From: Branchiostoma floridae
Taxonomy: Eukaryota; Chordata; Leptocardii; Amphioxiformes; Branchiostomatidae
DNA: 64,000 bases
Direction of reading: 5' to 3'
Assembly: GCF_000003815.2 (NCBI RefSeq)
Contig: NC_049979.1
Coordinates: 16,302,900 to 16,366,899, forward strand
Below, piece after piece: positions 1 through 64,000 of the stretch. Within the stretch, counting starts at the first letter, position 1. The number at the start of each line of letters is the position of its first letter. A model generated the notes under the pieces. It was not told the origin of the DNA. It made no database searches and worked only from the letters and a program-made list of their open reading frames with translations. Position numbers and translations under genes: made by a program.

Positions 1-403
1 AAGAATCAAACATCAAAATGTTGAAAATTTTATCCTTCCCCCTCCCACCAAACAGTCAAAAAGAGACAGCTTCAGTGTTTCTTGGACCCTCAATGAATGG
101 TTTGGGAATTGGGAATGTGCTTCCATTCTAATGATAATGTGGAAGATGAAAAATGTTAGTACATGTCACTTTACACACACTGGGTCTACAGATGGATAAT
201 CACACAGTTATATCCAATGTGAAATATTGGACATAACGTTGTATCCCCGTGCAGATAAACGCATTCCTTGAAAAGTACATCAGATATCTATGGATGGTTT
301 TACTTTATTTCGGGTTCTCAATTGGATGCTCCATCATCATCATGTTGGCAGAGCAATGTCCCATCATTCCAGTGTCACAAACAATAGAGGTTAGAACATC
401 ATA
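1..403. other. Left-edge sequence without a recognised exon
   Basis: I see no coding exon or known element in this stretch. By position it should be intron of the minus-strand gene whose signal-peptide exon lies at 643-744, since that exon ends in a splice donor pointing left. The stretch is interrupted on its right by the retro-inserted segment starting at 415. Confidence 0.4.
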
Positions 404-599
404 GTGTTAAGCAACTGGGTGAAAGAGAGAGGGGTAACAATGATCAATGATTGTTACCCCTCTCTCTTTCACCCAGTTTTGTAATACCTCGTTCTTCCAT
501 TGTGCTCCAATGATGTACATGTATGTGCTATTGTGTATTATGCTGAAATATTGAATAAAGTTTTTCAAAAATTAAAAAAAAAAAAATTGTGTTAAGCAA
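404..599 (+). mobile_element. Short retro-inserted fragment with inverted 5' end, poly(A) tail and 11-bp target duplication
   Basis: The 11-bp direct repeat GTGTTAAGCAA flanks the element at 404-414 and 589-599. The insert (415-588) ends in AATAAA (554-559) and a run of 13 A (574-586), as expected for target-primed reverse transcription of a polyadenylated RNA. Its first part is a perfect snap-back: about 29 bases from 413 are the reverse complement of the bases ending near 479, with an 8-base loop around 445. This matches the known twin-priming or template-switch outcome of non-LTR retrotransposition, where the 5' part lands inverted. I infer the tail of a lancelet non-LTR element or a 3' UTR; the source element is not identified. 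Confidence 0.75.
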
Positions 600-642
600 G
601 GGAGAAAAGACTACCTTTCAGTCCTTTGTACATCTCACTCAC

Positions 643-744
643 CTGACTGCACCACAAATAGAGCCAGCAGTAGTAGAACTGATCCACATAGTCCAACACT
701 ACGGCAGGCTCGTCCTGCTACTCTCCCTGCCATGTCTGCTCAGA
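643..744 (-). CDS. Signal-peptide exon of a gene running off the left edge (partial)
   Basis: Read on the minus strand, TTACAG (745-750) precedes an exon with 11 untranslated bases, then ATG at 733-731. The encoded start is MAGRVAGRACRSVG, followed by a Leu/Val-rich stretch (SVLLLLALFVVQSG). The exon ends at a consensus donor (CAG/GTGAGT) at 643. A basic N-terminus plus hydrophobic core ending in small residues is a typical secretory signal peptide or signal anchor, so the gene probably encodes a secreted or membrane protein. Nothing further is visible because the next exons lie left of the window or in unrecognised sequence. A possible upstream noncoding exon ends at a donor near 1587, and two inverted CCAAT boxes lie at 1746 and 1795. 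The exon call is good; the protein family is unknown. Confidence 0.6.
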
Positions 745-1745
745 CTGTAACAATAGATGTTGGAAGGGTCAATGATGTGGTGATGCTATCTATCACAGGG
801 TAAAGGTTTGTACTGTTAGTAGTATTATTATGGCGAGGGAAGCTTACTGTTATGAAGAATGTTCATGCAATATGGTACATCATCAGTAGAGATAATGTAG
901 CATAGCGTTGCAACATTTCTTCAAACATTAGGTCCCATGTGTCAGCATTTATATATGAAAGCCATTGAATAATGTAGAACACACAGAACACAGGCTATAT
1001 AGCTGGTGATTGTGAAAATTATTGCAATTTGTGTTGGCACATTGTCATTGGTTCGACACCTGGCTAAATTAATAAATTTATGTAACGTTAAGGGGAAAAC
1101 GGCAAGTTGCTACCTGATTGGAAACTGTTTGTAATCATGATTCCCTTCATCAACGTTGTTAAAACAAAATATCTATGCCTATATCTAAATCACATGTAAA
1201 CCGCATGGCTAGATACCTCACGTGTGATGATGATTTCGGTACATCTGACGTGTACGTACCTGTGCTATAAGTGCCCCCCTCCCCCATTATTGTCCCTGCT
1301 TGTAATTTCATGTTAATCATTACAAAATATTCTGCTTTATTACTTCTTTTACATGTTAAGCAATGTCTGCCATGGGTGATATCTGTCACATTACATAAAA
1401 CTCCTTTGTGGTAGCAGGAAATTATAGATGCAAACGTGCCTTCCATATTTTACCGGTATCTGCAACCGGCAACTTGCAGCTGGCCGACCTAAAAATTATT
1501 TCTTTCATGAGATGCGAGATTTTCATAACTCGTAACAACGGTTTCCTAGCATATCATGAGTGCTAAAGAGTACCATTAGTACCTACCTCAATTCTGAATC
1601 GGGGCGAAGGGTTTGATTGTACACGTAACTCCTGTAGGTCAGGCTGTTGGATTTTGAAAACACTACGTGGTACAATACCGGCACATGCGGCTTTCGTCTT
1701 CCAGAAAACGCGGAAGTGATTTGCTGACGAATGTGGCGAGCCCTG

Positions 1746-1803
1746 ATTGGTCAACGGTGAACCCGTAAAGTGACATCCGCAAAGACAGCATGTGATTGGT
1801 CAA
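1746..1803 (-). promoter_or_regulatory. Paired inverted CCAAT boxes, possible promoter of the minus-strand gene
   Basis: ATTGGTCAA occurs twice, at 1746-1754 and 1795-1803, about 49 bases apart. On the minus strand both read as CCAAT boxes. They lie upstream of a candidate 5' noncoding exon (donor near 1587) that could splice to the signal-peptide exon at 744. Paired NF-Y sites are common in promoters, but no transcription start is visible. This is inference from spacing and orientation. Confidence 0.3.
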
Positions 1804-2427
1804 TGTACGGGTCAACGAGAGTGAAAAAAAGAGAAGCCTCACTCCGAGCAGATGTTTGAGTGAATACGTCTTCTGTAACAGCCATCAATGATACGAGATT
1901 GGAATGGAGTGCAGCTACCATCAGAAACGCCCGGCAGTCTGAAGACGTTAACGTTTATGGTGACATTCGAGCAGCGCCTTGTCGGGAGGACTCAACGAGG
2001 ACCCCCTTTCACACAATGTCATGGTAATTTTGGTATGATACACTGAAGTAAACTTTGCAAACAAATAAAGGTCACTTAGCACGGCGGTCGGTTGCTAGGG
2101 TATTCTTTCCCGTTGCTATGCGAGTTCGACAGAGTATCGGGTTACAAGAGGCCTACTATTTGCTAACCGTAAAATATTTCAAAATAAAGAAGATGTTATG
2201 ACAAGGAAAATGTATTCAAAATAAGATTAAATTCACAATTTTAGATAGTTTGAATCTTCCTGTTTGAATTGAGATAGTTGTTTTGTTTCGATTTTGCTAC
2301 CAAAGACGGTAATTTTCTGTTTCAAGGAAGGCCTTCAATTTGACCATACTCTTGATAAGATGGGCCGCAAGTGTCATGGCAAATTCTCGATTTTTATATT
2401 TTTCGTCATCTGAGAGGCAAATAAAAC

Positions 2428-2565
2428 TTTCTGTTTTTGGGATTTTTAAATTTCTAATTCTAAGCAAAGTTACAGTCAAAAATAAGCGTAAAAATGCCAT
2501 TTTTCACACTTAATTACCAATAATTCAAAATCTAAGGCATTTTTTAAAAATCCCAAAAACAGAAA
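2428..2565. repeat. Perfect 23-bp inverted repeat around an AT-rich core
   Basis: The arms are 2428-2450 (starts TTTCTGTTTTTGGGA) and 2543-2565 (reverse complement, ends TCCCAAAAACAGAAA). They match base for base over 23 positions with a 92-base AT-rich spacer. No clear target duplication was seen, so it may be a small inverted-repeat transposon or a hairpin-forming relic. No coding exon was recognised in the surrounding 1810-3825 stretch. Confidence 0.6.
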
Positions 2566-3825
2566 TCTCGGGAAAACCGTTGCGGTCATTTTGAGCCGTC
2601 AATGAGTTATGTTGGACTCTTCTTGGTGGAGATCTTAAACGATGTTTACACGCATGTCATGCTGCACGGAGAGCGGGTGGGTGTACTTGATACCGGTGTA
2701 AACAACACTTATGATATTCAAGGTCACCAACAAAAACGCCAGTAGCTTCGTTACATATTACATGTCCCAAACAAAGTGAAAGCATAGTTGTACTGTCCAG
2801 AAAATTGTTTATATTGGTTAAAAACTATATTTTTCGCCTGATTCAAGTTAGTTGGGGGGGAAGTGCCAGAATGCACGGTTTTACCTGCAATGACCGCAGA
2901 TGACCTAAATAGAACACGGGTTCGGTTCGAATTACGTCAGATGGAACCTCGTAGAAGACGGTTCGAATTCGGCTGGACATGGGAGATTTTGAGCCCGTAT
3001 TTGACCACCGTGTAGTCCGCCTTTATAATTCTTTATGGAAGTTCTCGTTTTCTCGGTATAAGAACCGCCCAACAAATGCACAAAGGAACTACATGCGTAC
3101 ACGCAAGAAAGAAGATAAAGTGAAAGTTCTAGACCGAAATGATTTTTGTCATTTAAAAAAAATCCCAATCTCCACACAGATTAGTACTAAAGTTAGTAGC
3201 AACAGGAAATACGTTACAAAAAATAAAGCCAACTGAAGTTGACTAGTTTGGCAATGAACTGCCCCACGATGTCTTCTGTCATTCGGCCTGAGGATCGCCT
3301 TTGATATTCGGTTATGCGAATAGCATTCATTCAAGTTCAGCATTTGTGGTCTCAGTGAAGATCCTTCTGAAGCAAATTAACTAGCGGCGCGAGTTGACAG
3401 TGATTAAATTGACCCAGTCTTACTCATAGTACAGAGATCATAACTCAAATTCCCTTAACAACGCGGAGAAATGATCGATAAGCATGCTAACAACACATCT
3501 TCATCTTGTGTTTCCTACGGATGGAGGGAGACTCTGGAGGTGCCAGAGCGTCTAGCCAGATCCTAATCAAAGAGCAACGAACGATCTAGCCGGAAATATG
3601 ACCAAGAAATCTTGGGAAGAGCAAGTTATGAGTGACCTCAGTAATATGCACAAAATTACAGGGTCTCCCTAGGTCACGGCACTACAAATGTGCTGCTGAC
3701 AACTTACAAAGTTCTCAAGGCCTGGATAATTCAGTGTTCCCACACATCATAAGCAACGCCCAAGCGATCACCGAAACCCGTCCGTTCACCAGTCATTACA
3801 ACTTTGTGGTACCGGTGGTATCAGA

Positions 3826-5158
3826 ATGTCCCGTCGGGGAAAGAAGGCAGGTGTGCTGACCCTAACGGACAGGAAGACACAGGTGGGGAGGAGTGTCGCC
3901 ACGGAGAGAGAGAAGAGACGATTGGCCAAGATGAACGAAGTCAGTGTATAGATATATATGTGGCAAAGGTTTATATAATCAGTGCAAGTGTCTCAATAAG
4001 ATTTTTCAGCTGTGCGCAGCGTGGATACCTGAGGGCGATATTTTTGTTTGCGCCATATTAAGATTTTTTTATGACGGGTTATTCGTTATTATGATCTGAA
4101 AGATCATGATATTGAGTAGTATACGCAGATTTATGGGTAGTAATATTTTGCGTAGGTATTTCATACAAGTTTATGTATGGAATTGATCCATTATAGAATC
4201 TACGCACAGTACAAAACGATGTGTATGTCAAAAGTATACTGACTGAAGTTGGGATGCATCCTTCTCGACATATCCCCTTGCGACTTTCAGTGATCCATCT
4301 TTTCTTCTTGGTAATGTGTACGGTATGTGGTTAAGGGCGTGAAACACCTATGTGGTAGACAGGACAGCTGGGTTGCTGACAATCAATATGTTCTGAATCT
4401 GAGAAATTAGGAGTAGGAATAAAATCATGACCGCTCTGGGAATATACATGCCTCAATCTGACTGAAGACACCTGACATGGACGCAGGGATTAACGCTGTC
4501 TTGTCATTATTGAATTTATAATCATTACATGGGCTGGAATAGAGATGGATACACAAGGGTGACATATTTCAATCTCAAGAGGATATACGCCTTTACCTTT
4601 GGGACAAATTTCAACTCGATTAAAAATTGAGAGTTTAACTATAACATTTTGACTCCCCTTCGTACTTAGGACGTGGCCGTCAACTTGTACCGAATCATCA
4701 CTAATGCTGAAAACGTATGATCGATGAGGAATTTTCAAATTTGCACTTTATCTTCCACTTTCAGGCTTATCAAGATCTTCGTTCTACACTTCCTGAGCAA
4801 TACCGGGGTTGTGACACCAAGCTGGACCTGTTGAGAGGTGCTGTCGAGTACATCCGCTTCTTACAGAAGGTATGGCTAGGTTTTATAAACGGTACCTTCA
4901 TTATCAATAACGTTAACTTCATTGACCTTTTCCTGGAGTATGATTTCGTAGCATCATATTCCAATAAAAACACCAATAAGATGAAATGTCTTGAATGTAT
5001 ATTTTATTGAGAAGTGTGCAGTTTGACTTTTTTTATCTCCTGCCGTGTTGTTCATTTTACAGTGTCTTACCAACGCTACTTCGGGAGAGCAAGTGGAATA
5101 CCTACAGTCTTTCAGTCACACCTACAACGAGTGCCATTGTTATGTATGTGAGCAGTAG
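3826..5158 (+). CDS. Small bHLH transcription factor (three exons, 104 aa)
   Basis: The exons join in frame: 3826-3939 (donor GTCAGT), 4765-4869 (acceptor CTTTCAG, donor GTATGG) and 5063-5158 (acceptor TTTTACAG, ending TAG). The product is 104 aa. Residues about 22-71 form a basic helix-loop-helix domain. The basic region and helix 1 read ATEREKRRLAKMNEAYQDLR, and helix 2 contains KLDLLRGAVEYIRFLQK. The ERE..R pattern predicts E-box binding as a dimer in the nucleus. Similarity is spread over achaete-scute, FIGLA and myogenic classes, and I cannot place it in one. Only about 33 residues follow the domain, ending in a Cys-rich tail (YNECHCYVCEQ). The start is the first ATG after an in-frame stop at 3727, though an upstream coding exon cannot be excluded. 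Confidence 0.72.
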
Positions 5159-6010
5159 CTGTTCAACAAAGTTTATAAGCTGTGGATTCCCTGCCTACTG
5201 CTAGTACAAGTATGGTTCCTGTATACACATCGGTTTTATTGTCGGTGAAGGGTAGGGTTGTTGAACCACATGGCTCGTCCAGCAGGGCAACCAACGAACG
5301 CGAATAAGTCACCTGTCACCACATCACTGAAGAATGGGCTTTAGGGCTAGTTCTGTCATTTATTGCGATATCGATGATGATGATGATAATCGTTGGAGAG
5401 TTCACGTTTATTTCCCTATTATTCTAAAGATGTGTATAGAAGGCAAGCACGAGCATGTCAGTAAGGCCATGGAGGCTAATCTCGGAAATAAACATTCTAA
5501 AACCTCTGTGACTAGAACTTTCTTAATAAAGACACACATAGTGATGTAGAAACGACAGGTGGAAGGAGTTTATATCTAACTTGTCATTTACGTACACACA
5601 TTCGTCTTCATGACCAGAACGACAACCGCTCATAGGGAGTTGATCACATGTTAAACCATCATTGTGGAGTTGTTGCGCAACAGGTTACTGTGACGTCGAA
5701 TCTGGCGGAAGTAACGCGACACATCGAGGGATTTAGTACTCTCAGTTACAGCACTCTGGTTGATATCATCGGACACGGTTGGTCGAGACACCCGCTCAAA
5801 TGATGAGTATTTTAAATAGGGAGCTGTTTATACCAGCAGATACTGGTGTTTTACAACATGTATACTTTGCAGTAAGAATGTGTCAATAAGGAGTAGCGGA
5901 GACTAATACCGCTTTATCCGTTTGCCTGTAATCAAAGCCGCCGGCAATCCTCTGTCTCAAAAGGGGAACTGACAATTGTAAGAAGAAGCGAAAGACTAAA
6001 CATCGCGATA
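5159..6010. other. Intergenic stretch between the bHLH gene and the kinase copy
   Basis: No conserved exon is apparent. AATAAA-type signals occur near 5487 and 5526 and could end the bHLH transcript. A TATA-like TTTAAATAGG near 5810 lies about 190 bases before the kinase-copy start codon, but nothing else supports it as a promoter. Short open frames here have no recognisable composition or motif. Confidence 0.35.
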
Positions 6011-9000
6011 ATGTTCAGTAAAAAGTCAGGCCCTTTGCTCTTCGTCATCATTGTCTATTGCCTAGCCCTTTCCGAAAGAACGTCGACTCAAGGAGCGATG
6101 CAATTGTCAGCAAAGATTCCAGAGAATGCTGCCATTGGAGAACAGGTTATCCGCCTTCAAACAACAACACAGGGAGCCAATGAGGAAGTTCTGTGTGATA
6201 TCATTGACGGAAATGTTCAGCGTCGCTTCCGTGTGAATCGTTGTGTGATTGAAGTAGCCCGTCCCTTAGACTTTGCTATAAACGGAAAGTATAATTTGAC
6301 AATGAAAGTTACTGGAGCACTCGAGACCCGTCACGTGGATATACAAATCGAGGACGTGGAAGGATACCCACCTGTTTATAACGACACCTGTGAAATGACC
6401 ATGGCAAGTAAAGACAGGAAGCCAGATCATCCTGTTTTCAATGTGGATGTGACAAGTGAGTTCATGGAAAAAATGGGAGGGATTTCTGTTCATAGGTTTA
6501 ATACCAAAAATGTGCGGAGTCGTAAGCCATATTCATTAACTGTTCAAGGCTACAGCAACACCGACTGTGCCGTTTGGGTAATGGGTGCTGCCAATCATCC
6601 GAAAGATGTGAGAGTCCTGAATGGCTTGTGGATTACAGGAAATTCATGTCTTCGATGTTTTCACCCATGACCCGCAGGAATCCGGAAATGTTTTGGAACT
6701 TGTAATTCTTAACAATGGCGAACGAAGGTGTTCCTTTTCATATGATATGGATTTGAATCACATGTCTCATTTCTGGAGGGGGGAGGAATGTTATGTATTG
6801 TATTGTATCGTATATCATGTAATTGTATTTGAATTTGTTTATTGTAACTGTCGCGTTCTGGCGGCCCTTCTTCGTAGTAAACAACAACAACTCGACGTGC
6901 TCGAACGGGCGGTGGCCCCGTTCGGAGAAGGGTGTTCTAGAACCGCCAGAACGCGACCAGTAATGCGATTCAAGATAAAAGCAGTCTTGTCTTGATCGTC
7001 TTACAAGTGTGACGTTTGTCTTGTGTGTCTCCGTCTTTGGTCCTCCCTCCAACACTGGAGAAAACAGAAGTATACCTTGTTAGGTTCGTTCATATTCCAG
7101 TCTTCAAAAACACAACAATTCGTTTGCGAACTGCCACAAGATGGACTTCCTGTGCGGGTCAGTCTAGGTGACAATGAACTCAATGAAATTCTCTTAAATC
7201 ACTTAGAATTAGAGATCAAGCCTGTCGGATGTCCGCCGAATAAATACGGTCTGACCTGTGACCGGAACTGTACCTGTGAGAACGGTGCCCAGTGCCATGC
7301 TTTGAACGGGGCCTGTAAATGCCCGCCAGGGTGGCAAGGCGTGGTCTGCGACATCCCACATAGTACCGTGGTAATCACTGCGACACCTAGCGACTCCCGA
7401 CACATTTATATTAATGGTTCGTTGACATTACATTGCCTATCTTTTCATGTAGATGTCGAGAAGATGATATGGGCATTTCCCAATGGAACGAAAAAGTGGT
7501 TACGGAAGACTCAAGAAGATCAAATAAAAATCGAAAATCTGCAGTCTCAACATAACGGTACTTACACCTGTACTGTCGTCACGGAAGACGGGGCGGTCAT
7601 TAACACAAGTTATGAGCTTCACGCAGTCGCTTGTCCTCCCGGCAACATGGGTGAATTGTGCGAAGACGTGTGCGACTGTCCACACGGTGTCAGCTGTGAC
7701 CGGTGGTCTGGCTGTGTTTGTCCCTCCGGATGGACAGGAACAGTTTGTCAAACGCCGTGCCCTGTGGACACGTACGGACTGGGTTGTAGAAATGAGTGCC
7801 ATTGCCATAATGGCGCCGTCTGTGATTCTACCGATGGTCGATGTAACTGCACCTATGGCTGGTACGGTACGAACTGTAACAAGCCATGTCCTCCGGGTCT
7901 GTATGGATGGAGATGTCGGCATGTTTGTGGCTGCAAGAACAACGCCATCTGTCACCACGTGGATGGAAGCTGCAAATGCGTGTCGCCCTGGACTGGACGG
8001 TGGTGTGACGTCATACAAACGGACACATTTCCTTTGCTACTTCAGCTTCTTATACCACTTTTACTGTTAGCGCTTCTTGTATCTGTGGCAATATTGATGT
8101 TTTACAAATGGAAGAGGGCTTCTCGGGCGAGACAAGATGAGGATCTAGACGAGACACAGGCTTTACTTGAACTGAGTAGTATGGAAGAGGACTTGGCCCA
8201 GAGTCTGCAGCCGGGCTGGCTCAACCGATGGGAAAGGAGCGCCGATAATCTCACCCTTGATGAACTCATCGGGCTAGGCACGTTCGCACATGTAAGGAAA
8301 GGGCAACTTCGCACTGCTGGCATCGACACCACAGTAGCAGTCAAGTCCGTCCGAACAGAAGACAGATCGTGTTATCGGGCCTTTTGTCGCGAAGCCGCCA
8401 TACTGATAGCCGTGCACGAACAAAGCGGAACCGGTGCTCCTTGTCCTTCCAACATTATCAAATTTTTGGGGGTCATCACAAAGTCCAGACCGAAGTGTAT
8501 TATCTTGGAATATGCTTCGAAGCGGGATCTTTTGACACTTTTAAGGCAGCGCCCTGATCGCAATGGTGGTCTTCCACTGGGCAGTCTTCTACGTAATATG
8601 CCCTCCAGATAGCATGCGCCTTGAAAGAGCTCCGATATCTTCGTATCGCCCACGGTGACGTGGCCGCCAGAAACGTTCTCGTCACCGAACATGACGTTGC
8701 CAAGCTTGCTGATTTCGGTTCAGCCCATGACGTCTATTCGACTACGTATGTGTCATCAGGCAAGAGAGATATAGACGAACTCTTGCCTCTGAAGTGGATG
8801 GCTCTGGAATCCCTGGAATCTCGCGAGTTCACGTGCGAAAGCGACATGTGGTCATTCGGTGTGCTACTGTGGGAGATGGTCACGTACGGAGAGGAGCCCT
8901 ACTATGAGCACAAGATGCACCTTAGCTGCCCTAAGCTAGTAGGGGTACTGAGGCGGGGGATTCGGCTGCAGAAGCCACCCGAATGTCCGAAAAAGCTTTA

Positions 9001-9132
9001 TGTCGCGATGATGTCCTGTTGGCGGGAGGAGCCGTCGACCAGACCTACACCAGAGGAATGGAGCAGAAGCTAACAGAATATCGCCATAAAATAGATCCTC
9101 TATTTGTCGTTGAAAGGGAAACTATGCTTTAG
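6011..9132 (+). pseudogene. Receptor tyrosine kinase copy (cadherin-like, EGF, Ig, EGF x3, TM, kinase), intronless and disrupted
   Basis: The protein begins with a signal peptide (MFSKKSGPLLFVIIVYCLAL) and a cadherin-like segment. Next come one EGF-like repeat (about 7228-7355), an Ig-like domain (about 7370-7620), three Tie-type EGF repeats (7633-8010), a membrane helix (about 8030-8105) and a kinase. The kinase keeps the glycine loop GLGTFAHV, the VAVK lysine (about 8344), DFG (8711-8719) and WMALESL. The catalytic HRD is HGD (8651-8659, HGDVAARN). All domains lie in one block without introns, unusual beside multi-exon neighbours. The frame changes three times: near 6575-6638, near 8597-8612 and near 9055. 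The last change restores a natural C-terminus ending at TAG 9130-9132. An LTR-like insertion (6779-7054) adds an in-frame stop. I read this as a retrocopy or decayed paralogue; a 61-base intron at the first junction or assembly errors are alternatives. Confidence 0.75.
6779..7054 (+). mobile_element. Solo-LTR-like insertion inside the kinase copy
   Basis: The direct repeat CTGGAG flanks the segment at 6773-6778 and 7055-7060. Removing one repeat plus the insert deletes 282 bases (94 codons) and joins the same reading frame on both sides, as expected for an insertion into coding sequence. The insert contains a TG...CA unit (6789-7054, 266 bp). Before it lies a purine run (GGGGAGGAA) that resembles a polypurine tract. 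Inside is a perfect 15-bp inverted repeat (6850-6864 and 6943-6957, GTCGCGTTCTGGCGG), with a smaller CGAACGGG/CCCGTTCG hairpin nested within. This fits the R region of a Ty3-type LTR. No coding sequence for retroelement proteins is present. Confidence 0.65.
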
Positions 9133-10074
9133 AAGACAATGAAGTGTGAAATGCATATCAATGTGAATCATGAAAGTAACGTTTGACGGTGGATGGCAAA
9201 TAAGAACCATTGGAACTTCCAGGTCGGGGACATGACTAGTTACACTGATCCACAATTCGAAAACATTAGTGATGTCGATGCTTAACATTTTCAGGAGTAC
9301 TCCACTGTTGATTATTCACCTTGACATATGTATCAGTGCGTATCATCATACAACACACATGCGGTGAGGCAATTCTAAAACAGCATAATCAAGTTAAGTC
9401 GAGCTGACAGAATAAGGAAGGTAGATGGGTAGTATCAGAGGATTGTGTGTATTTCAAAAGTATACGAGGCATGAATGGTTGATAGCTTAATTTTGAGTAA
9501 AATTATCAGACTGTTGACTTGGGGGTGCTGCTCACCCCTCATATTACCTTCAGTTTTGAGGAGGCGTTGGCCATATCATTGCACATGGCTCTTGTGGAAT
9601 ATGTCATCAAACATTACATTTTTATCAAACTTGTATGTTACCATGGAGGTTGAACTTTAGCTTTTGCAGATCATGTATGAATAAGCTACATATAATGATA
9701 TTGTAAGTTACTTGCCTTAGTAGAATTTTAAGGTTATAATCGTTTCCCCTCTTATCAGCGACGGTGAAACAATAAAATAACGGAGTTTTATTCCAAAAGT
9801 TATTCATACATTCTCTTTCCAAGTAACTTGAAAGTTCGTCTTTCTATTAGTACTTTGTAATGATTTCACATTAAAAAAACATTATAACGTCAGTGTTTTG
9901 TGACTAATCGGAGAAATCCGGACAAAGTTGATAGGACTTTCCTCCCAACATCTACTTGAACTTCGTTGAAGACTGCCGACTGTGATAATTTCCGGCCAGC
10001 TTCACTGTGGCGTTGCCAAAAATATGTTGATTACGTCATGATCATAAGGTTCCGTAGATGTTTGTACAAGAAAG
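9133..10074. other. Intergenic stretch upstream of BROX
   Basis: No exon was recognised. Sequence just after the kinase copy shows no poly(A) tract that would prove a processed origin. The last 50 bases before BROX hold the CRE-like site described separately. Confidence 0.35.
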
Positions 10075-10080
10075 ATGGCG
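10031..10080 (+). promoter_or_regulatory. CRE/ATF-like site and YY1-like start context of BROX
   Basis: TTACGTCATG at 10031-10040 matches a CRE/ATF-type half-palindrome 35-44 bases before the start codon. The start codon itself sits in AAGATGGCG (10073-10081), the core of the YY1 motif often found at initiators of housekeeping genes. Both fit a TATA-less housekeeping promoter; function is inferred only. Confidence 0.35.
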
Positions 10081-13000
10081 CATTGGTTCCATAGGAATCC
10101 GATCAAGGCGACTGCGCCTGTATCATTCGCCCTTGGACCAATCTGTACCAACGCACAGACCCAGAAAATATGCAGGTTTGTAATTATATCATACTGTATG
10201 TACAGTAATATTGCGGGGGTGACAGACAGTGGTTACTGTTTGCTCTGTTGCCCCCCTCCCCCTTCCAAGGCGATCAAAACTGATTTGACATGACATGACA
10301 AGCCTAAAACGCTTAATATCTATTCTGAAATTTGTCTGCCTTCCACGCAAGGCTTAATGAACGGCGGACAGCTGTAATAAATTCCTCAAAATGTCACTAA
10401 ACCACGTTGTTCAACGTTGAGATCAAGTGACTTGCGCCGCTATTTACACGCTTTATGTAATTGTAAGTTAACTGTGAAATTTACCCTTCAACTATTGAAA
10501 GTCACCCTTAATACTTTTTTCTCAGTGACTTGCGTATGATCCGTGCACAACTCTTGGAACTCCTGAGTGATCCAAATAAGGATGTTACTGTTGTCAAGAC
10601 AACAACAGACAACTATTTTGCTCTGTTGCAAGGTATGCCCAGCAAATATTATTGTAAATTAATAAAATTCACTGAATACATTTTAGTATTTTCCAGCAGA
10701 AGTTACTTCTCTCAGCTCTGCATAATCCTAGTGACAGTAACATGTTATAAGTTCGATCTTGGTTTGATACGATTGTTGGTTGTGGGTCTGAATTAATTAT
10801 TACCTGGGAATTTTCTTTCATGTAGTTTCAGGGCTTTCTGTTATTTTTGTCCACCCAAATCTTCTATTTATTCTTATTTCCAAATCTTACTCCCAGGGTT
10901 CCTACAGGCCCTAGATGACAACAGTGGTGAGAGCAAGTTGAGGCACTCAGTCAAGTTCAAGTGGTCCAGCACAGTTCTGAGCAATGCTGTTGTGTATGTC
11001 CTCACATTACTTGCCTGTAGTTTGTGCCACTCTTGTCCTGTAAGTAGGCAATGTCATTGCTGTTGCCCAGGATTAGAGAAAACTGTTTCCTGCCCACTTT
11101 TTGTAAAGACTATTGATGAATGATGAAAAGACCTAACGTTATCTTAGTTAAATTCTGTAAGCTAAGCTATGGTCTGGTCCTCATTTGATTCAATTGTGAA
11201 TCTCCGTCGCACAAAAAAGATTTTTATTGTGCTGTGATGTAAGTTAACCTTAATAGTTAATCAAAGGTGATTCATGTACTAGTACTAGTATTGACATGAT
11301 TGCATTTATCAAATTGTCATAACTTAAAAACTGTTGTTCACCGGTGTGTAGTACCCAGGCAGATGCCTTGTTTGAGTTGGCCTCCATGGCAATGAACATT
11401 GGACTGTGGTACACGAAACATGCAGCCAAGATAGCTGCCAGCGATGAGTAAGTATTGCAGATATTGCTCTCAGTCCCTCATATACAAGTCCAGAATATCC
11501 AGCCATTTTATGTGTTGACAAACTGTACATAGGTGGGCTCCTGCCATTGTATGTTGAAGCCTGCAGGTCTTAAACTTGTTATAGTAACCATAATAACATG
11601 AAGATACCCTGAACATGGAACTTAGTAGATCTTGATTCAAGTATAGTTTGACAATGACATGACACTTAAACAGTTAGTGTGTTACATCTTTTTACAGAGT
11701 ATCTATGGATGAGGCAAAAGAGGTGCACAAATGTCTAAGGACAGCAGCTGGAATCTTTAAGAATGTAAAGGTAGGATATTTGTGTCTTAAAGATAGGATA
11801 TAAGGTCTTATTAGTTGTATGATCAGAACCTTTCTAATTATCAATCTCCCCTTGGTGTTCTATCAAGTGATGTGATCAGGACAGTCATGTTGCATTGTCT
11901 CTATCAGTATCAAGCAACTACAAATACAGTTGGTAGATAAAATGCAGATAGTTTGCTGTGTGAGTGAGGAAGATTTCATATACATGTATATGTAAAGATG
12001 TTTGTAATTCTATAGGAACAAGTCATTGGAAGACTTTTGGAGACAGCAGAGAAGGGCACAGACCTGGATCCGAAGGTGGTAGAAGCCTATTTTCAACAGT
12101 CTACAGCAGAGGCACAGGAAGGTGAGCACATAGAATACAGTAAACTTACTTGGAAGAACAAAAAATTGAAAATGAAACAAACTGGTTCAGAGTCCAACAT
12201 GACCGCAGATATCTGCAATTTCGTTGAAAAACTACATTTGCTTTTAATATCATCATGAAGAGTAAAAATACTATTATCATTGATATTATGTGTGATAGCA
12301 AAATAGTAGTTCTTTCCTGATGTTGTCATGCAGTGGCCCTGGCACGAGCTGTGGAGATGAAGCACAGTGCTGGTCTCATCTCATCACTGGCTTACGAAAC
12401 AGCACAACTCTTCATCACTGCAGGTATGCTTCACATGTTTGACACTTCTTCTTCTTCATACTGTCACTAGTGTCACTGCAAGAAACAAACCAGACTTTTT
12501 TTAGCCACAACTATTTTTGCAGTTGATTTTGTGGTATTAATTTAAGCACTGCATTGTGTGAGCAAGTACACTCTTGGCCAAAATATCAGAAGTTGAAGTT
12601 ATCACTCAGCATAGCTATTTTGGGTTCCTTTATTACCTTTGCCAGAATGGCTAAGGTTATGTTTTAGGCTTGTGAGTCTGTCTGTCTGTGTGTTAACAGC
12701 ATAACTCGAGAAACCTTGGATGGATCCCGATGATATTTGGTAGGTGGGTAGGGGTCGGGAAAACGAAGGTCAAGTTCGATAATGGGCCCCCTAGCGGCTT
12801 GCTAAGGTACTGCAGCAGAACCTCAATTTTGTATATCTCGTGTTCTGGACATGCCGTGGTTATGATTTTTTAGTGGTAGATAGCCCTTGGGGACGAGAGT
12901 AAGTACTATAAGTTTAGACCCCCTAGCGGCTTGTTTGAAACTGCAGTCGCCGATTTCCTTTCAAACTTTGGACGAGAATAACTCGAGAACGTGTTGATGA

Positions 13001-15259
13001 ATCATCACGATTTTTGGTATGTAGATAGCCCAAGTAACAATGTACATTATGAAATACTAATTATGCAAATCATGAACTAATTTACATAATTAATGAGGAA
13101 AGTTTATAAATCCACTGCATTTCATGATAGGACTTTCAAACTTGTCACATATATAGATGAGAAAGAGAGAAATATCAATGCATGTTAATTATGCAAATGA
13201 CGGTCTCATTTGCATAATTAATGAGAAAATATAAACGCGTTGACGGATCGTCATGATTTTTGGTATGTAGATAGCCAAAGGGAAGACTTACATGATGGCA
13301 TTCTAATTATGCAAATCGACGGTTAATTTGCATAATTAATGAGGAAAATGTGTAAATCCACTGCATTGCATTATAGGACTTTCAAACTTGTCACATATGT
13401 AGCTGAAAAAAACAGAAATATCAATTCATATTAATTATGCAGATGATGATCTCATTTGCATAATCAGTAAAAAATATGAACGTGTTGACGGATCATCATG
13501 ATTTTTGGTATGTAGATAGCCTAAGTAAAACCTTACATAATGAGATACTAGTTATGCAAATTAACAGCTAATTTTTAAATTAACAGTTCAGTTCAGCTTA
13601 AGTGATGCTTGATACAATTAAATAGTATGTAAATAGGGATCTAATTTGTATAAGCAATGGCAAAATGTTATGAACCAACTCCAGGCATATGAAATAAAAT
13701 ATAATGAGTAACACATTTATGTCTACAGACATCATTCTACATAACAAACCTGGTTTATTTGGCAAAGGTATGTGTTCGTGGAACTCTAGTTGCATCTCCT
13801 TTTTATATTGACAATTGTAACTCATTATATTTGACCTGTTGCCAACAGGAGGTTCACTAGACCAACTTGATGCAGCAAGCGTAGGAAAGTGGCAGAAATA
13901 TCTACAACTGAAGGGTGTATTCTACTTGGCTCATGTAAGTCTAGCATTCTGTTAATGTACAAACACAAGTTGCTAACAGTTTCCGTTGAGTTTCTTTCCT
14001 GTTGTAATCCAACTAACATTCAGATGAGGAAGAGATATGCATTACAATTCAGAATTACAATTATTTTGGAAGTACATAATGGGTTCTTAATTACCTATAA
14101 TTATGAATTTTCCAGGCACACTGTTACAATGGAGATGCACTGTTGGCAAAGGACAAATGTGGAGAGGCAATCAGAGCCTTACAGGAGAGTGAAAAGTGTG
14201 AGTAGACCCTTGGTCACATGTATGTAGTAGCTTGGTGTTACAAATAGTTAGACTAAAGGCTGACGTAGATGTGTATGTAGTTGTATTATCACTCAAGTTA
14301 AGGTTATCGTTGAGGAATTGTCTGTTTTGAAACTACAGCCATCAGAGTACTCATGGGCTGAATGTTCATAAGACATTGTTTACCTACAATGTATCCTTTT
14401 CATTGCCACCTGTAGTGTTTGAAAAAGCTGAAAGCTTGTGCAAGGAGTATGCATCTTCCAAGGGCCCAGGAACATCTGCCAGACCAGACCAGCACATCTT
14501 TTTCATTAGACTGGGGAAACAGGTGAAAGTTACTCTGGACAAGTGCACAAGGGAGAATGGCTTCATGTAAGTAATCCTGCTTTGACAAGGTCTAGACACA
14601 TTTATAAAAATACAGTTTATCCTGTTCCACTATACTATTAGTTACTATATGTCACTCTGTGCCTTGCTGAAGCTAGCATTTTTACAAAATGTAGCATCTC
14701 TCCTTTGGACTGAAGGGACTGGACAGTACCTTATTGGCAGGAAATACAATGATTGGGAACTTTTTAAAAAGTTAAAAGTAGAATCTAAAAGAAAAGACAG
14801 ATGCATACCTGACGTCACCTGGATGTTGTTGCAAACAACTCAACGTGTTCCCTTTGTTTTGTAGATACTTCCAGAAGGTACCTCCTGAGGTCCCAGAGCT
14901 GGAAAAGAAGGCCACCTATGGTCTGGCCAACCCTGAGGAGTTCCAGCTACCTCCACCCAACCCACTGTGGAGTGCTGACATCTACAATTCATTTGACCTG
15001 TCAAAGGCACCTGCTGCACAAAAGGTGAGACAGTAGTCACAGTATTCATGATTGTTGCACATAATGGCAATTTCTCTTTCTTGACTGTAGTATAGAAACA
15101 TACGCACCTTGTTTTTGTCTGATGGTATTTGGAAACTAAAGACTATTTGATGCTATTTTACAGGGTGAGAAAGAACCGGAAGTCAAACCTGTGAAGGAAT
15201 CAGACATTTATCAGTCGACCAAGGAACCTGGAACCTTCAGTGGATGTGTGATCTCATAA
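10075..15259 (+). CDS. BROX: BRO1-domain protein BROX
   Basis: Twelve exons join in phase to 414 aa (human BROX is about 411): 10075-10175, 10526-10632, 10897-10993, 11352-11447, 11698-11770, 12016-12121, 12334-12423, 13849-13934, 14116-14197, 14416-14566, 14865-15024 and 15164-15259. The start [18 protein letters not shown] and internal blocks such as [25 protein letters not shown] and [13 protein letters not shown] [15 protein letters not shown] align along the human protein. BROX is a single BRO1 domain that binds the ESCRT-III subunit CHMP4 and acts at membranes, including nuclear-envelope repair. The last four residues CVIS form a CaaX farnesylation box (human CYIS), so membrane anchoring is probably conserved. 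Intron 7 is long and filled with repeats. A poly(A) signal at 16783 predicts a roughly 1.5-kb 3' UTR. No disruption was seen. Confidence 0.96.
12640..13580. repeat. Interspersed repeat plus about 245-bp tandem units rich in ATGCAAAT octamers (BROX intron 7)
   Basis: The motif CATGATTTTTGGTATGTAGA or a near copy recurs at about 12991, 13237 and 13482, giving a period of 245-246 bases with the third copy truncated. Each unit holds octamer-type ATTATGCAAAT and its reverse complement ATTTGCATAAT, at least seven in all. The preceding 12640-12960 contains related TTTGGTAGGTGGGTAG and CCCCCTAGCGGC sequence, so the tandem block probably grew out of an interspersed repeat. No coding sequence is present. 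Confidence 0.7.
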
Positions 15260-16790
15260 GGTTGCCTTCCTGTGGTTTAGATTGATTGAATATTTACAAC
15301 ACAAGGTTTCTATTTTCTATTTTGGTGAACTTTGCATTATCTCCATTCTTCAGTAATCTATACTACCTTTTGTATCCAGAATTGACTAGAAATGTGATGC
15401 CTTCATATTGAATTCCTCAATATATAATGGTATAACATTTTTTAAATGTAGGTATGAAGCATATTTTCAGTCTTTATTATTCATCATGTTTGGTATCTGC
15501 TTTGTTGAATAACATAGTAATAACTTTATACAATATTGCTTACTTAAATGTTTAAGTTTAACTTAAAGTCAACTATGTAGTTTTATATGTAATATTGCTT
15601 TGTTATTGTGTTCAGGAATATAACAAGCAGTCCTCAAGGATATCCATTTTTCCTTTGCTAAGAGGTTCTTACCACTAGTTGAGGTCAACTACATGTATTA
15701 TTTTATTCCTATAAAAAAGAAGAATGTAGGTTGTGAAAATAGTGTACATGGAAGTGTACAAGTTCATGTACAAAATGCCTTTCCTGAACTTACCAGGAGT
15801 AAGTCGTGAGGGGAAGACATGGAAAGATGTCACCATTAGGCACTTGGTCAGTTGGTGATATTTTGTAGGAAGGTACATGGCTCCTTGGATGGATTATTCA
15901 TTGTTTTGCAGCATACTTTCCCTTTTCTCAAGAAACCTAGAAGTATGTAACCTATAAAGAGAAGGAATGAAACATGTAAATGCAAGCAGGAAATTTTTAG
16001 AATCACTTTCTAAAGATGACATTTACACTTTTTTACTGTAACGAAAATCACAAGTAAACTCCATCAAGAACTATGCTTACACTAAAGTTACAGCTCAAAA
16101 TGTAGAACTAGGTATGTATCTATTGTAAATATATGTATATCTGCTGATATGTATATTCATATTACATGATAGAGGTATAGATAGTCTACTGTAACCACAT
16201 TCTGGTGGGGCACCAAACTGTGGTGGCTTTTAGTAATAACAGGTGGAGCGCTTAGCCAAAGGTGAAAGTCTCATACATGGGTATTTCTTTTACAAGTCCC
16301 CAGAGTGTGGTATCAAAAGTAAGGTTGACAGGCCTATTCAATCTTTATAATGGAACTTTAATATGATGATTTGTTTTTCCATTTATTATAGATTTTATTA
16401 TTTGCACTGTGGCCTTTTTCTAGATTTTTGTGTAAGAGACACATGTACACTGTTTGCCCATTGTTTTGTATACAAGAATGTGATTAAAGGTGACTTCAGT
16501 ATTTAACCTGTAAATACAGATAGATGACAATAGAACTACTGCTATTGTTGTTTTTATATTTAAGTGGAACGCTATGTCATAATCAATTAAATGTGTAGAA
16601 ATGGCTTGGCAAAACTGTAAAAAATGTTCATCATCAAATTCATTCATAAATAGATAGATCCCTGTATGTTTTAATGAGAAAAAAAAATCCAAATCCACTC
16701 TGAAAGGTGCAGACATGGACTTTGTACTGTATCATACATATTGTTCTGATATGTAATGAATGTCTGTATTGCAAGGTCCACCAATAAACT
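15260..16790 (+). other. Probable BROX 3' untranslated region
   Basis: This AT-rich stretch follows the BROX stop codon without any recognisable exon and ends at the AATAAA of 16783. I treat it as the 3' UTR; transcript data would be needed to fix its end. Confidence 0.5.
16783..16788 (+). terminator. BROX: Candidate BROX polyadenylation signal
   Basis: AATAAA followed by a T/G-rich stretch (TTGATACGTCCTTGAG). It is the strongest signal downstream of the BROX stop codon. Confidence 0.45.
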
Positions 16791-17067
16791 TGATACGTCC
16801 TTGAGTTGCCTTGCAATTGCATTTTTTGATTCCTCTATTAGCTGTGTTCCACCTGTTGTTTGCTGCTACATTACTAAAAAAAGTTGCTCTGGTTATGAAA
16901 GGTCATGAAAAGTAGAGCAGAGTACAGTTCTGGCGCATGTAGGAACTCCTGTTCCAATTTTGGCCGTTTACTCATAGAGCCAATATATGAACTATGAAAT
17001 AGATTTTACAGGGAGTGAGAGAGCTAGTATGGAAGCAATTTTTGATTGATGATTGACTTTTCTGGAA

Positions 17068-18001
17068 TACTGTAAATGCAGAAATTTTCGCAGTGGTTTT
17101 GTGGTAGCGGTTTTGGCATTACCACCGCGGACATTTTTCCCGATATAGCCGCATCCGCCGATATCGGCGGGGCCGATATCGGGGCGCATCTAAACACATT
17201 TTGCAAATGGTAGCGCGGAACACCCGCGGCGCGGAACATTCGTGACCCCTTTTGACCTCTGGTGACACATCCCGCGGATTTCAAAATGGCGGGAATGCCG
17301 GTAGCTTTTCCACTCGTTATCAATCAGGTAATGTTCTTTCTGTATCTCATGCGCGTGATCTTAAACATGAGACGCCATGCAAGGGTAGGGCGCAGGAGGC
17401 GATTGAGATACAGGGAGAGACGACAGCGGCCGGCTAGAGTGAACGCAGCGTTCTTTCTCGCTGCCCTGATTGTGGCGGAGGGTGGAGAGCCTGTACACCG
17501 GGGTGTACCAAGGAATCCCGCGTCCTTTTGGGATCTCCTCCGACGACCATACACTTATAAGAAAGGCGGTTTCTGCATGGCCCCATGTGCAACGGGAGCG
17601 CCCAGCTTTTCCCTCCGCCATCTTGCTCTCCCGCGCTGTTCCCGCATTATATGCTAATGAGCTTCGCGAATTTGCGGAGCATCTACACGCGCGCGGAACA
17701 TGTCGGGGACCCCTGCTAAGGTATCGGTAAGGTATCGTTAGATGGCTTACGAATGGTCCGGACCATTCGGGAGAAATTTTCCCGATATAGTAGTGGCGAT
17801 ATAGTAGTTGCATCTAGACGCTGAAAAAAAGCTGTCGGCGAGAGGTAGTAGGCTCGCCGATATCGGGAAAAACTGTGTGTAGATCGCGCCTAAACAGTGC
17901 ATCACTGCATGGTACTACTGCAAACTTAAAACCAACGTGAATAGTCCTTTTTCCCGCTGCGGCAAAATTAAATCCCCACGAACTTATATGCATTTAAAGT
18001 A
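17068..18001 (+). mobile_element. About 930-bp inverted-repeat DNA transposon with a basic open frame
   Basis: The left end TACTGTAAATGCA (17068-17080) is matched, with one mismatch, by the reverse complement of TGCATTTAAAGTA at the right end (17989-18001). The next bases inside both ends resemble the inner ends of the smaller element at 21780-21965. Inside lie palindromic CCGATATCGG blocks and an open frame (17262-17657, 131 codons) with an Arg-rich segment and no motif I can assign. A PIF/Harbinger-like N-terminal fragment is possible but unproven. The TRIM at 18003 has landed exactly at its right end. Confidence 0.5.
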
Positions 18002-18002
18002 A

Positions 18003-18183
18003 TGTAAGAAGTCAGAGGGGCGAGTAGAACAGAAATAAACAATATATACAAATATCCTGACCGACCCGGGAATCGAACCCGGGTCCTCCAGATCACAAGA
18101 CCAGTAGCCTAAATGACTGAGCCAAAAGCCTGACAGGCGTTTGGCATGGCCAGTTAGCACTACTTAAACCCCCCACTGTTACA
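18003..18183 (-). repeat. 3' LTR of the TRIM element
   Basis: 181 bp with TG...CA ends on either strand (TGTAA.../...TTACA). It lies next to the polypurine tract and is identical to the second copy at 18293. Confidence 0.88.
18061..18126 (-). other. tRNA-like segment with A and B boxes inside the TRIM 3' LTR
   Basis: On the minus strand it contains TTTGGCTCAGTCATTTAGG (A-box-like), CTGGTCTTGTGATCTGG (anticodon-arm-like, loop CTTGTGA) and a T-arm with a perfect B box GGTTCGATTCC (18079-18069) between CCCGG/CCGGG stems. The pattern is closest to tRNA-Thr(UGU). It lacks a proper acceptor stem, so it is not a functional tRNA gene, but it could work as a Pol III promoter. Confidence 0.7.
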
Positions 18184-18292
18184 CTACTCCCCCTCTTCTT
18201 CTCAAGATTCGTCCTCGAATCTCCAAGTTCGAGCACCCTGTGGGCAGGCACATCACCGGCCTGTTATCCACCAGGGCCACGTTGGGCGCCAA

Positions 18293-18473
18293 TGTAAGAA
18301 GTCAGAGGGGCGAGTAGAACAGAAATAAACAATATATACAAATATCCTGACCGACCCGGGAATCGAACCCGGGTCCTCCAGATCACAAGACCAGTAGCCT
18401 AAATGACTGAGCCAAAAGCCTGACAGGCGTTTGGCATGGCCAGTTAGCACTACTTAAACCCCCCACTGTTACA
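18293..18473 (-). repeat. 5' LTR of the TRIM element
   Basis: 181 bp, identical to the copy at 18003. On the element strand it is followed after one base by the primer-binding site. Confidence 0.88.
18351..18416 (-). other. tRNA-like segment inside the TRIM 5' LTR
   Basis: An exact second copy of the tRNA-like segment at 18061-18126. Its position in the 5' LTR is where a Pol III promoter could drive transcription of the element. Confidence 0.7.
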
Positions 18474-18514
18474 GTAACCCAATGCCAAGTCGTCACAATG
18501 TCCTACATTGGTCT

Positions 18515-18676
18515 CAGTCAAATTGACCTATATATCAACAAACCTGCTCTATATTTAGCCTATTGTAATTCATTTGCAGTAATGACTGGCAACAACAGTC
18601 AAATTGACCTATATATCAACAAACCTGCTCTATATTTAGCCTATTGTAATTCATTTGCAGTAATGACTGGCAACAA
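18515..18676. repeat. Perfect 81-bp tandem duplication
   Basis: The unit starting CAGTCAAATTGACCTATATA occupies 18515-18595 and is repeated at 18596-18676 without change. It could be a very recent duplication or an assembly artefact; the N gap starts 340 bases downstream. Confidence 0.85.
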
Positions 18677-18702
18677 GATCTGCCCTCCATCTGTTTGCCC
18701 TC

Positions 18703-18831
18703 TAGCCTGGTATCCAGCCGTAATTATAGCTCCCGAGTCTCTTGTGTGTTGTTAGCAAATTCGAAATTTGGTAATTAGCGAAGAGGAGAGAAGAGACTCG
18801 GGAGCTATAATTACGGCTGAATACCAGGCTA
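18703..18831. mobile_element. MITE with about 41-bp inverted ends and 9-bp target duplication (Mutator-like)
   Basis: The ends are inverted copies starting TAGCCTGGTATCCAGCCGTA, with one mismatch in about 41 bases around a short core. The 9-bp direct repeat TTTGCCCTC lies at 18694-18702 and 18832-18840. Nine-base duplications are typical of Mutator-type transposons. It is 129 bp long and noncoding. Confidence 0.85.
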
Positions 18832-19012
18832 TTTGCCCTCTGAGGCTATCAAGATCTGATATGCCCAAGTGCCAAAATGGAGTATCACTCCAACTCTAAT
18901 TAAGTTTAGTATCGATTACTGCACATACAAAATATCACTCAGTCTTTGAAATGTTTACCCAGTGCTGACATCATGGAGGAAATCAAATTCAAACCTGTAC
19001 CACACTCTTATA

Positions 19013-19815
19013 NNNNNNNNNNNNNNNNNNNNNNNNNNNNNNNNNNNNNNNNNNNNNNNNNNNNNNNNNNNNNNNNNNNNNNNNNNNNNNNNNNNNNNNN
19101 NNNNNNNNNNNNNNNNNNNNNNNNNNNNNNNNNNNNNNNNNNNNNNNNNNNNNNNNNNNNNNNNNNNNNNNNNNNNNNNNNNNNNNNNNNNNNNNNNNNN
19201 NNNNNNNNNNNNNNNNNNNNNNNNNNNNNNNNNNNNNNNNNNNNNNNNNNNNNNNNNNNNNNNNNNNNNNNNNNNNNNNNNNNNNNNNNNNNNNNNNNNN
19301 NNNNNNNNNNNNNNNNNNNNNNNNNNNNNNNNNNNNNNNNNNNNNNNNNNNNNNNNNNNNNNNNNNNNNNNNNNNNNNNNNNNNNNNNNNNNNNNNNNNN
19401 NNNNNNNNNNNNNNNNNNNNNNNNNNNNNNNNNNNNNNNNNNNNNNNNNNNNNNNNNNNNNNNNNNNNNNNNNNNNNNNNNNNNNNNNNNNNNNNNNNNN
19501 NNNNNNNNNNNNNNNNNNNNNNNNNNNNNNNNNNNNNNNNNNNNNNNNNNNNNNNNNNNNNNNNNNNNNNNNNNNNNNNNNNNNNNNNNNNNNNNNNNNN
19601 NNNNNNNNNNNNNNNNNNNNNNNNNNNNNNNNNNNNNNNNNNNNNNNNNNNNNNNNNNNNNNNNNNNNNNNNNNNNNNNNNNNNNNNNNNNNNNNNNNNN
19701 NNNNNNNNNNNNNNNNNNNNNNNNNNNNNNNNNNNNNNNNNNNNNNNNNNNNNNNNNNNNNNNNNNNNNNNNNNNNNNNNNNNNNNNNNNNNNNNNNNNN
19801 NNNNNNNNNNNNNNN
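19013..19815. other. Assembly gap (N run)
   Basis: 803 undetermined bases. Open frames spanning the run are artefacts. A 5' exon or promoter of the fibrinogen-related gene could be hidden here. Confidence 0.99.
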
Positions 19816-20114
19816 TTATCCTTCATCTGCTACTGGCGACTTTCTTGCTTCCTTAAAAAAAGACACAGACTTTGACCTGACACACAGGAGATTCTTGGCC
19901 AAGCCAGGCTTATCCTTGACAAAACAATAACCTCCTGTTGAAATCTGATCCGTCTGTTTTTCCAGCCCTGCTTCCTGCTGGCAGGACACATCTGGGAATG
20001 GCCAAGGAAACCCCTAAAAGTGGGGTCTGTGGCAGACTTGATGAGAAACACATTCCAGAGAAATTTTACAGGGTTCAGAAGGTTAGTAGTTAGGCAGGCA
20101 GGAATCAGTGCAAC

Positions 20115-23100
20115 ATGGCCTCCCTGGTTCGCAGTGCTGTGGTCCTGGCTCTGTTGTTGAGTGGTGTGACTGCTCAAGATGGAGAGGAGGGTGCTATTTT
20201 ACTGCCAGAGGATCCATACTATGACAATATTGAGGAGCCATATGTTGATCCAGTAGGGGAATATCCTCCCGGTGAGGACTACCCTCCCTATGATGACTAC
20301 AGTGATGTAGTGGTGACTGCACCTCCCTACCAGCCCACCCCTCCACCCAGACGTCCAGCCCCTCGTCCAGATCCTCAACCACCTGCACAGGTCCCTGCAC
20401 CTCCACGTGGCTACGACTACGGTTCAGAGTCGGACTATTATGACGGCTACAGCTATGAGCGGCAGATTGAAGAGGACCAAAGAAGAGAAAGGCTGTACCA
20501 AATGGAGTTCCAGCTGAGAGAGGCCTTGGCAGAACTCAGACTCCTGAAGTCTCAACACTCGACAACCAGGCTGGTGGTACAAAACATTAACACCAAGCTG
20601 TTCTCTGGTAAATATATAATCTTCATATAGGATTAGAAATTATGGGAACAGAACATCTATTAGTCAGCTGTTTTGCCAAAGTTACATCAATTGGTTACTT
20701 TGAGGCATACTGGGTCAACATTGGAAAGCTGGGAGTTGTGCCTATTTCCAGCATCCAGCATCATGTGCACATTACAATGACATTAACACCTAGACCTCTG
20801 TCATGATCACATGACAATCACATTAACACCTATTCTAGACATTAACACCTGGATGCCAGACTGTTTCCAGGGCCTACAAAGGCCAGCTGACTCTGCACGA
20901 TTGACAGAATATCCAGGTGGGAAGGTATTACTGTATCCTAATGACAGCCTTTCCTGAGAAAATTATACTGTATCTTAATGAGCCTTTCCTGAGAAAATTA
21001 TACTGTATCTTAATGAGCCTTTCCTGAGAAAATTATACTGTATCTTAATTAGTCTTTCCTGAGAAAATTATACTGTATCTTAATGAGTCTTTCCTGAGAA
21101 AATTATACTGTATCTTAATGAGCCTTTCCTGAGAAAATTATACTGTATCTTAATTAGCCTTTCCTGAGAAAATTATACTGTGTCTTAATTAGTCTTTCCT
21201 GAGAAAATTATACTGTATCTTAATTAGCCTTTCCTGAGAAAATTATACTGTATTTTAAGTTTCAAAAGGATTGATCGTAATGATCAATTGTTGGTAGATT
21301 TGCAGTTTTTTCACAAATCTTGGCTCAGTGGTATCCCAGACTGAACAGCTCACTCCCAGATAGGTGACCAGGCTAGTAGACTAATGCACCCACAACTCTA
21401 TGCTCCAGTTTTCTCTTGCATGGTCATGATATTGACTTATGATATAAAGAAAAAGGTAACATTCACATGTGTTGAATATTTTTTCTACTCTTCAAGATAT
21501 ACTTCCGGGCATAAATGAAAAAATGAATAACTTTGGGAGAAGGTCAGACAAGAGTGTTACAGACATTGCAAGGTAAGTACATGTATTTTCTTTCGGTCAT
21601 TGTCATATCAGTTACCATTCAAGGATGATTGTTCGGCACTGGCTTTGATTCATTCAAAATTGGCTGATTCATTCAAAATTGGCTGATGCAGTTATAAGTG
21701 GTTAATTCTCTTCTTTTTGTAATGCTACCATGCAAAGCAATTCTAAAATTGGATACATTTCCAGCTAATCTCTGCTTAAGTACTGTAAATGCATTTTAAG
21801 TTCGCAGGGATTTAATTTCGCATTTAACGGGAAAGTGTTCATACAGTAGTGCCATACGTCACATACTGTAATGGAAAAATGTTTGCGGTGGTTTTAAGTT
21901 TGCAAGACTCCCTCGCGAAAACTGCGAACATAAAACCACCACAAACATTTCTGCATTTACAGTACCTTTAAATGTCCTTTCGAAGATACAACCAGCGGCT
22001 AACAGAGATAGAACAAGGCATGGAGGAGAACAAACTGCTTGGAGCTACTGTCACATCCATGGAGCAGAAAACTAACAGGCTGGACAACATGATCAACGAA
22101 CATGACAACAAGCTGCTGAGGATGGAGAACACCTACCGGGGCACCCTGGCTCGCCTGGAGACTAGGCTGTCACAGGTGGAGAGTAACACAGGTGACCTAT
22201 GCTATTCACAAACACAATTTGGATTAAAAGCCACTGAAATGTATGTATACTCAGTCACTATGTAGTAGTATGTATGTCACATTATGTGTTAATTGGCTAG
22301 CAGATCACAGGCAACATATCACCACAGCAGATCTGCACTGTATTTGCTTTACCACAACTTTTATGAAATGTGTACATGTAATCTACAAATGTTTTACACC
22401 AGGATAGCCAGATAAATTATGAAGTGGCTAAACTGGAATGTGTGCTTAAGTACAAGTTCATGCATGCACAGGGACCACATCAGCAGTATGGTTTTATATT
22501 ACTCACACTAAATAAACAGACCATGTAACAACTGCAGGGGTCTAGTCCCTCCTGTGGCCTTGGTAATGTGTGAAGTTCAACACAGTGGCCTACATTTTAA
22601 TCAGTTCCATGTGTTCCCTCTGCACCCAGCCGACCAAGTGTACAACATGGAGGAGTCAGTGCTGGGGCTGGAGAAGGAGGTGAAGAAGCTGGCTGCCCGT
22701 CCTGAGAGGGAGGACCAGGCAACCAGGATAGCTCAGGTAACGTCCTTGCTTCTGCATGTAACTTTAGGAGAAGTAAAGAATAAGTGATAAGCTGATAGCA
22801 GTTCCTAACGAGATCTGACCTATAACTAGACGACTTTGTTCATATTGCAGGTTGGTAAGGTAAAATGAATCATAAAGGTGGACTGTACCATCACAGTTTG
22901 TGCAGGGAGATTCAAGAAATGCAACAACTCTGTGATAAACAATATCAAATGGTGCCTGTGATGTCTGTGTAAAGATCTGGCAAGGTACATGTTGCACTCA
23001 TGTCTTATTTGTTTGATTGTACAGCTGAAAAGACAGCTGTTTGACACAAACAACAAAGCCACCTACTTGGAGAGGCAAATCAGCAGCAATGACAGAGACA

Positions 23101-26028
23101 TTGCAAAGACTGATCAGAAAGTGAAAGAAGTGCTGAGGATGATGCAATACCAAGAGTAAGTCTAGAGAGATTCTCCAATTGTAAGACAAATAGATGGTTG
23201 ACATATATGCATGCATGTACATTTTATAATTACCTGAGAAATATTTGGTCCCTACCAGTGTGGTACTCTAATTTGCTTCATTATTTCAAGACTAAGTGTT
23301 CTCTTTTGTATCACACCTCCTTCTTTCTATCCAACTAAACTACATGCATATTGACAGCTATGGTCACATGATTATGACATATATGCCTGCAGATCTATTG
23401 GTCAGACCCTTCTAAGTTCAGCCAACTAGCACAGTTTCAGTGATGTCATGTGTAAACACTATAGTTTCTAAGTTGTAAAGACAGGTGGTTTTGAAATTGT
23501 TAATGTTGATATGGATATTATCAAACAGGTGACACCAAATGAATGAGATATCTTGCAGGCTCTAATTAATTGAAAAAAGTGTGGAAGGCATCGATTACCA
23601 GCTGATCACATGTTCAAAATAAAAATGTCTGGCAACATTCTACAAGGAAAACAATACTTATATCAAAGTTACAGATAACAACTTAGTATACAGACTGATA
23701 TATCATATATAATCACTATATATATGGCTGTATACAATGTATATCTGATTCTAATTCAGTACTGTACTGTACTTGTGATGTGTGTAGTCAGGAGCAGGCC
23801 CGTGCTGCTCCCATGTCCATACAAGATGACTACATCAACAAGGTGTCGCAACTGGAGCAGCAGTTCACCCAGGACAGAAGCAGGTCAGTTTAAGGTTTGT
23901 CTTATCAGCACTGCAACATCTTACCTTCCTCAGGTGTCTCCTAAGATGATTAGACTATCTGCTGATACATGTATAAAGAAAGTGAGATCATCTCTCCTAG
24001 AGGTGTGAGGTGGTTTGTTCAAATTGTTGGGTACCTACATGTACATGTAGGTTGTACAACAGATTATGAATTTTCAAATTAAGTCTTTGTACATCCTTAT
24101 AATTCTGGCAGTAAGTGACACCATAAGAGAGCATTCCCAGGCACTATCTTTTATTTAGTGTACATTAAAATGATTGTTTGTTGTTATCTGATTTTCTGCA
24201 GGGTTACATCCTTGGATGAAAGATGCAACATCCTGGAGCGCCAACTGGGTGCCTACTCACAAGCCTTCAACCAGATCAAAACCAAGGGTTGCTGTGATGA
24301 TTTGGATGTCACATCACTGCCTTCTGGAATTCCAACAGGTCTGCATGTTAACACTTCCTTGTTGTAAAACATAAAGTGGTAAACGTCTGCTGTGGTATAC
24401 CAAGCAAATATGAATGCACAGAAGTATTTGTGTATTGAGTCATAACATCACCATTGATGGAGAACCAGAACAAGATAGCTCAGTAAGTTACAGGTAAATC
24501 CTATTATAAGTAAGCACTAGACTATCATCAATCCGTACAAAATGTCAGTCTAAAGTGAATACAATATAGCTGCTGTGTCAATGCTTGCTGCAACTGGTGG
24601 GATTCTACCTGTTATATACTTTGTCTCCCCCTTCACTTTGAGCAATTCAGAGGATTTTTCATACTTAACAACCACTGTATTATAATTATATTCCTTCTAG
24701 TCATAAGCTCGGGACGATTTCCTGAGACTGGTGGTAGATCATCATCATCAGGGCTGGACATCCCACGTTTCTCTGCTCCTCAGCCAAGTGTGAATGAGGC
24801 TGTCCCTGCTCCTGCCCCCAGACCTGCTCCACCTGTCACCTTCAACCAGCCTGCCCCTGCCCCACCACGGTCCCAGCTGTCCCTGCCTACACAAATCCCA
24901 TCAGCCTTTGAGGATCCAAGAGGAGGGGTGCCAGAACTGGTCCAACCAACTGCCCCACCTGCACCTCCAAGAGGTCGCCGACCCACAGGCGGGAGGAACC
25001 GTGAGGTACCCAGTCCTCCACGCAGAAATGGCAACAGAAGGGAGAGACCAAGGGAGAGACCAAGGCAGCCTGAGGCACCACCACAACCACAACCACTACC
25101 ACCAGTACCACAACCACCGCCAAGCCGGAGTGTGGATTCTGAATACGAAGGATACCCAATCGTGCCAGAAGTGAGCAGGGCTGAGCTTGGAGAAATCAAA
25201 CCAATAGACTGCTCAGAGATATATGACTATGGACTTGAGGCCAGTGGTGTGTACTACATCTACCCCTCTACACTAACCGAGCCTGAGAATGTGCCTGTAT
25301 ACTGTGACATGACTACAAATGGTGGTGGCTGGACAGTGTTCCAGAGAAGGCTGGACGGGAGGGAGAACTTCAACAGAAATTTCTCTGATTACAGGAAAGG
25401 TTTTGGGACTCCAGTAGCAGAGTACTGGCTAGGCAACAACATCCTGCACCACATCTCCCACCAGGATGATTATGCACTTATGGTGGAGCTGGAAGACTGG
25501 GAGGGCAATATCGTTCATGCCAACTATGACCAATTCACTGTTGGTGATGCAAGTCTCAAGTACAGACTCAATCTGGGAAGATACAGTGGAACTGCTGGTG
25601 ACTCTATCAGAGGTGAGAGAAGATGACTTAATGCAACATGCATCCAAATAGGCTCTTGGCCTGGTGTAAATCCTTTTTTATTTACTGGTGAAAAAATATT
25701 TTATATCAATGGAATAAACCAGACAATCATATTTATGATATTTCCACATTTCTCCACCCCCCTTACAGGTAACATGCTAAGTGGCAACAATAGAATGCCC
25801 TTCTCTACATATGATGAGGACAATGACAAGTCCAGAGCCAACTGTGCCACAACTCACAAGGGAGGCTGGTGGTACAACCAATGTGGGGACTCCAACCTGA
25901 ATGGTGTGTACTACTCAGGAGGCGTGTACGGGGGTGAGGCTGATGGCATCTACTGGTACTCCTGGAAACAGGACACCTTCTACTCCCTCAAGAGGGTCGA
26001 AATGAAGATCAGACCAACTTACTTTTAA
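20115..26028 (+). CDS. Secreted coiled-coil fibrinogen-related (FReD) protein, 805 aa
   Basis: Nine exons join in phase: 20115-20607, 21497-21572, 21986-22191, 22630-22736, 23025-23155, 23788-23883, 24202-24338, 24701-25612 and 25769-26028. Residues 1-20 are a signal peptide (MASLVRSAVVLALLLSGVTA). An acidic Tyr/Asp/Pro-rich stretch (to about 105) follows, then about 300 residues of heptad-like coiled coil. A Pro-rich linker (about 440-540) precedes a C-terminal fibrinogen-like domain of about 220 residues. The domain shows NGGGWTVFQRR, DYRKGFG, EYWLGN, a calcium-site-like DEDNDK and NCATTHKGGWWYNQCGDSNL. FReD proteins such as angiopoietins, ficolins and tenascins bind carbohydrate or protein ligands outside cells; the coiled coil predicts oligomers. 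The layout resembles angiopoietin-like proteins, but the long double Pro-rich architecture is not one I can name. It is tail-to-tail with MUS81. Confidence 0.88.
20946..21255. repeat. 35-bp minisatellite, about nine copies (FReD gene intron 1)
   Basis: The unit AGCCTTTCCTGAGAAAATTA followed by TACTGTATCTTAATG repeats about nine times with few substitutions. The high identity suggests recent expansion. It lies within intron 1 and contains no exon. Confidence 0.9.
21780..21965. mobile_element. MITE abutting a splice acceptor of the FReD gene
   Basis: GTACTGTAAATGCA at 21780-21793 is exactly mirrored by TGCATTTACAGTAC at 21952-21965. The sequence inside also folds back (TTTGCGGTGGTTTTAAG against ACCACC). 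It belongs with the ends of the larger element at 17068-18001. The element ends only 20 bases before FReD exon 3 (21986), so the branch-point region of that intron probably lies in transposon DNA. Confidence 0.75.
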
Positions 26029-26258
26029 ATTGTACTAGTGGTGGGTTCAGTATATGTAGCTTTCAACTTTCATTCATGGAGAAGATACGGTAAACTAATA
26101 ACCAGTATCATTCCAATGAATTTTTAGGTACTGTTTTAGAGAATACTTCAGAAACACTTGGACCATTTTAGAGACTTTTGTGGAGCTACTTCTTGATAGA
26201 CTATGTCATAAACACAATGGCAAAAATCAATAGAAAGAGATGGTAAAAGTAAAATAAC

Positions 26259-26264
26259 TTTATT
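26259..26264 (-). terminator. MUS81: Candidate MUS81 polyadenylation signal
   Basis: Minus-strand AATAAA about 640 bases after the MUS81 stop codon. The site lies only about 230 bases beyond the FReD stop codon, so the two converging transcripts may overlap. Confidence 0.4.
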
Positions 26265-26906
26265 TTCTCTAATAGTGTATGTTGAATGTGGCAAGAAATA
26301 TTAAGTATATCACACTTTGTTCTGCATGTAAGCCTTTTCTCAATGACATGTAAAATCTGAGTTTTTTAGAGGCATACAGTAGCTCTTTTACCAATGATCA
26401 TTCACAAATAACCATATATCTGCATAACATCAGGAATAAGGATACTTTCATGATTGTAAGTGAAAAGTCTATATTGTGATAATGGCACTTAGTGATTGTG
26501 CAAATTGGTTTTCCTGACTTGATGTAACAGTTTAGTTACATACATGTTCAACTGACTTGTTATCATTTAAATGTGTACTCTTCTGCTGAACACTTGTGAT
26601 AGTATTTAGAGTTCGGTACTGCCTTTAAAAGGCATGGAATACATCTATCTCTTTTACCTTATTTCCTAGGCCCTTTTGTCATCAGTTTTTTTTACAAAGA
26701 TACAAATATTAGAGTGAAATGAAAATGGGGAAAAAATGAGTTGCATTGCCCCATTTATCAGCTTCAACTATGTTACGTTCTGATTATGATATGATTTAGA
26801 TGTCTCAGATATTTGGACTGGCCTACGGTTACCTGTATGGCAACATGGGCATGAAGTAATGGTTGTTATGTTACCACAACTGTCTCGTTCTGCTGAACTG
26901 TAGAAG

Positions 26907-29900
26907 TCACTGTAGTTTTGAAGTGGAACAGTATAGCTGAAACACTGCTTTGCTGAGCGCTGGTCCAAGATTCCTGCTAACACAAGAGAACCCTTGTAAA
27001 AAACTGCAGTCTTGTGTTTGGAATAGATGAAAAATAGCTAGACAAAACAACTAGTCACAGGAAGACCCCTAGCAGATATGTCACATACCTTTTTGTGGGT
27101 CCATACTTAAGAGGTGCCAGCATCTTCTCTTTCTCAGCAGCTGAGCCACAGCTGTAGTAGGACTGCAGAAGGCTGAGGAAAAATAATCAGATAACAAATG
27201 ATGAAATGTATCATACGAGACAAGGAAACACCATTCATTATAAACACTGTATGATCAGTCACTAGATATGGTGCAACCTAGCATATACGTACGCCACAGG
27301 AGTAGGGTATGTGCTGACAACTGCTGCCACCTTCTCCTTGGACATGCCATGGAACTGCATCAGCTGCTTGGCAAACATCTCCTTCACAGAGATCACCTGG
27401 TAAACAATGTTTGACATTAAGCTGATGTGATTCTGATGTGACAAAAAAAAGCGCTACAAATAGAGCAATACCAACCTGCTGTGGCCACAACTTTGAGCTG
27501 TACCACTTTACTTAGAGCTTTGCCAAAAGCACAGTAGAATGCTATGGTGAGATAGGCTTCTGTCTTGGCATTCATACAATCTTTAAGTCTTTTCCTTGGG
27601 TTTTGAAAATGTACAAGTCTTATATCCTTAAAGATAAGGCCCGAACTTCGAGAGTACAAACCATTTCTGTTAACTTATATCAAGTAACTTGAATTGTGTG
27701 GTGGTGGCAGTGACAACCCTGTTAGAGCCAACTTAGAGTGTTACTTTATTTAGTCTTGCCAGGGTAATAATAAACAGGGCATTGGTTTTGTGAAGCTTGT
27801 CATGAAACATTTCAAGTTGCAACAACCATTTCTAAACAATTGCATACCTTGTTCTTTACTGATGTCTCATTGAATTCTGGAAAAGTCAGCAGTTTGATCA
27901 CACTGGCATCAAGGTTCAGGTCTGAGGACTGATCCTGTAAATCGTCTCGGCTGTAGCCTTCAAGGGTCTTCCCCTTCAGTCAGGAAATAACAGTTAAAAT
28001 GAAATAAATGAAGATAATATCTAAAGACAATTCCATCTCTACAACTGGATAAGTTTCAGAGATTGCTTCCAGACGTTTCGAGTGACATCCATCAATCTTC
28101 TTCGGTGTCACTTGAAATGTCTAGAAGTAATATCTGAATCTTATCGAGTTGTAGAGATTGAATTGTCCTTAAATTTTGTTCTGGACTTTTGACCTTCGTA
28201 ATTGTAGTTGAAGACAAGGTCTAATTTGAAAGGAATTCAACATGTGCTTATTACATAGAAAGTGTATTGACAACTTACAGCATAGTGGCTGTGCAGGTAA
28301 TTAGTCATCACTGTGAGATAGGTGACTGACTCCTTCATGTCTGCTGTCCTCTTCACAAAGAAACCATCATTCACCTGAAACAATCACAGGAACTGATACA
28401 TGGGTCGTCCTGATGAAAGATCTTTGTTTTTAAGCCAGGTTGACAAACCATGAATGATACAAAACAAGGACATCAAGTAGTCACTTGTGTATGTGGACAT
28501 GGGTTTTCAACGTCTAAATCAAAAACATAAAATTCCTTTTGATAATGCTCTGTTGCTGACTTGCCATTCCTTTCAGCTACCTAATACTCTATGACGCTGT
28601 TTCTGAAGTATTTAACATTATACACCAATGACTATATAAACAAACCTGAGTGTTAACTATTGCCTGTTGTAGAGTAGCTTCAGGAAGACAGAAGTGTGCT
28701 GCAGATGAGCCAAAGTCTTCCACCAGGTAGATGGGTTTTCGCAGTCCGCTCATCTTCAGTCGGAACTGCAGAGCAACAACAAATGGAAAACTGACATGAT
28801 ACATTTTGCACTGTTGCTCAATTGTGCATGTAATTCACGGGTCTGCTTAACATATTTGAGGAGAGGTCAAAGTTGACATGATTAGTTTTGTCTTTACTTC
28901 TCACCTTTTGCTCTTTGAATCGGCTACCCTTGACACTACTCGCAAGATCATCCATTCTCTTCCGCTCCACCACATAGTCCAGGACCAGCTCTCTGGGCAG
29001 GGGTGGATGGAGTTGACCTGTGTTGACGCCACAGAAAAGAATTCCAACCATTTCCAGAATGATTCCACTCACACATTGTAAAAACTTCAGAAAGTTCACT
29101 GCAAACCCCAAATTTCTTACCTGGCAGAGGTTTGACATTCTCCCTCGCCACCCAGAGGAAGTCTCCCACGTGCAGATTCCTCACGTCACATCTCACCCGG
29201 TTCTTCTGCAGCTCTGGGACCAGGTTATCCTTCCTGCTACCTGCAGCACTGTGGAGACAAACAACTTGTGAGGGTGAGATCTGTACACTTTGTCTGTTGT
29301 CAGTCAGAGTAACTGTTTTCTGAAATGATAACTACAGTCATCTAACTAAGAGGAGGGAGACAATACAGTTATACTTAGCAGGATTTTAAAGGAAGCAGTA
29401 GTCTGCTATTTCTGTACATAGACAGGTTTGTATGTATCAGTGTGAACAAGGTAGTGCAATATATGACATTACATGCAATACATGACCCCAAGAACTGCTT
29501 ACCCTCCTGTGGTCTCCTTAGTGTCCACACACAACACCACCTCAAATTCACCTGCAAGTACCAAAGTATAAATGTTACACCATTATGATATAACAGAAAT
29601 ATTGAAGGAAGATGAAAACGATATGCCTGATGACAAGGCTTCACTGACCTGGTGAGAGGGTGAACAGGGGCTGCCTAGGTTTCCTGTCATCTTTAGATCT
29701 ACTTGTGATACTTCCTTGTGAATCTGTGTACAAATATAGCGACAAGGCCATTTAAATGTGACATCCCTGATCTACGACAACTTAGTGGTAGGGATTCTAT
29801 CAAGCTTCAAATGAACAATCAAATCAACCATAATATTTGGTCTTTGTTCATCTGGCAGTTTCCTATGTGCACAACAGCCAATTTTACCATATAAATCTGT

Positions 29901-32900
29901 CCTGCAGAAAAATTACTGGTGCATTTAGACTAATTTTCAGAGTTGTTCAAAACTGAGCCTCACCATCAGTTTCCATCTCAGACACAACAGCATCTCTAGC
30001 AGCTTGCCCAACATCTCTCCTTAGGCTGGGACTAACATCCATAGCTGGCAAAGATGCCACATCTATATAACTCTCTGCCCTGTCAAGTAAAAGTCAGTCA
30101 TGGTCAGAGTAGCTACCATCCGTGTAATTAAAATGTGTTCTCAAGTTACTGTCAATTTTGAAATGTTAGAAGATTTATTTTCGGGTGACCTCTCCACTGC
30201 AGAATCATGACATCATAAATTTGCATTTCCATCATAATTTGCATTACTACTGTACTACTTAACTTTTTCATTGCAAAAGGTGTCAAGAAAATCAGTTCCC
30301 GCAAAAAGAAATTAATTTCTGGTATATGCCTGATACCATTCTCAGTCTGGAACGAATGATCCTATATATACTACCTTTCGTTGGGCAGTTCCATAATACT
30401 TCATCACTACAGATGAGATAGGTGACTGACATGCAAAGTACCTGCCAGCATTAAGCCCAGCTGTTAGTGCAGAATTCCCAGGTCCTGTCAGGGTAAAGGT
30501 CATGTCCTCACTGTCATCCTGTGGGCTGGAACCACTCACTCCCTGCTCACCAATCAGCTCTAACTTATGGGCTAGCTCACTTCCTGTGTCTGTGATGTAA
30601 TATCTGGGTGACAGAAATTACAAGGAATTGATTAAAAGTTAACTTTTCAACTGTAAATATGGTACACGCACATGGCCTTGGACTCATTTTATCACATGAT
30701 GAATAATTTTATTAATATTACACCTAAAAAACCACACTTTCTGAATAGGAAAATGAAGTACTTGTAATGATTACACCAAACAGAGAACTTTTGTTTTGCA
30801 TTTTGTACCTATACAATAAAGTTTACATAAAATAAAGATACAATGCTGAGTACATACTTGGCAGGGTTGCTATCCTTGATGACCAGTCCCTTCTTTACAA
30901 GTCCACCCATAGAAGACCATGCTGTATAGTGGCTGCCTGGGTCTGGCTGAAGAATGACAACCAATTAATGAGATAGCTAGTACAACACTGTTTGTTTTTT
31001 GTACCAAAGAAATGCTGCAGCATGGATGTCCCATGCATATGATGTATGCATCGTCAATACTAAGACTAAGCAAATCAGCAAAGATTTTCTGTAACTTACA
31101 AACAGAAAACGCCATGTACTTACCAGGGTAAATGACTTGTCAGACAGAGGTTGGGCCTCCCTCTGCAGCTCTGCCCTCCCCATGAACCCTCTGCTGTTGG
31201 GATTCTGTAGTGTCAGAACAAACATGTCCATAGTTAACCTTCAGGCTTTTCAGCTGTATGGTCATCCTTCAATTGTTGACAAAAATTATGTATCACTACC
31301 ATTATATAACATACCACTGACCAATATAGGAACCCTGCCTTGGCAGGCAGCAACAATCTCCTCCTCACCTGCATGTTCCTATAGAGAGTCACCAGAAGCG
31401 CATATGGCCCAGACCTGAAGGCTGGCACATACTCCTTTGCGGCAACAGCTTTCTTTCTCTTCTTCTGTGAACAAAAATAGATACTCAAACATTGCTTACA
31501 AAATATACGGAAATGTGTAGATAGGAAGATGCAAATAGCATGGACATGAATTATTAGTAGAATGCAGGAGAAAATTCCGTTTTATTCTAAGAGTGCATTT
31601 GAAGTATAATAGATAAAATCACTTGTCATTGTAAGAAAGCTCTGTCTTTAAAAGTAAACTGAAGCAAAAAGAAATTCTTGCTATTTTATCAATCTAAGGC
31701 CAAACTGATTTGATTATCTGGAAACTCCAAAAGTGAGGGGAGCATGCAAATAAAAAAAATATTTGGAAAATTAATTTTCTTTATTTAAACGGTCAAAAAT
31801 CGATGTGCCCATGGATGTCATCAACATAATCAAATCAACATGACATTATATAAAGTCCTTACACCATCATACTAGGTATCCATCTAATTTGCAGTACTTA
31901 CTGGTCTTGGTTCTCCACTGGAACCTTGGCTGTTGTCATTACCACCAGGGGGAGGGGGAACAGACAGGGAACCCGCTATTATTCCTGTGTTAGTCCTGCT
32001 AGTGCTGGGAAGGTGAGTGTCTACAACTTCTGGCAAAGGGCCTGAGGAAATTTTGACAGAAAATTGCGAAGTTAATTTCATAATAACTATGGCATGTCGA
32101 ATATCAAGAGTTGAGGCCAATTAGATATACCAAATGAAGAAATCACGAAAGAAAGCTCATATGCAGCAGTGGGCAATAGACAAGGACACTTTTCAAATGA
32201 ATTCTTAACATACCATGCTCCTGGATGTGCTTGGCAAGCTTGTCATCCAACATTTTGCAAATTTTGTCACCTGAAAAATATTGCACAACTTAATTATATG
32301 CAAAGAAGATCCATGAGGGTAATCTCCCAGTTTCTGATCTCTTCACCTAGAGAATACCTTCAATGGCCTAAAGGTACACATAGGATTTGTAGTTTTCTTG
32401 GTGTATCTTTGAATGCTGTGTGAGACTATCAAATCATTATGATCTAATTTGAGCCCATGAGTGTTACCAGTTAACACAATGAGAGTAAGAGGTGAGTAGA
32501 AACAGTCTCCTGGCACCCAGTATTCAAACCTGGGCCGCCTGATTACAAACCAAAATGCGCTAAACCATTACCCTGTAACAGTGATAAACCATAACCCTGT
32601 AACAGTCAGGTTCAAGCATTGCCTACCGTCCTTGCCAAACAATTCTGAGCTTTTGTGGCGACATCAGTAGCGTGCTTGGTTTGAAACCATTACCCTGTAA
32701 CAGTCGGGTTCAAGCATTGCCTACCGTCCTTGCCAAACAATTCTGAGCTTTTGTGGCGACTCGGTAGCGTGCTTGGTTTTGGGAGCTTGGCTGCCCGGGT
32801 CCGGTGCAATACACACATGTGTAGGTCGCGGGTTCGAATCCCGGGAGCGAGCTTGGGGTAAAAACTGTTCTACCCACCTCTAGTGTTTCACTGGTACCCA

Positions 32901-33833
32901 CACTGGCCCTGTGGTTAACAGGCTGGAGATGTGTCTGCCCATAGGACATAGGCTGGAGATGTGTCTGCCCATATTGAACTCAGAGATTCGAGGACGAATC
33001 TTGAAAAGAAAAGGGGGAATAGTGTACTGTAACACTAACAGTGGGGTTCAAGCACCGCCTACCGTCCTTGCCAAAGGGCTCTAAGCTTTTGAGGCGATAT
33101 CGGCAGCCGCGAGCGTGCTTGGTTTTGGGAGCTTGGCTGCCCGGGTCCAGCGCGATAGGTTGTGGGTTCGAATCCCGGGAGCGAGCTTGGGGTAAAAACT
33201 GTTCTACTTGCCTCTAGTGTTTCACCCCAAAAGGGTCAGACCCATTTGGCATGGTCAGTTTGGCGGCATTTCAACCCCACCGTTATGGCTACACTAGTAG
33301 CAACTTCATTGTTGATCACTCCAGTGAAGGTTGTAGACTGCTAGAGCCTTACCAACGAAATCTAAGATCTTTGCCTCCTTGCCAGACTGCAATGGTAACG
33401 GATACTTCTTCAGAGACTTGATTGCCTGTACAAAAGCAGTGGGGGTCAAAGCAATAATGATTCCCATCTGTTCTGTACTCTCTCTAGACACAGAAAACAA
33501 ATATCTATATATTAAATGACAAGGTGCATGGGTAGGAGACATGACAGAGGATGCAATAAACACTGAAAAAAATGCGATGCAACTTTCCAGGGCAACTTTC
33601 ACTGTTTCAGTGAAAACTGAAAGCGAATGAAAAAGTTTTTGAAAACAAAATCATGACACAACCGGGTTTACCTTCAGAAACGTGAACTGCAGCTTGGTAC
33701 GTCCTTTTGCCTCAGCATCATCTGCCCACTCAGTAAGCCACTGTAAGAACAGAGGGTTAGGGATTGGGTCTACCATCTTTTTCCTGCCATACTGAGTGTT
33801 GTGACTCTTTATGTTGTTCATTTTGGCCGCCAT
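26907..33833 (-). CDS. MUS81: Crossover junction endonuclease MUS81
   Basis: Nineteen exons join in phase to 645 aa: 33672-33833, 33353-33425, 32214-32270, 31902-32041, 31369-31464, 31124-31204, 30858-30946, 30442-30603, 29964-30079, 29649-29723, 29503-29551, 29121-29248, 28905-29017, 28646-28765, 28279-28374, 27848-27973, 27293-27396, 27089-27172 and 26907-26973. MUS81 is the catalytic subunit that, with EME1/EME2, cuts branched DNA such as stalled forks and recombination intermediates. Visible parts are an N-terminal helix-hairpin-helix ([11 protein letters not shown] to about residue 97), a winged-helix region (about 155-265), the XPF-type nuclease (about 350-520) and a C-terminal helix-hairpin-helix with [12 protein letters not shown]. 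Nuclease residues are intact: D360 and E363 in VDTKE, and ERKRMDD at 427-433. It is longer than human (551 aa), mainly in low-complexity linkers. The start ATG lies in ATGGCGGCC, a YY1-like context. Confidence 0.95.
28026..28166. mobile_element. MITE copy A (MUS81 intron 15)
   Basis: An inverted repeat of about 60 bases per arm. The left arm reads ATCTCTACAACTGGATAAG and the right arm CTTATCGAGTTGTAGAGAT, meeting around GTGACATCCATCAATC. A second copy of the same family is at 50988-51143. Confidence 0.6.
32480..33293 (-). mobile_element. Old TRIM-family LTR relic split by a younger TRIM (MUS81 intron 2)
   Basis: The left part (32480-32573) and right part (33225-33293) together resemble the 181-bp LTR at 18003: AGAGGTGAGTAGAAACAG matches its start, and GGCATGGTCAGTTTGGCGG with GTTATGGCTACA matches its end. 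The left part holds a degraded minus-strand tRNA-like segment with GGTTTGAATAC where the B box should be. The inserted element (32574-33224) interrupts that tRNA-like segment between ATTACCC and CCCCAAAAG. Confidence 0.6.
32574..33224 (+). mobile_element. Second TRIM element with a different tRNA-like LTR (MUS81 intron 2)
   Basis: LTR-like copies lie at 32696-32890 and 33028-33224. Both begin TGTAACA, share GGGTTCAAGCA and CTACCGTCCTTGCCAA, and end CTCTAGTGTTTCA. The 137-base interior keeps the same order as the element at 18003: a primer-site-like TGGTACCCACACTGG, a shared block (TTAACAGGCTGGAGATGTG), the palindrome GATTCGAGGACGAATC (32985-33000) and a polypurine tract (AAAAGAAAAGGGGGAATAG, near 33004-33022). 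Partial extra copies of the LTR start occur at 32574 and 32598. Both LTRs carry a B box GGTTCGAATCC (32831-32841 and 33165-33175) in a GC-rich T-arm. LTR divergence suggests an older insertion than the identical-LTR copy. Confidence 0.75.
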
Positions 33834-34357
33834 GAACCTATTTGGTCTCACACCGGAGTGTCCACTATCAGCAACATCAGATGGACTGTTCCAAATGTGA
33901 AATTAGGCGGGGGCGAGACAAGTGCCCAGTATTGATAGTGTATAGTCTTGCATGCCTAAATGTATGGTATTTCTGCAACATCCGTGCAGCTATCGATGAA
34001 AAAGTAGTCCAGAAATATATCAAGTAAACTTTGTAAATTCTTGTGCTGCCTATGTGATAAAAGGTGTGGATTTTATAATGTTATAAACCATTGTTTTATT
34101 CCATAGGCTTTGTATGATTTATGTATTGATGACATTTCATCTCATCTGTAATTTTATCATCGAAAATTTGAACTCACTGCTAAGTTTATCATTGTAGATT
34201 AAAGAGGTAATGTTAACATTAACCTCAATCATTTCAGAACAATGCATCAATGACCCATTCATCACACATCATGCTGAATCCAGTGATGAGAAAATACAGA
34301 AACTAAGGAAACAACCAAATAACCAACTAATCAACCTCAAGTTGATGAAATGAACTT

Positions 34358-34597
34358 ATTGATATCTAATGTTAACGATAGTTTACCTTTATCCGTAGGG
34401 TAACCTTTATCCATTCTTTTTAAGAACAATGTATTTAGAGATATCAAGTCGACAGAAATGGTTTTAAACTGCAATATTTTGAAAATAGTACAATTTAAAA
34501 GTACCGTCCATCGACTTGATATCCCTAGATACCCTGTTTAGTAACACAACGGATATAGGTTACCCCGCGGATAATGGTGAACTAACGTTATATCAAT
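34358..34597. mobile_element. MITE copy 1, upstream of Pknox
   Basis: The inverted ends include AGTTTACCTTTATCC on the left and the reverse complement of GGATAATGGTGAACT on the right. Nested inside are GATATCAAGTCGA/TCGACTTGATATC arms. It is the same family as 38054-38277. Confidence 0.65.
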
Positions 34598-35757
34598 TCT
34601 AACCATTTTACTATTTGAGCTTCTTATTTGTGTTTACATAATTATGTAGTAACAATCATTTCCATATCTTATCTTATTTTATTTCGTCCATTTATGATTT
34701 ACTGATTTAGGGGTGTGAAACAATAGACTGTTATAACTTCCATCATACAAATAGATTCATTCATAACCATCTCTGGCCATTTAGTTGGTGGACCTTCAGA
34801 CGACAATCCCCTGTGCGGAAGTAGCCGATTCCTAATTCAATATTCATGAGCCTCACGTGAGCCCTGCCCATCATCCAAGCGCCGTTGTTCCAGCGTTGAC
34901 ATTTGTGGCAGAGCTGGCATAGTTTGACGAAGACTGACGTCCGGGTAAGCTGCCAGTCAATGTCTCTTCCCTCACAACGCAGAATAATTTAGGGGCTCGC
35001 CCAAATGCGCTTCATTCTCATTTGCCAGTGAATCTGCAAGGGTCTTGGGGGCTCATCGCGTCGTAAACGCGGGAGATGTTTACAAATAATCTTGCAGATT
35101 TACATCGCTAGTGTAACATCGGTCATCGGAGGGTTGGGGTACTTTAGTGTTTCGTCGCCTTGTGTTTTAGCCATCTTTAGAGTTTGGGCCGCGTTTTGTA
35201 TTCAGGGCTTGTAGGAAGCTTTGGTAGTGGACAGAGCGCGATGCAGTATCAGAGCCGGGGTGACGGTGGTGCGGCCCGGGCACACCAGATAATTTGTACG
35301 GACAGGGGGCTGGCTTTTATCTGAAATGATCAGCTCAGCCGCAAACATTATAATGTAGCGACTGCTGAAGTGTGGCCAGCGGTGCCTAATCAGGGGGTGA
35401 AGTAGACATCAAAGGGAGGGCTGGCGGCAAATATTTAGTAGCCATGAGCATCAAGAACGATGCCGACTGTATCGCTGAGCATGGCGATTTGTGAGGGGAG
35501 GGGGGCTGTCTGATGGTTGCCGCTCAGCACTAGCGGGATCAAATTGCTTACATTGCAGTTTTTTAAATCATACGATTTACACAATATAAGCAAGGAGGTT
35601 TACCCTTCTAAACCAGAACAATGTAGCCAATTATGTTATATTAAAGGTCCCTGATGTTTGTCATAATTTTGATGGGGATTGTACAGTTTGGGGAACTGGT
35701 GGGCTGGAAGATAACGTTACCCCGTCCCCTTCGTTTTAGATTCATACCATAAACCAC

Positions 35758-35884
35758 TAGCCCTGGAGACTCCGAATGCATGAACGTTTCTGCTCATATC
35801 TTTTATATGTTCACGTACGCACACAAACTTGTTAAGATATCAGCAGAAACGTTCGCGCATTCGAAGTCTCCTGGGCCTGGGCTA
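35758..35884. mobile_element. MITE with 9-bp target duplication, TAGCC ends (Mutator-like)
   Basis: The direct repeat ATAAACCAC flanks the element at 35749-35757 and 35885-35893. The inverted ends start TAGCCC and share GGAGACT and GAACGTTTCTGCT, with small gaps. Length (127 bp), terminal TAGCC and 9-bp duplication match the element at 18703, although the inner sequence differs. Confidence 0.8.
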
Positions 35885-38053
35885 ATAAACCACCTGAGAT
35901 CCCTTCCAGGATAAACTGTAGCCTCCTCCGTCAGCCTCTCAGTGGGTGTTGGCGGAAGTTGTTGGGGTGGGCATTCACCATTTTCATCACATCGTGGCTG
36001 GGTTCTGCACAGCGAAGGTTCTTATGCCGGGAAAGGAACCTATGCCAGGAAGCTTGTTGGCTGCCCACAGGAGTGTGGCCATAGTTTGGGCTCCAGATTT
36101 CTCGGCTATCACTACATCTAATGATAATGTTTTTCATGTCTGAGTACTAAAAGCTCTAGCATCAAGTGCAACCACACAATTCTTATATATCCTTATGTCA
36201 GACAGCCATGTCCACACCAATGCCATGGGGGTTATAACGTTATAGCTAAGGAAGTTTTTGAACTTCTAGATTTAGTTTGTGACACTCTTTCCAAAGCATG
36301 GTAAGGAAGGTGCTTCAGGTTTACATGTAGGTCTATATTCATAACTGAGCATATCACTCAGTCACAAACAGCAAGTCCCTGCCTCCACGTACTGCCTCCA
36401 AGATGCCTCTGACTGTCTGAGTCTGAGATGCCTCTGCACTGTGTTGTCATGGGAATTGGTAATAACAGCTGCAGTGTTTTCAAAGCTAAGACGTAACAAC
36501 AAACAGAATACACCCTATCTCTAAAGTCATCCCTTTTTACATACATAGGAGAAACTGAATCGTATTTGTAATACTAGTGGACTTGGACAACATGGACTTG
36601 AAGTTGAAAAGTACATTGAATTTCATAACTTGATGAGTAAACTCCATTATTTAAAAGTTAAGTCAGTTTGCAACCTGACTGTATAATGACTTCAGATGGA
36701 AATTAACAAATAGGAAAGTTACATGTGGATTCTAGTTTCTACCAGACTGACTATGCTGCCTATTATATAGGGAGAATAATTTACCAGGGGCAGTTTTGCT
36801 ACCAGAGGAGTTGGCCAGCTGTACTGGAAACATTAACCTTAAAAGCGTGGACTGGCTCCCCTGGCCAATTTCCCATAATATTGCTGAATTCTAAGATCCT
36901 CGTACCCTGTAGGAAGGCCTGGTGGAAGCTATGTGGATTCAGTTTTGGCACAAATTGTAGGCATCTGAAAAGAACATTATCCAGACATGCACGTTTGTAG
37001 ACCAGACCAATACAACGGAAGCCATTTCAGTCAGAACAGATTCTAAACAAGGACCAATGTGACAGTGTCACTCTTTTATTGACCAAACTGCCAATTTCGA
37101 TGCCCAGCTGTACCCGGCAGGAAATTTTTGAGATTGCAGAAGAAAAAAAAGAACCTTCATTTGTCAAGTTAGAAGGATAGAGACTTTACATATCATGTTG
37201 CAGACTGCAGAGGTATGATTTCATACAAATTCTGTCTTTCCATAACTTTCAATCTGTCTTTGAGGCTACATGTATGAAAGTTTTTTTTTGCAAGACATAT
37301 GCTCAGAACATACACTTGGATTTATAAAGACATCTAATCTAGTTCATGATTCCTTGATATTGAATGGCGTAGAAGAACTCAGTGGCGTGCATGGTTTTGC
37401 GCACATTAAAACGTAATTTAAAAGATTTCAATTGACAAAAATGTCTACACACATATTCCTCAGTTCACCCAAGGAGGTTAAAAAAAGGCTTGGTTCACCT
37501 CACCCACCCTCATTTAACCAGACACATATTGGTCTAGACCATCCTGGGAGTTCCATGACCTGACATTGCTTCATTCTGAATGATGCATATCATTTCTGGT
37601 AACTGTACCTGTAAATATGCTCTTGAAAATATTTGCAGAAGATGTAGGACAGTAGGAGCAAGGATATTGAAATAACCAAGGCCTGCATAGAGGTGAGGAA
37701 GAGATTGTAGGGTAGCAAGCACATTGTATATGGTGACCTAGAGCAAGATTGATCTGCAGTATAGAGACAAGACATGCATACCAGCAGGAACATAAAGTGA
37801 TTCTGTGTCTGGTGGAATTTAAGTACTAGAAACTAAAAAGTGATAGAAACCGGAAACTGGAACATAATCACGTTGTCTTATTCACCCGTCTATTTCTGTG
37901 AAACTATAATGAAGGTTAACTATAAGAGCACTGTCAGTTCACTTGATAAAAATATGATCAGCTAAATGCACCAATATATTGGACAATTGCAATGGCACGC
38001 CGCACGCTGGAAATAATGGGGTCTATTAAATGGGAAAGTTGCAGTGTACAATC

Positions 38054-38277
38054 TAATGCTAGTTCACCTTTATCCATTGGAAAACCTATATAGTATATCT
38101 GCTTCTTTTTAAAACAGGGTATTCAGTGATATGAAGTCGATGGTCGGTGGTTAAAATAAAAATACTGCACATTTGCAGTTTGAAACCACTGTCCGTCGCG
38201 ACTTGATATCACTGAATACCCTGTTTTTTAAAGAAACGGATATAGGTTGCCCCGCGGATAAAGGTGAACTGGCATTA
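38054..38277. mobile_element. MITE copy 2, 130 bp before the Pknox start codon
   Basis: The ends TAATGCTAGTTCACCTTTAT and ATAAAGGTGAACTGGCATTA are inverted copies with one mismatch. Inner arms share AACAGGGTATTCAGTGATAT. It belongs to the same family as 34358-34597. Confidence 0.75.
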
Positions 38278-38405
38278 CACTGTACACTTAAGCTTCAAAC
38301 ATACATTTTTTATTCATTACGTAACATGGCTTAATTTTGGAAATTGGTGCTTGAAGATGCTAGTATTTTTCTTAAGAATTGTTTTCTTGCCTTCATAGTT
38401 TTCTG

Positions 38406-41400
38406 ATGGTTGCAACCATGGCAACTTCTCGGCCTGACGTTAGTCTGCTGAACAATGAGGCAGCTACCTTTCCTGTCACCACTGTGGGCACATTGGGTAC
38501 AGATAGGAAGATAACATTTGGAGACCAACAACAAGCACCCATCACACCACAAACAGCGCCACCTTCCACAGCAGTAGAGCCCAAACAAACTGCAGGTGAT
38601 ACTCAAGTCAATTTGGATGGAGACAAGCGTGCAGTATACAGGTCAGAATTTGTATATGATATTATGAAGTTAGTTACCTAACAGTATATGACACATTTTC
38701 TGTGGCAAAGCCCATAAAGTACTGGTATGCAAACCATTGATGCTCTGTTTCTTTACCAAAACATGCACACAGATTTTGATCCCATTTTGATCCCACAAGG
38801 CTTTGACCATTACCCGTCCAATCCATTCTGAAATTGATGAAACGTTGTGGAATGGGACTGCTTCACAGAAATCCATTTCTATTTCTACTGTACTTTTAGT
38901 GTCTAAGTTGATTTTGGTACAATGACTTCCCCCTCTGTTGTAGGCATCCTCTCTTCCCCTTGCTGGCCTTACTGTTTGAGAAATGTGAGCAGGCCACCCA
39001 GACAACAGAGTGCCCATCGTCTGCAAGTTTTGATGTGGATATTGAGGCTTTTGTTCGACACCAAGAAGCAGACAGGAAGCCATTCTTCAGTGATGACCCA
39101 GAGTTGGACAGTCTGGTTGGTTGACACAATTTGAATTACCTCATCAGAAATCTATTGAAGATATCTACATGATGAAATTGAGTACTGTAGGTGCCAGAAC
39201 AGCATTCATAAACAATTGGAATTCTGTTATACATGTCTGTATCAAGAATCTCAGCTTCACAGTTGTATGTTTTGCCATCCCCGACTCCATGCAGATGGTG
39301 AAGGCCATCCAGGTGCTGAGAATCCACCTGTTAGAGCTGGAGAAGGTGAACGAGCTATGTAAGGACTTCTGTAACCGCTACATCACCTGTCTGAAGGGGA
39401 AGATGCAGAGTGAGAACCTATTGAGGACAGACCTGGCATCCTTTCCAGGCACACAACAGCCGCAGGTGCAGCCGCAAGCACAAATACCTACACAACAGGT
39501 GATACACAATAATGGGTTGACCAAGTACTACTATGTAAATGTAACTCTTGATTCTGTTTTTGGAAGAGTTTGTCACTTGTGATAAATATTTGTTGCACAG
39601 TAAGTTCCTTGATCATATTTGTGAATTGGTAATTTTGATTGTTATGCAGATGTACAGGTAATCAGCTCATAAAAAAAAAGACAAAACCTAAGATATATTT
39701 TGTATCAAATCAATTAATCAATCAATCATTCAAGCACATTCTTTGTAGATACCAATAACATTTCAATATTTTTGTAGGATGGCCAGATGACAGTGCAGCC
39801 ACAGGTCTTGGTCACAGCAGTGACAAACGGCTCCACCTTGAATACTGGGATGGTACTGCAGACCGGCATGGCACAGGGTGGACAGACTGTCAGCCTGGCT
39901 GCTGTCAACCAAGGTGCCATGGTTGTGGCAGGTGAGATGTGTGGATTGTAATAATGAAAGATAAGCTGTTTATTTTTGTATTCTGTCCATTATTAGGTAC
40001 CATGTGATTTTATAGAGAGAGAATATGCATGATGGGGGGGGGGGGGGGTTGTACATGTAAGCTTGTGTGAATCTTCTTTCATGTTTGATATTTCAAGTCA
40101 GTTCCAAAAGTCGTTATGACTGAGTATTTCTGAGGTGGCCAGGATAGAGCATCACAGGTAAAAAGCATACACACTCTTCATTGTCCATCCTTACTCACAT
40201 TTCATGAGTTATTCACATTTCTTAGATGGCACGCTGTACCAGCCTGTGACTATGGTGGCATCCCCCGCTGTTGTTGCACATGGTGTACAACAGTCCTTAC
40301 CAGCAACTGTACAGCTGCAGCCTGTAGCCCAGGCTGTTCAACAACAGCCACAGGTGATAGCCACCAGCACGGCACACATCATCTCTGGCAGCACCCCGCT
40401 GTCACAGGTAACTGTCAATCACATCAATAACATGGTTTGACTTTAAGGGGTTTCTGACTGACTATTGTTTTATAGGGCCATTGCAAAACCCTTAGTATTG
40501 TTACATGTACTTGCAAAGTTAGATATACTTTGCTTTGTACATGCCTGATTTTCCATTCACAGCCATTTACCTTACTGTGGTCAAAGATTCTGATCCTGTT
40601 TCAGACTGTTTTTGACTGATTGAGCCATTACAGGAAGAACTTGTACAAGTTGTAGATGTATTTCAATGAAATTTTTGACACCCCTGCCATGTTTGACCAC
40701 AGATTGGTGTGCAAGCTCAACAAGGTGTACCACAGCAGCTGGCCTGTCCCCCCACACCCACTGCCACCAATCCTGTGCCATCAGCACACAGTCCCCAGGA
40801 CTCCCCTAGTTCAGAAGACGACTTAAAAAGGCGAAATGGGAAGCGGGGCATTCTCCCTAAGCAGGCAACAGACGTCATGAGGTCCTGGTTATTTCAACAT
40901 ATTGTGGTAAGATTGTTCTTGTCGATCATTTGAGCAAGAACTTGCCAAGTTTTTCAGTTCCCAGATATGATTGCAGCCAAAAACTTTTGAATATTCACCA
41001 GTGTATGAGTATGGTGCTCCTGTGCTAAATAATCAGTTGTGATAAATGAACTGTAAAATCAAAATTTGATATTTCCTCTTTCTGGACTGCCCAATAGTCT
41101 CTACCAGACTCCAGGTTGTTGCCAAAACTGTAGAAATGGAACAAATAGAGGAGTAAGCCAGCTTTACTTCTCTGGCTGGCTTACTCCTCTAGTTGTTCCT
41201 TTTCTACGTTTTTTCCAGCGACCTGGTAGAGACTATGGCCAATGTGATTGTCCATAGCAACCTTTTCGGGGGCAATGATAGCAGTGATATCATTTACTTT
41301 CTCCATTACAGCACCCATACCCCACAGAGGATGAAAAACGAGCAATTGCCAACCAGACCAACCTGACACTGTTGCAAGTCAATAATTGGTCAGTATGCAC

Positions 41401-43402
41401 TATTAATTATTCCAGCTTGAACTGGCATATGCTGAATTGAAATTTGAACAGGATGGATGTTCTTATGGTTATGTACAATACCCTCTGAGCTAAATTACTA
41501 GACCACCTACAGCAGTGAAGCTACATGTGCTAGTCTGTAGTAATTGCACAATAGTTAACAGCAGTGTTTTGACAGGTTCATAAATGCTCGTAGAAGAATA
41601 CTACAGCCCATGCTTGATGCAACAAATCCAGACCTTCTGCCCAAAGCTAAGAAGGCCAAACCCCAGCATCGACCCACCCAGAGGTTCTGGCCTGACTCTC
41701 TCATCACGTCCATCCCACAACAGCAAGATCAACAGTTATCCACAGGGGAACAGGCACCAGGTACATGTATGTTCATCTGTTGATAACCTGTTTTAACCAT
41801 CTGGCAATATTGGTTGTCTACCATTCCCACAGTCTATGTTAAGCAGTTTTCTTTAAATGGACAATTTTTTGTTCACCACAACACGTTCTTGAGGAAGTGG
41901 GTGTAACATCCATTGGCATAATACCGGTCGGTTTACTGCAATTTCTCAAGCAATGCTAATTTGGCAAATGATCAACGCATCATTTTCTCCGGTTACATGT
42001 TGCTGTTACAGCTTACCTTTGCCACTTCTTCTGTGTAAATTATTTTGTCTCTCTGGTCCTGCTAAAAACATAATATCGTAATTGGAACACACCGCGGAAT
42101 TGCACGGAGAACGGGCGTGTGGTTGGAAGGGGGTGCACTATACCGGTCGAACGAAACACGGCACAATTAACTGCCGCTATGTACCTTTATACATCCTCTG
42201 TTGTTCCTTTCTTTCCTGTTAGTAGTTGCACAAAACAAAAATCTGCATGAGCATACAAAAAGTCATGAGAAAATGGGCGTATACTGACAAGAATTTTCAT
42301 TTAATTTTGATCCGTCACAACCGCTATGACGTGAAACTTTACTGCTGGACGTAGCATTAAAAATGGCGGGAAAATGGCGGCGTACGTTCAATTTGACCCA
42401 TTCAGCCGTAGATCCGGGCGATAATGCAACGGTTCCTCACACTTTTACACGAGTTGTAGGTCACCAAAAGAACTTCAAGATTGCTGTTGAATCATGCTCG
42501 TCTTGTGCCGTGAGCACATGTGATTATTATCTACAAATCTGGCGATGAACGTGACAGTGTGTTTGTCCCACGACGAGCTCGCCTGCCCCGAAAATGACCT
42601 GAAAACTTTTGGCCTTGTTGTCTTCGAATGCATTGTTATCGATGCTTTGTAAATGATGTATTGGACACCTAGATGTCTGAAGTGTGCATACCTCAGAAAT
42701 AGCTATTGTTGCATGTGTAGATCTCTTTAAGTTCCACTATTTTTAATCGACCGGTATAAGGCTTATGACCGGTATTATGCCAATGCATGTTACTTGTGAA
42801 ACAGAGAATTCTATGTCCACTCCAGGTGACTTGTTGGATGCAGTTAGTACAGAGTCAGAACAAGTGGACAGTCTACAGAACAACCACTCAGTCACAAGTT
42901 CAACTGTCACAGAACAGAGCAATGTCCTCTCTCAGGTAAGAAACAAAGCTGATAGTCTACACAATCATATAACTGTATAACAATCATATATGTGTCTCCA
43001 AAATGTAGAAGTACACACATCAGCAATTGTTTCCTCGCACAATTTGACTTCTTCATAATCTATCACCATAAGAGTGTGGAGTGCTGCTTTCTATCCTCTA
43101 TCTGTTTGTCTGTTTGTGTGTGTGTATGTGACTGTGTGTACATTATTAACTTCTGGACCATACTGATTATAATAATTAGTTTAATTTCTGGTATTGATAA
43201 ATTTTCTAAAGGTCCCCATCCCTCTGCTTGTTTATTGTAGATGCTGATAGGTCATGGGTCATCATCTCCATCCCTACAAGACATGGCGTCTAACGGGGAG
43301 GAGACGTTGTTGGAAAGGGAGTCTGGGTCTGACGGTCTGCCCTCGGGAGGCTTGAGTAGTCTGGACGTGGATAATGCCACTGCTCCAGATCTTTCTAACT
43401 AA
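38406..43402 (+). CDS. Pknox: TALE homeobox transcription factor Pknox (Prep)
   Basis: Ten coding exons join in phase to 561 aa: 38406-38641, 38944-39115, 39295-39498, 39778-39931, 40226-40407, 40703-40906, 41312-41388, 41576-41760, 42826-42935 and 43241-43402. The MEIS-A part ([15 protein letters not shown], from about residue 79) and MEIS-B part ([20 protein letters not shown], from 137) form the PBC-binding region. The homeodomain (about 361-423) has the TALE loop PYP at 386-388 and recognition helix WFINARRR from 410. PKNOX proteins bind DNA with PBX partners in the nucleus and help position Hox activity. The Gln/Val-rich middle and acidic Ser-rich tail match vertebrate PKNOX1. One small difference is HIV-HPYP at the exon 6/7 junction where vertebrates have HIG-HPYP. 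Exon 3 has a second in-frame donor at the TACTAT/GTAAAT site near 39535. Confidence 0.95.
41095..41236. mobile_element. Inverted-repeat element in Pknox intron 6
   Basis: TAGTCTCTACCAG at the left end is mirrored by CTGGTAGAGACTA at the right, and an inner GAGGAGTAAGCCAG is mirrored by CTGGCTTACTCCTC. A 7-base imperfect direct repeat (TGCCCAA/TGGCCAA) flanks it. It is noncoding and lies between the two halves of the homeodomain coding sequence. Confidence 0.7.
41903..42793. mobile_element. About 890-bp inverted-repeat element in Pknox intron 8
   Basis: A perfect 19-bp pair CATTGGCATAATACCGGTC (41911-41929 and, inverted, 42767-42785) is extended outward by GTAACAT with one mismatch. The interior has no recognised transposase; a 61-codon frame starting [17 protein letters not shown] (42363-42548) has no assignable motif. 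The element ends 32 bases before Pknox exon 9. Confidence 0.7.
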
Positions 43403-43431
43403 CAAACGTTTTCTATGTACAGCCATGTGTA

Positions 43432-43437
43432 AATAAA
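43432..43437 (+). terminator. Pknox: Candidate Pknox polyadenylation signal
   Basis: AATAAA 30 bases after the Pknox stop codon, within GTGTAAATAAATATT. Longer 3' ends are possible. Confidence 0.4.
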
Positions 43438-46400
43438 TATTAGTGTATCTAAAACTATTTACTGGTACATGTGGTAGACTTTCCTGGTAACCACTGATGA
43501 ACCACTAACACTTAAAGAAGACATGTCTGCTGTCTTATTTTACTACGGACCTTTGACCTCCTGTCTGTATGCTCCAAGCTGATCTTTTATTTCTTGTTTG
43601 TTGAAATGACTGCCTCTACTTCGTCTGACTTGAACGTTCTGTATTGGAGCTTCATATTCAGAAAGGGCATTAAATGTTGCCCTGTCTTTGTCTGAATTGC
43701 CGTTAGTGGAGTATCTCTGGAATGACATAGTGGGCAGAGTCTTCATATGTGAATTCTTGTCAATTCAGTTGGTATGGAGGTTATACTTCAGTCCATGTGG
43801 TGTTATGATTAGACATTGAACCATTGTTGCCAAGTACATGTACATGTAGTATGTGTAGGATTTTGCACTCTGCCAAATTTTTGATAAAATTTCAGTGAGT
43901 CAATGATAGGAGCTATCATTTGTAAGTTTATAATGTATGATGGCTTAACGCACAGCTAGCAATAAAAAAAATCATATGGCAAACATGGTTTAAGAAGCAA
44001 TATAAATTGATAAGTCTTCATAAAAGATGTGAGATTGACAAACATTTACAGTATCAGTAGAAACATTCTCCTGTTTTATTTTTTCATGTATAGTATGTTT
44101 ACTAGGGTATAAAACATGTTGCAAGATAAGAAATTATGATCCCACTCATTCCAGTATTGTTGCTGAGGCATTCATGCATACAAGCATTTTTACATGACCT
44201 GTATTCTGAGAATATGTTGGATAAACATATTGATACATATAGAAAGAGGTCATAGGTCATTGAAATTAGACTGTGCTGAGACAAACTTCCCTAACAACAC
44301 TGTCCAACAATGTGAAGCATGCAATGCTTCTCTTAAGTGAAAGAATTAAGACAACAGACAATACTTTTTATATGAAGTTGAAAAATTGTAGGGTCGTGAC
44401 TGTATATTCCATTATGTTGTCTTTAGTACCCTGCTTTTATGTACTGTTTTGTTAGAATTACGTTCAGTTAAGAAAATGCCATATTGCTATATCTGCCAAA
44501 TCACACTTGTACAGCTCTAACAAAAAACAGTGAATCTCTCATCAAATGAGTGTATAATGTATATGCATTATTACTATTATTGAACGTTAGGTAGGTTTTG
44601 ACAAGTATAACATTATATGTAACATAATCACTGATACAACCTGGCTATGGTTTGGCCAGTATGACAAAGTATAATGTTTTTTGTTGAAAATAAAAAAAAA
44701 ATTATACAAAAACAGTATGGCAATTTTTTATTGGAGTCCAAACATGCAGCATAGTCGTAGTTGTAGGTTTCCTGTGTTCCTCAAGATTTTAACCATGCAT
44801 TGATGAAGTCTCCAGGAAGCAGCCAAAACAAGTATCTACTATGAGTATGACAAGGAATACTTGACGGTGAATAAGACAGACATGGGCAAATGGGCATAAC
44901 AAACTGCTAATGGTTAGACCTAATGAACTGAAAGGTTCTTTAGGGCGATATGCAGTAAGAAGGTAATGCCCTTTTTGCACATTATCCTGTGGGGGAGCAT
45001 GAATGGAGAAAACTAGTTCATCAGAAACATAGATCAGGCTAGTTTCTACTAGTGTCTAAACAAGTCTTTATATAGTTTACTCAGATGTACTTTGATGATT
45101 ATATTCTTTAAACATAAATGATACGATGATACATCTCCAATATTGTCCCTTAGCCCTGGCTCAGCAGAAATCATCCAAGCAGAGAGTGTAGGAAGATGAA
45201 ATTGTTACTGTTAGAGTAAGTTCCAGGCTGTTAATGCCTTTGGGAACAGAGTGTTGGTACATACTGATATGATAGTTACCAATGCTTGTATGCTTCTTTC
45301 TATCTATCTGTTGCAAATGTCTATGTACGTATACAAAGTTGTGTTTTAATCAATTCAACTAGCTAAAGGATAGTTATAATCAAGTCCAAGACTCCTCCCT
45401 GCATTCAATTCAAAATGATAATCGACAGCTGGTACCCTAATGTAGGTTTCTAGATGTGGACACTTGTTTGGCACTGAGATTATGCCATTGACCAGATGTC
45501 TGTGTTAATGTTCCAAGTGCCTGTGTAGAAGACAGTCAATGGCACAAAACTGCAACACAGATCAGTTTCACTAAATGAATGATGGATGAGTTAAAGATTG
45601 ACCAGCTTTTAAGCCAACTCTATGCATTGAGCCCATTGAAAGTTTTTAATTTCAGAAATCACAAAACTTCACAGGTTATTGGTAATGGCCTTTGTAGAGC
45701 TTTAATCAACAGATTAAGAAGTCATCATTCAGTTATGATGAGTTTCATTCATGTCTATGATACAGCGCAGTACAACTGAATCATTTCTCTAATGCTGTGA
45801 TAACATTATTTGTTCTTTCTCTGTGTGACATAAACTTCAGAAAGTAAATGTACATATCAGACATGATAAGTGTTCAGATTGACCTGATCAGAGGAGAGAC
45901 AATGTTCAATAACTCTGAATATGAAAAATATAAGCATGTTCTGTATACATTGGACTGTACTTTTGTGTACAAGCTCATGCTATGTGAGTGATAAGTGATG
46001 CAAGCCCACTCATACAGCAAGTCACATGGCCAAACAGAAACTGAAATCACAGTCAGTCACAAAGTTCTTAAATTCTTATTGTTACTATACTAACACATTA
46101 CATAACCTTAACATTTTGTATTGCATTGTCCCATGTGTTGTTGCTATCAAAACAAAGTTGGAAATCCGAGTCATTGCAATTACGGGTTGGAAAATTAGTC
46201 TACCGGGTATTATTTTGTAGTTTCTTGAGTTGGCTATCTGAAGTACGTATCAGTCTTAAATACAGTAGTAAATGATATCAGTGTACCTTGTGTATCCTTC
46301 AGTTTGCTTGTATTCAGTACAAATTTCGGAAACTGTCGTGTACTTACATGTGAAAAAATGTCAACTAAATCATTAAACCATTTAATATAGTCGCTGTTGA

Positions 46401-46662
46401 TGTTCGAGACCCCAAAGTATATATTATGTACATTGTGACTGTATCAGTATCAGACTGTATTCAACTGAAAATTCAGTTCTTTGTTGGTATTTTGACATAC
46501 CTGAAGATAACAACTGAAGTCGTCAGAAAATTATAGAGCCTTGTTACTAGCATCTTGAAGCGTTCAGGCAACAGAATGGGGTGAAGGAACAACAACAGGA
46601 TTATCAGGATTGGTCATGTAAGGGTTTGAGGATCTTTGAGAGGTAGCAAACATAGGGATATC

Positions 46663-46989
46663 CAGGGTTCTTGCCAGTGCACCTGAGCTTGGGGGGGCCT
46701 ACACTGTTATTTGTATTCCTTATGCTGTGATTTGGGCCAGACACTGTGTTTCAAGAAGTGTAGGGGTCTTTTCTGTTGTTTCGTAACAATGGTACAAAAG
46801 TGTCGGCTTTTATTAACTTTGATCCTCAAAATGCAGGAAATGGTGTTGCTGAGAATTTAAAATTTGAAAATTTTCAGGGTAGGATGCCCCAAGACCCTTC
46901 TACTATGCTCATGTATGCGCTGCTTGCCACATAGCTCTGTCATGCTAAGATGCTCCCAACATTCTGAAAGAATCCTGGTGGGAACCCTG
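46663..46989. mobile_element. hAT-like short inverted-repeat element
   Basis: CAGGGTTCTTGCCAG at the left end is mirrored by CTGGTGGGAACCCTG at the right, and ATATC flanks both sides (46658-46662 and 46990-46994). CAGGG-type ends are typical of hAT elements, although hAT duplications are normally 8 bp. Confidence 0.6.
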
Positions 46990-47696
46990 ATATCCTACGT
47001 CAAGCCTGTTAAAAATCTTGGTATATGTTTGAATGATAAATGAGCTTTCAAGTCTATAATTGTAAGACAACTACAGCCCTGGATGTACTCTTAATATTCC
47101 TACTTTGACTGGTACCTATAATTGTATTTATTGTTATCAAACATGTATATTGTTCACATTCAAGAGAAAAGAGATAAATGAATCATTGAATCCTTGCTGA
47201 AGCTAAAATACTTTGGCTTCCATGTCAAAGTATGGAGTAAAATACTCAGAGTCTGTACAAATACTTCAAATTTTATGGACACAATTAGCCTACAAACTGT
47301 TCACCAACTGGTAACTGGTACATTTATCATGCAGCTTATTGATGAGGTAACTCATTGATTAACTACTTTATCTGCATCTGACATCACTGTTAATTGCAAC
47401 ATGAATGTTACATGCTGTCCAATTTCGTCTTTCAAAAGAAAATACATTTGTATATCAGTAAAGTGCAGAAAGGGAAAAGATTGTTCCATCATCAATACAG
47501 AATAATTTAACTGGTTGATTTTTGTTGAGTCTAGAAGTCACCCATGCTACAAAACAGACACTGAGATAACAACAGCTTACAAGTAACGTTACATATATGT
47601 GTATCATTTATGATTGTCAAGTTCCTCCTGTAGCATGAAAACTGCATCAAGATTTGCAAATTTCCTGTGACTTACCCTACAGGCATCTTTGAGAAC

Positions 47697-47816
47697 TCCA
47701 AGAGACTGACTTCTCTCTGAATCAGATTTTGTCCATGACTGCATTTGGTGAAGTTTAGGTTCTGCCAGAGATAATGATACTATCATGGCAACAGTTACAC
47801 TTTGTAGGAAACTCAT
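47697..47816 (-). CDS. Possible first exon of a small secreted protein (weak)
   Basis: The minus-strand ATG at 47816 opens MSFLQSVTVAMIVSLSLAEP, which looks like a signal peptide. The frame continues through a Ser/Lys/Glu-rich stretch to KDACR and then meets a donor-like AGG/GTAAGT. Unspliced, the frame runs 70 codons. I found no following exon, no family match and no conserved motif. It could equally be chance. Confidence 0.2.
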
Positions 47817-48876
47817 AGTCTACTTTTATACTTATGATAGTAGAAATATTTAGAATAACTTATTTTGGCATGTTTACTGCTGCCCATACTTTTAATGTAT
47901 TGATAATATGATTAACATTTATAATAACTTTTTTACCATGTTTACTAATTTCAGCAAACTTGTGCACATGAACATCTCTTGCAGTAGAAACATTATTCAC
48001 AATGTGACACCCATAAATGGCATACAGTCGACATCTTACACCCCCTCCCTGGCCCCACATGTATATAACATCACTTGGAATGTTCTGTATGCTCAAAAAT
48101 TCATTGATACTTCTTGACAAAGTTCACACCTCTCAACACTGACATATACAAAGAACATACAAAACTAGCTAACTGCACCTTCATGTCCATTGCCACACTT
48201 GATCTGCAGTACTGTAACATTCATGCCTATATGTAAACAGCTATATTACACTGTACATTGATAAATATATTGTCTATACATTACGTGTTGACATACTCTC
48301 TATCTCTCTTTACTTTACAATAATTGTATCGAGAAACTTTTACAATGCTGTTTTTGTTGTCAACAGTTGTTCAATTCCAAAACCTAGCTGTACCTTCTGT
48401 CAAGTATTTTGCCGGCTGTAGTTGACGAGACTTGCAAAAGCAGTGTAGGTTATTGGCATCAGGAAATGTGTGTGAGTAGTTAAGCAACACTGACAATGGT
48501 ACAGAATATCATGATATATACATTGTGTATGAATGTCCCCACTGTTTGCTTATTTTTGGCAAGGAGGCAAAGGTATACTGAGCTGATAGAAGCCAAAGTT
48601 TATGGTCATTCTAATCTTCACACCACTTACTGTTGCTGCCAGTAAATCATTTTCAATGCCCATTTTTCCTCATGCAGTAGTTCTATATCACAGAAGAATC
48701 TGTTTGTCAGTGTCAGCAGCAGGTTTGTTGTCAGCAGAAACTCAGATAATCTAAAAATCTTAAAGATAAGTCCTTGCATTAAGATGATTCAGACAGTTAA
48801 TCAGACTAGAGAAATATATGTAGATCTGTGGGAAAGTATTGAAAAAAATGTTAACGTGCCCAATATGTTCTGGTGT

Positions 48877-48882
48877 TTTATT
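48877..48882 (-). terminator. Candidate RGS gene polyadenylation signal
   Basis: Minus-strand AATAAA about 195 bases after the RGS stop codon. Confidence 0.4.
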
Positions 48883-49074
48883 TCAAACACACTTGTCTTG
48901 CAGCAAAGTATTTGTCAAAACAATGCTTTTGGACATAAAAATAGTAGAGAACAGTTAAAAGGGGACAGTTTTGTGGACAAACATCATGGCATTAAGTTGG
49001 AATAACATTTAACAGCCTCTTACTCAATCAGGTATCAACATTTTCTGCTCAATGCTCAATTTCCATTGGGCTGT

Positions 49075-52000
49075 TTATAAGCCATCAGAACTGGAGCTGG
49101 CTGCACTTGTACTTGGCTGCTTGTTGCGCAGTGACCACTGGTTGCCACTGGAGCTGAGTTCTCCAAGAACTTCACCATCCATGTTCCTGTTGGGCAAACT
49201 TGGTAGTTTGGCGACCAGGTTCCTACCTCCCAGCGCCGCAGGAACAAGAGACCACTGTTTGTCACTTCCAGCACCAGACTGGAATGCACAGTGGAAAACA
49301 CTTTCATCAAAATTTTGTTGAGTTTGATTCCTTTTTTTTTACACAACTTTTACCATCATTTTAAGCTGAGTGGGGGACCTTATATGCATTACTCTGAACA
49401 TGCAGAACTGAGCTGATATCGCAATACAGGGTTTCCCTACAGTACTATCTGTAGGGCTACTATCTGATGAAACTGTTGTAAAAATACTAGAATAGTCACT
49501 ACAGCAGGAAAGGGGGATTCTTGTCCATGAATCTCTATCACATCTAATATTACTGCTTGTATGATAAGTACCCTGTGACAAGGTGCCATGTGTCTACTAA
49601 TATTTGATATTCCACATACCTTCTTTTTGGTCTGAATCAAGTCCTTATACTGCTGTGATCTTATGAATCGTCGGTAGCTGTCACTCTTCATCAAATTATA
49701 GATGTGCTCCTGTACAGATGGAATATGAATATCAATGTCTCATGTTCATCACACCAACGTTAACTCTTATGGTTATGTCAAAGAAGTTATACTTACCATA
49801 CAGGCATCAAAAGTGTATCTGTTTGGTTTCTCCATGTTCTTGTTGGCAATGGCCTGGCACTTGGAGTCCACATTGATAGGGCTGGGGCAGCCTGGAGCCA
49901 GGAACTCACTAAGTAAGACACAAATTGCTATTTCAAACAGAAAATTACTTAGAGAAGAGGCGTGTCACCTTGACAAATGCAGAAATTATACAATCAGTAA
50001 AAAAATCTGTTGTGCTATGTTAGACGCTCCTAGTTACCACAGTGACTACATATCGTACCTGTAAATTTCCTGTACTGCTGATTCTACATCCTTCAGTGGA
50101 ACTGCATACAGCTCATCACAAGCCAGCCAAAACCTGTAGCAGAGGAGGAACAGTTAAACAGGGTTTATGGATAAAAAAGCATTTATCTTATTTCACATGG
50201 ACTAAGATGATAGACAATTACTGGTGACCACTTACGTACCTAAGGTTTTCTGCACTGAACTCCTTCTCTAGAAACTTGAGGAACTGCTCTCTTCCCGCCA
50301 GGTCTGTTAGCAGTTCGTCAAACGACAGGCTCCATTTCCTAACTCTCCTGCTGGGGATCTCCCTGTTCCTGGAGGTTCAATTAACGGACGGGAAAACAAA
50401 TCAGACCATCAATTATACCTTATCGATTATGTCCAAAAATATCTGACCTTTCTTAATGGGCCATACATCCTTTGCTATCTGAGATAACAAAATCAATATC
50501 AGAAGCTTTTCCAATTGCAATATATTGTTCTTGGGTAATAAGGTACAGTGCCCTCCTTGTTTACAATTTGTGTTGTGCAGTAAATCACCTAGTTCAGGAG
50601 TCAGACTTACTCTCCCATCTTGTCCTGCTCCCACAAGGAACTGTCATCAGTTATCCAGGGGTTGGATGGTTCAGGGGGGCTCAGGAAAGGTTCATAGTCA
50701 CCAAACTGCTCACTGTAGGACATCAGACTGTGGCACAGAGACTATGTGAATTACTATACCAAAATCTACAAATCTTGCCACAAAAGTTGACTAATTCTAC
50801 TTTTACATTTTTTTATTTATTTATTTATTTATTAGGATTCTCCACACTGGAGGGTATGGCGGAACAGGTGTCAAAAGACACCTTTTCGAAGCCGCCATAC
50901 CTTAAACATAGCAATGATACATCAAATCATAATATACATAAAATACAAGAACAGATATTTGAAAAATGGCAGATGGCTATTCAAATACATACAATCTATA
51001 CATCTGGATGAAAATGGAGATTTACTTCCAGGCATTTTGAGTGACATCCATCACTGAGGAAGATGCTGAAGAAGAGTGACGGATGTCACTTAAAACACCA
51101 GGAAGTAAATCTCCATTTTAATCTAGTTGTAGAGATTGAATTTTATTTGAATATTGTTTACCTGGATGTTTCACCTTTATAAACATTGTAGACTACTGTA
51201 ATTCCTGATTTTTTCAATGAACTGTTATGTTCACGGTTTTCACGGTGACGACTGTAACGTGAACTTATCATTACTGATAACAAGTAATTCACAGACTTTT
51301 TTTATGTGCACTTGCCCTGACAGTGAACATTTAGTTCTGAGAACAAGTTAAATTTTCTCAGAGCATGAAAGTTTGGTACTGAGAAGAAAAAGTGAATTAC
51401 AGTATTACTCACAGTTCTGCTATCTTTGACATCTTGATGTGATGCTTGTCTAGCTTCTTCTGAAGTGCTGTAACCTGTGTATACCACACACAAAGTTTGA
51501 CACAATCTGCTTATCATTAAAAAAAAGGCTAGGTACTGAAAGCTATTTGATATCTTATGTCTATTTTTCCTTCCATCTTTCCCTTTTCCATGAGTTTTCT
51601 TTTGCAAAATACCCTTTGTCAGACCCAAAGTTCTGACAATCCTTCCTACTCGACTCATCTTGAATCTGTTCCTTCACCAATAAAGCTCACTCACTCATTG
51701 GTATGAACAAAGAGGATTATTTCAGTTCAACCAGCTGATTTGACTGGTAAGGAATAGGCCTCAAACCTGTTTTTGTAGCTCTTCTGGTTCAATTTGTTCT
51801 TCTGTTATGTCCAGACCTCCGTTTGTAGTTGACTGCAGTAACACAGTGAACACAATAAACCTAAAATTTTACATTTAAGTGTACAACGTTTCTAAACTCG
51901 AGTTGTTAATAAAATCACAGACAGCAGATACAATGCATATGATAAAACATTGAATTTCATGTTTGTTAGTGCCAACAAGTAGGATAAGTCTTTCTCAAGT

Positions 52001-55000
52001 ACTTTCACTTTGTTCAGGTTGAGATTTGGCTCATAAATGTACAACAGCATCAGTACAACTGAAGATAGATTCAAATAATAATCATGTAAATTGTCTACGT
52101 ACTCTTGTATAATTATAAGTAAGTACTGTATAATCAGATACGAGGGAAAATGGAATGGCAGCTGACCTTTCTCTTCTTTGGTGTGTCCCCACAGCTGACT
52201 CTACATGACTTCTTGATGTCCATTTCTGTTGTATTTACACACCCAGGCTGCAGGGAAAGATTCAACAGTTCTCAGAATACAAGCTCAAGTCTCCCTGATC
52301 ATCAGGCTTGTTGCATAGAGAGGATTAGTTGGTGTGACTATTGGAGTATGGCAGTGCCAAGGAACTAAGTGCCATGGTGCTGAATTGCCTTCCATTGAGC
52401 TGGCTTGCAGTGTTGTTGTTATACCTAAATTGTGAGCAGCACCTAAACTTTAGAAGCTTTCATTCTGAGCAGCAAGACAGACAATAACAAGCAGGGTTTC
52501 TGTGAGTTCTTACCATTCTAACTGTGCACCTGATGCCACCGCTGTATACAAATTGTATCTCCAAAAATACATCATCCTCAAAACTAAGTGCTCATTGAAC
52601 GAAAATGGGCCAAAACAAGCAATGGATATTTGGTTGTTCCTTGTTGGATATGTTGTACTTAACTTAGATGTGAGCAGCCAATTTATGTTCCAACCATGTG
52701 CAAAGCTTTTAATCTGATTTTAAAAATTGGCCATACACACTCTTCTCTTGTATCATCTTCTATGTTGCTGACCTGCCAAAGATCTCTAGACAGGGAAAAT
52801 ACACCATAGCTCATTGACATTTATTACTGCCAATTGAATGAAATTGGGTGTGGTTGCAAGACGTATATGTTTTAGGTCTACAAAGTCAATCAAAGCAATG
52901 CTAGAACTATAATTTATACTTTAAAAAATCATGATCATTCAAAAAGTCTTTCATATGTGCCAGCACCATATTCATAACTTGTATAAATGACATTAAAAAT
53001 GACCCTTATAGTTGTGTAAATGCTGATATAAGAGCAATGCAAGACATTGGTCTTAAACCTAGATCATCAGCTGATCTGTTACAGTGCATCAGTTGAATAA
53101 CTATAAGTATTGAAATGATACCATAAGGACCAAGCAAACTCTGTAAAATGTGTCCTAATGTCACTAATGTGTGTAATTGTCCATTGCTATAGAATCATAA
53201 CTATGCTGCCATGAGCAACAGCTATTCTACCAGACATCATCAAAACATCGTCCTACCACTGGTCTATGGACATCCCAAAAGGCCCGTTCTTGGCTGTCTA
53301 GAATTTTTCTCTCCACCTTGTCTCTCTTCTTGTCCACTCTGGAAAGGTCACTGTGGGTTAGCAAACACCAGAGGAAATGGAGCATTCTACAGTTTCCCAA
53401 CTGTCTCAGGTTCATGTTGGAAAATGCACATAGACTTGTGTTTTTTTAAACAAATTCATGTTCCATATCTATTGTATTTCATGCAAACTGTGTGGAAAGT
53501 CTACAGTCCTTTTCCTAAACCATGCCTGTTTTGTATTGTAAATCCATGAACTTTGGTCTTGCCCTTTTTGATAATAAACATATGTGTCAGGATACTTAGA
53601 GGTTTCTTTGATAAAATAACCCTATCATAACCAACAACAAATTATCCCTGTTGTCATTCATCCATGCACTTTTGAATATCCAAATTAAAGAAAACATGTA
53701 TCTTTGAAGGGGCCTCTACATTTCTTCCTTAACTAATCATTTAATACACTGTCAGCCATGATCTCCAAGACTGTTGACATTTTTCATGAATTATGCAAAA
53801 TGAAGGATTAGTCCTAAATATTTCCAAGTCCCTTGTTCCTACTTCTAAGTTATCAGTCACAACATAGTACAAGGCTTTAGAGCCGTGTGTTGGTTAAAAT
53901 ATGTGTTATTGCATTCTTATCTACTTAATAAGGGCTTAAGCTGCAAATCTGAGAACTCTTTGAGTGTTGCATCAGAGCTTGGTAGTAAATTGTAGCTTAA
54001 GACATATAAGAAAATGTAGATACAGATGAGGAAACGTGAACTATAAAAGGTAATCAGATAAAATCCATTTAAGTGCTTACTTTGCTTGTGCCTCAGCTTG
54101 CATGAAGATGAACTCCCATTTCCTTGCAAACATCCTTTGTAGCTTCGCAAGATTTTCCTTTAAGAACAGGACATGAACATTCAAACAGAACCAACACGGA
54201 TGCTAAGTTCAAGTTTTAAAGTATCTTTCCTATATTCATGTGACATGTTGCATTTGGCACAAGTATGATAGATTTAAGGTTTTTCCATTCAATGCATCGA
54301 CACTACAGCTTCTCTCATCATTTAGACAGAAAAGATGTGATTTATATACAAAATGAAATGATGCATGTTTCAAAGATAAGACACATTCACACATCATATA
54401 GCCGTGACGTTAAGGATCCTAAGGCTGTATCAATTTTGTAATTATTTCTTTATAGGAAACAGAAAGGCAGACAAGACTGATGTCATTGTAAACTCCTTAC
54501 AGTTCAGTCCCTGGCTGCGAAGAGAGAGTCACAGTCAGCCCGCCCAATAATAAATAAATGAGCCTGTGGAAATTCTGCACAGATACAGAAAGGCTTTGCA
54601 TACTACAAATCTCTTTATATCATACCTGGGTTACAATAATGTTCGATATGGGTGTTCTGGACCAGGTGATAATTTTCCATATCACACAGGCTTCTTAGTT
54701 GTATAACAAAGGCTTCCATTAATCAAATACATGTAGAACGAATTCCTCCACACATTCTACTGCAAGCCAACAGAGTTCTTTAGTTTGAATTTTTCTCAAA
54801 TTGATGTTCTGGTGCAGGTTGAAACAATTAGTCAAATTTTATACTTTTTATGAGTCATTTGGCAATCAAATCAGTATTTGACAGGGTATGACATAAATAG
54901 ATCTCTGTATATCCCTATGTCAGTGACCTTGTTATTATTCTGTCTACATTCTAAGTAACTACACCAGGTGGACCCATAAAGTGCAAGTTGTTTGTGCCAA

Positions 55001-57214
55001 CTCATGCAGCTCTGATTCCCCAGGTGTCTGATACAGCCTCCGAGCTGTGCGGCACCCACAGATTATTGTTAGATGATAACCAAGTCACACCATGTACGAC
55101 TATACGAGATGGGCCCCAAGATGGCGGACTTGTCAACTTGAAGTCAGTCTTTCCCATCAATCCCAAACAATAGCCTATAGAATCATTTGCTGTTGATTGG
55201 CAATTAATTTGACTTCCAGCACAGATGTCTAACTCATAGACTATAGAATGTGAACCTCAACTTTGTCAATCTTCAATTGTACGACTTCAGTAAAACTGGT
55301 GGTCTATTATGTAAAGTCACATGGGAACTGAACTTTACTTCAACCCAACAAAGATATTGGACAACATGTCATCTGTTCAGCTCCAACATTTTCCTACAGT
55401 CCTCCTGGAGGCCTTAATCTAATAATAGATTTAATGTCAATACTGTAACAGTGGAAGATACTACATGTAGGTTGGGTGGCAAAATTTGTGTTTCCTTATG
55501 TCTGCACACAAGTAGGATTATGTACCCCAGACAAAAAGATATTGCATATATATAGACAATATATTGAGGGCATCACATAAGGTTCTTGTCTCATGTTCAC
55601 TGCATATTATACCCTTTTGTGGTCTATTGTGATGTTTGGTCATCCCATTCTTTTAGTTATGGAACCAAGGAGTAAAAATTTTGGGTGTTGCTGAATATTA
55701 TATGAATTTATTAATTAATACTTACTGCTTCATAATCAGCCAGCTCCAACCTTGCCTTGTTCTGCATTGTTCTCTTGCATAGGTACACAGCTGTGAAATT
55801 GTGTGAGGACAAAACAAGAGGATTCATAACCTTATTGGAAATGAACATCATTACATTTCTGAGTAATTGCAATTAAGAGTTAAAAGTTTACATGTGCAGC
55901 TGTATATAACCTAGCAGGCCAAACTGGTTTTTCTTAGTACTTTTACCTGGGAGTGGAATCTGATTTACACACTGAAATTGACGTATTCCTAGAGTCTATA
56001 GAGTCAACGATCAAAAAACATCCTGACCTTCTTGAAGGGCACAGCAAGCACAGTGGTCATGCATATTCAAGACCCAAAGAGGCTATGCTTGGACCATGAT
56101 ACATTCAATGTGTTATATATGACTGCTCACAACTCAAATGTGTCTGACTAAGGCCACACCAATTTGATTTGTTGCTTCAAGAGCTTATCAAGAACAGATG
56201 TATCACATGATGTATAATGAACAGACAGATACAATGTATAACTGCACACTTCAAGCACAGGAAGGTATTAAAGGTAACAAAACTACAAAAGTCAGAATCA
56301 ATTGTCAAGACTTGTTGATCCCTACCATAGTCAGTATTCTCTGGTTCCCAACAATTTGATGGCCAGAAATAGGGAGTCTGAAAAAAATTGATTAACTATT
56401 TATTTAGCAATATTTCACCTTACAGTACTTGAATAATCTAGAGGAATGGCATACATGCACACCCAAAGAGTAGTTATTTGTTTTAAGCTGAGGGAACTTG
56501 TGTCTGTTTTAGACTTACCTGAAATCTGTAGAATGTCCCATCATCTTTCAGCATGAGAACATGGTCAGAGATGGGGAAGAAGTAGCCGTGGGCAGACATT
56601 AATGATCCGAGATGGACGGCCTCAGCTGACACATACAAAACATTCAAATCAATGAGTACATTAAGAATACTGTACAAAATTTATCAGTGCAACTTTCATT
56701 ATGCAAGATGATGCATCTCTGAACCATATTTTGGTTCATAAATCTTTATTGCTGCCTTCATTGACAACATAAGTTAAAGCCTGTCAATGGTTTCAAACAC
56801 GTTACCGTGTCAGTGTCTTTTTTTGGATATTGCAGATCTCTAGCACCTTGATGTAACATTAAATCTGATACCATAACATCCATTTTTATCATCTGATTTT
56901 GTGACTCAATATCTTATAATCCTGCTAACTCCCTGGTCGAAAATTCTGTGGCAATGACCAATTTGTCTTGCAATGACATAGAACACTGCTTCTTGCAACA
57001 GTAGAAGTTTGAGCAACAGAATTTCCGATAGAAAGAAGAAGATAAACGCAACATTGACACAATCAGACTTTTTCAATTCTATCTATCTTGTGTATTAGTC
57101 TGTGACTGGCAACATTTGACTTTCAATCTAAATGCAAATTTTAAAAGCCAAAGGAACCATTACCTTGATCTTCAACATCCAGCTTCTTCACTATCCAGTT
57201 CACCAGGTCAGACC
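49075..57214 (-). CDS. RGS7: R7-family regulator of G-protein signalling, RGS6/7-like (5' partial)
   Basis: Fifteen exons join in phase, 459 codons plus stop: 57164-57214, 56519-56625, 56326-56377, 55726-55790, 54081-54157, 53257-53350, 52167-52247, 51767-51832, 51413-51474, 50611-50727, 50240-50368, 50059-50133, 49797-49908, 49620-49709 and 49075-49278. In order they encode most of a DEP domain ([34 protein letters not shown]), the DHEX region ([35 protein letters not shown]), a GGL domain ending PSNPW, and an RGS domain ([21 protein letters not shown] to [13 protein letters not shown]). R7 RGS proteins pair with G-beta-5 through GGL, are anchored through DEP/DHEX, and speed GTP hydrolysis on Gi/o alpha, mainly in neurons. 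The 67-residue Ser/Asn-rich tail has no vertebrate match I recognise. The first exons (about 55-65 residues in vertebrates) were not found. RGS6 versus RGS7 cannot be decided; a pre-duplication orthologue is likely. Confidence 0.93.
50808..50906 (-). mobile_element. 3' end of a non-LTR retroelement (RGS intron)
   Basis: On the minus strand the segment ends in (AAAT)n from TAATAAATAAATAAATAAAT (50834 down to about 50808), a tail common to CR1/RTE-type elements. Just before the tail is a palindromic stretch with GGTATGGCGG/CCGCCATACC arms (50853-50862 and 50892-50901). Confidence 0.5.
50988..51143. mobile_element. MITE copy B (RGS intron)
   Basis: The arms share GGAGATTTACTTCC and its inverse GGAAGTAAATCTCC, then GTGACATCCATCA against GGATGTCAC. 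Its outer end CTAGTTGTAGAGATTGAATT and inner GAGTGACATCCATCA match copy A at 28026-28166. Confidence 0.6.
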
Positions 57215-57239
57215 CTGAATCAGTGAACAGAACATTTAT

Positions 57240-57800
57240 GACTGGCAGAGGCAACATGAATACAGGCAACCTGAATACAGAGGGAACATGAGGCAACCTG
57301 AATACAGGCAACCTGAATACAAGCAACCTGAATACAGAGGCAACCTGAACACAGGCAACTTGAATACAGGCAACCTGAATACAGGCAACCTGAACACATG
57401 CAACCTAAATACAGGCAACCTGAATACAGAGGTAACATGAATACAGGCAACCTGAACACATGCAACCTAAATACAGGCAACATGAATACAGAGGCAACAT
57501 GAATACAGGCAACCTGAACACATGCAACCTAAATACAGGCTACCTGAATACGAGCAACCTGAATACGAGCAACCTGAATACAGGCAACCTGAACACAGGC
57601 AACCTGAACACAGGCAACCTGAACACAGGCAACCTGAATACAGGCAACCTAAATATAGGCACCTGAATACAAACAACCTGAACACAGGCATCCTAAAATC
57701 AGGCAACCTGAATACAGGTAACCTGAATACAGGCAACCCAATACAGAGGCAACCTCAAAACAGAGGCAACCTCAATACAGAGGCAACCTCAATATAGAAA
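57240..57800. repeat. 15-bp minisatellite upstream of the first recognised RGS exon
   Basis: The unit AACCTGAATACAGGC repeats about 35 times with substitutions and occasional deletions, starting 26 bases upstream of the RGS exon ending at 57214. Because the unit is a multiple of three, several frames stay open on both strands (for example NLNTG repeats on the plus strand), but nothing else suggests translation. Confidence 0.92.
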
Positions 57801-60800
57801 CAACCTAAATATAAAGGCAATCTTTGTCAAGTTTATCATTCCTTACATTAATTGATAAGGATGTCAACAGTTATTAAGTTAATACAAAATGTATCATTAT
57901 GTATTAATTTGTTTTTACAATGATTTTTCAACACCATCCCAACATTACATTTACCAGTTCAACTGAAGGTAAGATTTAAGATGACCTGCTGTTATTGTGG
58001 GCAGATAGATCAATGACATTGTTGATTCATGCACTGTGTTACCTGTAATCCAGCCATGTCAGATACATGATTTATGCTATTCATTCCCCATGATTTGCTG
58101 TAGTTAATATGTCATGAAGACACTGTAAAGGCAACAGTTCGATGAACAATCTTAAGTCAGGCAGCTTCAGGTATTGCTCTTATGGCATTTAGAAGCAAAT
58201 AGGCTAATACCAAGTCTGAAGGAAAATTAGAATATATGGCAGAAAGTGAAATCCAAGTTGACTTCCACTAAAACACCAGAAAATAGAATCATCATCAGCT
58301 GTCTGTTGACTATCCATGAGTATTTTCGTCATACATCTGGTATCATTACTTAGGGTGACACCATATTATCCTACAATGACATTAGTATGCTGATCGATAT
58401 GGAAGGTAAATCTCTATGGTCCTGGGATATCATCATCGCAGGCAACACAAGGAGTCTGAAAGTTAGAATACTCTCTGCCATTGTATGAGGCAATGTTTCT
58501 ATCATATAAAATTAAACTACAACACAAAACTAATACCATGGCCAGTAGGTCCAGAACATGAGGCCAAGACAATTGTGTATTTGATAACAATACTGGACGT
58601 GGATGGCAATCTTTGTAGCCATCTATTTAATGATTACCTCTCTTGAAGGGATAATATTTGGAATCTTAATGCCACAATTCACAGAAGTCATTCCTAAACC
58701 ACATCTACTTGTTAACAGCAATACACTTGGGCCTTGAGAACTCCCTTGACACTCTGTCAGTCTTATCCACACAGCCATGTCATGTGTGACAGGTGCATCA
58801 ACTCAATCAGAAGAGGTCCAAAGGATAATGCCATTGAGCCTCAACAGCAAAATATATCTTATGTTTGAAATATTTATCACATTCATAGTAAGGTGCTGTA
58901 GAATTTTCTACAGCATTTTAGTAAAACATAGGACTGATGCATTTGCAGCAAGTATCTAATGTCCCATCAATGACTTGCATGATCAGGACCATTATGAACA
59001 TGTACATGTAAGCTACAAATCATCATGTTTTTACATTGAAACTTGAAGTGTAAACCCCACGTATAACATGGTATCTGTTGGTATAAGCCATCACATATCA
59101 TTTGGCCATCAAACTGGAATTGGGTCCAATGGGATTTCCTGTTCAGAGATTCACCTGAAATGACATTTGATTAAGCATATGTAACATCATAATAACACCT
59201 ACTGAATATCCTAGATCCTAAACTCTAGGTACTTCAATGATTTTCATGCAGTATGCCTTAGGGCTGTGCCAGGAATCTTCAAACAGTGTGATAATAGTCC
59301 AGGGACCCTGCCTAACAACAAAGCTTCCGTCGGGATATCTATCTGTAGAATATGCAGCTAATGGTGCCAGGAATGCATGGTCTCCTGTTCCCAAGGACAA
59401 GTCAAGGGCTCAATTAAGTTCCATGGATCTCACCACAGTTTGGGGATGAATCCTGTATGGAGGTCTGGGATAAGATGTGAAATCTTTTTATTTTGAATAT
59501 GGGGACTTATCCAGGCAGTAGTAATACAGAGTACTAGCATGGAAAATGATCAGCCCATTAATGTAGCATCACATGCAACCTATGCAAAGCAGCCATGTGG
59601 ACTGTAATTTTCTACAAAGCAATTGATATGTGGGATCCAGGGCTTGAAATACCACCTGCATATGCAGGTAAGTGCAGGTAAAATTGGAGCTGTGCAGGTA
59701 TTTCTGATGTTTACCTGCACCTAACCTGCACTGGTCCATGTACTGGGTTTAGATAAACATGTACTATGGTGTAGGTGTGTATGGATTGTTATTAGCTGCA
59801 TTGACTGTTACCACCTATAATTTACTATAAGGTATAAAAGAAAAAATAGTACCTGAACAATTTTAGTATGATCCATACTTCCTAAATTCAGAGTGGTGCA
59901 GGTAAGATTTGTCTGGTGCAGGTAATTTTCAATGTTATGCAGAAAAAAGTATTTCTAGCCCTGGAATCTTTTCAAGGGAACTGCTCTGGTTCCAATGTTA
60001 CAAACAAATCAGGATCAATAATTCGTTATCTGCAGAGCTTTTATCTGAATCAGAACAATATGCAGTTATCTAATGAGGAAGAATCGGGTTCAGTGAGTTT
60101 TGTTGACTGGAGTAGACCCACTGACCATATTGTCAGGTAAAATGGCTGGTTATAGAAAATAACCAACATGAGCTAACAGTTTTTGACAAATACCAAATAT
60201 TATAGGCTAAGCTAAAATGATAAACTGGTGGGACTCATCATTTTCTTAAAGCTACCAAAACAGAGACGGTTCATGAATATTTAATGGGACTGTTTTCAGT
60301 GCTTGTATACTGCTGGTGTTCTTAATGGACGTGGAAAAGTTGATGGATATGCATGAATGGTTAGGAAAATTAGGTCACTTTGCAGTCTTTTATTGCCAAA
60401 ACCCATTTCTTCATCATCAGCACATCACATGTGAATCAATATGTGCCTGCTATCTATACATTATAATTGTGCATACACAGCATCTCAAGTTGTGACAGAG
60501 GAAGCAATTATCGGAAATAAGGACATCATTAGGAAACCCTTCTCGTGGACCAATCAGATGGATTCTTACATCACATACATGTAGCCCCTGTTACAGACCT
60601 GAGCTGGAAGGACATTTTTTTCCTGTTGTGAATTTTTCTCATTACATTCCTTGGTGGAAAAGGCTACATCACAAATGTCAAATGAATCACATGAAGGCTA
60701 GTCTCTTGAACAAACCTTCTTGGTGGCTGTTTGTTTGGTTGATTTGCGATATTTTCTGATCACTCAGTCACATGTGCTTATATGGTCAAACTTGATTGGT

Positions 60801-61419
60801 AAACCAACTAAGTAGTTTCTGCCAAATAATGTAAAAAGAAAAAAGAAAAAAATCCAAAACTGTATCCTTCCAGTCTGCAACAGATGCTATATGGAGGCTC
60901 AGATAACAAGAAGATATAACAACATGGCACCGTGGATGACTGTCCAATCAACCATTCTATTTCCTGATTTATGCTTGCCTCACAATCCCAGGCAATCACA
61001 GAATAGCCAACATAGTCCTGCATGACGTTGTACAGCCCACAACATGAAGGTCATTGATACAGAAATCATAATGACTCCATTCTTTGTATTTTTCGACATT
61101 GATCACCAGACATGAGGCTGAAATGTGCAATTATGTAAAGGATACAATGTACTTTCACTGATAGATGCGACAGCCCACACCAAGGCATTTGCTGGACATT
61201 CTCGGACATTCCAAAGTAATTAATTTAATCAAAGTCATGGATGCAGCAAAACCCTATCAATCTTGCTTCTGGAAGGGTAAAATTAAATTGGTATGATTCA
61301 TACATAGAAAATGCAATCAACTGGAAGTTTGAACAGGAAAGCTAGATGGAGCAATCATGGGAGAACTTCAGTCACATAAGAACACATCCTTCATTCAACC
61401 TGCTGAGACCAGCAGACCT
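57801..61419. other. Probable RGS intron sequence without recognised exons
   Basis: I searched both strands for the missing DEP exon (RTVKSFLSK-type sequence) and found no convincing candidate. The stretch holds one CAGGG-ended element (59638-59963); the rest is unassigned. Confidence 0.4.
59638..59963. mobile_element. CAGGG-ended inverted-repeat element with GCAGGTA repeats
   Basis: The left end CAGGGCTTGAAATAC is mirrored by GTATTTCTAGCCCTG at the right. Inside, TGCAGGTA and its inverse TACCTGCA recur many times near both ends, giving a long stem. Flanking GGATC and GAATC are at best an imperfect duplication. It is hAT-like by its ends. Confidence 0.6.
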
Positions 61420-62760
61420 GTCCCTGGTGCTGAATACAGTCCATATGAACATAAACAGATCTGTCCCTGGTGCTGAATACAGTCCACATGAACATAAACA
61501 GATCTGTCCTCCTGGTGCTGAATACAATCCATGCGAACATAAACAGATCTGTCCCTGGTGCTGAATACAGTCCATGTGAACATAAACGGATCTGTCCCTG
61601 GTGCTGAATATAGTCCATATGAACATAAACAGATCTGTCCCTGGTGCTGAATACAGTCCATATGAACATAAACAGATCTGTCCCTGGTGCTGAATACAGT
61701 CCATGTGAACATAAACAGATCTGTCCCTGGTGAACATAAACAGATCTGTCCCTGGTGCTGAATACAGTCCATGAGAACATAAACAGATCTGTCCCTGGTG
61801 CTGAATACAGTCCATGGGAACATAAACAGATCTGTTCCTGGTGCTGAATACAGTCCATAAGAACATAAACAGATCTGTCCCTGGTGCTGAATACAGTCCA
61901 TATGAACATAAACAGATCTATCCCTGGTGCTGAATACAGTCCATGCGAACATAAACAGATCTGTCCCTGGTGCTGAATACAGTCCACGTGAACATTAACA
62001 GATCTATCCCTGGTGCTGAATACAGTCCATGTGAACATAAACAGATCTGTCCCTGGTGCTGAATACAGTTCATATGAACATAAACAGATCTGTCCCTGGT
62101 GCTGAATACAGTCCATGTGGACATAAACAGATCTGTCCCTGGTGCTTAATACAGTCCATATGAACATAAACAGATCTGTCCCTGGTGCTGAATACAGTCC
62201 ATATGAACATAAACAGATCTGTCCCTGGTGCTGAATACAGTCCATGTGAACATAAACAGATCTGTTCCTGGTGCTGAATACAGTCCATGCGAACACAAAC
62301 AGATCTGTTCCTGGTGCTGAATACAGTCCATATGAACATAAACAGATCTGTCCCTGGTGCTGAATACAATCCATGCGAACATAAACAGATCTGTTCCTGG
62401 TGCTGAATACAGTCCATATGAACACAAACAGATCTGTCGCTGGCACTAAACACTGTCCAGCTCCACATGAACAGACTTGTCCCTGGTGTTGAATAAAGTC
62501 TGCATCTGCATGAACAGACCTATGTCTGGTGCTGAACATCTGTACTGTATCCACATGAACAGACCAGTCCCTGGTGCTGAGCACTGTCTACATACACATG
62601 AACAGACCTGTCCCTGGTGCTAAACACTCTTCATACACATGGACAGACCTGTCCCTGGTGCTGAACACTCTTCATACACATGAACAGACCTGTCCCTGGT
62701 GCTGAAAACTCTTCATACACATAAACAGACCTGTCCCTGGTGCTGAACACTGTCCATTTC
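61420..62760. repeat. 43-bp minisatellite, about 30 copies, open in all three minus-strand frames
   Basis: The unit AACATAAACAGATCTGTCCC followed by TGGTGCTGAATACAGTCCATRTG is repeated from about 61420, with more diverged and slightly shorter units after 62430. The unit is 43 bases (one more than 42), so each copy shifts the frame and three copies give a 43-residue superperiod. None of the three minus-strand phases has a stop, leaving a 397-codon open frame (61391-62584). There is no splice or start context and the residues are strongly repetitive, so I treat it as noncoding satellite. Confidence 0.92.
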
Positions 62761-64000
62761 TCTGTGGGTTTTGAGTTTGCAATGATGTGGACACAGTAGC
62801 CATGAATTACTTGTAGATCAATTTGTAAGAAGATAGCCAAATGTACTCACTCTCCCCACTTCCACTATTATAGTCCTTAACAAATGACTACTACTGGCCT
62901 TTACCTAACCCATTTCATTCTAGAAGGGAAAGCACCATGCATACCATGTTACAGCAAATCACTCTAAAAATGGAAGGGAAACCTATACGGTAGCCTGTGG
63001 GTCTTTCTTCCTACTGTGCCAACATTATGTAGACCTGCTAGGACAAAAATTAGCACTGTAAATAATTCAGCATTGCGCATAGCTCTGACTATGTTGTTTT
63101 GCACCAATCAAACTGCATAACATGTGGAGCTATGCATTGTTAATTGTCCCCAAGTGTTCATAGAGATAGTTGCTGTTCAACTAGTAATACAGGCTAGTCC
63201 AATATGTGTGTGTAGGATTGATTTTCTGTTCTTGTTCACCTGTTTTTTTTTCTACTGCTGATGTTCAGCACCATGGACAGGCATGCTCCCTTAATGAAAA
63301 AATAGATGGTATAATTGCAGTCCTTATCAACCTTGGCTTATCAAATTATCTTATGAATCTTTCCCTTGTACCATGTTAAAAGCCTAGGTAGAGCCTTGGT
63401 CAGAATGTGCACAGAAATACATGGTATTTCAGGGTTTATTCCTAATGGGACAAAACCCCCTCTGATGTTTGCTGCAGCAAAGCCATAATGTGAGGTAGAT
63501 TTCAGAGCGGTGAGTCATGCTCTCTCTCCGCACATCTTTATTTGTATGCAAGACGAGGATCTTATGGGCAGGAGAGTTATTCCAATTGGACTCAACAAGT
63601 CACGCAGTCATGATAAAGGTCACATTGGGTTGGGTCCCACAGGAAGCTTAGTTTGATCAAGGGCCTGTAGGAGTGGTTTTAACCCTCAGAAGCCAATGAG
63701 TGCATCTATGCACCAAATATGTTAGTATGCAAAAGGTTAATAGGTACCCAAGCTACTTGCTGGTTTTTGTGAAGATTGTTTAACATCTGTACTGCAGAAA
63801 ATCATGTCATTTACACAAACCTTGACTTCTGCCACACACAGCTCTTTCATCCTCTGAACAAAACAATGAAGAATATAAACTAAAACATAAATAGCAGCAA
63901 TGACTAAGATAAATAAAAGAACCTCATGTCCATCCATATACAGATGGATATAACAGACATGTACTCAACATAGAGGAGTCACTATAGATCCATCACTATG
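62761..64000. other. Right-edge sequence without a recognised exon
   Basis: No family-level coding match was seen. A 33-base minus-strand segment (about 63821-63853) has acceptor and donor-like edges but no similarity to the missing RGS exon. By position the stretch should still be the 5' part of the RGS gene or its upstream DNA. Confidence 0.35.

Follow-up and report, generated by a model that had tools for sequence, protein, structure and literature searches.

Helenus elements are TRIMs with tRNA-derived sequences in their LTRs that are described from fungi, animals and one plant, a lycophyte, and range in length from 311 to 1263 bp (Kojima 2024, PMC10886601). Animal Helenus elements have 4-bp target duplications and Gypsy-like primer sites, most Helenus families possess an A box with TRGCY and YGG and a B box with GGTTC, and Thr-type families are reported from bivalves and fungi (PMC10886601). 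In the same paper Helenus and Cassandra are grouped as TRIMp3. Pol III transcripts are reported for Cassandra, whose RNA is described as starting and ending inside the LTRs with a short repeat of 18 bp, and the Pol III function of Helenus is called unproven (PMC10886601). Table 1 of that paper lists no cephalochordate, and its main text makes no mention of lancelet, amphioxus or Branchiostoma. Apart from that paper, the matches listed from open-access titles and abstract openings include no element of this sort in lancelet and none called Helenus.

Here we describe a 471-bp LTR element at 18003-18473 of a 64-kb stretch of DNA from the cephalochordate Branchiostoma floridae, the whole of which was analysed and is referred to as the window. 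The sense strand of the element is the minus strand, and the element is very probably a Helenus-type TRIM.

Structure of the element and its relatives in the window

The element is made up of the following parts.

17999-18002: target site duplication GTAA, left copy (from the sequence)
18003-18183, minus strand: 3' LTR, 181 bp (by identity with the 5' LTR)
18184-18292, minus strand: internal region of 109 bp, without an apparent gene
18184-18201, minus strand: polypurine tract GAAGAAGAGGGGGAGTAG, directly before the 3' LTR
18202-18219, minus strand: TTCGAGGACGAATCTTGA, which reads FEDES*, 18 of 18 bases common to a second relative (32987-33004)
18277-18291, minus strand: primer binding site TGGCGCCCAACGTGG, one base past the 5' LTR (exact match)
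18293-18473, minus strand: 5' LTR, 181 bp (by identity with the 3' LTR)
18474-18477: target site duplication GTAA, right copy (from the sequence)

The two LTRs, which start with TGTAA and end with TTACA, are identical at 181 of 181 bases, and given this identity the insertion is probably recent. As in TRIMs, the element is shorter than 1000 bp, has paired LTRs and is without a coding region, with a primer site after the 5' LTR and a polypurine tract before the 3' LTR. The identical 181-bp LTRs, the 4-bp target duplication (GTAA at 17999-18002 and 18474-18477), the primer-binding site, the polypurine tract and the 109 internal bases without genes (18184-18292) had all been claimed in an earlier note on this DNA, and all hold, the primer site as an exact TGGCGCCCAACGTGG at 18291-18277 and the polypurine tract at 18201-18184, both on the minus strand, an orientation that the note does not give.

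TGGCGCCCAACGTGG, which we take to be the complement of the 3' end of a tRNA-Lys, a tRNA-Lys-type primer site, has a single exact occurrence in the 64-kb window. With up to three mismatches it has two matches in the window versus 0.49 expected from shuffles, and 11 of 100 shuffles reach at least two. The weight is consequently on the exact match adjoining the LTR.

The window contains three related elements. Blast of the element at 18003-18473 against the window returns matching pieces in 32817-33091, and alignment of the surrounding sequence reveals the other two.

~32478 to ~32573, minus strand: third LTR, 3' half, with a degenerate B box GGTTTGAATAC at 32520-32530
32696-33224, plus strand: second, older relative (by alignment, ends set by eye)
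~32696-32890, ~32891-33022 and ~33023-33224, plus strand: 5' LTR, internal region and 3' LTR of the second relative
32831-32841, plus strand: B box GGTTCGAATCC in the 5' LTR of the second relative
32987-33004, plus strand: FEDES* 18-mer of the second relative, followed by its polypurine tract (33005-33022)
33165-33175, plus strand: B box GGTTCGAATCC in the 3' LTR of the second relative
~33225 to ~33293, minus strand: third LTR, 5' half

The two LTRs of the second relative are identical at 162 of 183 aligned bases (gaps aside; 80.7% over 202 columns), and LTRs of the first element and the second relative agree at 116 of 160 aligned bases (about 72%). The second relative has a polypurine tract similar to that of the first element, a primer-site-like TGGTACCCACACTGG, in which 5 of 15 bases are unlike those in the TGGCGCCCAACGTGG of the first element, and flanks, ACCC and CCCC, that agree at three of four bases. 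Its 5' end is approximate, because its start is overlaid by 24- and 98-bp tandem duplications. These duplications (32561-32779) join the flank of the third LTR to the LTR start of the second relative and probably arose after the nested insertion. The third LTR matches the LTR of the first element at 113 of 150 aligned bases. It appears to be a solo LTR from a third lineage, into which the second relative is inserted.

One frame of the internal region of the first element reads RFEDES* right before the polypurine tract. At up to three mismatches, TTCGAGGACGAATCTTGA has only two matches in the window, with 0.01 expected, and these lie in the first element and the second relative. From its reading, the 18-mer may be what is left of the terminus of a Gypsy pol gene. 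When short motifs typical of Gypsy elements are sought in all six frames of the window, six rows result, namely the two FEDES tails and four stray short hits, and no partner element. A viral contig collection gives no match to a 25-base pattern around the 18-mer and none to the 18-mer itself. The single 20-mer match in a genome contig collection, in a bacterial MAG (L001), is taken as chance.

Near the element, a perfect 81-bp tandem duplication (18515-18676) begins 37 bases past its right GTAA, and a gap of 803 Ns lies at 19013-19815. Elsewhere in the window, the reading frames at 6011-9073 come from a gene that resembles receptor tyrosine kinases, has EGF and Ig-like parts and belongs to a large lancelet family. 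Over 98% of its length, the ORF at 7023-8609 is 100% identical to a Branchiostoma floridae MEGF11-like protein, and its next seven matches are all lancelet proteins at 59-64% (among the best 80 of 8000 candidates scored). A minisatellite with 43-bp units (61413-62757) is open in several frames, so its long reading frames are probably spurious. Further tandem repeats are found at 20929-21258 (35-bp unit), 57249-57794 (15 bp) and 12988-13561 (246 bp). Two dispersed, MITE-like pairs, 34373-34593 with 38051-38270 and 28016-28207 with 50989-51191, each match in both orientations and hence have inverted repeats within.

tRNA-like sequences and candidate transcription signals in the LTRs

Each LTR of the first element contains a B box, an A-box-like stretch and a TTTT.

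18069-18079, minus strand: B box GGTTCGATTCC in the 3' LTR, exact, LTR 105-115
18107-18124, minus strand: A-box-like stretch in the 3' LTR
18124-18127, minus strand: TTTT in the 3' LTR, candidate Pol III terminator, LTR 57-60
18359-18369, minus strand: B box GGTTCGATTCC in the 5' LTR, exact, LTR 105-115
18397-18414, minus strand: A-box-like TGGCTCAGTCATTTAGGC in the 5' LTR, LTR 60-77, usual GG absent
18414-18417, minus strand: TTTT, 5' LTR copy

The pattern GGTTCRANTCC has four exact matches on both strands of the 64 kb, with 0.16 expected and none of 100 shuffles reaching four, and all four belong to LTRs of the first element and the second relative, the two elements with paired LTRs. The fifth LTR copy, that of the third lineage, carries the B box with two changes. 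The A-box-like TGGCTCAGTCATTTAGG begins at LTR 60, which places the A and B boxes 45 nt apart; the corresponding distance in the third LTR is 44 nt, counting one copy of the target duplication. The A-to-B spacing of tRNA genes is close to 45 nt. The A box of the first element has a good beginning, TGGCTCAGT, then is without the usual GG, with two mismatches to the A-box consensus TRGCTCARTNGG, and that of the second relative is poor, with at least three mismatches at best. The B box and A-box-like sequence that the earlier note had read in each LTR are therefore present, the former exact and the latter partly degenerate. The loop between the boxes has CTTGTGA, from which tRNA numbering would give the anticodon TGT (Thr), and the source of the stretch was perhaps a tRNA-Thr(UGU)-like sequence.

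ARAGORN with default settings finds no tRNA. With relaxed settings it gives one hit on the LTR, Ser(act), and a hit in none of 400 shuffles; its mitochondrial mode calls Thr(tgt), with some hit in 5 of 400 shuffles. The same relaxed and mitochondrial settings find nothing in the three LTRs of the relatives, and 274 overlapping calls of the intron mode are disregarded. The covariance-model check that the earlier note had proposed for the LTR does return a match to the Rfam tRNA model, in the 3' LTR copy, which at 18.3 bits (E 0.59) falls short of the gathering score of 29. For the identical 5' LTR copy the listed hit is a sub-threshold piece of tmRNA, 18 bases that surround the B box (12.3 bits, E 0.0093), and the whole window has no Rfam match at gathering thresholds. 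We attribute a tRNA-Sec match of 18.3 bits (E 1) in the second relative to chance similarity at its B box. The predicted fold of the tRNA-like stretch is stabler than those of shuffles (z -2.85; 3 of 200 shuffles equal it) and forms no cloverleaf. Given the non-cloverleaf fold and the lack of a default ARAGORN hit, we reject a functional tRNA. The tRNA likeness of the stretch is weak.

CTTTTG is found in all five LTR copies, at a similar place in each, and is a possible termination site for Pol III. The element has one TTTT per 290 nt; shuffles of a stretch of this length have a mean of 1.37, and 58% of 2000 shuffles have one or none. Scarcity of other TTTT, being ordinary in shuffles, is no evidence for a terminator, and it is consequently position and conservation alone that favour one. 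The TTTT in the 5' LTR coincides with the presumed start or follows it closely and might stop the RNA too early, and in the second relative and the third LTR an extra TTTT separates CTTTTG from the B box. Neither AATAAA nor ATTAAA occurs on the sense strand of the element. TATATA is found at LTR 136 of the first element and is absent from both relatives.

Proposed replication and alternative explanations

We propose that the tRNA-derived LTR stretch may function as a type 2 Pol III promoter, from which an RNA would begin close to the A box of the 5' LTR. It would continue across the remaining LTR, primer site, internal region and polypurine tract and end at the TTTT in the 3' LTR, beside its starting position. 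Because the end would adjoin the starting position, a short repeat would be common to both RNA ends, comparable to the 18 bp described for Cassandra. The proteins of a Gypsy element would then copy the RNA from a tRNA-Lys-type primer and integrate the product with a 4-bp duplication. The LTRs, the duplication, the primer-site match, the polypurine tract, the B box, the spacing and the relatives are read directly from the DNA. We infer the tRNA source, the use of Pol III, the start and stop points, the Gypsy partner and the identity of the primer. Taken as a whole, the chain of a Helenus-type TRIM, a Pol III transcript and copying by Gypsy proteins is reasonably probable.

This chain is favoured by the structure of the element, by the confinement of the window's exact B boxes to the LTRs of paired elements, by the A-to-B distances of 45 nt and, in the third LTR, 44 nt, by a B box that is exact in four of five copies, and by a paired-LTR relative whose internal region has the 18-mer in common and whose polypurine tract is similar. 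It is also favoured by the presence of CTTTTG in five of five copies, by the lack of AATAAA and ATTAAA, by the absence of TATATA from the two relatives and by the existence of a published class, Helenus, of equal architecture. The sub-threshold Rfam scores, the A box without GG, the non-cloverleaf fold and the failure of ARAGORN in three of three LTRs of the relatives disfavour it, as do the 5' LTR copy of the TTTT, with its risk of an early stop, the extra TTTT in the second relative and third LTR, the poor A box and 5 of 15 primer-site differences of the second relative, and the negative result for a partner element in the window.

A possible but rather unlikely alternative is that a TRIM of the same build is driven by Pol II, its LTR having taken up the head of a tRNA-SINE whose promoter no longer works. 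The weak tRNA scores, the broken A box, the extra TTTT of the relatives and the TATATA at LTR 136 are all consistent with such a history, and insertion of a SINE into an LTR is proposed as the origin of Helenus (Kojima 2024, PMC10886601). However, two lineages have an exact B box in LTRs that agree at only about 72% of aligned bases (116/160), the two relatives are without TATATA, and the sense strand has no AATAAA or ATTAAA. It is very unlikely that an ordinary TRIM resembles a tRNA here by chance: although the Rfam score is under threshold, the mitochondrial mode of ARAGORN also hits 5 of 400 shuffles and none of the three LTRs of the relatives gives an ARAGORN hit, chance would have to account for four exact B boxes versus 0.16 expected, each of them in an LTR of one or other of two related elements, for near-tRNA spacing in two lineages and for a relaxed ARAGORN hit matched by 0 of 400 shuffles. 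An assembly duplication, or a tandem duplication of a tRNA-SINE, in place of an LTR element is scarcely credible, since the identity of the copies and the perfect 81-bp tandem duplication nearby (18515-18676) are opposed by the TG..CA ends, the GTAA duplication, the correctly placed primer site and polypurine tract, and a diverged relative with paired LTRs.

Returning to the Pol III-transcribed, Gypsy-copied TRIM, we raise a more speculative and doubtful extension, in which the conserved CTTTTG at the A box would set both ends of the RNA, as a minimal strand-transfer repeat, and the pol tail with the polypurine tract would mark a specific partner. If true, RNA ends set by one motif, together with a partner mark, would account for the use of the LTR replication route by an RNA made by Pol III.

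Comparison with known elements

Like the lancelet element, tRNA-derived SINEs have A and B boxes of tRNA origin, but they are not known to have LTRs, a primer site or a short duplication of fixed length. biv-TRIM of bivalves is similarly an animal TRIM, with repeats of 202-218 bp and a short internal region; unlike the lancelet element, it is described with no clear primer site, and its description as consulted makes no mention of a tRNA-like stretch in the LTRs (PMC6934838). Ajax, from nemerteans, is likewise an animal TRIM whose LTR includes a promoter sequence of Pol III type, but this sequence is 5S-derived, the target duplication is 5 bp and the primer is tRNA-Leu (PMC10886601). Cassandra shares with the lancelet element the build of a TRIM with a Pol III promoter sequence in its LTRs and differs in carrying 5S rRNA instead of tRNA and in being found in plants. 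No 5S family is among the Rfam hits listed for the window.

The reading in the earlier note of a probably recent TRIM with a tRNA-like LTR stretch stands, whereas the suggestion that a tRNA-carrying animal counterpart of Cassandra would be new is not supported, because Helenus is published. On this evidence, the lancelet element would be a new member of that known class, which extends tRNA-carrying TRIMs to lancelet, an invertebrate chordate, with one copy that looks young. If active, it would offer an animal system for testing a Pol III template RNA and its start and stop points. B-box hits in lancelet genomes may, moreover, be LTRs of retrotransposons and not tRNA genes.

Helenus, as described, and the lancelet element are both TRIMs with A- and B-box tRNA-like LTRs, a 4-bp duplication, a primer site and a polypurine tract. 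Helenus has several families per genome and tRNA-Lys among its primers (PMC10886601), to which the three related elements in the window and the putative tRNA-Lys-type primer site would correspond. At 471 bp the lancelet element falls inside the published Helenus range of 311-1263 bp, and GTAA on both sides gives it the 4-bp duplication of animal Helenus. Its tRNA-derived LTR sequence is of a weak kind, with an exact B box, a partial A box and near-tRNA spacing; compared with the published box wording, TGGCT and GGTTC are present and the A box has no GG in the usual position. The candidate pol end in the internal region is a feature that we describe here for the lancelet element alone.
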